The position numbers and the translations under genes are program-made. From the NCBI GenBank assembly GCA_963971425.1, contig OZ020521.1, forward strand, positions 8,387,519-8,451,518: 64,000 nt of DNA, written 5' to 3'. Under the pieces are notes generated by a model. It was not told where the DNA came from, ran no database searches, and saw only the letters and a list, made by a program, of their open reading frames with translations. Below are positions 1 to 64,000 of this stretch, piece after piece. Within the stretch, counting starts at the first letter, position 1. Each line of letters opens with the position of its first letter. Source of the stretch: Bryoerythrophyllum caledonicum (lineage: Eukaryota > Streptophyta > Bryopsida > Pottiales > Pottiaceae).

Positions 1-625
1 GGTTGCCAACCGCCACCAATGCCGCACGTGTGGCTACGGTCAAACGAGACATGGCCCTCATGCCAGCTCGTTCGTCCACAATGGCAACACCCTTGCCCTT
101 GGAGTCCTCACCGAGGAAACTCTCCTCCTCCGTGGGCTCCTCGGTGGAAGTCGAGAGTTGGGCAACCGCACTCTCCTTGAGTGCAGTGACCAACTCCACA
201 CGCTGGCGCCAATACTCCTCAACCGGGCGCAACTCTGCCTCGTGCTGCGTGGTCCACCTCCCATATGTCTGAAGTGCCTCCAGCTCCAAATGCTGGGGTA
301 AAAGCTCGAACGCGTACCAATCGTTGAACGACGGCGTCCGCTGGCGCTTCTCCTTCATCCAAGTTTGGAATCGGAGACGCCAATCGGGTAGGGAGATGCC
401 CCCAGCCCGTCCCGAGAACCTGTCTCGCACGACACGACGGTGATCGTCCTCCATGTCGTCAAACGTGCCCACACTCCAGACCCGAAGCCTACGGTCGGTA
501 TCCAACGCCGAAACAGGCTCAAAAGCCTCGTCGGTATCCGACCCTGGCCCAAAGTCTGTGGTGGAAGCACTCTCCGAGTGGTTTGGTGAAGGAGAGCGGT
601 AATACCGACTCCGGGTACTCACCAT
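1..625 (-). CDS. gag-like protein of a mobile element, 5' part, runs off window
   Basis: An uninterrupted reading frame starts at the ATG at 625-623 and stays open to the left edge, about 208 codons. It begins MVSTRSRYYRSPSPN, the short Ser/Arg-rich opening often seen in plant retroelement gag proteins. A Trp-rich middle follows, with WRLRFQTWMKEKRQR and a PSFNDWYAFEL stretch, then an acidic Glu-rich tail near EEPTEEES. No zinc knuckle is visible, but that would lie outside the window. The DNA is much richer in GC than the flank at 1-2 kb, and codon use looks real because stops are absent only in this frame. I infer an LTR-retrotransposon gag, or another element protein. A cellular gene cannot be excluded because the 3' part is missing. 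Confidence 0.5.
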   Translation of the reverse strand, partial: MVSTRSRYYRSPSPNHSESASTTDFGPGSDTDEAFEPVSALDTDRRLRVWSVGTFDDMEDDHRRVVRDRFSGRAGGISLPDWRLRFQTWMKEKRQRTPSFNDWYAFELLPQHLELEALQTYGRWTTQHEAELRPVEEYWRQRVELVTALKESAVAQLSTSTEEPTEEESFLGEDSKGKGVAIVDERAGMRAMSRLTVATRAALVAVGN

Positions 626-1871
626 AAACAAAAACCACCTCGGGATCTATCTACGGGTACTATCTAAAGGGTAAGGATACGAACGGGCAACCTGCACCTG
701 CAAAATCACCAAGCTATGTGGATCACCGGTCATCACCTCCGGCTACCACAGGTCCAACCACATCCCCCCACATAGAAAGGTCTTGCCGGCCATAAATCCG
801 ACTTCACCCCTACGGTACCCTATCACAAACTGGAACAACAAGAAATGGGGCCACCGGAAAACACCGGCAACAAGCCCGCAACACGGGGGAGGTACCGCAC
901 AAGAATCCAGAAATCAAAACCGGATCCTCTCCCCCAACAACATAAAAGCAGGAAAATGAAAGAGACAGTGCCACTGGCACACGCCTGCAGTGGATGCCTC
1001 AAAGTCGCAAAACCTGCAAATCAAAGAGAAACACTGAAAGTGTTCCCCCCTAACGTCTAAAACTAAGGGAGTAGTGGAGATTGACCGTGGTGTTTAAAAA
1101 CACTATCCATCCAATGAAATCACATACATTGGTAGATAATCACGACAAATGCCAAACTAATGCTAAAATTAGGTCAAATGGCGGAAACCCTAACTATAAG
1201 CATAAATGTCACTTACATCCGAGTGACAATGCCTTTGAAATCTACTCCCAAAGTTTAGCACTATCTTTTTTTTTTTTTTAAAAGATCACATAACATGTGA
1301 TTGTTTTTGGACGTCCCAAAAATTCGCCAAATATTTTTTTTTTTGTAAATTAAAATTTCTTTACATCATTACTCTTAGAATTTCCTTGCGAACTCAAATC
1401 CACAATCAGAATCAAAAAATATGTAAAACTCCAAAAGTTGAAATTTTAAGTGTTCATTCCAGGGACTCCCTGAAATTTCAGCACTCAAACTAACGGAATT
1501 GGGAACTTCGGCATGGTTTAGGGTCCCTAACGGAATTGCGACCCTTGTGCATATGCGTACCCGGATGAAAACTGCTCCGGATGGATGAAGTCGTGCGCAG
1601 CGGATGAAACGTCGACAATGGATGAGAAATCGTAAATTGGATGAAACTGCTGAAACTCCAGAAACTCCACAACTTCTTGCTCCACAACTTCCAATCTCCA
1701 CAACTTCTCCAAAAATCGTCCGATTTGGGCGCGGTTGGTGGCGTTGGCTCCGTCTCCACGCGCTCTATTCGCAAAATTCAAAGTACCCACAATTTTTTTC
1801 AAATCACTCAATGTCAAATTTGAAGAACTATAGCAAGAAACGTGGGAGGGTCTTTGTCAAGTGAAAGATGT
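626..1871. other. no gene; possible element leader then AT-rich spacer
   Basis: 626-1080 has balanced base composition and lies just upstream of the gag-like frame, so it may be its leader or LTR; I found no clear primer-binding site or LTR ends. 1081-1870 is AT-rich, with T runs near 1266 and 1335. Several GGATGA words lie at 1562-1640. No convincing coding region is visible. Confidence 0.4.
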
Positions 1872-2165
1872 ATGAATCACAAGTAGTCAAGCGTCTCGCA
1901 CTCCACGAAGGAAGAATCAACGAGTGCGAGTGGAACTAGAGAATGTAGTATCTTTACTAATGACAAACCATCACTAACAAGCAAGGACTCACTAATCACT
2001 CTCTAAACACACTCACAAAGCTTGACTTGACAAAGACGTCAAGTCAAGGACGTGTGCGGCGCTATACGCACACGCAAACAACCCTAAGTGGATGAAAATC
2101 ATCCACGGATGAAAACGGTGCGCCGCCGTTCGTCCCTAAACACACGTAGATTAGTAACAAACTAA
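1872..2165 (+). repeat. dispersed repeat of about 300 bp, copy 1
   Basis: Clearly similar, in the opposite orientation, to 43318-43612. Shared blocks include AGTAGTCAAGCGTC, AATCAACGAGTG, CACTCACAAAGCTT, GACGTCAAGTCAAGGACGTG and ACAACCCTAAGTGGATG. The copy contains an 11-bp hairpin, CTTGACTTGAC/GTCAAGTCAAG, around 2021-2050. No coding potential is seen. It may be part of an unclassified element. Confidence 0.65.
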
Positions 2166-2261
2166 TCTATGCTAAAATCTACGATACGGAGAGACCCTCG
2201 ACGCCACGTCCCGTGACATCACGGATTTTCTCGTTCCTTGTGAAGACCTCCGGCATAAACT

Positions 2262-2960
2262 TCTAAAGGACAGAGCCTACGAACGTGGAATCAACCCCAA
2301 TTTCCATTTTGTTGAGTGCTGTGATTTTTTATCAAATATAAGTGGAAATTCTTTTATTTCATTTTTCAAAGACGGAATCACATTTTTTGTTCATGTCACC
2401 AAAATCACAATTTTTTTTGGGAAAATTTAAATTTATTGTGATTTTTGGAAGAAAAAGTGAAGAAAATTCATACCAAATTCATCGTATGCTAGTAAAATTT
2501 GAAAATTTCACCAAGGGTGTACATTGTAGAGACAAAACTTGTGGTGTAAATGAAACTTCCGTGTTCAGCTAAAATTAAAAAATCAATTATTGGCCCAAAG
2601 TTTAAATTGTAATAACTTATCCAATTTTAAGTATTTTTCAAATTTTCAAACTGGAATGGAAACTAAACTTCATAAACCTCATTTCACTAGTTGGACTCAA
2701 AATCAAAAAATTTCATCTGAATGACTCAAATTTAGGTTTAGAGCTACAACAAGAAGTTTCTAAAATACACTACATTGAGATCCATATCACAAACTTTTTC
2801 TTCTTTTGAAATAACATGATTACCTTAATGAGGCAAGTTTCATCAGCATCTAATACTTACACATTCAATGAACTCTCCACAAAAAGAACTGGATGAAAAA
2901 TAGCCGTTTACAGCAATAACCATCCAGAAAATGTCATCCGACCATCCACTTGTTAACCCC
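2262..2960 (-). repeat. degraded TTAA-type non-autonomous element (copy G)
   Basis: Similar in inverted orientation to 18676-19357. The shared text includes the CCGTGTTCA(G/T)CTAAAATTA block near 2560 and an AATGTCATCC block near 2945. The left end, TAAACTTCTAAAGGACAGAG, is a decayed version of the family end CCCCTAAAGGACC. The right end is not clear. It is AT-rich and has no gene. Confidence 0.45.
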
Positions 2961-3105
2961 AAAGCCAAACTCTGGATGAAACACTGGATAAAACCTTAAA
3001 TGAAAATTCGGAATGAAATATTGGATGAATACGCTGGATGAACTTCTGACTAAAATATGGATGAAATTTTGGATGACAGATTGGATGAAAGTATGGATGT
3101 CGTTC
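2960..3105 (+). repeat. cluster of GGATGAA words upstream of SHOC1
   Basis: Within about 145 bp the word TGGATGA or a one-base variant recurs some eight times (for example near 2972, 3023, 3038, 3057, 3069, 3081), separated by variable spacers. Looser clusters lie at 1562-1640 and 2090-2110. It is either a degenerate simple repeat or a set of binding sites in the SHOC1 upstream region. Confidence 0.5.
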
Positions 3106-3412
3106 GGAATTCGTATTTGGCGCCTTCAATATGAACTTGCTTCTACAACATTGAAACCCTCAAGTGTTTGCCAAGTTTCAGCGGCTATGGCGTCAACGAG
3201 CGTGCTTATGACTGGCTTGCTTGTTGAAGAGTACTCTGGATTGTGCTGGTTTCGTTTGCGTTTTAAGCGAAATGCGGCGTCTCTTTTCTTTGCAGGTTCG
3301 AGGTAACGTCTGTAGTGCGGATTTGATCGGAGAAGGAAGTCCGGCGCAGATGTTTGTTAGTTGCTGTTCTCGTTCTTGAAACGTTTTTGAGCTGCGGCAT
3401 TTTACGGCAGCA

Positions 3413-6400
3413 ATGAGGATCAGTTATGGAGTCGTGCGGTATCTCAAGTGCTCTTTACCTGTGCCACGGTTTACTTACTCGGCGGATGTGTTCTTTGGCT
3501 GCGATGGAACCGAGTCTTTTGGAAAGGTGTTCGCCTTGGAGATACTTGCTAGTCTTATTCGCGCTCCCGAGATGAGAGTCGACATTGAGGAGTTTGATTG
3601 TATGTGCCCTAGCCCGATAGCGGAGAACTTTCTAGGTCAATTGCTTCCCTGTGCATTACCTCGATGCTGTGTCGCGAATTTTCCTTCTCCTGTGGAAGTG
3701 TGTGCGTGGTTAGGAGACATGGAACAGCAGTCTCCCGTCATGGTGAAGGAAATTGAAGCGTATCATGTGCAAGATCTGCCTGATGCTTGGCGGTTCAGTG
3801 AGAGTCTTTACCAGGACATTTCGCGTAGGTACTCCAGTTTTGCCAAGGAATTCGAGCGCGTCATCTTGGAATGCAGCACCGAACCGCAGGTTCGTGCTTT
3901 GAAATTTTAAGTTTCTATGTAGTAGTTGTGATTTATGTTAAATCGAAACTGCTGAAGAAGTATGCACTTGCTATTACAATTTAGTTGTGGAGCTCAGGAC
4001 TACTCAATGTACCAAGTCCACAGTCCATAGCCATTCTATAAGTCTTTTCGGATCTGAATTTGTCCGTTCGATGTACATGAGCATTTGATAAGCGCTTCTC
4101 ATCAGCATAGAAAATAGTACGGGAAAACTGCGGGAGTATGTTAGAGTCGGTATCATATAAAGTTCAGATCTGACAAACTCTGTTCTTCTTTCACTTTCTG
4201 CGATGCAGGTTGAGTATGTGATCCAAACGGAACCAGATGCCGTCCTACTTGCATGCGACGGAGAGTGCCAGGATAGGAATATTCTGCTCCAAATGCTGGT
4301 AGATGATGCCGTTTCCGACATGGAGAATGCGGAAGCTGTGCATCAGATCGCTGTCAAGAGGTTTGAACTCAAACCTTTGGATCAAGATTCGCTACTGGAG
4401 CAGCATTCTGGTCAAAGCAGGTATAGGCAACTGAAAGAGTATACGAAGAGACTTGGCATTCCGAATCTGGTTGGACAAGTTCGCGGTTCTGAAGACGAGG
4501 AGCCAGACGTTAGCGAACTGCTTGACTTTGACCCCGCAGATTTTCTGCTGGAGAAATTACGTTTCGGAGAGAAACAGTCCACGCCTCGAGCATCACATGT
4601 ACTTCGTGATTTTAGTTTGTTGGACGAGAACTCAGTTTCCACGGATATGAATACTGTCACCGAACATGCTTCGATGAAACGTTCGACGGAGGGTATGTTT
4701 GAGCTGCCAGAGATTCTGGAGAACGAAAATCTTCCAAGCATCTTAACCTTGGAGCTTGGAACATATATTAGTACCTTGATAAAGCCGAATCAGGTTGAAC
4801 TTGAGGACTTGAAATCTCGGGACTTACAAGACTTCGAGAAGTTAGTAGTTCTTCCAGAATTGACTTTAGAAACCTCTCGCTTTCATTTCCTGCAAGTACC
4901 ATCCTTCATTTCAGAACAGCAAACACGCATACCTGAAGATGTGTTCAAGGTTCTGTTTCGAGCAAAAGCCCTGCCAAGTTCTACCTCCGCCAGCGATTGG
5001 GTGTACCTAGATTGGCATTTGTCTCAGGTTGGACACTGCAACAATTATGGCTGTTTCCAACTTCAGGGAAGAGTGATGGAGAACGAGCTCCGCGTGACAC
5101 TCCAAAGAGATGTGGCCTTGGGACAAAGAATGCCTGACCGTTTGCTTCTGCGTTCCCTAATTGAAGACGCTTTGCCTTGGCCCAATGCCGAGGCAGAGTG
5201 TGGTAACAATAAGGAGGCATATCCTGCGGCTTACCTGCATGCCTCTGTATCAAACCCGGTGCTCAATCTCAGCAGTTTTGTGCACACAGCAGCGAAAGCT
5301 GCAGACAAAAATCTCTCAGATCAATCAATATTGACGCATGAACCAAGAAACAACTTTCCTTTAGGTAGAGATCAAGTTCCATTGGCAGGATCTGGTCCTA
5401 CTCCCATGGACAGCGTCCTCTTACTTATGAAACAGGCCAGGCAAGGAGATGTATCAAAAGACACGAAATCAATGCAAGCGTCTGAGAATGAAATCGACCA
5501 GCCTGAGGTAAATTTTGTAACGTTGTACCTCTCTAGATTGAAAGTTTCTGAAGTCGCGCGCTTTTTCTGGTATTTTAAAGAACAACGGATTACTACTCAG
5601 TAGATGCAGTTAAGAATTTTTGTACCAGAGTCCAATAGAGTCATTGTCTGTATAATACTTCCGTGGCTTTGAATGCGTGTGTGAAATTATTTACAGCAGC
5701 CTAGATCTTATCAAGCACAAATTTGATTTAAGGTCCGAAGTGAAGGATCTATGCTTTATCAGGGATATCTTTTGCAGGGATATCAAGGCATTGGAAACAC
5801 CAAAAACCAGTCTCATGATCAGTCCTCTGAGGATTATCAAGTCTTCGAATCAGCACCGATCGCTATGAAGATCCCCGCACCATATCCACTGTCCTCTTCA
5901 GATGTTGACGCTACTTCTAGTCACAATTTTCAATTTTCGAATCATGTCGATCAAAAATTACAAGAACCTCTTTACACTCCTCCCTGCCATTCCGAAGAGG
6001 TACATCAAATAGGGATCAAACCAGTACCTCCTGTGCAACTAGCCTACGAAAAGTTGAACCCGGGGCATTCAGAAGTGAACAACTTAATTGAATTTTCTGG
6101 TGGACAGGGACAGGAACCTCATCTCATAGTTGTTGCAAATATCTTACAGTCGAGTGGGTCTATCCTTTTGCAAAGAAGAAGTACTTACCAGAAGATTCTT
6201 GGACTCGAAAATGAGGACTTACAAGTAGTGGAAAGGGAGCTGAAACTTCCGGTGGACCTCATTCTAAATCCATCGACATGCCTGACAGTCTACACGAAAG
6301 ACAGGCTGCTGCGGTATGCGAAAAATCAAAACCTCAACCCAGAGGAGTTTTTCTCGTGCTTCATGGACATGATTATCGATTGTCACATGAAGGCCCTAAG

Positions 6401-7851
6401 TTTCTCTTTTCAGAAGTGGTTCATGGTATGATAATTTCTTACCCATTCTCTGTCAGTACCAGTCATTAATCACTGATCGAATTGCATCGCTAAAGTCGAT
6501 TTGTTTTGAGCTTTGGACTGATCCGTCCAACTCAACATGTCATAGGGCTATAGTTGTTTGCTCAGGAAAAACCAACTATCATTTGCAGATGCTGATGGAA
6601 GATGCTATCTTATCTATTGGTGTTGAGAACTAATTACTTTTATGTGTTTTACAGATATTTGAAGGAGATCTGGCATTCACTTCGACTATCATTCGAATAT
6701 TGGATAAGCTCTACATTTGTTCTGCTGCATTCCAGATGCGTGTGCAAGCATTTGTCTCTGCAAGTCCAATAACCACAGACTCTCTTGTCTTGAAGTGCAT
6801 AAAAAAGATGTGGAAGACATCGAAGAGGTCCTTCAATTCACCAATGTCCGAAGATCTGACCGACGGTGAAATTTATCTTGCAACTTTCCCATCTCTGAAT
6901 CCCTTATCTTCACACGCAATACTGTGCCTTAATGTTCCAATCGCCGAATTCATTTCATGGTCTACTGCAGAGCTAAATGGCGCTCTCCAAGACTTCAATG
7001 TACGAGCAGAGAGCTTGAATTTGTTTACAGGACAAGTTCTGTACGGAAAGTTCGAGACTTCAGCTGCACAAGGAAATTCCAGCGGATGTTCGTCGCCAGC
7101 TGCGTCAGATCCCGTTGCACCAGAGGTTGAAAGGCGTGTCCAGGATGATTTTACGTTTTACCCACCTGCATCGGATTTTACTGGTTTCGAACTTGACGAA
7201 GAACCTGATGGAGTGCCTCCAATAGAGGGACATTGCCATACCTATCTTCCTAGTTCCCCAGATCCTGGTGTACCATATGGTTCAACTGAGCAGATCACGC
7301 GCTCCTCGAATGGCGTATGCTGGCCACATGATGAAGAAGAACCAACTACAGTTGCTCATCACGTCAATGATCGTTCACTGCAGCCGGATTGCCTCAAAGA
7401 AGACTATGGTTGCCATGATCCAGATAATGTAAGTGGAATTTTACAACAGTGGATTCAAAGTCGAAAGAGCGGTGACAAGGATGTGAACCACTCAGGATCT
7501 GAGTCCGGACTCTATGGTGACGCACTTCCACTTCCAAACAATGAATCATACCGTGAGCGGCCCTTCGTGAATAGTGCTCCTTCAGTTGAATGTACAGCTT
7601 CAAATGGAGTTTACCCAACTTACAGACATGACGCCAATAGCGAACTGCGGTGGGCTCCCATGCCCAAGGCATCTGGCAAAAGACCTATTTCAGCTCTGGA
7701 ACAACATCGTGACCAAAGAGGAGTTTCCCCAGCGTTGCAATCACCGATAAAGAAATCGAAACTGGCCGTTCCATCTCAACTGGACCAATCATTAAAAATC
7801 TCAAGACAATCCTGCTACAAATTTAATGCCCCATTCGGACGCACGATTTAA
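3413..7851 (+). CDS. SHOC1: SHOC1/ZIP2-like meiotic crossover protein (XPF-like)
   Basis: Four exons, all joined in phase 0: 3413-3889, 4209-5507, 5778-6425 (an equally in-frame acceptor lies at 5763) and 6655-7851, giving about 1206 residues. The introns have GT-AG ends (for example GAG|gtaaat at 5507 and tttgcag|GGA at 5778). SHOC1 is the XPF-like scaffold that works with PTD in class I (ZMM) crossover formation in meiotic nuclei. Blocks I recognise as SHOC1 are DFEKLVVLPEL in exon 2, RRSTYQKILGLE and VVERELKLPVDL in exon 3, the exon 3/4 junction ending in IFEGDLAF, and TFPSLNPLSSHAIL in exon 4. The last two blocks form the inactive XPF-like core. The acidic catalytic motif of active XPF nucleases is not visible, as expected for this family. 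The protein looks shorter than the Arabidopsis one. The first and last exons are least certain. Confidence 0.85.
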
Positions 7852-8965
7852 GCAATTCCAATTATCCCTGGACCGGCTGCTTGAGGTAATTAAATAATTT
7901 CCAGAAATCATGAATCGCCGGGTGGTCACCAGTCCGATTCCAGGTGAGGATGTTTTGATGAATACATTTCAATTGTTTCAAAAAAAATTAAAAACTTGAT
8001 ACAGTAAAATGTCGGTGCTCATGGAGCACCACCGGCTTTTTACAAAGTGCTGCGCGTGATCAGATTGGAAGTATCCGGATAGAGTACAATCTTCAGACTT
8101 TGTGAGGGAAAACAGGTGGCGTTACGGCGTAGACTACGCAAAGAGCAGATGTGGATACGATCCATCTGAGATATCCTTCTCTTCTATTCAACATCTGCAA
8201 GGCAAATATCAAGCTTAGGAGCAAAATTAGTAGGTCAGATGTTATCTGTCCTTGGGACAATGGTCCTTGGAGAACAGCGACGCTGCTGTTTACAGCTGGG
8301 ATAGGGCGTGAATATTGGCAAACCCGGTGAGAAACGTCAGGGATGACAGAGGGAGCCGGATTAATTACAGTTTATCAACCTTTGCAGGGCATATAGGAAT
8401 ATTCTCTTGTTACTTTCCATGGGACCAGGGGCCCGTCTACTTTGAAGTGTTCAACATCGAACAAACCAACTTGGTTATCAACAGCGTAGTACATCCAACT
8501 TAGATAGGTGTGAAGAAGATCACCTGGCTGTTTCTGGTGGGATCGGAAAGGAACGTTTCAAATCATCTCGTTCTCCCTACGAAAACGGAGCGCCATCAAA
8601 TTGAAGCTCGCTAACCTGCGTTCGTTGCTACTGGATGTAATCACTGTTACCTAACTAAGCTTTACGTTCCGGGATTTGGGAATGAATTGCTGGAGTCGTG
8701 CTTCAAATGACAGAGAAACAGTTTTAATTCTGCCAAATGGCTTGGAATTGAGACTGCCTCGTGGCTCGGGAAATGCGCTGAGACTATTCAAAGTGCTTCG
8801 CCCAATGTTCACACGTACAAGTTTGCAGGCGAACTAATTAGAGAAATAAGACCACTCTCACCGGAAGTGTAGAACATATTGACAGGAGACCAACAGAGCT
8901 GTTAGAGGTGCGAAGGTGGTTTTTGGTGGTCGAGAGATTGAGCTTTCGATCGAGCGGAGGAGATC
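7852..8965 (+). other. SHOC1 to ERV1 intergenic region
   Basis: It holds the SHOC1 3' untranslated region and the ERV1 promoter and leader. Base composition is even. I see no gene, repeat or strong element; the small reading frame at 8315-8503 shows no family features. Confidence 0.5.
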
Positions 8966-10875
8966 ATGGGGGCAGGAGGCCGGCATTGGGAGTTCCTAGT
9001 TCAAAAGCTCCGGGTGTCTTCTTGTACTGGAGTGGACAAGAGTAGGATTCAAGACGCAGAGAGGGATAGACAGGAGGACGAAGAGTCCGCTGACCAGAAA
9101 CAGTTATGGGCTGGACACGTCCTGATTAAGGACGAGGGGGAGGGATCTGAAGCAGGGGGATCAGAGAGAGGTTTATTGTTGGAGGAATCCGTCAAAGTAA
9201 GTTTTCGAGTACTTGGTTATGTTGCATGTTGTACTTTCATCAGTAATCAGCCTTGGATCGCATCAGATCTCCAGTTGTACTCGATATCGTTGGTAGCTAG
9301 ATTAATTTTTGAATATAAGAGTGAGGGCTGTCAACGGTAGAGCTGTCACAAAACCATGATAGTTGTTGAATTTTCTGACGTGTTCTCGGGTGTAACAACT
9401 TATGTCAAATCCAAACTTCTTGCACAATATAGAGCGTAGTATTCCTTGCTGAGCTGAGACAGTTCTGAATGGATCTGATGAAATTAGTGTGGAGAGCCGC
9501 TTTGAGGTGCACCTTGCAGTTCTTTAGTTCTTCAATCACGAGGCCTTTGAAAGGCGATTAGAAGATAATTCGGGCACTTGTGATGACCAGTTATATTAGT
9601 TTATTGCAGAAGTTAAGTTCAATATCTGAGCAGTATTGTATGATCACATGAGGCTCTGTCCATGTCAACATGATCATGTCGTTTGACGTTTCCATGCTTC
9701 GTAGATATGTATTGGTGAAAAAGATGTATGTTGAATGTCGGTCTTGAATGTGATAATTATTGGCTTCTGTCAGGAATTGTTGTGTTGTTCTTCGATCTAG
9801 ACATTTTCATACGGATTGTATTCTAGGTTTCTGAGATGTTATGTTATGATTGTTGAATATTTGCAGGTAGATTTGGATCGAACTGTTACAAAGGAAGAAC
9901 TCGGGAGGTCCACCTGGACGTTTTTGCATACTTTGGCAGCTCAGGTGCGTCTCAATTCTCCACTCTGGTTGATACTTCTAAAGAAGTGGTCATTTCTATA
10001 TCATTTCTAGCATTTGCGTAGTAGCCTTCGAAAATAATATTTCGTGGTGTTAATGGGTCTGCCAATCTTCCAATTTTGAGAGAGTTACGAAGCGGTCATT
10101 CTTCACTTCATGTTTGGTGCACCTCGATCTAACACCATTCCTTCTTCTATGCACAGTTTCCTCAGAAGCCTACTAAGCAACAACAACGGGACGCTAAAGA
10201 GTTGGTAATCGCGATGTTCCCTTGCACAGCTATGAATGCTATGTCCTGCGTCACTTCTTCCATGTCTCACTGAAACTTGCCAGTCAACATTTTCCGTCAT
10301 GTGAGTGTCAACTGCTTTGTTTGGGGTTACATTGCAGATGGGAATAATTTCAAGATTGTACCCTTGCGCGACTTGTGCCGAGCATTTCAAGGAGGTTTTG
10401 AAGTAAGTCACTCAAAAGCGACTCTTGCCTGCCTTGTTCATCCTAGTCTTGCTCGTTGTTTGCGGTCTGCAATCAATTGGCTGTTGTGCAATAGAGATTA
10501 CATACTAATAGCCGTTCTAATTGATTGCAAGCAGATCACACCCGCCCAAAACAGGCTCCGGTATCCAGCTATCGGAATGGATGTGTCAAGTTCACAATAT
10601 TGTTAATAAAAGGTCAGTCCATTTGTCAACAGAATAAAAACATCAATTTCTTTCCCTGGCTTTTGCCGTTCAGATGTATGCTTCTGAACGAGTCTAACTT
10701 GGTACCTCCTTGTGCAATGGGAGAATGTTATACACGAGCTTCTGACCCTCTGATTTGGTGTTTCCCAATTTGCTCCAGGTTGGGGAAACCAGAATATCCC
10801 TGTGACCGAGTGGACTTCAGATGGGGAGCATTCGACTGTGACGGTGCGTGCAGCTATCATCCAGTGCGCAAATAG
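8966..10875 (+). CDS. ERV1: ERV1/ALR-type FAD-linked sulfhydryl oxidase
   Basis: Six exons: 8966-9196, 9867-9944, 10157-10204, 10338-10402, 10535-10612 and 10779-10875. All phases agree and give 198 residues, close to the usual plant size. Erv1 re-oxidises Mia40 in the mitochondrial intermembrane space and passes electrons from thiols through FAD to cytochrome c or oxygen. Diagnostic blocks are LGRSTWTFLHTLAAQ (exon 2), PTKQQQRDAKEL (exon 3), YPCATCAEHFKEVL with the redox CxxC (exon 4), EWMCQVHNIVNKR (exon 5) and YPCDRVDFRWGAFDC (exon 6). The first 77 residues are divergent, charged and poor in Cys, as in plant Erv1, where the shuttle cysteines are at the C-terminus. Here the tail reads C-DGA-C, a CX3C, instead of the CX4C I know from Arabidopsis. 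Intron 1 is about 670 bp. Confidence 0.92.
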
Positions 10876-12285
10876 GTCTGCTCATGTGGCGGGGAAAGTA
10901 TGTTTCTTTCTTTTCCCCATGGTTTGGACTAGTTAAACAGCTCATTGAATTATACCCAGTTCGATTACTTCCATTACTTGTTATGAAACAAACCATAGCT
11001 ACTCACCAATTGATTGGAGAGATTCTTGTAGAGCATGTACCGAGTAGTAAATGAGCACGAAGCGGGATTGCTTTGCACAATTCTGTAGAGAGATACAACG
11101 CCCCAACATCCGCACGCTTCAAGCCTCGTTTACATAGGCGTTTCACAGAAACTGGATCTGGTAGCGGCATGGAGTATGCCAAACCGTGCTTCTACTTACC
11201 AAAAAACATTTCTGAAGCGGTCGGCATGATGTATATCAAACTTTCAAAGAAATGGTTCCAAACTTGGGTACCTTTACTAAACCCTTGTTGTTTTTCCCCC
11301 TCTGCTTCACATAATAGAGTTATGTGTAAAGTTGCCCATAGTTTCAAAAAAATACCCTTCTCGATCTTTGCTTTCTCTACGACTCTTTCCTCACTCTCTA
11401 TAAGATCAATGGAACAGCTTGAAAGTCCTTCAACTAGAATGCTTTAATCATGTCAATGGAAGAGCTTGAAAATCTCAAGTTAGAAGTAGCTTTAACTGCC
11501 TTTGAGAAGGAAGGAGATGTTGTGTGGTACCATAAACTTAGTTGCTTGTTTCTTCAAATTTAGAATTTATCAGGGTTCATTTCAATAACAGAAAATCAGA
11601 AAAAAGGTCAAAACTCTTTACTTGACTTTGCAAAAAACTCGAATGTTCAAAAGATGCATCGCTAGGAAGGAAGGTACATCTTCATTCATTTAAGAAAAGA
11701 CCACATTTCATCAGGCCAGTAGTAGTGATCGATGGTGCATCACATAATGATCAGGGTCATTGAACACAATGAGTGAACACTTGTCCATTTCACTGAAACC
11801 ATTGTCTCTAGAATGGAGACAATGTTTTCAGTGTGAGCGAATAGTCGTTGCTTGCAGCTCAATCCCAGCTCATGACAACCAACAACTGCTCTTTCTTTCC
11901 AAGACATGAGTGGACCTTACCATGGTTGTGAAGTTTGCAAAAACATGTCAGACATTCAGATGCAGCGACCAAAACAACTGCATAAGAACCTCCATCGTGT
12001 CTCAATTCTCAGAGTTTTCATTCTTGGGAAAGCATTCAAGACAGCCAGCGTCATCGCAAAGTAGTTGCATCCAAGATATGGGTAGAGTTTCCTTAGCTTA
12101 GATCAGCTGTTCTACTGCTTGTGAAAGTTGCAAGGACATGTCAAATGATCAACAACATGTAAAAAACAAGGAAAGCCCAAAAAGCTTCAATTCATTCTGG
12201 AGCGTGGAAATCACAAATTGCACCCCGAGCTCTAGAATGGTATAAACAAACCTACATAGAGTTGCAGAGAGATATGCACAAGACG
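10876..12285. other. intergenic region between convergent ERV1 and CYP74
   Basis: It contains the 3' ends of both neighbours. Short reading frames at 11073-11447 and 11910-12101 show no family features or splice support. No repeat was noticed. Confidence 0.45.
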
Positions 12286-13749
12286 TCATGCTTTGGAAAG
12301 CGAGTGGAAGAAGAGCTTGGCGGCGCTACCTGTGCCTTCGATGTCGAGGGAGAACTCCTTGTAGCGCAAGAAGAGCTCCGCGACGTAGGCCTGGGTCATG
12401 GTGACGACGAGGTCCTTTCCGGCGCACTGCTTGTTGTGCACGGAGGGGGTGTCCGTCTCGTACCCGTTGGACCAGAAGACGTGGCGGATCAGCTTCTCGC
12501 CCTCGGGCCCCATGAAGCGGCGCGGCAGGAACTCGTCGGGGCGCTCGAACACCTTGGGGTCGTGCGTCGCCAGCGGCTGGAACCCGTACAGCATCTCGCC
12601 CTTCTTCACCTGGAACGAGTTCTCGTGATTCTCTAGAACGAAGTCGCGCTTGGCGCGGCCGTACTGGTAGGGCACGGGCGGCTTGAAGCGGACGCCTTCG
12701 TACACGACGGATCGGACGAGCGGCATTTTCTGGAGTGCGGCGAGCGTGATTGGGCCGGTGGGGGCGGCGGCGGTGACCTCTTCGTGGAGCGCGTGCATGA
12801 GCTCCGGGCCGCCGAAGTGGTGGATGTAGCCCGTGAGCTCCGGGAAGAGGATGTTGAACCCGCCGTAGCCGTTGAAGGAGAGGAAGAAGAGGAGATTCGC
12901 GGTGGCCTCCTTGCGTTCCAGGCCCGCGGCCTCCGCCATGTCCAGGGCCTCGGTCGCGTGCGTCCCGAGCCAGTTGAAGATCGCGTCGTACTTGCTCTGC
13001 ACGAGGAACGACGGGATCGGCACGGTGCGGAACGCGGCTTCCTCGACGGGGTGGGGCAGCCCGGTGTTGCCTACGATGGGCGCGAGCTGCGGAAGCGCCC
13101 ACAGCGAGGAGTTTTTGCCGCCGTCGCGCCCCAGCGAGTGCTCACCCGGCGCGGCCGGGTCGTGGTGGCAGATTGCGCGCAGGAGGAAGTCGAACGCGAA
13201 GCGCTTCACCTCCTCCGACAAGCTGGCCTTCTGGCCGCTCGCGAGCTGGCGCTCCCACTCCTCACACGACTGCAGGAAGCAGGAGTGAAACTCCGGCAAG
13301 AAGCGCGCGCCGTTGCGCGCCAGAATGTCGAAGCACCATTGCTTCAGCTTCGCGTGCTTCTCCTCGCTGGGGTCCTGGTACGCGCACACGCGGAACCCAG
13401 AGTTGAAGCGCGTGCTCGGAATGAACGTCCCCAAGAACACATCCTTCTTCTCCACCTTGCTCAAGTCGAACAGCACCGGAAAACTCTTCTGGTCCAGCAA
13501 GCAGATCACCTTGGAGTCGTGCGAGATCGGCGGCCCCGGCGGCATGTTCACCCGAAACACCGTGCTCTTGTGCTTGGCTATCCTGCTCTTGTAAAACTTC
13601 TCCTCGCCCTGGAACCAAAAGTAGTCCAGCCGATCCTTCACCGCGCCCGTGAACGGCAACCCATAGTCCCCAGGTATCTCCCGCAACGGCAACGCCGACT
13701 TCTCCTCCGCCATCTCTACCTCCAATGCAGCTTTCCCACAAACCTCCAA
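12286..13749 (-). CDS. CYP74: CYP74 family cytochrome P450 (allene oxide synthase or hydroperoxide lyase type)
   Basis: An intronless gene of 487 codons. CYP74 enzymes rearrange fatty-acid hydroperoxides without O2 or a reductase, giving allene oxides (the jasmonate/OPDA route) or short-chain aldehydes. Seen here: an N-terminal PLREIPGDYGLPF block (residues 21-33), an I-helix SFNGYGGFNILFP with the catalytic Asn at 293, YEGVRFKPPVPYQYGRAKRDF around 350-370 (the family's modified ExxR region), and the heme loop NKQCAGKD with the axial Cys at 442. The nine-residue family insert around the heme loop is present. No transit peptide is obvious; an in-frame Met13 (codon at 13713) begins MAEEKSALPLREIPG and may be the true start, judging by the TATA position. 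The gene is strikingly GC-rich against an AT-rich surrounding. The sequence alone does not decide between AOS, HPL and divinyl ether synthase. Confidence 0.93.
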   Translation of the reverse strand: MEVCGKAALEVEMAEEKSALPLREIPGDYGLPFTGAVKDRLDYFWFQGEEKFYKSRIAKHKSTVFRVNMPPGPPISHDSKVICLLDQKSFPVLFDLSKVEKKDVFLGTFIPSTRFNSGFRVCAYQDPSEEKHAKLKQWCFDILARNGARFLPEFHSCFLQSCEEWERQLASGQKASLSEEVKRFAFDFLLRAICHHDPAAPGEHSLGRDGGKNSSLWALPQLAPIVGNTGLPHPVEEAAFRTVPIPSFLVQSKYDAIFNWLGTHATEALDMAEAAGLERKEATANLLFFLSFNGYGGFNILFPELTGYIHHFGGPELMHALHEEVTAAAPTGPITLAALQKMPLVRSVVYEGVRFKPPVPYQYGRAKRDFVLENHENSFQVKKGEMLYGFQPLATHDPKVFERPDEFLPRRFMGPEGEKLIRHVFWSNGYETDTPSVHNKQCAGKDLVVTMTQAYVAELFLRYKEFSLDIEGTGSAAKLFFHSLSKA

Positions 13750-13783
13750 ACTTCACTACAACTCGCTGCAAGCGTTGTCTAGC

Positions 13784-13790
13784 ATTTATA
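13784..13790 (-). promoter_or_regulatory. TATA box candidate of the CYP74 gene
   Basis: On the minus strand the sequence reads CTATAAATGC. Transcription would start about 25-30 bp downstream, near 13757. That leaves only about 8 nt before the ATG at 13749 but about 44 nt before the in-frame ATG at 13713, which favours the second start. Confidence 0.45.
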
Positions 13791-14165
13791 GATCCTCGGT
13801 GGTCAGCCCAGCTACGTTTTCGATAACACGTTTTGCTGGTAGAGTTGGAAATTATGGAGCGCGTGACTATTGATGGCATGCGCGTAGCATGGCCTGATCA
13901 CTGATCCTGCAAGTTGACTGAGTGTGCAGGGCATAGTCGCAAGGATTCCTGGAGGCTATAGTAGCAATGTCCCGACCCATACGTCATCGGTGTGGGCTTT
14001 ATTAGATGGAGTGATGGCGCTGCGAGCCTAGTGTGATACATTGGCCTGCGGAACTGGCGCTGCGGAGTGTGCGCATCTCACACTGGAAAAAACGTGGGTT
14101 ATTGGTACAGTCAACCAAAGTGTTAGTGGACGCTACTGTATTCCCTCTTTTCATTTTTGATGCTA

Positions 14166-15420
14166 CAGTCGGCTCTCTATAAATGTTACCTCTATAAGTG
14201 TTAGAATTGCATAAGTGTTACTAAAAATCTTGCTCCTGAAAAAAACCTCAAAATTAACACTATTAAGTGTTATATGTTAAGTGTTATAACATGTTCCGCT
14301 CCCCCCTTTGTTAAAATGATTCTATAAGTGTTACATTTGGCAAAAACATCATAATAGAACTTGTTTTTAAATTTTTAAATTACTCCACATGAATATATAC
14401 CATATCTTTTGTGGAACTTGAGAAGATTTGTCCTTCTAAAAAAGAATTTGTCAAGGTTCTTCCAGCAGTATCTAGAGGGGCATCGCATGCCATATTCAAG
14501 GAGGGTATCGCAAGCCATATAGTGAATTTTATTTTGTTTTTTTTTTCATATAAGTTTTGGTGTGGTTGTTTGCCGCATGCAAGAGGCATGCCGTCGACCC
14601 CATCATGGATGCATGGCCTCTCAGGCTGAGGTTTTATTGTTGGCTGTGATTGGTTTTTTTTTTTTTTTTAATTAATTTAAAAACTTCCAAATGGGTGCAT
14701 GCCTCATCGGCTTTCACTTTTATCTTCAGACCTAAAAGATAGCAATGTTATGAACGCTCATGAGTTTATAAACTATGAGGTAGACTTTGATTTAAATAAT
14801 CCCTATGAACCTACTGAGGAGGATATCCTAGACATGCTTCCTTCTGAAGACTTGGAGATTGTTGTAGATGAGGTTATAAATGATGCGGTAGACGAGGTGG
14901 TTGGATTTGACACTGATGAAGGTGCACTTCATTGTGAAGAAATTCCTTCAGCAAAGACCACGTGATGTTTCATCACACATCAACTTGGTTCAAACTCTTC
15001 TGCAAGATGTGGCAATTGCCCGTATGGAAGATATCCATAATCCACTATGGATTCTTTCTTTGATAAAGCTTAGTTTAGTTGAATTTAGTTGAGTTTAGTT
15101 GAGTTTAGATGAGTTGAATTTAGTTGCAATATGGTTTATATTTTTTGTATTTTCAACTTTCATATTCTCTATATTTTATGGATTTTTCTTTGAAGTCGTA
15201 AAAGTGTTATTTCATTAAATGTTATTAATCATCATTATCAAGTTTCATTAGTGTTATTCCTTTAAATGTTTCTAACCATCGGTATTGTATTTCATAAGTG
15301 TTATTTTTGTAAGTGTTACTAATTGTCGGTATTTAGTTCTATAAACGTTATATGTTATAACTTCATAAGTGTTACCAAAAATCCCGCTCCCGAGGAGTAA
15401 CATTTATAGAGAGCCGGTTG
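14166..15420 (+). mobile_element. pogo/Tigger-like non-autonomous DNA transposon
   Basis: The ends are inverted: the left starts CAGTCGGCTCTCTATAAATG and the right, reverse complemented, CAACCGGCTCTCTATAAATG. Both are flanked by TA (14164-14165 and 15421-15422). A CAGT...CTCTATAAAT end with a TA duplication is the pattern of plant pogo-like elements (Emigrant/Lemi). The sequence ATAAGTGTTA recurs near both ends. Inside is a remnant of the transposase C-terminus; the DDE core is missing, so this is an internal-deletion derivative. Confidence 0.75.
14699..15092 (+). pseudogene. remnant of pogo-like transposase C-terminus
   Basis: The frame at 14699-14965 is strongly acidic: MNAHEFINYEVDFDLN, then PTEEDILDMLPSED and VDEVINDAVDEVVG. 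This resembles the acidic tail of pogo/Tigger transposases (a short EFIN-D motif, then T.EDIL). A second frame at 14901-15092 continues the similarity with an LVQTLLQDVAIARM helix, which implies a frameshift near 14960. No catalytic domain is present within the element. Confidence 0.5.
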
Positions 15421-15529
15421 TATACAGTCAGCTCCCTCCACAACCACTGCAGCGATTCCTAAATTGGCTAAAATTAGTTGAAATGCTACAAGGAAAATTT
15501 GTCTGCTCGAAAACATTGAAGAAAATTAA

Positions 15530-16917
15530 CCCCTAAAGGTCCGGGCCGTGGCTTCACCAAAACCACCCCAAAACTGCGACTTTGTGATGAGATATTATTA
15601 GACGAATTCAAACTTCTTTTACTATTTTGAATTGTTGGGTCTTCAAGCTAACTACTACAAGAAGACACCCTAATTTTTTTGTAAACTTTGACCGTAGAGA
15701 TTGAAAGATATATGCATTTAGAGTGAAAATTTATTTTTTTCCCACCATACTCGGACAGGGCCAACGTACTTTGACTCAAGATAATGGTAAAATTTTCCAC
15801 TACTCATTGCATAAACTTAATAGATCTATGTTCTACCTTGTGTTAGGTCATTGCACACTAAAAAACACAAGTAATGGAGGTGTTTGCCATAAGAAAAACA
15901 AACGTGTAACACTAGGGGTATAGAAAGTGGCCCTTTACTTAAGAAAACAATTTTATTGTTAAAGTAGAGAAATAATTGTTGGATCTAAAATTCGAACAAC
16001 AACTAGCATTTTTATGACTTATCCTAACAATTAAAAAAAATCAACAGAGAAAAATCCTTAATTTCTATGCGTTTTTAAGTGAAGACAATGAAGGCTGCCA
16101 AGAACTTTCTTTCACTAAGGTAGAGGCACCCAATTCCAATTGGCCACCCAATTCTGATTAGTAGAATATGCATGGCATGGTGCATGAAAATGGTAAATGC
16201 ATGAAATGGTGCATGAAGCAACCCAAAATCGATAACTCAAAATCTGGAAACCCAAGTCATTATCAGAATTGGGTTATATTTTGGGTTGCTCCACCTCAAT
16301 TGAGCTCTCATTGGTGGCCTTGCCTCGAAAGTCGAACAAGGCCAATCGGCATTGGATACTCTCCATGAGCTAGTTATTCATGGCATGTCTTCTCTCTTTT
16401 ACTCACTCTCACTTGTTGGCATTGGGCTAAGGAGGGCACTAAATCTCACCTACTCTACAATTTGATTATAGGCTCGGGTGATTTCTGGGCTTTTAAATTC
16501 TATATCAATTCCAAATCTTTCAGATCAAATTTGAAAAAAATATTTGTTGAGTTTCATTCCTAATTCCGCATCTTTCTACATAAATGTTTTTGACATACAA
16601 TGTCATTTGAGTCCTCAATTGGCTTAAGTGATCGGAATTGGGTGCCTTTATTTTACAAAAAAGTGCAATTGTCAACTGTACAATAGTACCATTCATTTCT
16701 ATAGTACCCTGCCAAAATACCAAAAGAAACATGCTTTTTATGTTTGAAGCACCATAACTTTTCCCCTATAAGTCCAAAAAAAAATATTTAAAAAAATCCT
16801 CATAGATAACTTGTATTCCTGTTTTCACTAAAAAATTTGAGAGGCTTCAAAATTGGATTTTTAGGAATCTGCCCAAAATCAATTTGTACCCCGCAGGTAC
16901 AAATGGTCCTTTAGAGA
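15530..16917 (+). mobile_element. TTAA-flanked piggyBac-like non-autonomous element (copy A)
   Basis: TTAA at 15526-15529 is followed by CCCCTAAAGGTCC. The right end reads GGTCCTTTAGAGA followed by TTAA (16918-16921). The interior is homologous to copies B (34294-35216) and C (62726-63638). A TA-flanked MITE (16118-16653) is nested inside; without it the element is about 850 bp, close to copy B. No transposase is encoded. Confidence 0.65.
16118..16653 (+). mobile_element. TA-flanked MITE, copy 1
   Basis: Homologous over its whole length to 33499-34041. The ends are AGGTAGAGGCACCCAATTCC on the left and a decayed inverse, GGAATTGGGTGCCTTTATTT, on the right. TA lies at 16116-16117 and 16654-16655. 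It contains ATGGTGCATGAA twice. It is non-coding and probably mobilised by a Tc1/mariner-type transposase. Confidence 0.7.
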
Positions 16918-17436
16918 TTAATGAAATTTAGCTAGAATGTTGATAAGAATGATGAGTATTTTAGCCACCTTCCGGGATGATATCCATGGGTGTCAATGCC
17001 TAGGTATTTCAGTGATGTTACAAGGTATCACCTAGGTATCTTTCGGATATTGCAAGGTATTGCTCAGGTATCTCCACGTATCATGTGTTTGAACTAGTGT
17101 ACTTATCCTTTATTCTCAATGGATTAAGGTTAGTTCTAATCATTTCCTTTAGATATCCGTTGTTTACTTTAGATACATGGGGTACATTTAGATACCCACC
17201 ATTTACTGTAGGGATATCGCCACGTGGTATCGACAAGAGAAGGGGGTATAACGTGGGTATAGCCAAATTTCATTATAGTATATTCCTCCTTCCTCTTTTA
17301 TTATATAAGAAACTTGATAAATTACCACACTCCTTCAAAGTGCAGGTTGCACTTCTCTCAATTTTTAGATATTGGTTTTGGAATCACTGACTACAACAAC
17401 TTCGTTTGTTTGCTACAAAGAGCAGTTGTTATAAAC

Positions 17437-17631
17437 TAGGATAGTCTAAAATTGACTAGTGACCTAGTATCGCTCACTTCTATACTTTAGATTTCAGGGA
17501 GGAAATGTGGCTTGTCATCACATCACTCATAAATTTGTTGTTCAATACACAAGTCATGTAAAGATAGGCCACATTTCATCCCTGAAATGTAGCAGCGGTA
17601 ATAGGTCACCAGTCAGTTTTGGATTGTCCTA
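17437..17631. repeat. foldback repeat (short MITE-like hairpin)
   Basis: Two arms of about 75 bp are inverted copies: GACTAGTGACCTAGTATCGC on the left pairs with the reverse complement of the right arm, GACTGGTGACCTATTACCGC. Inner blocks TTTCAGGGAGGAAATGTGGC and TTTCAGGGATGAAATGTGGC pair too. The outer ends are TA|GGATAGTC and GATTGTCC|TA. It could form a long stem in RNA. Confidence 0.6.
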
Positions 17632-18675
17632 CCTTGGAAAAATGACTTTGGTCTAGGAATGTGCAGTGTAAGAAGGGCAAACTGACTGTTACAATGAAAT
17701 GGTTATTGTAACAATTGCTCTTGTAGATGGAACTGACATGACTCTAATCTACACCTCGCCCCAAACTTGTTATGTAGACTATGCATGAAATGGTGAATTT
17801 TGACACAAAATTAGTCAACACAAATTTTGGATAAATGTAACTAGAAATATTCAATATTGGTTAGGCTTGTCATTGGTGGCCTTGCTTGGAAGTCTCAACA
17901 AGCCAATGCAATTTTGGGTCATCAATAGCATGTCTTCTCTGTTTTACTCACTGTTAGTTTATAGCAAAGGACACAAAGGGATACAAAATTCCAATCTAAC
18001 CAATGGCAAGTACCACATACTCTACAATGTAGTTCAAGTTCTAGGTGATTTTTGATCTTTTAATCCCTAAAATATCTTCATTTTTTCTCACCAAAAACGC
18101 TTTGAAGTTGCTCATTGTAATGCAAAGAGTGTAAGAGAAAAAGAAAGTCAATATTTCCTCTTCCAATCGTAAGATCTAAATCTACACTCATAAATCCACA
18201 TGCTGACAATTTTCATAATCTTTGACCGCACAAATTTAACATTTGTAGTGTTTGAAGTGAAAAAAAAAACTTCTTGCCTTTCAAATATCAACAAAATCTG
18301 ATATCACTTGAGTTTTTACACCAAAAGAAGTCTAAATTTTTTACCATTATGTGATGTTACTTATTCAAATACCATCTTTTAGAGGTACCATGAGGAGTGG
18401 TTAGTTTTGTAAAAAATTGTTTCAAAATGGAGAATGTCCCAAAAATTTGAAAATTTAAAGAGATTTGTCTACGCAATACCCCTGTGATACCTAAGTGATA
18501 CTGATTGTGTCTTGGACCACTATGATTTGGAATAATAAATAAGTTGGTAGGGAGGTGCTAAGGTGCTAAAACTGACAAATGTTTATGGTATGAGAGGTGG
18601 GTTGGGTTGTAAAAGCCCCCTGTTTGCATCCATGTGCATCCCATTTTTGACATACAATGTGATTTCAAGCCTCAA
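17632..18675. other. AT-rich repeat remnants, no gene
   Basis: 17740-18060 shares diverged stretches with the TA MITE (ATTGGTGGCCTTGC, GCATGTCTTCTCT). 18060-18500 shares stretches with the TTAA family, for example AAGTCTAAATTTTTTACCATT. No ends or coding sequence could be placed. Confidence 0.4.
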
Positions 18676-19357
18676 CCCCTAAAGGACAGAGGAGCCAAAC
18701 AATAGCTTATTGGATGACATTTCAAGGATGGTAGTCGATGTGAATGATATTTTTTCATCCAATTCCTTTTTGAAGAATTCATTGAATGAGTAAGTAATAA
18801 ATGATGGTGAAACTTGCCTCATTGAGGTAGTCATGTTTTATGTAGAACAAAAATCTTTGTAAAATGGATGTCAGTGTAGTGTATTTAAGAAACTTCAAGC
18901 TTTTACTCTAATATGAATTTGAATCATTTGAATGATACTTTTTGAATTTGAGTCCAACTAATGAAACAAAGCTTATGTAGTCTACTTCAATCCAATTAAT
19001 CTTAAAAAAAATACATAACATTGAATAAGATATTGCAATTTGAACTTTGGGCCTATAACCATGGTTAACCAATTTTCTAATTTTAGATGAACACGGAAGT
19101 ACACCTACACCCCAAGTTTTGATACTGGAATGCACACCTGTAGTGAAATTTACAGAATTTTAAAGCAAACTTTGTATTTTCTTCAGTTTTCCTTCAGAAA
19201 ATCACAACACCTAGAAATTTTCACCTAAAAATCTGCAATTTTTGTGACATAAGCAAGACATGTGATCTCATTTGTGAAAATTAAAATGAGAAAGTTCCCA
19301 ACTATATTCAATGAAGAAATAGAGCACACAGTGGAATGGATATAGGTCCTGTGGGGG
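18676..19357 (+). mobile_element. TTAA-type piggyBac-like element (copy F)
   Basis: The left end is CCCCTAAAGGAC after TCAA (a mutated TTAA, 18672-18675). The right end is GGTCCTGTGGGGG followed by TTAA (19358-19361). The interior matches 2262-2960 in inverted orientation. It is 682 bp and non-coding. Confidence 0.55.
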
Positions 19358-19905
19358 TTAAAAAAACGGTGTTAGGATGGGTCCACCTTCTGACGTTGTC
19401 ATGGATTGGATCATTAGATACTATGCAAACTGGGGTTGATCATATTCCAAAGTGGGCACAGTGACGGAGGATTGGGTGAGCGTGACGCGGGAAAGGTGCT
19501 GCATCCACTTCAGCAGCACGTGTAGAGTGGCTGTCGATAAACTGTCGGACAATGTTTGGCGAATGGGACCAAAGCTGGCATTTGAGGTCATCATGTATTG
19601 TACGTTTTGATACGGTTTGGTGAATGACAGTGCTTTCCATAAACAATTGGCCAACCTTTTCTTCTCATCCCCTACAGTATACCATTCCCTTTATGTAGTA
19701 TGGATTAGGGTAATTGGATATTTTTATTTAGTTTGATTTTTGGCACAAAACAATTGAAATTTGATAGCAAAAGAGCCTAAGGGCCTGTTTACACTAAGGT
19801 GAAGAAGTGCACCGGTCGGTCAAGAAGGCATGCCCAAGACATGGTTATTTGAGGCAAGGGACGATGTGCCGGAGAAGAGGAAAAGACAATAAAAAAATGT
19901 GTCAA

Positions 19906-20029
19906 GAGGTCTTGACCGGCCGTAGTGTAACCACCTAAAGGAGAAGTGTACCGGACAACTTCATGAAGAGGTCTTGACCGGCCGTAGTGTAACCATCTAA
20001 AGGAGAAGTGTATCGGATATCTTCATCGG
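19906..20029 (+). repeat. 62-bp tandem repeat, two copies
   Basis: GAGGTCTTGACCGGCCGTAG and the following AACC.CCTAAAGGAGAAGTGT repeat at 19906 and 19968. A related GGCCGTAGTGTAAACC block lies at 33350 in the other part of the same Harbinger-like element. Confidence 0.75.
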
Positions 20030-20354
20030 ACTACTTCACAAAATGGTCATAGCTGGCTATAGTAGAAACCTTACCGGATAATAAACGACCATTGTATTGA
20101 AATTAAAAAAAAATTGTATTGATTAAAAATATATATATATTTGGCAATTTTTTGGAACTTCTTTCATAACATGAATTTTTTGAGTTAAGCACTAAAAGAT
20201 TGAATTGTAAATTATGAGTTGTAAACTTGAAGTGAAAAAGTTGTGAAGTTGGAGTTGTGATCTTGGAGGTTGGCATACAAAGTTGGACTTGCAAAATTGC
20301 ATATTTGAGTTGTGGAGATTGAAATTACAAGTTTTGAGGTGAGATTGCAAGTTT

Positions 20355-20560
20355 AGAGATTGTAATTGCAAATTGAGTTTGTGGGTGTGTGAATTTGAGA
20401 TTGTAATTGCAAGTTGAATTTGTGGGTGTGTGAATTTAAGATTGTAATTGCAAGTTGAATTTGTCGGTATGTGAATTTGAGATTGTAATTGCAAGTTGAA
20501 TTTGTGGGTGTGTGAAATTGAGATTGTAATTGCAAGTTGAGTTTGTGGGTGTGTGAAATT
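20355..20560 (+). repeat. minisatellite, unit about 42 bp, five copies
   Basis: The unit contains GAGATTGTAATTGCAAGTTG followed by A(G)TTTGTGGGTGTGTGAA. The units differ at only a few positions. The simple repeated protein seen on the minus strand is a by-product. Confidence 0.85.
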
Positions 20561-20782
20561 TGCATTTGTGTGTGTTGCAATTTGTGCTTATCCAAAATAG
20601 ATTTGAAACTCTTGATTACAAATTTGATGTTCATAACATTTTTGAAATTCCATGTTAAAATGCAAAAAATCTAAAACCTAATTAAATTTTAGGGGACCAT
20701 GCAATACTATGCGGTGGAGCATGTTAAAATGCCTAAAAAGAAGCCCTAAACCTTCAAAAATGACCTTGGAATTTTTAGGACA

Positions 20783-20791
20783 GCACATGCG
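20783..20791 (+). repeat. 9-bp target duplication of the MULE, left
   Basis: GCACATGCG directly precedes the left terminal repeat. The identical 9 bp follow the right end at 33135-33143. Nine bases is the typical Mutator duplication. Confidence 0.92.
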
Positions 20792-21437
20792 CCCGGTCAC
20801 TACAGTCAATCCAGGTTCGCGGTGTCAGGGCCCGGTTTTAGCCCTGACACCGCGAAGAGCGGCCCTTCTCCCCAAGCGCCTTTTCGCCTCCTTCCCACGA
20901 TAACTGCCACTCTCGCCCTTAATTATTTCGCGCTGCCCGTCTCTCTTTTCGGCACTTCTCGCCGAAAGCCCCTTCGCCCCCGCCTTCTCCGGATCACCGA
21001 AATCCCCTTCTCGCCCCCGCCTTCTTCGGATCACCGAAGTCCCCTTATCGGCCTGACATGTGTGCTCCAAAATGACCCGCCCTTCTCGGCGGCTTCAAAC
21101 TGCCATCCACACCATTTCGTACGGCGCCGTCTTTGGCACGATCATTGTGCCGTGTAGAATCCTTTCGGAAGGGGAGTGATTGTCTGCGCCTGAATTGAGT
21201 TCCTCGATCACAATCTCCCCATACATGACAGGTCGAATGGAGATTCTAGCGAGACGGCGCCACCAACCGTTGCCGATAACGGGGCAGCAAGGAGGAATTG
21301 GAGGCGTCAAGGGAGAAAGAAAGAAGCTGGCGTGCAAGAGAAGGGGCTGGAGGACCTTGATGCCGCGTTTAGGGTTTGGCCCGCATGCAGACTACCTGAA
21401 GACACACGGTCACAAGGTTCTTCGGATGCGCGATTCG
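20792..21437 (+). repeat. MULE left terminal inverted repeat
   Basis: Matches the reverse complement of 32520-33134 with scattered differences. It is about 31 bp longer, mainly because of a local duplication of a GGATCACCGAA.TCCCCTT block at 20991-21047. It includes a copy of the first part of the transposase coding region, in which the ATG has become TTG. Confidence 0.9.
20816..20856. repeat. perfect 16-bp hairpin inside the left TIR
   Basis: TTCGCGGTGTCAGGGC, a 9-nt loop (CCGGTTTTA) and GCCCTGACACCGCGAA. The same hairpin is conserved in the right repeat at 33070-33110. It lies 24 bp from the element end. Confidence 0.9.
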
Positions 21438-23992
21438 AAGAGTAACGCAATCCAAGCTTATTGCTGATATTCCCTCAGATTGTAGGTCCAGGCTAATCAG
21501 TTTAGGCGGCGTAGGCAATAATCATCATCGCCATCACCATCACCATCAACGTGAAACCCTAATCCAGGCATGGCAAAGTTTTGTGTGGCGGCACCATTTC
21601 CAGCACTTTCGAACTGTGTTTTTTGTCCTCTAGCGACATATACAGGATCTTCAAGCTCTGCGTCAGCGATCGCTGCTTCAAAACTCTAGGATTTTCAAGG
21701 CTTTGCGTCAACGATCGCCGACTGAACTTTTCGGTAAGTTCCCTGCCTTTCTTGCTTTTTATTTAATTCCATTTCAGTAAGTTCTCTGTCATTCTTACTT
21801 TCCATTTCTTTTCGGTGATGCATACGGGCGGTCCTTCTTCCATTCCGTTTCAAATGTGAGGCGTTGGAAAGTAAGCTGTGTGAAGGTGTAGGAAATTTTG
21901 CAAAGCGTCCAGGTTTAGGGTTTAAGAGTTTTAGGGTTCCCGATAATCGTTTCTTGCGATAAGGTTTCATGTTCGGCAATATCTTCCCTCGTAGGACCGT
22001 AAAAATGCCGAAGCGGCCGGTGTGTTTCTGCAAGCCACTGTTTGATGAGATCCCGGTGGAGAACAGGAAAGGGATTCCGCCCACCTACAACAAGGAAACG
22101 GGGAGGATCGAGCAGCTATTCGTCATTGAGAACGACCACATTTGGCACGATAGCTGGGAGGTGATGGAGGCGAGGGACCTTATCCTGGAGCTGCATGGAC
22201 CGAACTCGTCCATCGTACCGCCTGGACAAACCGGCCCCAAGCAGATACTGTGCATTCTTTGCAACACGACGCACCAGAAGCACACGTTCAACCTCCACCG
22301 AAACCATGCATTGTGCGAAGGGAAGGGGAAGGAGGGCGTGAAGATGCCGTCGTATCCCAATTTGGGCGTCAGGGATGTGGCGAACTTTGTGGCACGACTT
22401 CGGGATTGTCAGTCGGCTGAAGATGCAATTCAGGTATTCGGCACCATAGAGCTGATAGCCACGAAGAGGAGGCCTCGGAAGGGTGCCGATAATGAGGAGG
22501 AACCAAACAGTCGACGTCGAATTAAACGCGGGAAGAAGCTGTCACTGGAGGGTCCTCCGCAGAAGCGTACCGCGGCGGCTTCTCGGAAAAGACCTCCGCC
22601 CCCGAAAGCTATGTCGAGTGACGATACTTCTTCCTCGGCAGAGTCGGGAGGAAATCACAGCACAGATCATGAGGCCGATAACGCACGGACTCTGACTGTG
22701 CACGGCGAGAAGGGCGGTCTTCCGTCCGGGGATGATGCCTCTAGGAATTCCGGTGCCGAGAACCCGATGTCGAAAGTCCGGAAGTCCGCACTCGCGCCGG
22801 CGCCCAAGAGGGATTCCTCCATCGTCCTCCGGAAGGCGGAGCTTGCGAAGCAGAATGTACCAAAGAAGGTGGCACAAGCTGAAGAGGCCACGAAGAAGGC
22901 GAGATTTGAAGAGTCCTCGAAGAAGGCATTCCGGCCCCCAGCAACGGCGAAAAGGCTTACGGGAATGTCTGTGGAAGAGACCGCGATGGCGAGAAGGCAT
23001 CGACCTCCACCGGTGCAACAGCGGTTCAGAGAGACGAGTAATGCCGAGAGACCCTCCGACTCTGACGAAGGAACGCCGATAACCTTGCACGAATCCCCCC
23101 AATCCTCGGCCCAGAAGGAACAGCGACCGCCGCTGACATTGGCCAGTATACTTCAGTTAGGCTCTGATGATGGTGCGAATCCCGATAAGCGCCTCATTCT
23201 CCCGGCGAAAGGTAGCAGGGAGCAAGCTTTGCAGTCGGAGAGGGCCGAGATGATACGGTAGGTGCAGGAGGACGCTGCGCGCCTTTTCCCGTTGAAATTG
23301 GTGCCCACCCCCGAAAGTAAGGTACCGATAACGCCGTTGTATCTACTCCTCAAGCATGGTCTGCTCGACAGTATCACGATGGGCAGTTTACATTCCGAAG
23401 ATGAGCTGTTGAAGTACGTCTTGTCCTTGGTGGAGTCTGGAGGCAGCCAGGGGAGGTTCCACCAGGCTCTCGGTGCGTGCATTTCCGAAGGGGTCGGCTT
23501 CGACGATAACCCTGTCTCACTTCAACAGTTGTCAACCCTTTGCAATCTGGCAAAGAATCCGGATTACAGTACAACGAAAGAGGTCTGGACAGAGGCATCG
23601 AGAGGAACGTGGGCATACATGACGCATATGTTGAAGTGCGTCCAGTTAGAAGCGGCTTTGTAGGCCAAAAACGACAAACAAAAGCGGTGTAGGGAGAAGT
23701 TAGTCAGGATGGAGATGAGTAGATTTGATGCCGAAAGGGCAGTGGAGACAGAGGCTATTCGATGGGACTTCAACAATCTCTTCGGGTATTGCACGATGAA
23801 CGAGATTCTTCGACCATTGCTGCCCCCACTGCCATGGACGCACAACATTGACGAGGCTCGAGATGTCGTGCACCGTCTAATTTCTATCAGAATCGACATT
23901 GCCCCGTCTCCGGCTCCAGCTATGCTGTTGAAGTGTTACTTCGTTTGCAACGGGTTCTCGCGGGTGTAAGTTTTTCCTTCTCGCCACAAACT

Positions 23993-24115
23993 TGTCCCTT
24001 ATCGTGTCTTCTCGTCCCTTATCGTCTCTCATCGTCCCTTATCGTCTCTTATCGTCCCTTATCGTCCCTTATCGTCTCTTATCGTCTCTTATCGTCTCTA
24101 ATCGTCCCTTATCGG
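23993..24115 (+). repeat. 10-bp tandem array of CTTATCGTCC units in intron 1
   Basis: About twelve units with a period of exactly 10 bp (TCGTCCCTTA or TCGTCTCTTA), in the first intron of the peptidase gene. Nine of them contain TTATCG, the word enriched across the whole MULE. The 10-bp period is close to one helical turn. Confidence 0.9.
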
Positions 24116-26402
24116 TTTACTTGACTCCGTTGTTTTTCAGGGGCCGGAATATGTGCAATCCTAGCGTAATCCCCGGGCCTGCCAACATTGAATTGTACGT
24201 GGACGCTCCAGTGGAAAATTGGGATGGGCCGTCTCAAATGTACGAAGTCCTGAGTCCCTTCCTCTTCGGAAGGGACGCATCCGATATGCACCTCCCGTTC
24301 TCGACGGCGTTCTCGCGGCTCTGCGATAATAAGAACGGCGGGCGAGATTCTGTGTTGCGCTTCATCGAAATGGTCCATGCTCGCACTGTCGTGGACACGG
24401 CAAGGAGTCATCCAGAGGATTTCATTCGACAGTGGTGTGCTGCCGATAAGGGTATCTACGAACACTGGGATACCCTGGACGAAAACTGCTTGGCAAGGGA
24501 GGATCTGGACTTCATGTATGCCGGCTACGTTCCACGTAAGATTTATCTGATAACCCCGTCATTCATCTAACTGTTTTCTTCCTCATTCTTGGTATCTCCG
24601 TTATTTCCCTGTGACTAACGATAAGGCTTTTGCAGGCACTGTAGATCCTACCGGGGCACGTGAAAGGGATCTTGCAGAGGCAGATTGCAAGAACGCTGTG
24701 TTGCGTCTGGTAAAAAGAGAGTGGGATCGGCGAGAAGGGCATCCAGTGACTTCACATGACGAAATTCGGCGGGAGACGTCTACTCGAACAAGGGACCTCG
24801 AGGGTGCAGCCACCCTCCTTCACATGGACGAAGGAACCTCGAATGAATTCCACGTCCAGAATCGGTTCCCGAGGAGTAACGCCGACGAAGAATTCCCCGA
24901 CAAGTGTATGGACGATGTTACGGAGGAAGCACAAGAGGGGCCTAGCGACAAAATACGTCAGGGAGGTGTTCCCGATAGCGTCCAGGAAGAGCCCGCTTCT
25001 ACAACGGTGAAGTCACCGGGCCGTCCCGCCGATAACCCATCTCTCATGGAGTTTTCGTGGACACAAGCAATGAATGACCCTACCCTCGGCTTTCCGGAGT
25101 CTTCACAGTCGCTGATGGGGCTATCTCAATTCGACACTCCTCTTTAGCATGTTGTGTTTGCGGGTACGGGGGAGACGGAACCCGACATTAAACCCCACCG
25201 TCTATCGTTCCCTCTGTCGAGTCAAGGTATTGAAAACCTGGACTCTACTGACAGTCCCCCGGTGGTTCCCGAGGCGCCTTCCGTGACACCCTTGGAAAGT
25301 CATCCAATCCCAGAGAAGGCTCCCTCTCCGGACTTCGATTACGCTTCTCCGCCAGGGCCCGATAACCCTGCTCCTCCGCCAGAGCCCGAGAACCCGCCAG
25401 AGCCCGAAAACCCTGCTAGCCCGCTGGAGCCCAAGAACCCTGCTAGCCCGCCAGAGCCCCAGAACCATGCCAGTCCGCCAGAACCCGTTGAGCCTGCTTC
25501 AGCGCCAGATCCTGATAGCCCTGTTCTGGTATCTGAGCCCGATAAGCCTACTCCTTCGCCAGAGCTCGATATGCCTAGTCCTCCGCTAGGACCATTTCAG
25601 GCTCCTCCTCCGCAAGAGCCCGATAACCTTTCTCCAAAGGAGATGGACCCCGAGGAGATCAGACTGGCATTGTGTTTTTTCAAGGAAGCATAGGAATCGC
25701 AGTTGACCAGTATTTGGGTTTATCCTGGACTCGAAGAGCGTGTTCAGAACAGTTTTAGGGGAGAACAGAAGGCGGCGTATACGTGAATGTTGGAGAAGAA
25801 TCACGGAGTATGTACTTCAGACGGTGTTTCTGGGGACAAAGAGCCCTCGCTCTACTACGAAGCCGAGGAGCATGACGCATCCACGATAGAGAAGAACCTC
25901 AGAATTATTGTGGAGGTCCTAAAACGAAGGTGAGTGTCGTCGTTTATGTTATCGTGTTCTCCGACACCTGTTGTTTATCGGCACCTATTGTCTAACATCC
26001 CCTTTCTTCTGAATTGCAGGCCTCGTTTTATTCACCCGAAGGACCTCACTGGAGGTATGAGGTTTTTCGGTCCAGACCTTCGGCAAGCCGTGGATGTCTC
26101 GCTTGCACTACAGGACTGGCATTGCGTGCTAAAGGACAAGCGGGAAATGGAAGGCACATTTCTAGATTTCCTCCTTAGGCATGTCGTCTACAGGGCGAAG
26201 GAGCATGTTCGAATCCAGTATCATCACACGCACAACTGGTTATCGGCGACCTTGCAGTGCTATCTGGCGGATGAAGGGAAGGGTTGGGATGACATCGTGA
26301 GCTTTCTCAGCCGCTCGTTCCGTAGCACCGCCAAGACGCCGAATACCCTTTTCGTCCCTTACCACGATAAGGGTCACTGGAGCGTATTCGTCGTGGAGCA
26401 AA

Positions 26403-28738
26403 CACTATAAGAAACCCGTGTTTTTTGTTGTGTCCTTAATCATGTCAGCGTGTTTTTTTGATGTCTTGGAGCTAGCCAGTAATGTCCCCGTGAACGTGAG
26501 GATGTCCACGCGTCAATAATGAACAGTGGAGGTGGGAGGGTCCCGAAACGCGCGTGCGAAATAGGAGACGCGATGATGTCTCCAACAACGCGCCCGTCTC
26601 CGAGGACGTCATCGAGGACATCTTGGGTGACGCAAAACTGCCATGCTGGCAGCGGACAAGCGTTTCACCTGAGGTAAGAATGTCGAAGTTACTATTGTGC
26701 AAGGTAGAAAGCAGCCCAACGTTAAAAAAAACAACGAAACGGGCAGCGGTCTGCAAGAGGAGGAAAAAAAGGCACGAGCCTTATAAAACTAGATTTTTCT
26801 TTTAAAAAATAAAAAAATAAAGTATATAAAATTGAAGAATATTCTGATTATATTTATTAACTTTGATCCTCTGAAATTTTTGATTTGTCCACTTCGTATC
26901 AAAATGGTTTCCAAAATAAAATTTAATTTTAAATATTAAAAATACAAAATTATTAATTAATATTATAATAATATTTTATAGAAATTGATTATTCTGTAAT
27001 TAAAGCGGACATATTAAATTCAGTACTGTATATTTAAATATAAAATAATATTTATTAATTAATATAATATTAAAATACCACTTTTCTACCAAAACCCGAA
27101 TTATAAGGAACTTAGGGTGATTTTGTAAAGTCCTTGGTGGCTTACCCATGTGGACATATTATATATTTTGTAGTTTACATCACTTCATCTACATGGCAAA
27201 CACAATTCCATGTCGGACAAGGTGACACATCATTCTGTGTATAGGTCCACGTCACTTGAGACATCCAATTGAAGATGTCTCGAGTAACGTCTACATGTCT
27301 TTGAGGACATCCCACAGAGACGTCTCTGAAAACATCAACAGTGTTTGGCAAAACATTGACATGTCCTGGAAAACATCGTGTCTTGCAAAACATAACCATC
27401 AAGTAGAATGAATTTCGTCAAGTTCATTGGATGAATAGAGGCCGTGAGGGTTAGCTGCTCCAGCCATAGTTAGGTCATGAGGCGGCTAGGGTTAGCTGCT
27501 GCAGCCATAGTTAGGTCATGAGACCTTTAAGTAGAATTTGAGGTTGCACAAAGCTCACTTTGGCCTTCATTTCTCCAAGTAGTTAGAGTTTAGAATGTAG
27601 AGGTTGGAGTTTTAGAGTGTAGACTGAGTTTACAAGTTAGAATGTTAGAGTTTAGAGTGTAGAGGTTAGAGTTTTGAGTGTAGAGGTAAGAGTTTAGAGT
27701 GTAGAGGTTAGAGTTTTGAGTGTAGAGGTTAAAGGTGCAGTGTTGGACATGCAATGTGCTGTGAGCGACATATAGACGTGACCATGTTGTAGAAGACGTA
27801 TGCCGCAGCACTTAGGAAACGCATGGACGTCTTTTGAAACATCCCCGTGTCTATGGAGACATATTTTAAATTGAGTGTATATCATATTACCACATTTGCA
27901 AGTAGGCCAGTAAGCATGAATTTGGATGAATGTACATGTTACATGTAAGATGAGGTATTCATGTCTTGTACTCATGTCTTGTACAACATACTCATGTCTT
28001 GTACAACGTATTCATGTCTTGTACAACATCTCTTGATGTCCCTCAAAACACCATCACATACACAGCGTCAACAATACCATGCATCAGGGGATGTCACGTC
28101 AGACACGCATAAGTTCTTTGAGACGTCTGCAATGACACCCTCAGTGCCGACGACCATGGGTCGGCAACGTATTGGAGGACGCGATCATGTCCATCGCCAC
28201 GTCCTCTAGGGCATGGCGATGTTCAACGAAATCAGCATCAAAATCCAAGTAGCGTTGGCGTAGACGTCGAGCAGGACATCTCCACGTCAACTCGGGACGT
28301 CTTAAAAAACACAGCCATGTTACCAATGACGTCCTCACAAACACAAATCTGAAAAAAAACCACGCAAATCTCTGCTGACGTGGCACGCCACGTCACTCTT
28401 TCCCGGGTCCACATCAGAGGCCACGTGGGTCCACGTCACATGCCACGTCAGATGCCACGTCACCAATGGAGAGGATGAATTTCCCGGCCATGTGGCACTG
28501 CCCGTCATCCTGCCGCTTAGGTGTCGTCTACGTGGCGCCCAGTTGGCACCATTTCCAGCCTCCCAAAATCTCCGAAAATCGTCCCTATCGTAGGGATGTC
28601 CTCGCGTTTTTGGTGATGTCCCCACGCGTTACAGCGTGTTACACGCGTTGGTACGTCAGAGGGATGTAAATTCGGATGTCTACATGTCTCCTGGAACATG
28701 ATTCAGGACGTGACAAAAAACACGGGTTTCTTATAGTG
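26403..28738. mobile_element. non-autonomous CACTA (En/Spm-type) element nested in the MULE
   Basis: The terminal inverted repeats start CACTATAAGAAACCCGTGTT and are identical for 26 bp. Plant CACTA elements typically begin CACTACAAGAAA. AAA lies on both sides (26400-26402, 28739-28741), the 3-bp duplication expected. It is 2336 bp and encodes no transposase. Subterminal arrays are present: many GACGTC/GACATC/CATGTC words, and at 28375-28470 a dense run of CCACGT/ACGTGG. The middle (26780-27120) is very AT-rich. It lacks CGATAA completely, unlike the MULE around it. Confidence 0.92.
27585..27735 (+). repeat. short tandem repeats inside the CACTA element
   Basis: Units of about 20 bp, AGAGTTTAGAGTGTAGAGGT and variants, repeat roughly seven times. 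A second short array, TCATGTCTTGTACAACAT (unit 22-24 bp, four copies), lies at 27960-28030. Confidence 0.8.
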
Positions 28739-29373
28739 AAAGGCGAACGTATCACCTGGACCCAGCGAAAGGCATGCACAAGGGTCGGGAAGTGAACAAC
28801 TTCATCTTCCTTGTGCACATGGGATGGGCAACCGCGAAGGGCGTGAGGATCGGATCTCGGAGTTGGACTGAATGGCAGAGTCGATTGCCGATAAGGTTGC
28901 CTCTGCCTAGTCAGAAAGAAAGCTGGGAGTGTGGTTTCATGGCAGGCTTGGGCTTCTGGCAGTACCTTATCGCACGCGGTGGGCGCAAAGAGGCGGAGGA
29001 GAAGACCGTGACGGAGACCAAATATCTGGACTGGGACGGGAAGAAGGTGTACCGATGGTTCATGCAAGCGCTGTATACGGAGATTGTCGCACCGCTTCCG
29101 TTCCACGATGCCCTTAATCTATGTGGTCAGGATACGGTGGAGTTCGGAAGCGGAAGTCCGGACGTAGTTTTCGTGGAAGCCGGTATAGAGACGGCAAAGA
29201 AGAAGGAAGTCCCAGTTCTTGGTATTTCGGAGACAGTGGGGGATCGTGATCTTCAGGGCTTCAACGTGCTCACAAACCCACCAGTGACTCGAGGAAGGCG
29301 GAAGAAGTCAACCGCGCCGAAAAGCCCGAAAAAACCGAGAAAACCAAAGGGCACCACCAAGACGAAGAAGTAG

Positions 29374-29749
29374 GCGATAAAGGGGGGGTGTTGTACACAG
29401 CCGATAGACTCCAGGAATTTGTACAGATTAATAGGATGCGATGTTGTACATTTCATTCATTGTAAATGACAATTTTTTCGATAGCGTACATAAACGGATT
29501 TTGGACCCCCTTGCAGAGGCTTGTAAGCGGAACTTAAAATCCAGTCTTTGCCGATTATATTGAATGTTGAGTTTTAACTTTCAAACTAAAGAAATACCAC
29601 TTCAGTGGAAATTTCAGCCGATGCATGGAACATAATCTAAGAGCATCTTATCGGCAGTATTCTACCGATAAGATTACTAATGGTTATCGGTGCAGGTTTG
29701 CAGCTGAAATCCTCTTCCCTTTATACTCATCCACATCGGTGCCGATAAC
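29374..29749. other. space between the two convergent MULE genes
   Basis: It holds the 3' regions of both MULE genes. Four CGATAA/TTATCG words lie within about 100 bp at 29645-29745, the densest group outside the intron array. No coding sequence. Confidence 0.6.
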
Positions 29750-32700
29750 CTAAGTCGTTTCTTGAGTTAGTCTTTCGCTAGCTGGAACGGACCTCACCCG
29801 AAAACCTCTCGAATCCAGGAAGTCCTGCAACCTTCGGAGCCTCATTCCAAGACCGTCTTCATTTGTGGGGAGCGGTGCAGCTATATCCTGGAGTGGATGA
29901 AGCATTCCGGCTTCGATTTCAGCCTCCAACCTTGAGAGGGTGGCGTCGGTGTTGCGCAAAGCTGCATCCAAGTGTCTTGCTAGCAACGGTTGGCGATAAG
30001 CCTTCTCGAGTAGCTTCAGGAAAAGCTGATGCATACGATCAAAGTCGCATACCCATGTCTCGCCTAATTCTCGAAGGTTGGAAGTCACTGGGTTACATCT
30101 CCGGCTTCGGTATCAGAGGGAACATCATTATCGGGGAAGCCGTCGGTATTCGGGTGTCGACCATTGTCTTGGCGGAGAAGATTCGTCATTCCTCCTTGGA
30201 TTGTGCCGCGAAGGGAGCCCAGATATCTAGCAATTTTTCCCTCCGCCAGGTCAGGTCTTGTCATTTTCAGGACCTTAACCTGGTGCTTACAGATGTTACC
30301 TTTCTGGGAATGAACACATTGGCAGACGGCCCATTCGGTGCATGCATTGTATACCGCATACGTAATGTGTCTCCTATTCGAGGATTTAACGTATGTAGGA
30401 CCTCCCGACCACTCGGGCAAGGTGACCACATTATCGGGAATTGTATTTGCTTGGTTGATTGCATTGACCATGATCTGCCGCTGCCTCTTGTTCTTTATAA
30501 AATAGTTTAGCTTACACCAGTGACTGTAATCATACTTCTCGATGACATTTCCAGTGAGCTCATAAATAAGCCAGTCCATTCTTCGGCCGATAAGCTTCCT
30601 TTTGGATTGCCGGAGCATTGCTTTCATGTTAGAATGGTATGATTCGATCGCTGCAGTGGTGTCCTGGCCAGCATGGGGGATTTTCCGGTCTCCCACAACC
30701 CACATTTTGATTTTCGGGAGCCATTCCTTGTCGAAGTACTTCCAGTATGCATCAGCGTCTGGCAAGAGAGCCTTAGCTTCGCCGTAAACGTGCCGCACCC
30801 ACTCTACCAAATTCCACACCTTATCGCCGGGAGCTCTCGCCGAAGGGTCTTGGAAGTCATTAGGTGTCTCTGATACGTACATAAGTGAGCCCACAATTCG
30901 CAAAGCTCCGGCCCTCGTCTCCATGTCTTTCAACTTAGCACATGCATTCTTCTGCCACGCTCGACGAACATGCCAGAGACATAGAAATAGATGCGAGTGC
31001 GGCCAAACCTCCCTGCGATAACCCGACAAGCCGATAAGTACAACTCGTTGAAGCCCATCACCTGATAACGTAAGAATGCTAAATTGCTTACCGAAGAGAG
31101 TTGATCTCATTATCGGCGTCGTCAAGTACAAAGGCAGTGGGTCTCCAGTCCGGCCTTATCTGCACCAACTTCTGCTTCAGAGCGCGCATCCAAGGCACGA
31201 GATCTGCTTGTTTGGACTTCGCAGTAATCACGAAAGCCACTGGAACCCCGTTTCTCCACTCGTCGAATACCATCATCGTGAAGAGCGGATACTGGACACG
31301 CAAGCAAGGAATTAAGCGGTATGGGAGTGAGTGCTCCTAATTTTTATACGGACCCTACATGGAGCACGGTAAAGGTATGTGTACCTTTTTGTTGTTCGTT
31401 GCGAATGTCCCGTCTATAGCAATAATGTTATCGTGACTGTATTTCAGCATCATGTGCGTCTGAAATGGGGTTTGAATCCCAATTACGAAGGGTACGTTAT
31501 CGGCATTCAACACTCCGTCGACCTTGCTGCCCGGGTCTTGGTAGTAAAAAACCGTACCTCGGTTTTCTCGGACCCACATTCTCACACTCTCAGCGTCGTT
31601 GTCGTGTTTCTTGTATAGTTCTTGCACACGGACTCCGCATATATTGCGGATGTCCTCCATGCTAATGAAATAATCCCGAGAAAGCACCCTCATCCCGTGC
31701 CTTCAGTACCAGCTTCTGGTGCTTCTATATTATAGCTGCCATCGGAACTTGCTCTTCAAATTGCCTCAGAACCCAAAGCCTTACTTCCTCCGATATGTAC
31801 TTCCGAAAGCGGAGCTTTCCCCTCTGCACATTGTCCTTATCGTGGACGATGAGGCCCTGTGTGTCGACATGTTCCGAGCAAAAGTACCCTACCTCGGCGA
31901 TATATGGTAGAAAATAGAACCTCTTTACGTAGAATCGACATTGGCAGCCCACTTTCATAGAGCCCCCCTCCTTCGCATCAGTGGCACGAGGGCCTTTCTG
32001 GCCAGCGCCGGACGTAAGTTGTTTCCCTTTGTGATTGTATTTCGATGGCGTTGGTGTCATTTCGGGCGTGATAGCTTGGATCTTGTCCCTGTTGTCTTCG
32101 GGACCGTATTGACAACGCCATCTGCTTATCGGCGTTGACCATCAGAGATACGTGCGGTACTGAAGAGATGTAACGGCACAGCCGATAAGCAGATCTACCG
32201 TGTATATTGAATGTGATATCAGAGGTCGTGATTCACTTACCGCTGGTACTCGATGTGGCAGTTCCACCGATAGTGCGTCTTCTGGCCGACGTTTATGGGG
32301 TCGTTCTTGTCGCGGACGAAGGTAGTCTCTACATCCTTTCGGCCAGACTGCTCACCCTCCACGAAATCCGAGACCCTATCCCAGGGAATGTAGGCGATAA
32401 GCTTGGATTGCTTCCTCTTCGATGATTGCGGATCTTCTACGAACCTCGTATCATTCTCGGCCTCCATATTCCACCTAAGACATTTCCACGTCAAAATTCC
32501 TGGAGGAGGGTTCTGTAATGAATCGCGCATCCGAAGAACCTTGTGACCGTGTTTCTTCAGGTAGTCTGCATGCGGGCCTTCCCGGAACGCGACATCAAGG
32601 TCCTCCACCCCCTTCTCACGCACGCCAGCCGGTTTCTTTCTCCCTTGACGCCTCCATTTCCTCCCTGCTGCCCTGTTATCGGCAACGGTTGGTGCCGCCG

Positions 32701-32761
32701 TCTCGCCAGAATTCCCATTCGGCCTGTCTTGGATGGGGAGATTGAGATCGAGGAACTCCAT
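29750..32761 (-). pseudogene. MULE transposase (MURA-like DDE with SWIM zinc finger), broken
   Basis: Exons on the minus strand: 32761-32241, 32121-31385, 31291-31092 and 31012-30085, with a tail frame 30088-29750. Splice phases fit except for a 1-nt shift in exon 2 near 31700 and another at 30085-30088. Exon 1 holds a WRKH-like region (PHADYLKKHGHKVLRMRDS). Exons 1/2 join to RWRCQYGPEDN, and exon 2 has the metal-binding pattern VGCQCRFYV...FCSEHVDTQG. The catalytic motifs are IDGTF (first Asp, exon 2), FVLDDADNEINSLR (second Asp, exon 3), CLWHVRRAW (exon 4) and then AAIESYHSNMK. The SWIM finger is CQC-(8)-CKH in exon 4. One in-frame TAG at 31727-31725 lies where Gln fits. The enzyme would cut and paste elements with the shared TIR, but this copy looks dead. 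Confidence 0.87.
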
Positions 32762-33134
32762 TCACGCGGAGACAAGCACTCCCCTTCCGGCAAGGTGCTA
32801 CACGGCACAATAGATCGTGCGAAAGACGGCGCAGTACGAAACGATGTGGATGACACTTCGCGCCGGCATCCGCCGAGAAGGGCGGGTCATTCAGGAGTAC
32901 ACGTGGCGGGGCGAGAAGGGGATTTCGGTGATCCGGAGAAGGCGGGGGCGAAGGGGCTTTTCGGCGAGAAGTGCCGAAAAGAGAGACGGGCAGCGCGAAA
33001 TAATTGAGGGCGAGAGTCGCAGTTATCGTGGGAAGGAGGCGAAAAGGCGCTTGGGGAGAAGGGCCGCTCTTCGCGGTGTCAGGGCTAAAACCGGGCCCTG
33101 ACACCGCGAACCCGGATTGACTGTAGTGACCGGG
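32520..33134 (-). repeat. MULE right terminal inverted repeat
   Basis: About 615 bp matching 20792-21437 in reverse. It includes the transposase start codon and roughly the first 80 codons, so the coding region begins inside the repeat. The hairpin is at 33070-33110 and the matching 9-bp duplication at 33135-33143. Confidence 0.9.
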
Positions 33135-33143
33135 GCACATGCG
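33135..33143 (+). repeat. 9-bp target duplication of the MULE, right
   Basis: GCACATGCG, identical to 20783-20791, directly after the right terminal repeat. Confidence 0.92.
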
Positions 33144-33498
33144 TAGGTAGTGTAGGATGAGAATAGAAGCATTGCATGAATATTTTATTCAAGTTGGAGT
33201 TCTCTGGAGGCCATGTTTCTTGTCCGAGGCTTTTTGCTCGCCCAAGAAACTTGACCTCCGAAGAACCTCCCCTCCAAAAAGTGTTGCCACATTGGCAGCC
33301 GTGTCAATTTTTCATCCATGCACAAAGTTCTCCACCGGAGGACTCTTGGCCGTAGTGTAAACCCCCATCGGAGAAGAGCATCACTCATGGTCAATCAAAT
33401 TTCAGAATTCCACTAGAATTCATGACTGGTGGACTTCTCCACCATAATGTAAATTGGCCCTAAGACGCAACGCTGCACAGAAGATCAGACAAGACCTA

Positions 33499-34041
33499 AG
33501 GTAGAGGCACCCAATTCCAATCGGCCACCCTATTCCGATCAATAGAGTATGCATGGCATGGTGCATGAAAATGGTAAATGCATGAAATGGTGCATGAAGC
33601 AACCCAAAACTGATAACTCAAAATCTGAAAACTCTAGTCATTATCGGCATTGGGTTAAGAAGTGTGCAATTTTGGGTTGCTCCATCTCAATTGAGCTCTC
33701 ATAGGTGGCCTTGCTACGAAAGTAACAAGAGCGATCGGCATTGGGTACCCTCCATGAGCTGGTTATCCATGGCATGTCTCCTCTCTCTTACTCACTCTCA
33801 CTTGTTGGCATTGGGCAAAGGAGGGCTCTAAATCTCACCTACTCTATAGTTTGATTATGGGCTCCAGTGGTTTTTGGGCTTTTAAATACTATAGCAATTC
33901 CAAATCTTTGAGATCAAATTTGAAAATTTATTTGTTGAGTTTCATTCCTAATTCCACATCTTTCTACATAAATGTTTTTGACATACAATGTCATTTGAGT
34001 CCCCAACAAACTTAAGTGATCAGAATTGGATGCCTCTACCT
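33499..34041 (+). mobile_element. TA-flanked MITE, copy 2
   Basis: 543 bp. The ends AGGTAGAGGCACCCAATTCC and AGGTAGAGGCATCCAATTCT are inverted, with TA at 33497-33498 and 34042-34043. Homologous to 16118-16653. Better preserved at the right end than copy 1. Confidence 0.8.
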
Positions 34042-34293
34042 TACTTGATCTCTTGTCTCCCACACAAAGCCTCAAAGAAAACCCCAATTAGAGTTGAAAT
34101 AGGCGGAGGCTATCAGCTCATTCTTTTCCAAGTTGGCCGTCAACACCCTGTTCCAAGGAATTCTATTGTAATGGGTATGTCCCTTCTAGACAACATTCTC
34201 GATCTTATAGTAGTTGGATTTTCTACACTAGTTGGAAATTCAATTAAGGTAACCCCTGATACCTAACCAAAACCCACAACCGATACTTATTAA

Positions 34294-35216
34294 CCCCTAA
34301 AGGACCACGACCACTTTCGCTCTAAAACCAGTCCAAAACTGCCACTGCCAAAAAGAGACATGAAAATCACATTTTAAAGTGAATTTTGGATTTCCAACCA
34401 CAAGATATTAAAATAGACTTATATATAACCATGCTTCTATATTTTGGTTGCAATCCACCGCACGGATTGAAAGATTTTAGTGTTTAAAGTCAAAACAATG
34501 GTTCATTTTCTTCTCTGCGTTGAGTAGATCAGCAGACTTTGACTTCACTTTGTATCAAATTTTTGCATTGTACAAGGTCTAAATCTTTTACCATTGTCTT
34601 AAGCATGATATTATTTCCCAACACACCAATTTTTAGAGGTAAAAAAGGGGTGTAGCATATTCAAAACAAGTGTGCAAGGAGTGGAGGTTCAAAAATTGCC
34701 ATTTCACGTTTTATTTTTTTGTGAACTACGTATGTATTCAAATGATAATCCAAACGGTCAATAAGAAGGTTTTCACCACATATTTTTGTTGAAAAAATAA
34801 AAAGTGAAAAATATGAAGATCTCTAGGTTTTATGTAGAAAAGATGAATTTTTTTCCCCGTTGCCCAACAATGTGTGAAAATGTTTGACTTGGAATACAAT
34901 GCCTTTTTACACTAAAGACAAGAATTTTTTTTGAAAATTTCCAAAGAATTAAATATTCTTTATATGTGTGAAAATTCTCAATGTCAATAGAAACTTTTGT
35001 CAAAAAATTTGGAGGTGCCCGGAGTCCCCACTTTTGGCTTTAAGTGGTACTAACTTTCAAACCACAAATCTAAAAAATAAAATAAAAATATCTCCACTAA
35101 GCTCTTATCAGAGGCAATCTAGAATAACAATTTCAAAGAAAAAGGATTTTTTTTCGAATTTTAGGAACCTGCCGAAAATCAGAAATCCCTCCAAAGGAGA
35201 TTTGGTCCTTTAGGGG
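34294..35216 (+). mobile_element. TTAA-flanked piggyBac-like element (copy B, best preserved)
   Basis: Perfect 13-bp ends, CCCCTAAAGGACC, are inverted and flanked by TTAA on both sides (34290-34293, 35217-35220). It is 923 bp and has no transposase. A TTAA duplication with ends beginning CCC is the hallmark of the piggyBac superfamily. Confidence 0.75.
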
Positions 35217-35220
35217 TTAA

Positions 35221-37712
35221 ATTGAGGTATATGCAATCAACATCCATCCCATTATCACCCATTCACCCATCTAAATGGAGGTTTGCTATCAGTCATGACC
35301 TCTTACTTTTGGTTGGTGCTTATGGGAGTATCCATCCGTGGCCACCGACTAAACATAAAAAAATCATTACTAATTCACAGTTCATCATAAAAATATGAAA
35401 TCATTGGGTTGAAATGAATGTATTAATTTTTGTTCTCTCCATATATGCACATTGCTTAGCTTGTCGATTATGGGGATTTGCCATACAATCTTTACTGGCC
35501 CACACTTGTTTAAAAATGAATACCCTCTCAAAACTTGGCATGCATGTGCTTTATGTAAATTAGTTAGACGATCCACATTAATCTTATGTGAATATTTATA
35601 GATCCACACTATACAAGGTGAACATTTATAGATCAATACTATAAAAGGTGAATATTTATAAATCCACACTATATAACATATTTTTTTGGAAACTTGTGGC
35701 GAGGTCTTTCATCAAAGATGGCGACAATTCGACAACCACTTTAATTCCTAAAATACCCTTGTTATATTTTACCTAAATTGCAACTTTGAAATGAGATACC
35801 ATGAGACTAATTTAAACTACGTTTTACTATTTCTAACCGTAGGATCTCGAATTTTAGTACTACAAGAAGACAATCAAAACAATTGGTAATCTTTCACCAT
35901 GCGGATTGTAAAATACATTGATTTGAAGAGTGCGATATTATTTTTTCTTTCCTACACGAACAAGGTCATCGTACCTTGATTTAAAACAATGGCATATTTT
36001 TCCATTATACACCGCATAAATCTTGTTACAAAACTATGTTCTACCTTCTTTTAGGTCATTGAGCACCTTAAATTGCAAGCAATGGAGGCAATTAGGATAA
36101 GAATAAAGGTTTTGCAATGACTAGGGGTATGAAATGTAGCTATTCCTTAACTTGTCTACCAAAATGGAAGCCATGTTAAAAAAAAATGGAGCTTATTGTA
36201 TGAGATGGTGGATTGTTTAACGAAAATGTATAATTTTCAAATTGATGAGAATTTCAAAGTACTATTACATATGGATTGTTGATTTAGTATGCAAATAACT
36301 TAAATATAATTCAGTTGGTACAATCAATTTTCAAAGAGAGTAATACTTTAGTGAAAAACATTATGTCAAAAGTTTTGTGTACATGTGGTCTCATGACATG
36401 ATATTAAGAAAAACTTAAATTTAACATGTATTCTTCTAGGCATGTATTTTACTTTTTTGATATATTGTTTGTCTTTGTTTTCTTTACATTCTACCTAGAT
36501 TGAAAGAAAATAAAAATTAATCCTAAATAGTGATTAATCATCAATGTATATTTCATCTCATTTAATTTGACTTTTGACATAATGGATATGGTAGGGAGCA
36601 ATGTTTTGATTAGGGCAAAATTTTGCCTAATGGCTTATCTTTTATATATTTCAACCACATTTTAGACAAAATTACTTTGTGTTATCATGAAACTAAGTGC
36701 CTCAGATGCGCCAGGTAGCCTCCCCCTACTCGTCATGTCATTTTTCTTTGTATCTGTGGAGTGTAGGGTGTAGATGGAACAAAATATATATTTCCCACAA
36801 TACTCTAAAAATAGTGTCGTCAAATTTTTGGACTCAAATCGCCATCCCAACACTTAAGAAAAAAGGAGAAAATAACATTGGTCGGGAGTGTAGAGTCTGC
36901 TTGAAATAAAAATAAAGCAACGGAGACTCGGGCAAAGGTTTGGACGTTCAAGGTGATATTGCAAGTTTTATGCCATTGTTGAGACATGGGCAGAATTGCT
37001 GCCTTCCACTCGCATAATTTCATCAATCACAAACCTAAGCGATAGATGCACATAACAACAAGCAATGACAACATAACCCTAACCTTGTAAACCAACAAAA
37101 ACTCTACATTTCTAAAAACTCACAAACCCACAAGTGCAGTCGAACCGAAACAATTGCATCCGCACATCTACATTCAGATTTCCATGCCTTCGAATCCTAG
37201 AGCAGAAACAAAACTGAATGCAGAGAATGTATCAGCACTTGATGGCGGCATCCTCTGACATTTGCAAAGTTTGCGTGATGGTGGAGTGATTACGCTCCAC
37301 AAACAAGAATGTGATCTCCACAGACAAAACTCGCTCCTCAATGATTCTTCCCAAAACTCAAAACCACGACATCATCACAATCTCTTGAACACTCACAACA
37401 TCCAAACGGTCCTCCACTACCCGCTCAATTCCAAGAAGACCCGGAAGAATTGAATGTATGTTCATGTAGTGCTACAATTCTAAAATTTCTCTCAGTGATT
37501 CAATCTGCGAATTCTCTGTGAGCAGGTGTGCAAGCAAGTGCGAGTGCAAGGAGTGGGGCATCGGAGATGGATGGAAGTGCGGTGTAAATTCCCTTGAAGT
37601 GAGTATGCCGAGAGCGGAAAGGTAACAGCCTCCGACCTCGTCAATATTACACTACAAGCAACCTTGTCGCACCTTACTCAAAAAGTGTTGCCCTTCACTT
37701 TTGTAGAATGTA
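35221..37712. other. AT-rich region with a TTAA-family remnant, no gene
   Basis: 35700-36180 resembles the left half of copy A (ACTACAAGAAGACA, CTATGTTCTACCTT, TTTTAGGTCATTG), so it is a truncated family member. 35560-35690 holds a weak tandem repeat of the type GTGAA(T)ATTTATAGATC. 36200-37700 shows no supported gene; 36660-37660 is less AT-rich but has only short frames. Confidence 0.4.
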
Positions 37713-38291
37713 CAATGGGGTGACATTCAAATTGGTCGTTTAGTAGTTCCAGGGATAGTGTCCTACACTGCTGCCAACTTTGACACCCTCCCCAAAGCTG
37801 AGAAATTGTTATTTTACCATGAAAATTTGGGGATAGCATCATCTTTATGTTGAAAACATGCATACCAAATTTCAAGTTCAGGAGACTTATACAAAAAAAC
37901 TTATGCAAGATCTACCAACATGGGATAGCTGTGAGAAAAGTGTCACAGCTGCCAACTTTGACACCCTCCCAAGAATTGAGGAATTTTTTTTTGCCCATGA
38001 AATTTTAGGAACAAAAACACTTTTATGTTGTTTGCATGTGTGGAAAATCTTAAGTCCAAAAGACCCATACAAAAAATAATATTCCAAATCTACCAACATG
38101 TGTAGTTTTGAGAAACAAAGGGAAAAAACATTTTACTACTTCCAACTTTGACGCCCTCCTTAGGATTGAATTTTTGTTGATACATAATGAAATTTTTGGC
38201 ACAAGATCATCTCTACGCTGGTAACATGTGGGATAAATTTCAAAGCCAAAAGATGTACACAAAAAAGTTATTCCATATCTACCAACGTGTA
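37713..38291 (+). repeat. left terminal inverted repeat of the Tc1-type element
   Basis: Three direct-repeat units, with the CCAACTTTGAC.CCCTCC core near 37780, 37950 and 38140. Its inner end, CCATATCTACCAACGTGTA, overlaps the transposase stop codon (38279-38281). Confidence 0.85.
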
Positions 38292-39289
38292 TGTCCTCCA
38301 TTAGCGTCAATCATTGCTAGTAACCTAGAGGGCATAGAATGACATAGTTGAAGGAGCTTTGTACCATTGACTAACTTCCACTCTCTTTGAAGAACTACCT
38401 TCAACACATCTAAGCTTCTAGGGCATTGTTTGCCATGTTGCACAATATCTTTTAACATCCTCCAAACGTTCTCGATTGGATTGAGATCGGGAGAGTTTGC
38501 AGGCCAGTTGAGCTTTTCGAGAAGGTGGCTTTGTCTCCATTCTTCACATATTTTGCTCCTATGGATGGGTGCCCCATCTTCCATAAACACTCCTTGTGGA
38601 ATTTGACCCATGAAATGAACCAATTTGGCATCGTAAACCACTTCTATAAAATCCTTAGCAGAACGCTGACCTTTAGGCATAAAGACAAGTTCTGACTTTT
38701 GTCCTCCGGCAAATGCGCCCCAAATCATTAAAGAAGTCCTTCCACTTTTAAAAGTAGGAGCTAGACAACTTGATGAATAACGCTCGTATGCACTTCTCCA
38801 AACATGAATTTGCCGAGAATTTTTTCCAATTTCAAAAGTAGATTCATCTGTCCAAACAACACGCTCCCATTCTTTTGCACTCCATCTACGGTATTTCTGA
38901 GCAAAAGCTAATCGTTGAGACATGTGACGAGGTGTCAAAAAAGGTTTTTTGACTACAATTCGACTAAAAATGCCATTTTTATGTAAGACCCTTTGAGTAG
39001 TACGTCTACACACTTGAGTAGGACATGCATTGGTAATCTCTGAGAGTGAAGAGCAACGATGAATTTTTGAGTAATGCACAATACTACGAACATCTCTATC
39101 ACTAAGCTTTTTAGCGTGACTTCCACTGCAAGGTTTGCGCTTGTAGGTTCCATCTTCTCTAAATGTTTTTACTAACCTTGTAGCTGTTCTAATAGGAACT
39201 CCAATAGTAGCTGCAATTTGAACTCCTCTAAATCCTCCCTCACTCAAACCTATGATGCGAGCACGAATTTCATCTGAAATTGCCATCAT
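38279..39289 (-). CDS. Tc1-type transposase (DD34E), intact
   Basis: An uninterrupted 336-codon gene. The N-terminal half has two helix-turn-helix regions (about 1-60 and 65-115) joined by a GRPR-like KRKPCSG. The catalytic triad is Asp148 in VVWTDESTF, Asp238 in VFMEDGAPIH and Glu273 in SPDLNPIENVW. There are exactly 34 residues between the last two, so DD34E. The usual Tc1 length is about 340, so it is full length. The enzyme would cut and paste by binding the terminal direct repeats and inserting at TA. The start is the first Met of MMAISDEIRAR. Most mariner-like transposases described in plants are DD39D, so a DD34E gene here is unusual. No frameshift or stop suggests recent activity or recent arrival. 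Confidence 0.93.
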   Translation of the reverse strand: MMAISDEIRARIIGLSEGGFRGVQIAATIGVPIRTATRLVKTFREDGTYKRKPCSGSHAKKLSDRDVRSIVHYSKIHRCSSLSEITNACPTQVCRRTTQRVLHKNGIFSRIVVKKPFLTPRHMSQRLAFAQKYRRWSAKEWERVVWTDESTFEIGKNSRQIHVWRSAYERYSSSCLAPTFKSGRTSLMIWGAFAGGQKSELVFMPKGQRSAKDFIEVVYDAKLVHFMGQIPQGVFMEDGAPIHRSKICEEWRQSHLLEKLNWPANSPDLNPIENVWRMLKDIVQHGKQCPRSLDVLKVVLQREWKLVNGTKLLQLCHSMPSRLLAMIDANGGHTRW

Positions 39290-39910
39290 AAACTTATAGA
39301 GTGCGTGATGCTAGCTACAGCAGTAGAGTAGGGGTTAGAGCAGAGCAAGGGGGAGAGAAGGGGGCCAATGGGCTAGAGCAGAGCAAAAGGGGTTGCAGGA
39401 TTGACACGTGACAATTGGTAGAGGAAGGAGAACGGGGCTGGAGCAAAGCAAGGGGGAGAGAAGGGAGCCAAGGCGCTGGAGCAGAGAGGAGAGAGAAGGG
39501 TCGCCAAAACACAAGCCCATATGCATACATGAAAAATCGTTTTGCTCTTAATCACTCATCATGTATGCCCAATGTGAATCAACACTCATGCATCCCACAA
39601 TACAACACTCTCTGTTTTGAGGATTGTCTCAACGTTCAGTCTATCACAAATCACACACCATTCCCTTTACATAGTGTTTAATAGATATTTAGAAGAAAAA
39701 ACTTGTCATGTGTCTAATGCACACTTTATGGCCAAGTGGATTCTTTTGCATGGAACACCTCTTCACTTCTTCATTTAGATGTTATTGATCTTTTTGAGAA
39801 GCATTTAAGTTTGGTAGCTTACTCACATGATTGAGTTCAATGAAAAAGCATGAGGTGTCAAAGATATTTTGACATTTTCAATATGACCTTCAAATTGTTT
39901 ATCATAGTTA

Positions 39911-40667
39911 CACATGTTGATAGATATGGAATAACTTTTTTTATGTATGTCTTTTGGCTTTGAAATTTATCCCACATGTTACCAGCGTAGAGATAATGTT
40001 GTGCCAAAAATTTCATTATGTATCAACAGAAACTCAATCCTAAGGAGGGCGTCAAAGTTGGAAGTAGTAAAATGGTTTTTCCCTTTGTTTCTCAAAACTA
40101 CACATGTTGGTAGATTTGGAATATTATTTTTTGTATGGGTCTTTTGGACTTAAAATTTTCCACACATGCAAACAACATAAAAGTGTTTTTGTTCCTAAAA
40201 TTTCATGGGCAAAAAAAAATTCCTCAATTCTTGGGAGGGTGTCAAAGTTGGCAGCTGTGACACTTTTCTCACAGCTATCCCATGTTGGTAGATCTTGCAT
40301 AAGTTTTTTTGTATAAGTCTCCTGAACTTGAAATTTGGTATGCATGTTTTCAACATCAAGATGATGCTATCCCCAAATTTTCATGGTAAAATAACAATTT
40401 CTCAGCTTTGGGGAGGGTGTCAAAGTTGGCAGCTGTGACACTTTTCTCACAGCTATCCCATGTTGGTAGATCTTGCATAAGTTTTTTTGTATAAGTCTCC
40501 TGGACTTGAAATTTGGTATGCATGTTTTCAACATAAAGATGATGCTATCCCCAAATTTTCATGGTAAAATAACAATTTCTCACCTTTGGGGAGGGTGTCA
40601 AAGTTGGCAGCAGTGTAGGAACTATCCCTGGAACTACTAAACGGCCAATTTGAATGTCACCCTATTG
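39911..40667 (-). repeat. right terminal inverted repeat of the Tc1-type element
   Basis: Four direct-repeat units. The extra unit relative to the left arm is a near-perfect tandem copy at about 40260-40440, containing GGGAGGGTGTCAAAGTTGGC. Confidence 0.85.
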
Positions 40668-40812
40668 TACCATAGGTGAACCTCTAGTTTGGCACCTCCA
40701 TGCTGAATAATTAATTAAAGTGAGAAAAGGCCGATCCGCATCCAAAACAATAATAAATTAATTTTTGGCAAGAAATCACAGATTACTATATATAGAACTT
40801 TTGACAACCATG

Positions 40813-40857
40813 GAGCTTGAACCCAAGACCTTGGGTTCTAAACCAAAGCCTCCATGC
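40813..40857 (-). repeat. nested hairpin resembling a truncated tRNA-derived SINE
   Basis: Outer stem CATGGAG/CTCCATG and inner stem GAACCCAAG/CTTGGGTTC with a 2-nt loop. On the minus strand GGTCTTGGGTTCAAGCTCC resembles a polymerase III B box. No A box or full cloverleaf is present. Confidence 0.3.
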
Positions 40858-41580
40858 ATGCACAACCTAGGGTGGAAGCTTTTCCAAGCCCCACTCCCCT
40901 TTGATGTCTACCATTGTGAAAAAATCTTTAAATATATAGTTTCCCTAGTTTTGACAGTTTCATTAAATATTTTTCCACTTAATTCTGCAAGCATTTTTCT
41001 AAATAATAAACGCGGATCTAGAGGTTCACCTACGATAATCATGTATAAATGTTTTCCTCACATATGATATGTCAATGCAAAGCTATCAACCTAGTGCACA
41101 TGTGAACCTCTTTTATTCATAGCACAAAAATTCTTGCAAGAATCTATTGGTGGATAAAGTAGTATATCCTCCAAAGTCCACAATTTTCATTACCTATATA
41201 CGGTAACTGCAAACACAATAATCTTTTCCATCAACCGTTAGATGTTGTGCAAGTTTTCTCCAAAGTTAAGGTCATGGTTTGAGTTCACTTTTGTAAGGTT
41301 GGATAGTAAAATTAGGCATTTATTTCCATAAAAGTTAGTTCAAAATCAAAAAATGTGCTAATTTTTTTCTTTGAATTGGAGAAACCTTTTAGCGCCCATG
41401 TCATGTTTCTCCAATTCGGGCTCCTGCAGATTCTCCAATTTCTCTGTGATGCCGTATTGCAATGCCATACTGCTCATTCCACCTCAGAAAAACGGTTGGC
41501 CGGGTTGCCCGTTTTCTAAACAGTGTGCAAAATAAATTGCCCCGATGCCGGGCCATCAACAGAATGTACCGTGAGTCTGA
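40858..41580. other. intergenic, no gene seen
   Basis: AT-rich sequence with scattered simple stretches. No repeat ends or coding signals were recognised. Confidence 0.4.
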
Positions 41581-41899
41581 AGGCCCGTTCGCACTAGGCA
41601 GAAGAACTCATGTTCACCGCATGTGCTGCAAGAATCTGCGTCATAAGGGTAAATATAAAAAATCATTCAAAAAATTTATGAACTAAAATCCAAAAGTGAA
41701 TAGTTCTTGCGGCCACTTGAATAGTACTTACTAACGCAAAATAATGGCTCATCTTGACTTGCGTGCGGCAACCGCATGCAAGAGTGACTTGAGTTGGTAT
41801 GAGACAAGAGTCTACAGTGTTTTTGAATAAGAAAATGCTTTCTCAAATTACCCTAATGCGGAACGCAAGTCGACCGCAAGTGCTAGTGCGAACGGGCCT
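41581..41899. mobile_element. 319-bp MITE with perfect 17-bp inverted ends
   Basis: Both ends read AGGCCCGTTCGCACTAG inwards, flanked by TGA (41578-41580, 41900-41902). The ends resemble those of the Harbinger-like element at 19781 (GGGCCTGTTTACACTA). Non-coding. Confidence 0.75.
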
Positions 41900-41902
41900 T
41901 GA

Positions 41903-42894
41903 GCGACTGTTCTCCCCCCATAAGTCCTTCGAGTGGTTGCAGCTGAGAGTCGTTCTCTTTTATAGAAGTGAATTACAGTGACAATGAGTTTTACTTTTTC
42001 CTTTAAGATAAATCCTTAAACTTAAATGAAATTCCAATATTTCTCATCGCCTTTCGCCCTCCCTCTCACTTGTGCATTTCTAGGGTTTTGTTTTAAAAAA
42101 AATAGGGAGTAAAGTTACATGGTAGTCTAGCTGCATATCATTTCTTCTTGCTTCTGTTTTTAGGTACACGCTCTATTTTTAAAATTTTTAAATTCGTTTT
42201 TTTTAAAGAGCATAGGCATCATAAAGGATTTCTTGTACGTTCTTCATGTTTCTTCTACCAGCTTAAAATGAACCTATGAACGTTAGTTGTAACCATTTAC
42301 TCTCTACAATACAAGTTTCAAGGAAAAGATTGTATTTGAATACAATAACCTTGTTCTTATTAAAAATTACTAATTTGTCATTCAATTTTATCAAATTTTT
42401 TGGCAAACCAATTAAGAAGCTTGAAGGATTTTGTTCCTCACCTCTTCCAATTGCCATTGCAAACAATCTCATAAGTACACTCATTGGTTGAGGTAAACTA
42501 TTATATTTCACTTTCTCTTACTTACTCTTCCTTTTAGTTGTTTTGATTCAAATAATATCACATGCATATAAGTAGTTTTTGTACAAGAGTGGTCAGTCTC
42601 TATATTCGTAATTAGGTAATATGCAGTGTTGTAATTGATTCTTATGAGTAATTTATGGTTTAGTTCTTTTCCTCTTATTTAGTTATTCTAAGATATAAGT
42701 GACTTGAATTTTTATTTTTATTTTTCTTCTTTATATTTTTAGTATAAATTGATGTAGAGAGGAATTTGAAATGTTGGATTCAGAAAAGCATTTGTATCAC
42801 TAGCGCACTACATATTTAGCACCTTCATTGCTAGTGAAACAAAAGTTATATTGTTTAGTTTGAATTTCTAATGCTTCCTTCAACAAGGACGTGA
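41903..42894. other. intergenic, no gene seen
   Basis: AT-rich. A small frame at 42276-42491 lacks family features. 42780-42890 leads into the fragment below and may be its upstream part. Confidence 0.4.
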
Positions 42895-43317
42895 CAAAGT
42901 TCAACGTGACAAAGTTCAACGGGTTCTACAGTCAAGTGAACTCATGAAGAAATCTGAAACGAACAAAGATGACCGCATTGACGAGGCGAAGAATTTGTAT
43001 CTCAAATTTTATGGTGGAGGTGGAAAAAAGTCCAAACCTTTTGGGAACTTGGAGTTCCGGAGGTATCTCAAGAACAAAGAAAAATGGAGGAGTTTGACTG
43101 TCGACGGGAAGAGGAAATCCCCACCCACATCTGGATTGCCACCACAAGAGAGGGAGGCGACTCTGGTGCATGCTGTTCGGGACCCCCCATAACGGCCGAC
43201 TTATTAAGAAAGCGAAGGCGCTTTCAAAGGTGGACGTGAAGACCAAGAATATTGACAAGGAATTCAAGAAAGCTATCACGGGACTCTTTGGATTAAAATG
43301 TTCTAGCATAGGTTAGT
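42895..43317 (+). pseudogene. fragment of a transposon-type ORF (NAM-associated/Myb-like)
   Basis: The frame VTKFNGFYSQV (about 42893) passes, after a shift, into DRIDEAKNLYLKFYGGGG and F..LEFRRYLKNKEKWRSL (42944-43192). A further shift leads to GRLIKKAKALSKVDVKTKN (to 43315). The order 'KFxGxYxQ, DxxxxAxxLY, FxxLxxWxxLxxxxKW' is that of the plant NAM-associated/Myb-like proteins common in PIF/Harbinger elements. At least two frameshifts make it non-functional. Confidence 0.45.
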
Positions 43318-43612
43318 TGTTGCTAATCGAAGGGTTTGGGGATGTACGGCGGTGTACCGCATTCATCCGTGGATGTTTTCCATCCACTTAGGGTTGTGTG
43401 TGTGCGTGTGTAGCGCCACGCACGTCCTTGACTTGACGTCTTTATCAAGTGAAGCTTTGTGAGTGAGTTAGAGAGTAGTGATTGAGAGTTGATTCTTAGT
43501 GGCGGTTTAAGTCATTAGCAAAGTCTCAATGCTTTCCATTTCACTTCACACTCGTTGATTCACCCATTGTGGTATGTATGACGCTTGACTACTTTTGTGA
43601 TACACAACACTT
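43318..43612 (-). repeat. dispersed repeat of about 300 bp, copy 2 (inverted)
   Basis: Homologous in reverse orientation to 1872-2165. It carries a TGTGTGTGTGCGTGTGT stretch near 43398. It lies between the two coding fragments at 42895 and 43692, so it may belong to the same unclassified element. Confidence 0.65.
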
Positions 43613-43691
43613 TTTTTAGGGTGTACTATATATACTTGTTTTAGTGTATGTTTTTTGTTTATTTGATATTGATTAGCACTCTCAATCTGTT

Positions 43692-43940
43692 GTGGATATA
43701 GATCTTTCTTTACACTACAAAGCCACTACGAAGATGGCTGAATGGCATGAGAAAAAGACAGCCGCAATGGAGAGGGCTGTAAATTTGCAGGAGAGGGCTG
43801 CAAATATGCAGCTCTTCTCCATGGATTTGTCAATGATGTCACGTGAAAGCGCAAAATATTACACATTACTTTGTGAGCAAGCTATGGAAGAATTAAAAGC
43901 ATCCCGCACAGTAGCTTCAACTCCACACCCCACCTTTTGA
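43692..43940 (+). other. small helical ORF, possible C-terminal part of the same element protein
   Basis: 82 codons: KMAEWHEKKTAAMERAVNLQERAANMQLF, with heptad-like spacing, then DLSMMSRESAKYYTLL. This resembles the C-terminal coiled-coil tail of NAM-associated transposon proteins (D-x-S-x-M-S). No other support. Confidence 0.35.
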
Positions 43941-44914
43941 CCATAGAATCTATAGCGATTTCCATTCGTTTAGAAGCTGAAGAATATTTTATACAATCTC
44001 TCACCCTTTACAGTCATGTAAATATTCTAGACACTTGAAATGCCCTCAAAATACATGCCATGTTCACTCAGTTCTATATTATTGTACAGAGTCCAAAAAG
44101 CAAAGAGGATGATGGCTCCCCCAATTTCACACTAGCAGCCCCTCCACGTCCGCATGTGGAGGGCGTTGGACCTAGCGAGAGGTTCGAGGAAGTCACAAAC
44201 ATCTTCAGTCACAGTTTCCATGAATTTACTATCACCTTGTCATGTTGACAAAGCTTGAAGCATGAATGTCAACCATGCTATGTACAGCGCTTTTGGTGGC
44301 TAATTTTTGATGTACGGAGGACATTTTCTTGTACACTTTTTTGCGGCATGTATTAGAAATTTCTATTTAGCACGGCATGTGTTCAAAGTTTTTATGTGTT
44401 ATGCAATCTTAAAAACAATTGCCATATTTTTTAACACTATTTCAAAGATTAATTTAATAAAAATATGTACAGATTAATTATTTATTTTACTTTCATATTT
44501 CATTTACTTTTTCTTTCATTTTGCATTCACTTTTGTTTTTAGTTTGCTTTTAAATTTGAATTGCCTATGGCATTGGGTTTTTAGTTCTTTTTATTATCTT
44601 CTCTCAAGAAGTGTATGTGGAATTGGTATAAACCATAGAGAATGCGTAAATTTCCTTACTTCATCGCGTTAACCTGTGATGATTTTATTCATGAACTCCC
44701 AAATTGAAAAAAACCTCGAAGGTGGGCTTTTGCAAATCTTGGGGACGTTAACATGGTTGCAGTTTACATTTTCATTTACTGAAATCTTGAGCAAAGATGC
44801 AAGAAGACAAGACGTATGTGGTAGTATGATTTTTATCCTCATCAAACTTATAGAAAAATAGTTATGCCATCCTAAAGAAAATTATCAAGTACAGGCACGC
44901 CCAGCTGCCCAAAA
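43941..44914. other. intergenic, no gene seen
   Basis: Mixed to AT-rich sequence. A GC-richer patch at 44130-44190 encodes only a short frame. Confidence 0.4.
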
Positions 44915-45645
44915 ACATTTGCTAGGACACTCCAGTAAATAAATGTGAGATTTTTAATGCTAGCAAGTAATATTATTTCATTCATATTGTCAGAAGGCAT
45001 TTCTTGTCTTTAGTGAAAAAATGCATTTTATCCTAAGTCAAAGATTCTCACACATTACCACACACAATCAAGCAAGGAAGAAAAAATAATCTTCTTCTCC
45101 TCATAAAACTTTGAGATCTTCCTATTTTTCACTTTTTATTTTTACTACTATAAAATGTAGTATAAAGCTTCTCAGTGACCATTTAGATTATCATTCTAAT
45201 TCATATTTTGTTCCCAAAAGATTAAATCGTGAATCGGCACATTTTGAACTTCCACTCCTTGCACAATTTTTTGATTAATAGACTACACCCCTTCTCTACC
45301 TTTAAAAATCCGTGTACAATACACGGGATTAATATCATGATCAACATGATGATATAAAGCTTAGACCTTGTGTAGTGCAAAACTTTGACACCAAGTGTAA
45401 TCAAAGTTTGTTGATCCACTATACTAAGAAAAGGATGAAAATGAACCATTTTTTCTACTTCAAACACTATAATCATTCAATCGGTGCGGTCAAAGATGAT
45501 GAAATTATGTGAGTATGTTAATTTTTGAGTGTTAAATGAGGTTTGTTTAAAATTGTAATACGATATTTTGTTTCCTTCCTCACTCACTACACTAGAATTG
45601 ACAATTTTGAAGTGTTTTTGATTTGAAATTTAGAGGTCAACCTTG
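44915..45645 (-). mobile_element. diverged TTAA-family remnant (copy D)
   Basis: On the minus strand it shares with copies B and C the blocks GATTGAATGATTATAGTGTTTG, GTAGTCTATTAATCAAAAAA and GCAAGGAGTGGAAGTTC in the same order. The ends are decayed (for example AATTTAGAGGTCAA on the right). Confidence 0.4.
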
Positions 45646-46058
45646 ACTACAATCTAATTTATTTGAAAATCCCTCTATAAATCTTGGTCAGTTCCCTAAA
45701 CGATTTCATTTCATTTTATTTACAAGCGTGGATACGATTTCTCAAAATTGTGTTGCTAAAACTTATTGATCATAAAATCTACATGTGTGTTTTGTATTTC
45801 AGCATGATACGGTTCAGATATTGAACTGACCTCAAAATAGACGATGTTACTAGGTTCATGTCTTGCTTAATTTCGGTGATGTGGCAATGCATCGATTTAG
45901 AGCTAGTGCAAACATCACCAATACATGTATACAAAAAAGCCAAAAATAAAAAACTTCGCAAAGAACCAATTCTGTATCAGTCTGTGAATCAATACTGACG
46001 TGAAATAAATTTTCAATGAGTTTGGTGTCTGGAGAGATGTGATTGATTCGTGGTAAAT

Positions 46059-46132
46059 ATGCTAGGGCGAGAGTCTAAGTGATAGCAAAAATTCAAATTG
46101 CTAGGGCGAGAGTCTAAGTGATAACAAAAATT
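46059..46132 (+). repeat. 43-bp tandem duplication downstream of TAF2
   Basis: GCTAGGGCGAGAGTCTAAGT occurs twice, followed by GATA(G/A)CAAAAATTC. Perhaps a recent slippage or repair duplication. Confidence 0.8.
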
Positions 46133-46785
46133 CCTCCTCAGGTAGATGGGGTTCTACGAAGAATCAGTTGGCACACAACCATTTGGTGCTTCCAACAAGT
46201 CACATTCAAATATTCCTGCGCACTAACTAGGCCCCCTAACCACTTTTGATGGCTCAGAACCTCTGCTGCTGCTGCTGCCTGCATCTATCTGTACAAAAAC
46301 GTTGAATTCTATCATCATCCTTTACACTTGGCTACAACACCAGTCATTCTTCAAAGCCTGCACCATGATACATGTTCACGAGCACTCAGCTAGTGGTACA
46401 TCAAAATTTACTTCATACCTTCTTGGACGTCGATGCAGCTGAATGCCAGTACCGTCCAGGTCGTGATGGGAGGCCACGTTTTGTCAAAATTACAGAACTC
46501 CACTGGAATGATCAGCACGAGAATCTATCGTGCCCATGCCCTTGACCACCTCAGGAATCCACAGTACCCGCCTGGTTTTGAATCATCGATGTCACAGAGG
46601 TGCCATAGGACAACCTCGAGAGCAACTTCCTATCCTGATACATGTCACCTGTGCACCAACGGTTCCATATGATGACTCATCTCAGGCCAGGGATCCTCAG
46701 GTTTCATCTGGAGTGGTCGAGTAAGAGCCTGCTTTTCCTCTCGCACCGACGATTTGATTGATTGGCTGACTCAAACTATTCCACC
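46133..46785 (-). other. TAF2 3' flank
   Basis: Probably the 3' untranslated region and flank of TAF2. It contains a short CTG run at 46263-46280. No separate gene is supported. Confidence 0.45.
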
Positions 46786-49700
46786 TCAAGTTGCAGTCCT
46801 TGGTTTCTTGAACTTGAATTTAATCTTCATACCGTCTGTCACACCTTGATTCTCGAGTCTCGTACCTTCTGGCTGCAGATAGTCATTGAATGGCAAATCT
46901 GAAGCAATCTTTTCCGGCTCTACTTTTACACTTCTTACTTGATCTTTCCGCTGGTGTTTCTCCTCCTTTGAGCTTGATTTGTGGCCACCTTCTTGGTTGC
47001 GCCGCTGCTCTCGTTCCTCTTTCCGTTTCCTCTTCTTCTCCAAATACTCCGGATCGTTGTGCCTGTCATGCTTCTCCTTCTTCCTCTCCTTACGATCCTT
47101 CTTGTCCTTCTTCCGTTCTTTACGATCCTTCTTGTCCTTCTTATTATTATCCCCCACCCGCTTCTGTGATTCCGTTTCCTCGCCACCATCAGCATGTGTA
47201 CTATTTTCGGTGCCCATCACTCCTGAGAGAGTGCTGTTGTGCCGCTGGAGTTCTAAAGCTCCCGTGCCCTGAGATGCACCCTCAAACCCTTTCCTTGAAA
47301 CATCTCTGGATTCTCCCATCCCATCAAGAGTATCTTCCCCATACAAATCGAATGGCGCTTCCTGCTGTGTACTAGCCCTGGAATCACTCCCTTGGTACGT
47401 ATTAGCTTGGTGGAAACTTCTAGGAGTCCCAACTTCGGTGTCCTCCTGCATTACACCCTCAGTGGCCGCATGGGTTACTCCTTCGATACCTTCAACATCC
47501 TCATGATTCATTCTTTCAATTCCTTCGACGCCCTGCATATCTTGCGTGTTGTTCTCTGCCACAGAATCCATGTGTAGTGCTTGTGATTCCCCCACCTCAA
47601 TTTGAGTTGATTCAAGTTGAGTGAAAGGGTTCGAGTCAATAAACTCCTGGAGATGCCCTTCCTCCTTGACGGAAGAGGGAGAATTGGCCATGTGATGGTC
47701 TGAACGTACAGCCCCAGTGGACACTTCTAAAGCCTGGCTTGTATCCTCACCTACGGTCAAGGAGAAAAATGGCAACATTACAACAAACATAAAGCAACAA
47801 CTTGGTCACGCGAAGTCCATAAATGAACATAATAAGACTTTGTAATGGCAATTCTATGCCACTTCTAACAAAGCAATTAACCGAGCTTGGTAACCTGCGG
47901 CTTCATTACGTACAAACCCCGAGTCAACAGATGTAGGACAGCCTGCCGAGGGTACAGTCGTTACTATATTTGCACCCAACGATAAATATTTCCGTTCAAA
48001 CCCAAAAGTGCTTGGCATGTGATTAGATACTGACCTCCACCTTCGTGAGCCGAGGAGGTCTTCGGAAATCTTAGCTTGATTGAGATCCGTCCTTTAGACT
48101 CGTCCAACTCCCGCTTCCCTCCAGAGCTGCCACTCTCTGTCCTCTCAGCATTATCTCTAGGACCGAGACTTAGTCGCATTGTCCTCTTAGTGAGGAGTGA
48201 CTCTGACTGAGTAGGAGCAGCCGTAGGAGCGGAAACAGCTGGAGATTGTGTGGGCCGAAGGCGAAGTTTGAAAGAGGTTTTCGACTTTGCAAACCTCCTG
48301 TCTTGGGAAAGGTGGTGAGGAGCCAACTTTGACAGACTCTCAGCGGATCGATACAAAGATGCAGACCTGATTAACAGCTCAAATTTAAGTTCAAGGTAAT
48401 ACGAGGCTGCAGTTCTAGCATCAACTAACAGTATCCCAATTCTTAGATCAAATGAACCCGCAACAGCAAAAAGGAAATTATACGAGCAATAGGACCGTGT
48501 AGTCGTACCTGCCAGCAAGAACTTGCAAAAGAGAGAAGATGCTATGCCGAAGCAAAACATTATGGAATGCCTTGCTGCTATCTAACATAGCCAACAGACG
48601 TGCTATGGTACCACCACCAATCCTAGAACTGTTGCCTTTCTCTGTGTGAGAGCCCATGCGAACCACATGCTTCATAAGTTTGCTCTGAACTGCACCATAA
48701 TCACGTCAGCATGTAAGAGACCTGTAGAAGGCCAAGAACCGCAGATATAGAGAATATGGATACTAGCAACATAAATGATTACACTTTCCGAAAATCAAGA
48801 TACGCAAGAGAACTTTACCTGCAAATGACAGGTTTTCGTGAACCTGTTGTAGAGCAAGGTTGACTGCTGCTTCCAACCCCTTTGAATGAAATTCTAAATC
48901 CAGTAGTGCTTTCAGGGCTGCCACTCGCACTTGCCACTGAACCTTTTGCTCTCCGAATGGCTTCAATAGTTGGTTCATTCGTTCCTAGACCAGCAAGAAT
49001 ACCCTTGAGTCATCCATGATATGCCCGGTAAAAAAAAAGACCCGGACCAAAAGATTGCAACATCCAAAACATAGCTATTTTCAACTAGTGAATGAAAAAG
49101 GTGAAAGCGAGATAGCTCACCGTAGGTAGAGCATGAGAAAAGCGAATAGCAAGCTTTGCAAGAGTATGGATGCAGCTTACAGTCACAACCCCGTTGTAAC
49201 TTGGCATCAATCTGTATCCACGGGCGATTTACAAGGTCATTATACCACTCTCGACGCCTCACCAAACGGATAGCGGAACAATAATAGCATAGGCCTAGTC
49301 ATTTTACATAACCAATCGTATATTATGGACTATTACTACGATTCGAGAAGCATATATCATGCTGCAATCGAAGATCATTCTCAACCAAAAAGTCAAGGTC
49401 TCCCGTCACATACCGTTTTACACGCACAAAAATCTGGGCTTTCTGAAAAGAACTAATGGAAGATGGCGAAGCAAAACACGAGAAAACAAAGCACCATTGT
49501 GAGAAGATTGGAAGTCCATCTTCACAGATCTCGATGCATACCTGTCATACTGCAAGTAACGATCAATCTGCTTCAACATCCGAGCTAGAGTTTTTAAATT
49601 CTGTTACAACAAAATCCTCACGTTCAGCGAAAGGTTTAAATGCTTCCAAAAACGGTATGCTTGAAATCAATTGCACAGCAGATAATTTGACGTGAAGATA

Positions 49701-52700
49701 CTGATTCACGGAACTGAAGAGACTGACAGGAAGAGAGCTCGCACCTGCTGCCCAAACTCCAGTGAGCCTACAGATTCAATGACTGAAGCTAGCCAGAATA
49801 CATCAGAATGCGCGTTTCCATTGTTGTCATTATGCTGCCCCGCCCCAGATTACATCTACCAATCAGAATTTAACCAAAAAAAGAGTAGAGAACAACTCTT
49901 CAGAAAGCGAAAGCATGCTGCCTGCCATAAGTGACCAGCGGTGTAGAAACAAGCTTCATAAACTAGACAAAAACGTACTCAGAAGGTAGGTTGAAAATGA
50001 AATCGTAATAAAAAATAGCATAATACAGACCTTAAGAATGTGTAAAATAAAATCAGTTGCTTCCAAAGGGCTCCTGCCGTCGTTCCCACGAACTTCGGCT
50101 ACTGCTCCTGGAATAGCCTAGATAAAACAACAGCATGTTGTACAAAGTCAAAAGAGAAGATTTTACAATTTTTGAGACAATTTCACGAACCAAATTTTGA
50201 AGCTAAAATCGTTGCACCTAAACTAAAGGGTTACTAGATACAAGATTTCAAAAATGTGAACTGATACATTAAAAACCTAAACAATCTGAATGATCTAAAT
50301 CTGTAGTTGCAGTGAAGCAGCAGAACCAAACCACTCTACGTCGTACATGTAAACTTCCAAAGAAATATCTAATGTCTGCAAATCTTCATACTTCTAGAAC
50401 ATACTAAGAAAAGGTAGAACAGGATACAGATCAATCCAAAAAACCGGACGAATCTTCCAGTTTTAAGGTTTGAAAAGTAAATTTACCTCCAAAACGAAAT
50501 ATTCAGCAAAATCGTGAAAATCATTTGGCCTGTGCCCCCAATAGTTCACAACCCATCAATCACCTTGATCCTTCCTTTCTGATAACAAATCTGTCAAACA
50601 TCCATACTTACTACACTCTACAGTCATCATTCTTAAGAAAATACGAAGGAAATGGATACGGTATCTGAAGGGGCACATGAGTGGACTCACTTGGGTAACC
50701 CAATATCAGGATCAAAGCAACGACTTTTATAATACTTAATAAGATTCTGCAAGCCCATGTAGCTTGTGCCCTGCACATAAACGATGGAGAAAAGCCAGTA
50801 AAGTTTAAAAAAACCATTAAACCGATGATGGCTTGTATGTTCACAGCAATCCAATTAATGAATCAGTATGAGTTATCCGTTCAAGCACACCTCTGAGGCG
50901 GTACTAGCGAGTGCAGCAGCTGCTTCGATTCTCACACGACAAAAGACCTACAATTTCCAAGGAAAACCAGTCAGCGATGAGAAACAAGCATAATAGGATT
51001 CAAACAGGTCCTTTAGTCGATACAAACCTTGCAGCACAAAAAGATTCACAAACAAATCTTACTTGAAGTGGAAATTTTACAAAGTCGTAATCATACTACT
51101 AAAATCATAATCTACGCAGTGAACCACGCAGCGATCAACCAGTCAACCGTGCAGTGAACTACAGAAACGTTGTAGTCAACCGCGCAGTTAATTGCGCAGT
51201 CCACCGTGCAGTGAATCGTGATACCTTTTTCTTTATAGTTTGTAATATAATAACTACATTAAATGGTTGGACTATTGCGTTGCAAAGCAAGCGCCCATTG
51301 CTAGTGAATAGTTAAGAAAATATATATCGTTGTACAGGTATAGCTGTAGTAACTCAACCGCGTACCTTCGGATCATTAAGACAATTAGTAAGGGCGTTGA
51401 CTAAAGCAAACGACGTGCGAGAATTGGCACGTAATGCTGCCACAGCTTGTACTTGACCAATAACATCCCTGTCTTTCTCTAACTGGTTTATCTGAGAAAG
51501 GAATGAACAATTAGAAGTTACTAACCAAACAAAAACTGCCCACTGAAGAAAATTGCCTTACAACAAAGTCATCGCATGATAGCTGCTGCAATCTTGGAAT
51601 ATCTCACTATTTTAAGCACAGAGATGCCATGAATAAATAAAAATACACATACCCACATATGCTCAGGTTGAAGTAAATTCAACTCTGCTAAATATTCGAG
51701 CTCAGGATCGCCGCGTATCCATAATAACGGGGACTCCAAACTGCCAAAAAACACACGCAAAGAGACTTTCAGAAGCGAACCAATAAGTTCGAAGGCAAAA
51801 ATTTAATGGCTGTGGTAAAAACACACATGTAATACTACTTTCTGTAGGCACCTTTGAGCTGGAGTAACATCCACATTGTCCTCAAGTGCTTCACCCTTTG
51901 CCCCTTTCTTAGGCCGTTGTATGCGCCTGCCAGCCAGCTTGGAATGACACTGAAGCTCTAAAAGTTGGTAGGGATCACCAGCCATTGGCAAGCTTGGATG
52001 GTCGTACATGCCATCCAACTCGTGCAACCTTATGCTCATCATGCCTGGCCACCCCATGTCTGAGACCCGGAGCTTTGACTCGGGAGTTTCGATTTTTCCT
52101 GTGACTCCTACATACTTGGGCATGGCAGTGGACTCTCGGCGGACAGCAAGTTCTACCATGTTGCGCCTCTTACTGTATACAAACCCCATCCTACCAAGAC
52201 AGCCACAGAACATAATTTATCACCTACTTTTTACATCAATATTTAAAAAGAAGTTCCTAAGTTGTTGATTATCGCTCACTTGAATCCTAATCTTCAAGAT
52301 CTTAAGCATGAAAACTTAACAGTGAAAAAAGACTAACATTTTACCAGAGATGGAAATACTTCCATACAACTTCGATAATTTTTATCAATCACAACTTAAT
52401 GTTCACAACTCCAGCAACAATTAACCGCAGGGCTGGGTCAGAGCTTTCCTCACTACATCTCTAAATATATCATAGAGAAATCTTTTGGAACCAACCTCAA
52501 ACGCGGGCATCCTGATGATTCAACCCAGCGCGGAAAAAAATCCTTCAGGAAAGGACGTTCCAGATTTCCCAACTTGTTTGCAAAGTGGCGAAACTGCAGC
52601 GACATGGTATTTATCAGTAAGCAGTTTGCAAGCAGAGAAATCAAAACCTAGGATCTACAGACAAAATGCAACGTAATCTAATTTGACAACAATCTGATCA

Positions 52701-55700
52701 TTTCCTAAGAGCATAGAATTTTGTGTTATCTTTGGGTTCGCTAAATTCAAGAGCATAGAACGTAAGGAAAAGCACCTCAGTGGTGCTTAGAGTTCGAATC
52801 TTCCGATCAGGTTCTTGTGCCCGCATGATTATTCTCTGTAAAACCTGCATCAATCATATCCCCAGTTCAACACAAAAACTTGTACTTGAAAAAGCAGCAC
52901 AGGGTAGGGGGAAAAAAACAAAATTTCCATACTATGTGTCTCAGCAACCTCCTATTGAACACAACGGGAACCCAGCATTTACCTTCCGAAAGGGCTCTGG
53001 GCCCATTTGCTTCTCCAACATTTGCACTACCGCAGTCTGTAGGACATGGGAACAGAGAAGTAATTCAGAATCTGACGGCATATATCTCCTACCCAAGTAC
53101 ACAGGATAAAACTAACAGCTCATCCGTATGAAGCAGAAGTGAACTAGTTACCAAGAACGAGGGAAACGATGGATGAAAAAATTCACTTCAGATTAAATTA
53201 ACCTCTCATCACATCACATCAAGCTCAGAGACAAAAAAGTAATGCACAAGGAATATTTATCAATGGAAAAAACATGAGAAGAGACTTTAAGAAGGGAGTA
53301 AACAGCTAGCTTCGACCAATTACAGGAGAAACTAAAGACATTTTCTGCAATTTCTTTCATCACATTAAACTAACGTACGCTTTGAACGAACATGCTCAAG
53401 AGTAAAGTGGTGAGAAGTTCATATGTATCACAACGTACAGCTTTCCAGGTCCTAATTTTCCCAAGTACACCAAGTTTCTCAGTGCCACACATGTCTATAT
53501 CCAACCCAGCTGGGGGACTTAGAACAGGTGCTCCATCAACTTCTACCAAGCATACAGCTTCGTTTGCCTGCAGGAGAAAATGGAATGCCATCTTATCAAA
53601 GTTGATCCAAAAAGGAAAAAAGTCTCCAACTGCACAAAGGTCACCAAAGGCTTGCTCCTAAAAATGAAAAGTTCGCAAAATAAACAGAAGATTATGCAGA
53701 TTATGGCTTTAGAGTGTAGGATTCCAATTGGAGTCGATGAAGGAGCCTCACATATTACTCCCTTTAAAGATGTACTTCACTCAGTGTTTTGCGAACCAGA
53801 AGGATGAAAAGGAATCAAGAATACAAGAAATAAACCTTATACCGCCTGAAGCGGGCTTCGTTGTTTCCCAGAAATCGCTTGACAAAAAGATCAGTGAGCA
53901 TTCCAGCCAAACCTTCCAAGAGCCAATCTGAGGAACAATCCATTTTTGCAAATCACGATTCTCAGAGATTCCGCTACTCCAATATTGATTCATGAAATCA
54001 AAAACAAAAGAGACAGAAAACATATAAAGCACTGCAGATTCTTAGAACTACAGATTGCGGAAAATCTTGAAAAACACTACAACCACTAAACAAAGGCATT
54101 TACAGAGTGGCTAAATATTGAATTCAACCTCCAACAGGAGAAAAACCAACTCTCAATCTCAGACATTGCAAATGAAAATGTACGACTTCAAGAGACAAAT
54201 TTCTAACGCCACCACAGATAAATAACAAGAGCCCACCATCAGCTGGAGAATCAGGAGTAATGAAGATGCCAAACCACTGCTGAGCCAAGGCATGTGCAAG
54301 TTTGATACGTGTACCTATAGCCTTCATGACAACCAGCACGGCCACAAAACGTCAGCTGGCAGCATTTCCATAGGTGAAAAGTATACAACACATACCATCA
54401 CCTTCTATGAAATCCTCAAAAAATTCACTAAACACCAAGCAGTCAATAAAATCAAAAACAAAAGTCTATCAATGTTGAAAGGGCGGCAAGGTTCATCAAT
54501 CATCAAGAAAGGGTTCTGTCTAGATTAGAATGCAAGGAACTTTCTCAAGTTTGTGTCATAAATCGCTACCAAAAGCGCAAAACTTCTAATGAACACGACA
54601 ATTTTGAGTGTCAAATAACTTCTAGGACCTATCTGCCTATATTATTACATGCCCGTGTTAGCAAGAATAACTTCCAGTACAACAAAGATGCCACACATGC
54701 ACGTGACAGTATCACACTCTACCTGATCAATAATACGTTCATCTGCCAATAGATCCGCACTAAAAGTTGATAAGGTTGCCCCAATGTTACTGGTTGAAAT
54801 TACGGCATCACCAGGAAGGAATACTTGTTTGTAGCATTCAAATGGAAAAGAAGCTCCAAGGTATTCTTCATAAGCGCTGGGGAAAAGAAAAGATAACACA
54901 CCAGAAGTCAATCATAATGAGAAAAAAACGTAGATGTCTGACCCTCAAAAATTTCCAAATCTAGTGAGATAATTTTCAATATTAATTTTTTTTAAATCTC
55001 TGATTCATTAAAAATTACTTTTTGAAACTCATCGAACGGCTGAAAAATAGAATGAAAACGAAAGGCACCTGAATACAGTGTGAAAGGTACTGATAGAGGC
55101 GTTTAAAGATGCATCCATGCCCGGCATACATAAATGAGACACGTTTGGCAGATGCCGGTCTGGAAGAACAACCAAGGGCGCAACAACCAGGGACACAAAA
55201 GATGCTGCTGTCGGTATCGGATGGCTGTATACGTATGTCTTAAGATGGGTTCCCTCTTTGCTATACACCTGCTCACCATTGAGTAAACAAAATAAATACC
55301 AAGAGATAATCTAGTAATCGGTTTCACGGTCTACTGGGTCATTCTCTGACAAAAAAAAGTTATAAAGCGTGGTTGGTAAGCTTCCGTAACGATTTAGAAG
55401 CAACATCAAGGTAATCTTTGCAACATAAAAAGATACAGACAAGAATCGGCCAGGGCCTGAAACGCTAAGAATCGAATTACAGCAACCATGGATCCAGGAC
55501 ACCCAAAATGCTCCCTAGCTGCTAACAGCATGTTAATAAGAAAAAAAGAAAAAGAAATTCTAAGCAAACGCTCAAGCACATACCTGGTGAAGCAATTTTC
55601 CATTGCTCACTGCAATGTACTCTGAATGTACTGTAAACTCAAGGTCGAAACTGGCAAATAAACACGATAGTGGAGTTGGTTAAATCCAAAAAGAGCATTT

Positions 55701-57662
55701 AAATCCAAAAAGAGCTTCGAGAACATTCATCCTTCGTCGAGGAAGGAATCAAGTGTAGAGACTAACTGCCGTTTTCGCTAATCACCAGACAATAGCATTC
55801 GGAAAACTAAAACCTCAGCAGGAGAGTAATTCGCTGAGTAACACTCTGGCCATTAAACCTCTTCTCTAAGACCGAACGAATTGTTCACTAAAATACCTGC
55901 AGCGTTGCAAAGTTGAGTCCACACAAGGAAACCAGCAACGTGCCCGCCTCAACTGATTGTTGGTGTAAAATACATCCCCTTCAAAATGAGCTCCTGAAGA
56001 TGGCTTCTCTACCCAATACTCCACGCGGACAATTTTAACCTATATCGTCCCAATCATTCGTCCTCCCGGTCAATATGCCAACCACTGAATGAAACAAAGA
56101 AATGCCGGGAACTATAGTACAAAACTGAAAATCCAATCACAAACTATCAGATGACAACAAAATTAAGAGTCTGAGGGCGAAGATATCACCTCTTCAGACT
56201 GAGCACCAGTAACAGCCACCAAATTTGTTGCCTCCACCTTCAAATCAGGCGCGGACTGAGCACCAGTAACAGCCACCAAATTTGTTGACTCGGGCTTCAA
56301 ATCAGGCGCGGACTGAGCACCAGTAACAGCCACCAAATCTGTTGCCTCGGGCTTCAAATCAGGCGCGGACTGCGAGAAACCATTCTCCAATCCTGCTTCA
56401 ACCTTAACCTGTAAAAGACATCGATGTAGTCAGTGCGCTGATACATTTCATGTTCAAATCATTATTAGTGGAATACGTTTATCAAACAATAATATCATAT
56501 GTTAATTTATCATAAACTAAAATAGAGAATTCGATACCAGGACTCAACGATTTGTCATCAACAAACTTCGAAACGAAGCCTCAGTCTTATAAATGAGTTC
56601 ATACTGCTTCACACGACTGTTTCACACGACTTCTCTACTGTCACAAAATAACATGACCATCCTCAAACATAAATGAGGCTATATATACTCTTGAGAACTC
56701 ACCTCCAAGGGCGATTTAGGTTCTTGGGCTGGTGCTGTAGGTGTTGAGGAAACAGGAGGGTAAATAAGAAGTTCAGGCTGAGATTCCACATAAAGATCTG
56801 AAGAGTACTTCCAATAAGCATCATCGGCAGCCTCCACGTTCGATTTAGTGTAGGGTGCTGGTTCAGGCCCAGCATGAAGGTTCGCTTCATGGTGGTTATT
56901 TTGGTTGATATACTCGAACTGAGCTTCCACACCGTCGATGAGAACCTGCTCAATATGAAGATCTCGAGCATGCAAGCCAATCGCTCCGCCAACTTTTCCT
57001 CCTTGTTTAGCAGGAACTTTTAGTTCTGTATGCCTACATTAAATGAAAACACAGTTAACCAATGTAGCTCAAGTGAGCATCAACATTGGTTTCCTTCAAA
57101 CCTAAAACTGGGCAAATAAAGATTAATAGTTCAGTTTAAAAGCTTGGGAAACAAAAGGTCTGCCTAAACTAAAACTAAACCCCTGGACTGGTACAGATAT
57201 CGTAAACTGGCCTTAAACCCTACACACAAACCCCCATGACCCGCGGGAGGTCAGTAGTCCAGCACAGTATTGCTTAAATAATGCCAAAACTTACGGTCAG
57301 GATGCCGATTCTCATCATCTGTTGCTGAAACGAAAAAACAGCTACTACTGACAGTATATGAAAGTTTTAGCCATAGACGAAACACATACCCATAGATTCG
57401 CTGCGCTACTAGGTCGATGGCCACACAGAGCTTCTGGTGAAGTATCGTGCTGCATGATGACGCAACACCTTCATCCGACTTGATAACCCCTACATCTACT
57501 CATCAACTGCAGTTAGACATTGATTCATCTCATGGAATTTCAACCTCCCTCTCAGAGTTGCTTCTACCTGCTCCGCTACAGGAATAAACATTTCAGTCTC
57601 AATAAACGTTCGCTACCTGAGAGCCTATGCTCCTTCTGCTTCTGTTTCCGTTGCTTCGCCAT
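46786..57662 (-). CDS. TAF2: TFIID subunit TAF2 (inactive M1-peptidase-like)
   Basis: 28 coding exons with consistent phases, total 1496 residues: 57662-57617, 57489-57390, 57033-56703, 56408-56190, 56039-55897, 55650-55584, 55268-55069, 54876-54723, 54321-54237, 53927-53836, 53567-53439, 53036-52983, 52844-52776, 52593-52496, 52190-51852, 51740-51653, 51491-51366, 50947-50891, 50770-50691, 50529-50487, 50117-50031, 49834-49745, 49600-49542, 49211-49121, 48984-48819, 48689-48509, 48366-48035, 47750-46786. TAF2 helps TFIID bind core promoters in the nucleus. Recognised blocks: [18 protein letters not shown] (exon 2), [19 protein letters not shown] (5), [15 protein letters not shown] (9), [19 protein letters not shown] (15), [20 protein letters not shown] (16). 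The M1 zinc motif HExxH is replaced by HALAQ, as expected for this non-catalytic family. The C-terminal exon has a Lys/Asp/Arg/Glu-rich stretch near residues 1370-1425. Exon 4 has 19-residue repeats. No transposon lies in the introns. Confidence 0.95.
51105..51235 (+). repeat. degenerate GCAGT repeats in a TAF2 intron
   Basis: Words such as CGCAGTGAACCACGCAG, CCGTGCAGTGAA and CCGCGCAGTTAA recur about six times in the intron between exons 17 and 18. No function is suggested. Confidence 0.5.
56202..56372 (-). repeat. three 57-bp coding repeats in TAF2 exon 4
   Basis: Each encodes 19 residues of the form [19 protein letters not shown]. The units differ by a few residues (KPES, KVEA). The frame is kept, so the repeats lengthen an acidic linker without breaking the protein. 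Confidence 0.92.
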
Positions 57663-59120
57663 TGCTGAACTTCATTGCCAGCTCTCACAATGGCTGTAAA
57701 CCCTGCTATACTCCCACACCTCCTCGGCCATAATCCCTCGTTTTATCACCACATTAAACCCTACACAACCATTCAATAAATTCAGTATCCTTCCCATCCC
57801 TCACGACAGCACCGAAACTCCAACACCTCACCAAGCCGCACCAATTCCACCACAACTCCTGAAAACCAAAATGCAACTCCCACACACTCCTTCAATCGAC
57901 CAAAACTAGAAATAAATCATAACAAAAACACTCAACCCGCTACTAACACCAACACTAATTTCCTCCTCAATCCAACCTCCTGTTCCAAACCTCAAAAACC
58001 GCAGCTAAACCTCAACTCCTCTCTCCGACACTAATTCCATCTCCAAGCACTCGCCTCCACCCCCAAGAAACCTACCTAAAACTGCATAAAACCACCTAAA
58101 ATCGTCCAAAATCACCGATTCTCACAGCGCTCCGTTCCAGAGGCGCGAGACGAGGAACGAGGAGGAGCGCCGCGAGACGAGGCGAATCATGCGATCGCGG
58201 CAATGGTAACCCTAGACGGGTGAAACCGGGGTCGCTGGAAGCGGGGGAGCGGGGAGGGGGGGCTATTGGCAGGGGCGAGGAGGGGCAGATTACGAGGCGA
58301 GGCGGGGAGGAGCCGGAACCTGCAGCGCGGGGGCGCGCGGGGACGCCATAGCCGAGGCGCGGGGGTGATGAGCTCCACTGCAAGTCGCCCTTCGTTCCTG
58401 AGGGAAACATCTCGCGGCGGGAGACGCCATTATATAGTCGAGAGCGCTTGCCACGTCAGCAGGAGCATCATGTCCACGTAGGATTTTAGGAGGGTGGGAT
58501 AGACTTTTGGGCGCCGGCCTGGTGACGTGGCTTGTTCCACGCTGGAACTGGGTATCACCGATACTTGAAGATTATCCATCGTTTCTAGAGATTATCACTT
58601 GGGAAACTTGTAGCAGATAACGGTTTTGGGTTCCTTATTCGACCACGTAAGCAGGGGGAAGGTGTCCAGCTCGGATGTTTCGTGGGTCCGGGGGGCGAAT
58701 TGGCGGCTGGCCTCGTGTGGTGGTTTCTAGAAGGATCCATCACAGAAGTATCTATTACCGTGGTACATTCGGCCCTTCAATTCTAAACGAGAAGTAGATA
58801 TCTTTGGCCATGCATGGCGTGATGGTTTGGGGATCAGGTGGGATTTTGATGACGGGATTTGGGGTTTAGGATTTTGGGGGAATCGGAGATGGGTGCAGTG
58901 GTCGATGCGTGGTGAAGATGGAGTAAGGTAATCACCTCTATAACCAATAAGTTAAATAATGTGCATGCATGGAGAGAGGAAATAATTATTTTTTGATGAT
59001 AGCCGATTGAATTAGAATTTCGACCCGAATTGTTTCATATTTTCCCAATGAAATGTGGATTTGTTATGAATTTTTAAAGTGTGCTGCCATGTTTAGCTGG
59101 TGGTTGCCAATAGATATTTC
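57663..59120. promoter_or_regulatory. TAF2 leader and upstream region with a GC-rich patch
   Basis: 57663-58095 is C- and A-rich with pyrimidine tracts, typical of a leader or promoter. 58100-58440 is GC-rich with open frames on both strands, which I read as composition effects. Beyond 58500 no signal was recognised. Confidence 0.4.
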
Positions 59121-59125
59121 CACAA

Positions 59126-59605
59126 GCGTTGACCAAAACTAAGGGATCTAGATTGATTGTGAAGCGCTGACAAAAAGTAAGAGTCTCTAACTGATAGTGA
59201 AGCGTTGACCAGAAGTAAGGGATCTGGGGTGACAATGAAGCGCTGACCAAAAGTATGAGTCTCTGACTGATACCAGAAGTAAGGGATCTGGGGTGACAGT
59301 GAAGCGCTGACCAAAAGTATGAGTCTCTGACTGATAGTGAAGCGCTGACAAGAAGTAAGGGATCTGGGGTGATAGTGAAGCGCTCACCAAAAGTATGAGT
59401 CTCTGACTAATAGTGAAGCGCTGACGAGAAGTAAGGGATCTTGGTGATAGTGAAGCGTTGACCAAAAGTAAGACTCTCTGACTCATAGTGAAGCGCTAAC
59501 CAAAAGTAAGGGCTTTGAGTGATAGTGAAGTGCTAACCAAAAGTAAGGGCCCTTTATTGATAGTGAAGCTTGATCAAAAGTAAGGGATTGTGATTGATAG
59601 TTCAC
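59126..59605 (+). repeat. minisatellite, unit 36-43 bp, about 12 copies
   Basis: The core AGTGAAGCGCTGACCA is followed by AAAGTAAGGGATCT or GTATGAGTCTCTGA; two unit types alternate in the middle. Frames on the minus strand with repeated SALHYQSETHTFG are by-products. Confidence 0.88.
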
Positions 59606-61132
59606 ATTTGATTGGATAGATGAATCAATGGTAATGTAATGGAAGTGGATTGGATAAAGCCCTTGTATTATGGGTGTCATTATGGGTTTTGATTGGTTAG
59701 CATGGGGGTTACCTTATAAGGTATCTTGATTGTTTGATTAATAATCTTGTAAAATGCCATACCTTATAAATAAATGTAGATTTCAAATATTTAGAAGTCA
59801 AAAACATTGAAAATATACAAGTAATTGTAGATGAGGCAAACTAACAAAATTCGTAATGCAAAATGGTATATTATTTTTAGTGGAGATAATACAAAGATTG
59901 CTACAACATTTTGTCATAAATTCCTTAATGACTTAGAAAATTCTCAAATGAATAAAATTATGAAAGATTAAATAGATATATCACTCTATATATGTATGGA
60001 TATGTTATTTAACTACAATACTTGTGACAAAATAGGACATAAAAATATATAAATTGGAATATTGAATTTTAAAACCATTAAACAATTTATTACTTCAATT
60101 CATTTGGATAAGGGTTTCATATGCAATTTCAATCAATAATTTAGGGCTTGAATAATACTTCAAAACATGCCTTTGTGGTTAGTAAAATATAATGTATCTT
60201 GATGTATTTGAAAGCAATAGACATTTGCAATGCATATAAGGTTAAAATACATGTCCATTCTACTACACAAACGCAAAATTGAAAACAACCAAGCCCTCCC
60301 CGACACACAAACCCTCCATAGTATTACCCGTTACTTACTTCTCTTTGAAACTCCAAAAACCCTCCACTTTGAAAACACACTCCCCTTAGTGTTCCCTTCC
60401 TCTTTTTTCCTCTCCTCTTCTTGTCGCCCCTCCCCCCTTTTCCTTTGATGCTTTTTCGATATGGATGGATTCTTGTGTACTTTGGTTACTTGAAACATAG
60501 TGTCTACCCTTTGAGAGGGGGAAGTAGTTCCATACTACTAATTCCTTGTCTCGTGGGCATGGTCATAGTGGTGGAATAAACAGACACTTTATTCACGTCG
60601 GCCCCTTCGCGGATCGGCGTTCTTCTTTCTATTTTAACATTTTGGTGAGAAATACTCAAGGAATTTTAGGGGTACAAGTTGTAAAAAGAAATTTGTTGAA
60701 AATGTAATGATACAAAAATCTCTTGAACTTATATGAGGTGTATGAAAAGTTGGAATGTATAAAAATTTCTCATTCCACACATTCACTTATACTAAAAACC
60801 ATTAATAAAATTCATTTGGGAACGCGTAACATGCATTGTACATTCATCGTTCACATTGACATGGCTGCAACGTAGAAATATTTAATAAACATCCATTTGA
60901 AGATCTTAAAAAATGACCTAAATTTAAAAAATAGTCAATATTGTTCTCGCACGAAGACATTATCCACATGGATTACGTTACAACGTATCCATGTATGATT
61001 AATCTTCATCTGAGTCACTGTCACGTCTTTACTTGGCCCAGCGCCAGTTGAATACGGCCCGCTTGAGTAAACATCATACAAGTTATTGTACTGCGTGTGC
61101 ATGAAGCGGGATTTATCTTCGAGCTTGCGGAT
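59606..61132. other. AT-rich intergenic region, no gene seen
   Basis: 59606-60230 is strongly AT-rich. 60290-60450 is a pyrimidine-rich stretch. I saw no element ends or coding sequence. 60995-61132 may be the C-terminal end of the broken gene that follows. Confidence 0.4.
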
Positions 61133-61196
61133 TTACTCTTCCTGGCTCTCTACTGTGGCTTCACGCGTTTGTCTCTCAAACTCGGCATCTTCATCC

Positions 61197-62030
61197 TCAC
61201 GAGGTCGAAACGTTGGTGGAGGTGTTGTCACTCTCATATGTGCTCCGGCCATATCCATCGTACGAGACGGTTGCATAGTTTAGGGTGTGGTATTCTTCCT
61301 CTTTCCTTCGGGAATTACGACAAGACTCGTACGTATCCCTTGGATGAGTTGGCGTATAGCTCTGAGGGGTGTTGGTTCTTGTACCACATTGGCCGCCTTT
61401 GTAGTAATGGCCGCCACTTCCCTCACCAAATGATACCGGCGCGGAACCCATATCATTGCCATAGTTGTAGTCGTTGTAGTTATGGCCCTCGTAATCTTGT
61501 TGAATCTTGGCCGATGGCCGTTGCTGCTGGGCATCAGGATCATCCTCGGATATTCGGTTTGACCAACGTGGCCAACAATCACTTGGTTGATTCCAGGTGA
61601 TTTATATAAAATATTGGCTTCGATCCAAGAAGGTGACATTACGACCCGCCACGTTGCGCCAATCCACATCCTTGTGTAGGACAATTTCTGCCCAAACCAT
61701 TGCCATGTGCAAGTACAACTTGATCTCCGGCCTCGAGTTGCGCACACCCACCGCAGTTGTGACTTCATGATATCGATGCAGGAAATGGGCGCTCTGACAA
61801 CAGCTCGCTAGATCTTTGCGCCGCAGCCCCGATATCCTCGCTTGTGCCCTCGGCCACAACTTCATTAGGTGCTTCATCGTCACGTATCTCTTCCACATGG
61901 TGCAAGTCCAGAGCCTCTCTTCCTCATCCTACCATCCATATTTTGCGACAACATCTACATCGTCCGTTGCGTCCCAATCCATCTCGGGGGCTTTCCCCTT
62001 TGGAGCAACCGGGCGGTTAGACCTTGGCAT
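61197..62030 (-). pseudogene. unrecognised, probably element-derived gene with Gln-to-stop changes
   Basis: One reading frame runs from the ATG at 62030 (MPRSNRPVAPKGKAPEMDWD) to 61197, about 278 codons, broken only by TAG at 61931-61929 and TAA at 61604-61602. Both sit where Gln would fit (KYGW-stop-DEEERLW; YFI-stop-ITWNQPS). The N-terminal 130 residues are basic and rich in Trp, with RISGLRRKDLASCC and HLHMAMVWAEI-like helices. The tail is rich in Tyr/Asn/Gly (YEGHNYNDYNYGNDMG). A shift near 61200 leads to a charged helix, EDEDAEFERQTREATVESQEE, then TAA (61135-61133) and IRKLEDKSRF. I do not recognise the family. The layout (Trp-rich N-terminus, disordered middle, coiled-coil end) fits a DNA-binding accessory protein of a transposon. 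Confidence 0.5.
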
Positions 62031-62149
62031 CTTCGTTAATTAGAACAAACAATTAAATGAATTAAAGAAAATCAAATGAATTATAAATTAATGAGTGCAC
62101 TCGAGGGGGCGCAAGTGATGAGGCAGAAAATGCCAAAGCGGCAAGCTCT

Positions 62150-62345
62150 CCCACTAAAGTGTGAGAGAATGGTAGGCCGTCCGCCTTTTATGCCGACCGC
62201 GGATGGCGGACGACATTGGCGGACGGCCTCAGGCGCATCGCCCGATCGGACAGCCGCGACTGTCGCCACCAACAGCGGCGACCGTCCGATCGGATCCATC
62301 CGCCGTGTCCGTCCGTGGCCGACCCGAATCGGACGGCCTCCCCTC
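62150..62345. other. GC-rich patch with repeated CCGTCCG/CGGACGG words
   Basis: GTCCGCC, GGCGGACG, GACCGTCCGATCGGA, CCGTCCGTGG and CGGACGGCC recur in both orientations within 200 bp, just upstream of the broken gene at 61197-62030. It may be its promoter or an element end. No duplication was found. Confidence 0.4.
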
Positions 62346-62725
62346 TTCGCTCCTCCACTTCTCTACGCCCCCTCCCCTCCCAACTCTCTCCCCTCCCAAC
62401 TCCCTTCCCTTGTCCTCCACTTCCATTTCTGGGATGGTTGACATTGCACGTGCACTCCAAATCAGGAGATAAAGTCACGTGCATTATTGGTCGGAGGAAT
62501 GTCGGGAAGATTTTATGCGCATACACGTGGATATTCCATTGTGCGCGTGGAAGCACATGAATTGTATAATTCCTTAATAATGGTTCCACTTAAAATATCC
62601 TACATAACATATGTTTCATCTTTGACGAACCAGGAGGAAATTGGAATGGCCCACGGACACAATGTTCCAAGGGCCAAGGGGACATTGCCCATGGCATAGG
62701 CATAACTTTGTATGGAAGGATTTTT

Positions 62726-63638
62726 GGCCCCTACAAGACTAAATCTCCTTCGCACAAAGTTTTCAATTTTGCGCAGGTTTCCCAGAATTCGGAAAAAAAA
62801 AATCTTTTGAAATTTTATGTTAGATTGTCCCTAGAAAGAGCTATTTGAATGTGATAATTTTATTTTTTTGGATTTGGTTCCAAATTTAGTAGCACTCATA
62901 GTGAAAAATCGGGAGCCCAGGCATCTACAAACTTTTCCTAGAATTTTTTATTGACATTGAGGTTTTTCATACTCATGAAGAATATTACCTTCTTTTAAGA
63001 TTTCCAAAAAAAATGATTGTCTTTATTGTAAAATCGCATTTTAATCCAAGTAAAATATTTTCATCCTTTTCCAGGCAATGTGCAATAAAACTTCTTCTTT
63101 TCCTTTTAAAACTTACAAATTTTTATATTTTTCACTTTTTGTTTTTTTCTACAAAAAAATGTGCTCTACACCCTTTTATTGTCCAATTGGATAAGCATTC
63201 TAAAAGATATTTAGTTCACAAGTAATTGTAACCTGAATTGGCCATTCTTGAACCTCCACTCGTTGCTCAATTTTTTTTGAAGATGCTACACCCCTCTTTT
63301 ACCTCTAGAAATTTGTGTATAAAGAATGAACATGATGCTTAAGACAATGGTAAAAGATTTGGAACTTTTATACTTTAAACATTTCATAGAAAGTGGAGTC
63401 AAAGTCTACGGACTCGGGAAGAAAACTCAACCATTGTTTTCACGTTAGACACTATAATCTATCAATCCGTGTGGTGGATTGCAACTAAAAGAGTATGGCA
63501 TCTTCATATAGAAATCTTTTCTAAGATTTTATGGCTGAAAATCCAAACCTAACTTCAAAATGTGATTCATTGCCTCTTTTTTTACAGTGACGGTTTTAGA
63601 CTAGTTTTTGAGCTAAAGGCTCTATGGTCCTTTATGGG
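62726..63638 (-). mobile_element. TTAA-type piggyBac-like element (copy C, reverse)
   Basis: The right end reads GGTCCTTTATGGG followed by TTAA (63639-63642). The left end is decayed (GGCCCCTACAAGACTAAATC). Homologous throughout, in reverse, to copy B. About 0.9 kb and non-coding. Confidence 0.6.
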
Positions 63639-63642
63639 TTAA

Positions 63643-64000
63643 AACACCATCCTTGCCATTTTGTGGAATATCAAACATGGATGCGCCTTTTGCAAGATTA
63701 GTGGGAAGAGAATGTGGTTATGGAATGGACCGTTAAATGATAAAAGGTTGGATATCAAGCACCTCCAACAACAATGACAAAAAATTCCATGGATTTTGGG
63801 TTTTTTCATGGTGATAATTAATACAATTTTACTTTGAAGAGCCCAATAAACATGAAATTGACAACTCTGAAAGTTTCAATTACATGAGCAGGAAAGCATA
63901 AATGAGTTGTATATAAAATCCACAAGATAATTAGACCTTTTCACATATGTGGGATTTCTTATTTTTGATTCGCGTGTAATGCGATGAATATTTTTGTGTA
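63643..64000. other. right edge, no gene seen
   Basis: AT-rich sequence with no repeat ends or coding frame. Confidence 0.4.

Follow-up and report, generated by a model that had tools for sequence, protein, structure and literature searches.

Why does one six-base word, CGATAA or its reverse complement TTATCG, saturate a single MULE and stop at its borders, and what reads it? The element lies in the 64-kb stretch of DNA analysed here (the window), at 20792–33134, and is a complete TIR element whose own DNA amounts to 10,007 bp once a nested CACTA-type insert is subtracted. Its features are as follows.

20792–21436, plus strand: left TIR of the MULE, with three sites (20898, 21045 and 21274), two of which are retained in both arms
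32520–33134, minus strand: right TIR of the MULE, with two sites (32676 and 33023)
22005–29373, plus strand: second gene, ULP1/C48-type, with exons at approximately 22005–23965, 24141–24535, 24636–25929 and 26020–26402 joined to 28739–29373
29750–32761, minus strand: transposase gene, with exons at approximately 32761–32241, 32121–31385, 31291–31092 and 31012–30087, then a shifted frame to 29750
23994–24114, plus strand: intron array of 10-bp units (GTCYCTTATC), with nine sites
25343–25630, plus strand: proline-rich coding minisatellite of 27-bp units, with the word in the units at 25343 and 25604 and another site at 25540
26403–28738, no strand given: CACTA-type insert nested in the MULE, with a 3-bp AAA duplication and no sites
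29375–29743, no strand given: spacer between the convergent genes, with five sites on both strands

The borders at 20792 and 33134 are set by a 9-bp target duplication, GCACATGCG (20783–20791 and 33135–33143), and the TIRs pair over ~0.6 kb in pieces that are 87–100 % complementary, apart from one 34-nt piece at 82 %. These long TIRs, the ~9-bp duplication and a PF10551 transposase domain, detected in the read-through protein (E 3.7e-14, 53.4 bits; cut-off 27.6), identify the element as Mutator-like. Both genes are broken in the window copy: the transposase carries a stop and a frameshift in exon 32121–31385, and the second gene is disrupted by several in-frame stops and the CACTA insert.

Within the 10,007 bp, we counted 54 sites (28 CGATAA and 26 TTATCG), against a mean of 4.27 (sd 1.99, maximum 14) in 500 dinucleotide shuffles of the MULE; the initial annotation, counting by eye, had put the figures at roughly fifty and about five, and its proposed shuffled control thus leaves the claim standing. 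Removal of the intron array (23990–24124) and one TIR left 42 sites in 9,227 bp, against 3.8 expected (maximum 11). CGATAA ranks first among the 6-mers of the MULE and GCCGATAA first among its 8-mers, and the top z among all 6-mers of the element is 24.3, a value that reached 4.8 at most in 30 shuffles. Elsewhere in the window, the highest-ranking 6-mer of each of 12 further 4-kb chunks had a z of 4.6–13.2 and was never CGATAA.

The outermost sites of the MULE, 20898 and 33023, both lie within its borders. Outside, there are five sites in 20,791 bp on one side (7.7 expected) and five in 30,866 bp on the other (10.0 expected), such that the remaining 51,657 bp of the window hold 10 sites, below the 17.7 expected and consistent with the scarcity described earlier. 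The CACTA insert contains none, as had been noted, which is weak evidence by itself because only 1.1 would be expected. The reported absence from the flanking arms holds if these exclude the sites at 19535 and 33641, which lie just beyond the borders. Neither the insert nor the nearby sequence therefore matches the density of the MULE.

As originally described, the word occurs on both strands in both genes, introns, spacer and TIRs: 26 sites fall in 7,052 bp of exon (16 in the second gene and 10 in transposase exons 30087–32761), 16 in 656 bp of intron (including the nine of the array), 8 in 1,281 bp of spacer and UTR and 4 in 1,018 bp of non-exon TIR. Density is higher outside exons (28 sites in 2,955 bp, nine of them in the one 10-bp array) than inside. 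Positions 29750–30086 were scored as non-exon, though they are coding in less broken copies; a minus-strand site that had been presented as coding, near 29993, lies at 29994, where the transposase frame has already shifted, and is not counted among the 26 exon sites. Among the 45 sites outside the array, the word takes the form V-CGATAA-S, with T at position −1 in 0/45 and C or G at +6 in 37/45. Spacing is slightly even (gap CV 0.76 versus 0.97; 3.5 % of random sets lower).

Differing coding registers had been taken as a sign of DNA-level selection. Four registers are indeed found among the 26 exon sites, but their use is uneven: 19 are sense C-GAT-AA, 3 sense CG-ATA-A, 3 antisense TT-ATC-G and 1 antisense TTA-TCG. 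We used a synonymous test on four exon pieces from L017 and L009, trimmed at splice borders and comprising 1,652 codons. These hold 17 words, against 4.4 in synonymous-codon shuffles (maximum 11 of 1,000) and 2.5 in codon-order shuffles of the same codons (maximum 9), bearing out the earlier view that neither codon preference nor a protein repeat suffices. Each of the 10 GAT codons that precede AA is itself preceded by C, against 4/36 of the remaining GAT codons, and in the same 1,652 codons D followed by N or K occurs 18 times (10.2 expected), while E followed by N or K occurs 9 times (12.2 expected). The shuffle excess and these skews indicate that the word bends both codon and residue choice, a clear case of DNA-level selection moulding protein-coding sequence.

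The word is not peculiar to the window copy. The genome (437,360,962 bases in 894 contigs, with the window on C9) was searched with the transposase, yielding at least 119 matches from the 89 of 1,539 first-look candidates that were scored, and 20 copies were taken from the best-scoring places, omitting the window's own and one place on a short contig. All 20 are enriched: they carry between 21 and 57 words, and every copy exceeds the highest count of its 30 shuffles; the poorest, L026, offers just 3.3 kb of element. In the four diverged copies L029–L032, CGATAA likewise ranks first or second among 6-mers (36, 23, 17 and 32 occurrences), and the suggested count in relatives thus came out positive. 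Genome-wide, CCGATAAS occurs paired in the same direction within 30 bases at 463 places, against 34 for a control pattern; among 17 of the 463 that were viewed, 16 look by eye like known MULE contexts (the 27-bp coding repeat, the transposase intron, the spacer and the intron array).

Individual sites turn over between copies. The window MULE and L029 align over 6,671 bases at 81.6 % identity, with 15 sites in common, 16 in the window copy only and 10 in L029 only. Expected gains were taken from a CpG-aware substitution table built per alignment; one sequence serves as the ancestor, some apparent gains being losses on the other side, and three-way counts show both. In the two directions of each comparison, observed over expected gains were 10/1.75 and 15/2.11 (window–L029), 7/2.50 and 17/2.80 (window–L032) and 15/2.17 and 12/2.47 (L032–L029). 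Gains of the word, which the initial annotation had suggested following among related copies, therefore run at 2.8–7.1 times expectation in six directed comparisons, against 0.76–1.29 times for a pool of 30 control words, each containing one CpG and four A/T (59/57.9, 71/60.2, 57/74.7, 84/65.0, 58/52.9 and 50/65.9), single control words reaching up to ~3.3-fold. Across 20 near copies including that of the window, C-to-T type changes were seen at 497/19,449 CHG, 476/54,991 CHH, 469/25,057 CG outside motifs and 23/1,788 motif CG positions. The excess at CHG and CG over CHH is expected if the copies are methylated and silent; in these copies, neither motif CG nor the motif A/T columns (20/3,556) differed clearly from their counterparts, so that this methylation footprint gives no clear sign of protection.

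Sister MULE families, found with a Ceratodon transposase query, carry other words. L034, on C8, measures 3.93 kb, has 180-bp TIRs (99.4 % identical) and is flanked by an 8-bp target duplication; it contains CGAGAC 40 times in 3,926 bp, against 2.83 expected (maximum 9 of 200 shuffles), while its flanks (4,074 bp) contain none (0.66 expected). Neither element is enriched in the word of the other: L034 has one CGATAA (1.65 expected), and CGAGAC occurs five times in the window MULE (6.7 expected). The L034 exons hold 23 CGAGAC in 835 codons, against 2.1 under synonymous shuffling (maximum 7), and these fill all six registers (sense 4/4/4, antisense 3/4/4). A second copy, L037, is 97.5 % identical to L034 and has 28 words in 3,000 bp (1.9 expected). 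In the W family (L036), the word is CGATA; one copy has it 33 times in 3,200 bp, against 9.73 expected (maximum 19 of 200), and the base that follows is unconstrained (A 11, T 9, G 8, C 5). Among the 100 matches listed in one search, 17 have identical scores and, like the W copy, an open frame of 447 aa, which suggests that this family, with membership judged by frame length and score only, amplified recently. The strands are balanced for the sister words also (CGAGAC 18/22, CGATA 16/17). L033 (X) and L035 (Z) returned no comparable enriched word. In a 24-row transposase tree, the CGATAA, CGATA and CGAGAC families form one clade (100/98) with three environmental proteins, and X and Z, both long branches, fall outside it.

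The density on both strands, the excess over synonymous shuffles, the turnover at held density and the presence of another word in a related family together lend strong support to DNA-level selection, which almost certainly acts on this short word. That part of the original proposal stands; these sequence patterns are best read as pointing to a site bound by a protein that the element itself encodes, and such a protein is probably the reader.

Which of the two proteins this might be depends on their distribution. At the 3′ end of the second gene, Pfam matches to Peptidase_C48 are weak and under the cut-off (E 0.006 and 0.021), SENP2 1tgz is matched at E 0.098, and putative C48 active-site His, Asp, Gln and Cys residues were spotted by eye. 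The N-terminal C-x2-C-x11-H-x2-H-x2-C of its protein is invariant in 5/5 rows, three of them from the CGATAA family, with which the gene travels in the genome search. No DUF1985 match was returned at E ≤1 in the second-gene pieces scanned with Pfam, though divergence may lie past Pfam's reach. The transposase has a Cys/His-rich N-terminal region of its own (exon 32121–31725, by eye), which may resemble WRKY/FAR1-type domains. Its named relatives are from Ceratodon purpureus, Adiantum and Cryptomeria (moss, fern and conifer). A copy of another family in the same genome shows 78 % identity to the Ceratodon protein across 220 residues. The host is therefore likely to be a moss or something close to one.

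The only recognisable frames of L034 are those of a transposase, and its 8-kb stretch gave no tblastn match to five second-gene queries at E ≤0.1, the same queries matching L029 and L032. As the CGAGAC family is denser in its word yet has no such match, the transposase is the common denominator; if the 3.9-kb L034 is complete, the second protein is not common to all and the transposase is left as the candidate reader. In searches with the second gene, scoring 66 of ~1,200 candidates each, no listed match was adjacent to either CGAGAC copy or to the W copy examined; a diverged second gene near W copies is conceivable. In family X, a frame resembling ULP1 (32 % over 97 aa, E 4e-7) occurs without a comparable word, so such a gene alone does not bring one. 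The transposase is thus, with a modest preference, our candidate reader, and the ULP1 protein, whose N-terminal part had been suggested earlier, loses ground.

On balance, we favour, at somewhat better than even likelihood, the reading that a family-specific word saturates the element and is bound by an element-encoded protein, most likely the transposase, with anti-silencing as its most likely role; taken by itself, an anti-silencing role, which leans on analogy, is plausible at rather less than even likelihood. The transposase would occupy the word element-wide through its N-terminal Cys/His region, and selection in active copies would hold density at ~1 site per 100–220 bp as individual sites turn over. 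The word would be imposed even within exons, at a cost to codon and residue choice; related families would have shifted to other words (CGATAA, CGATA and CGAGAC), each tagging its own DNA, and the bound protein may open the chromatin of the element or counter its silencing in cis, in a VANC-like manner.

Could the word have accumulated without selection, left over from an ancestry built of repeats, from biased mutation or codon use, or from a peptide repeat? The intron array and the 27-bp coding repeat do multiply it, and one register is common to 19 of the 26 exon sites; however, 42 sites persist without the array and one TIR, both kinds of shuffle fall far below the 17 coding words, gains exceed expectation where those of pooled control words do not, and the CGAGAC family uses six registers evenly, making this account extremely improbable. 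Transposons often recruit host factors, and GATAA is contained in CGATAA, as would suit a host protein (for example of GATA or MYB type) whose binding is exploited by the element. One word would be expected of such a protein, yet sister families of one genome differ in theirs, and promoter use needs no dense placement in exons; we consider a host reader very improbable.

The main rival to the transposase is the second protein, whose N-terminal Cys/His cluster would bind CGATAA and lift silencing with no part for the transposase as reader. The VANC proteins of Arabidopsis VANDAL elements act in this way on other words, as described in PMC5735166, and a 2026 review (PMC13317346) mentions ULP1-carrying VANC genes that target their own kind of motif. 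The invariant cluster and the company that the gene keeps with the CGATAA family agree with this; the CGAGAC elements and the sampled W copy, with no second-gene match beside them among the scored candidates, family X and the Pfam scans for DUF1985 speak against it, and we regard it as unlikely. A similarly low likelihood attaches to the transposase binding the word for another job, such as picking intact self DNA or avoiding self-insertion; the same data and the same shared gene agree with this, the slight evenness of spacing would fit coating, and nothing specific speaks against it. Returning to the transposase as an anti-silencing reader, a broader version is offered tentatively: in this clade of TIR-MULEs, a family-distinct CGA-type word, spread over both strands, TIRs, introns and every codon register, may act as a password, read by the transposase for self-recognition and as a shield from silencing, with word–reader co-evolution rendering families mutually invisible.

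Sequence-specific anti-silencing by transposons is already known from VANDAL/VANC. If our reading is true, a separate MULE clade of a land plant, probably a moss, would follow a comparable strategy, through coding DNA too, and the transposase may replace a dedicated helper protein. With three words and as many transposases present in one genome, word–reader co-evolution can be tested directly. Among the open-access titles and abstracts listed, we found no account of a word spread through an entire MULE including its exons.

Ac/Ds and Spm/En carry many subterminal copies of a short transposase-bound site, a likeness in the number of short sites for an element protein (the binding here being putative); their sites are near the ends, whereas those of the MULE run throughout genes and introns. 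Another parallel is offered by bacterial DNA uptake sequences, short words found across genes on both strands, but genome-wide, unlike a word confined to one transposon. The ULP1-bearing MULEs of Kaonashi type likewise have an additional gene, with a ULP1/C48-like domain at its end that is putative in the present element; those described in PMC13317346 are non-TIR elements of flowering plants, in contrast to the long TIRs and the moss, fern and conifer transposase relatives seen here. The closest resemblance is to VANDAL/VANC: both are MULEs in which a short word is concentrated in a single family and scarce elsewhere, with different words in related families (here CGAGAC in L034 and L037 and CGATA in L036) and with intronic tandem-repeat growth. 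According to PMC5735166 and PMC10398659, VANDAL words are family-specific, lie chiefly in non-coding tandem repeats and are recognised by VANC, with a local loss of CG methylation; YAGTATTAY and AGTTGTCC/AC are arrayed in one orientation, with none in the coding probes tested. Here, 26/54 sites are exonic and 9/54 in an intron array, neither strand is favoured and most sites lie scattered. VANDALs are mostly without TIRs, though some relatives have them, and the MULE has TIRs of ~0.6 kb. Membership of the VANC group was rejected for this MULE on account of its long TIRs, its half share of exonic sites and a second gene with no DUF1985 found. Dispersed, strand-balanced and exon-rich words in TIR elements without detectable DUF1985 thus depart from the VANDAL pattern, while the function that they may serve is suggested by analogy with it.

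The strongest evidence of the whole analysis is the saturation of a sister MULE family by a different word, CGAGAC, seen in two copies, L034 (positions 958–4883; contig C8 of the same genome, G000) and L037; no second gene was found for this family, in the 8-kb stretch of L034 or, among the scored candidates, beside either copy. MULE family W, represented by part of an element in L036 (G000:C11:10750000–10753199), carries the word CGATA, and open frames of equal score are numerous in it. No saturating word was detected in family X, despite the presence in its copy L033 of a ULP1/C48-like frame (6791–7057, minus strand, E value 4e-7), which lies downstream of the transposase and is convergent with it.

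Gene 2, the ULP1/C48-type gene of the window MULE, also has matches elsewhere in the genome. Pairs of CCGATAAS, the extended form of the window word, occur in runs at 27-bp spacing at G000:C1:34000160–34000437 and C1:55407007–55407230, in both cases no farther than about 2 kb from a gene 2 match; these runs are apparently the coding minisatellite, with successive units bearing the word. Gene 2 of the diverged copy L029 (G000:C514:14832–16766) shares 88–90 % identity with the public protein P0046, so sequence data already exist for this species or one closely related to it.

The top 6-mer of a second diverged copy, L030 (G000:C388), is AGACAT/ATGTCT (31 vs 6.0), perhaps originating from an adjoining repeat; ATGTCT is also present near the end of the CACTA insert in the window. 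AGCGCT is in excess in one 4-kb chunk of the window (58000–62000; 9 vs 0.4 expected), likely reflecting a local repeat, and a 41-bp tandem repeat (20312–20560) lies a short way left of the MULE border.

Finally, most in-frame stops of the window copy, inspected by eye (23259–25693 and 31725–31727), are TAG, and CHG is the fastest-decaying context among the 20 near copies (window included). These patterns are consistent with CHG methylation.
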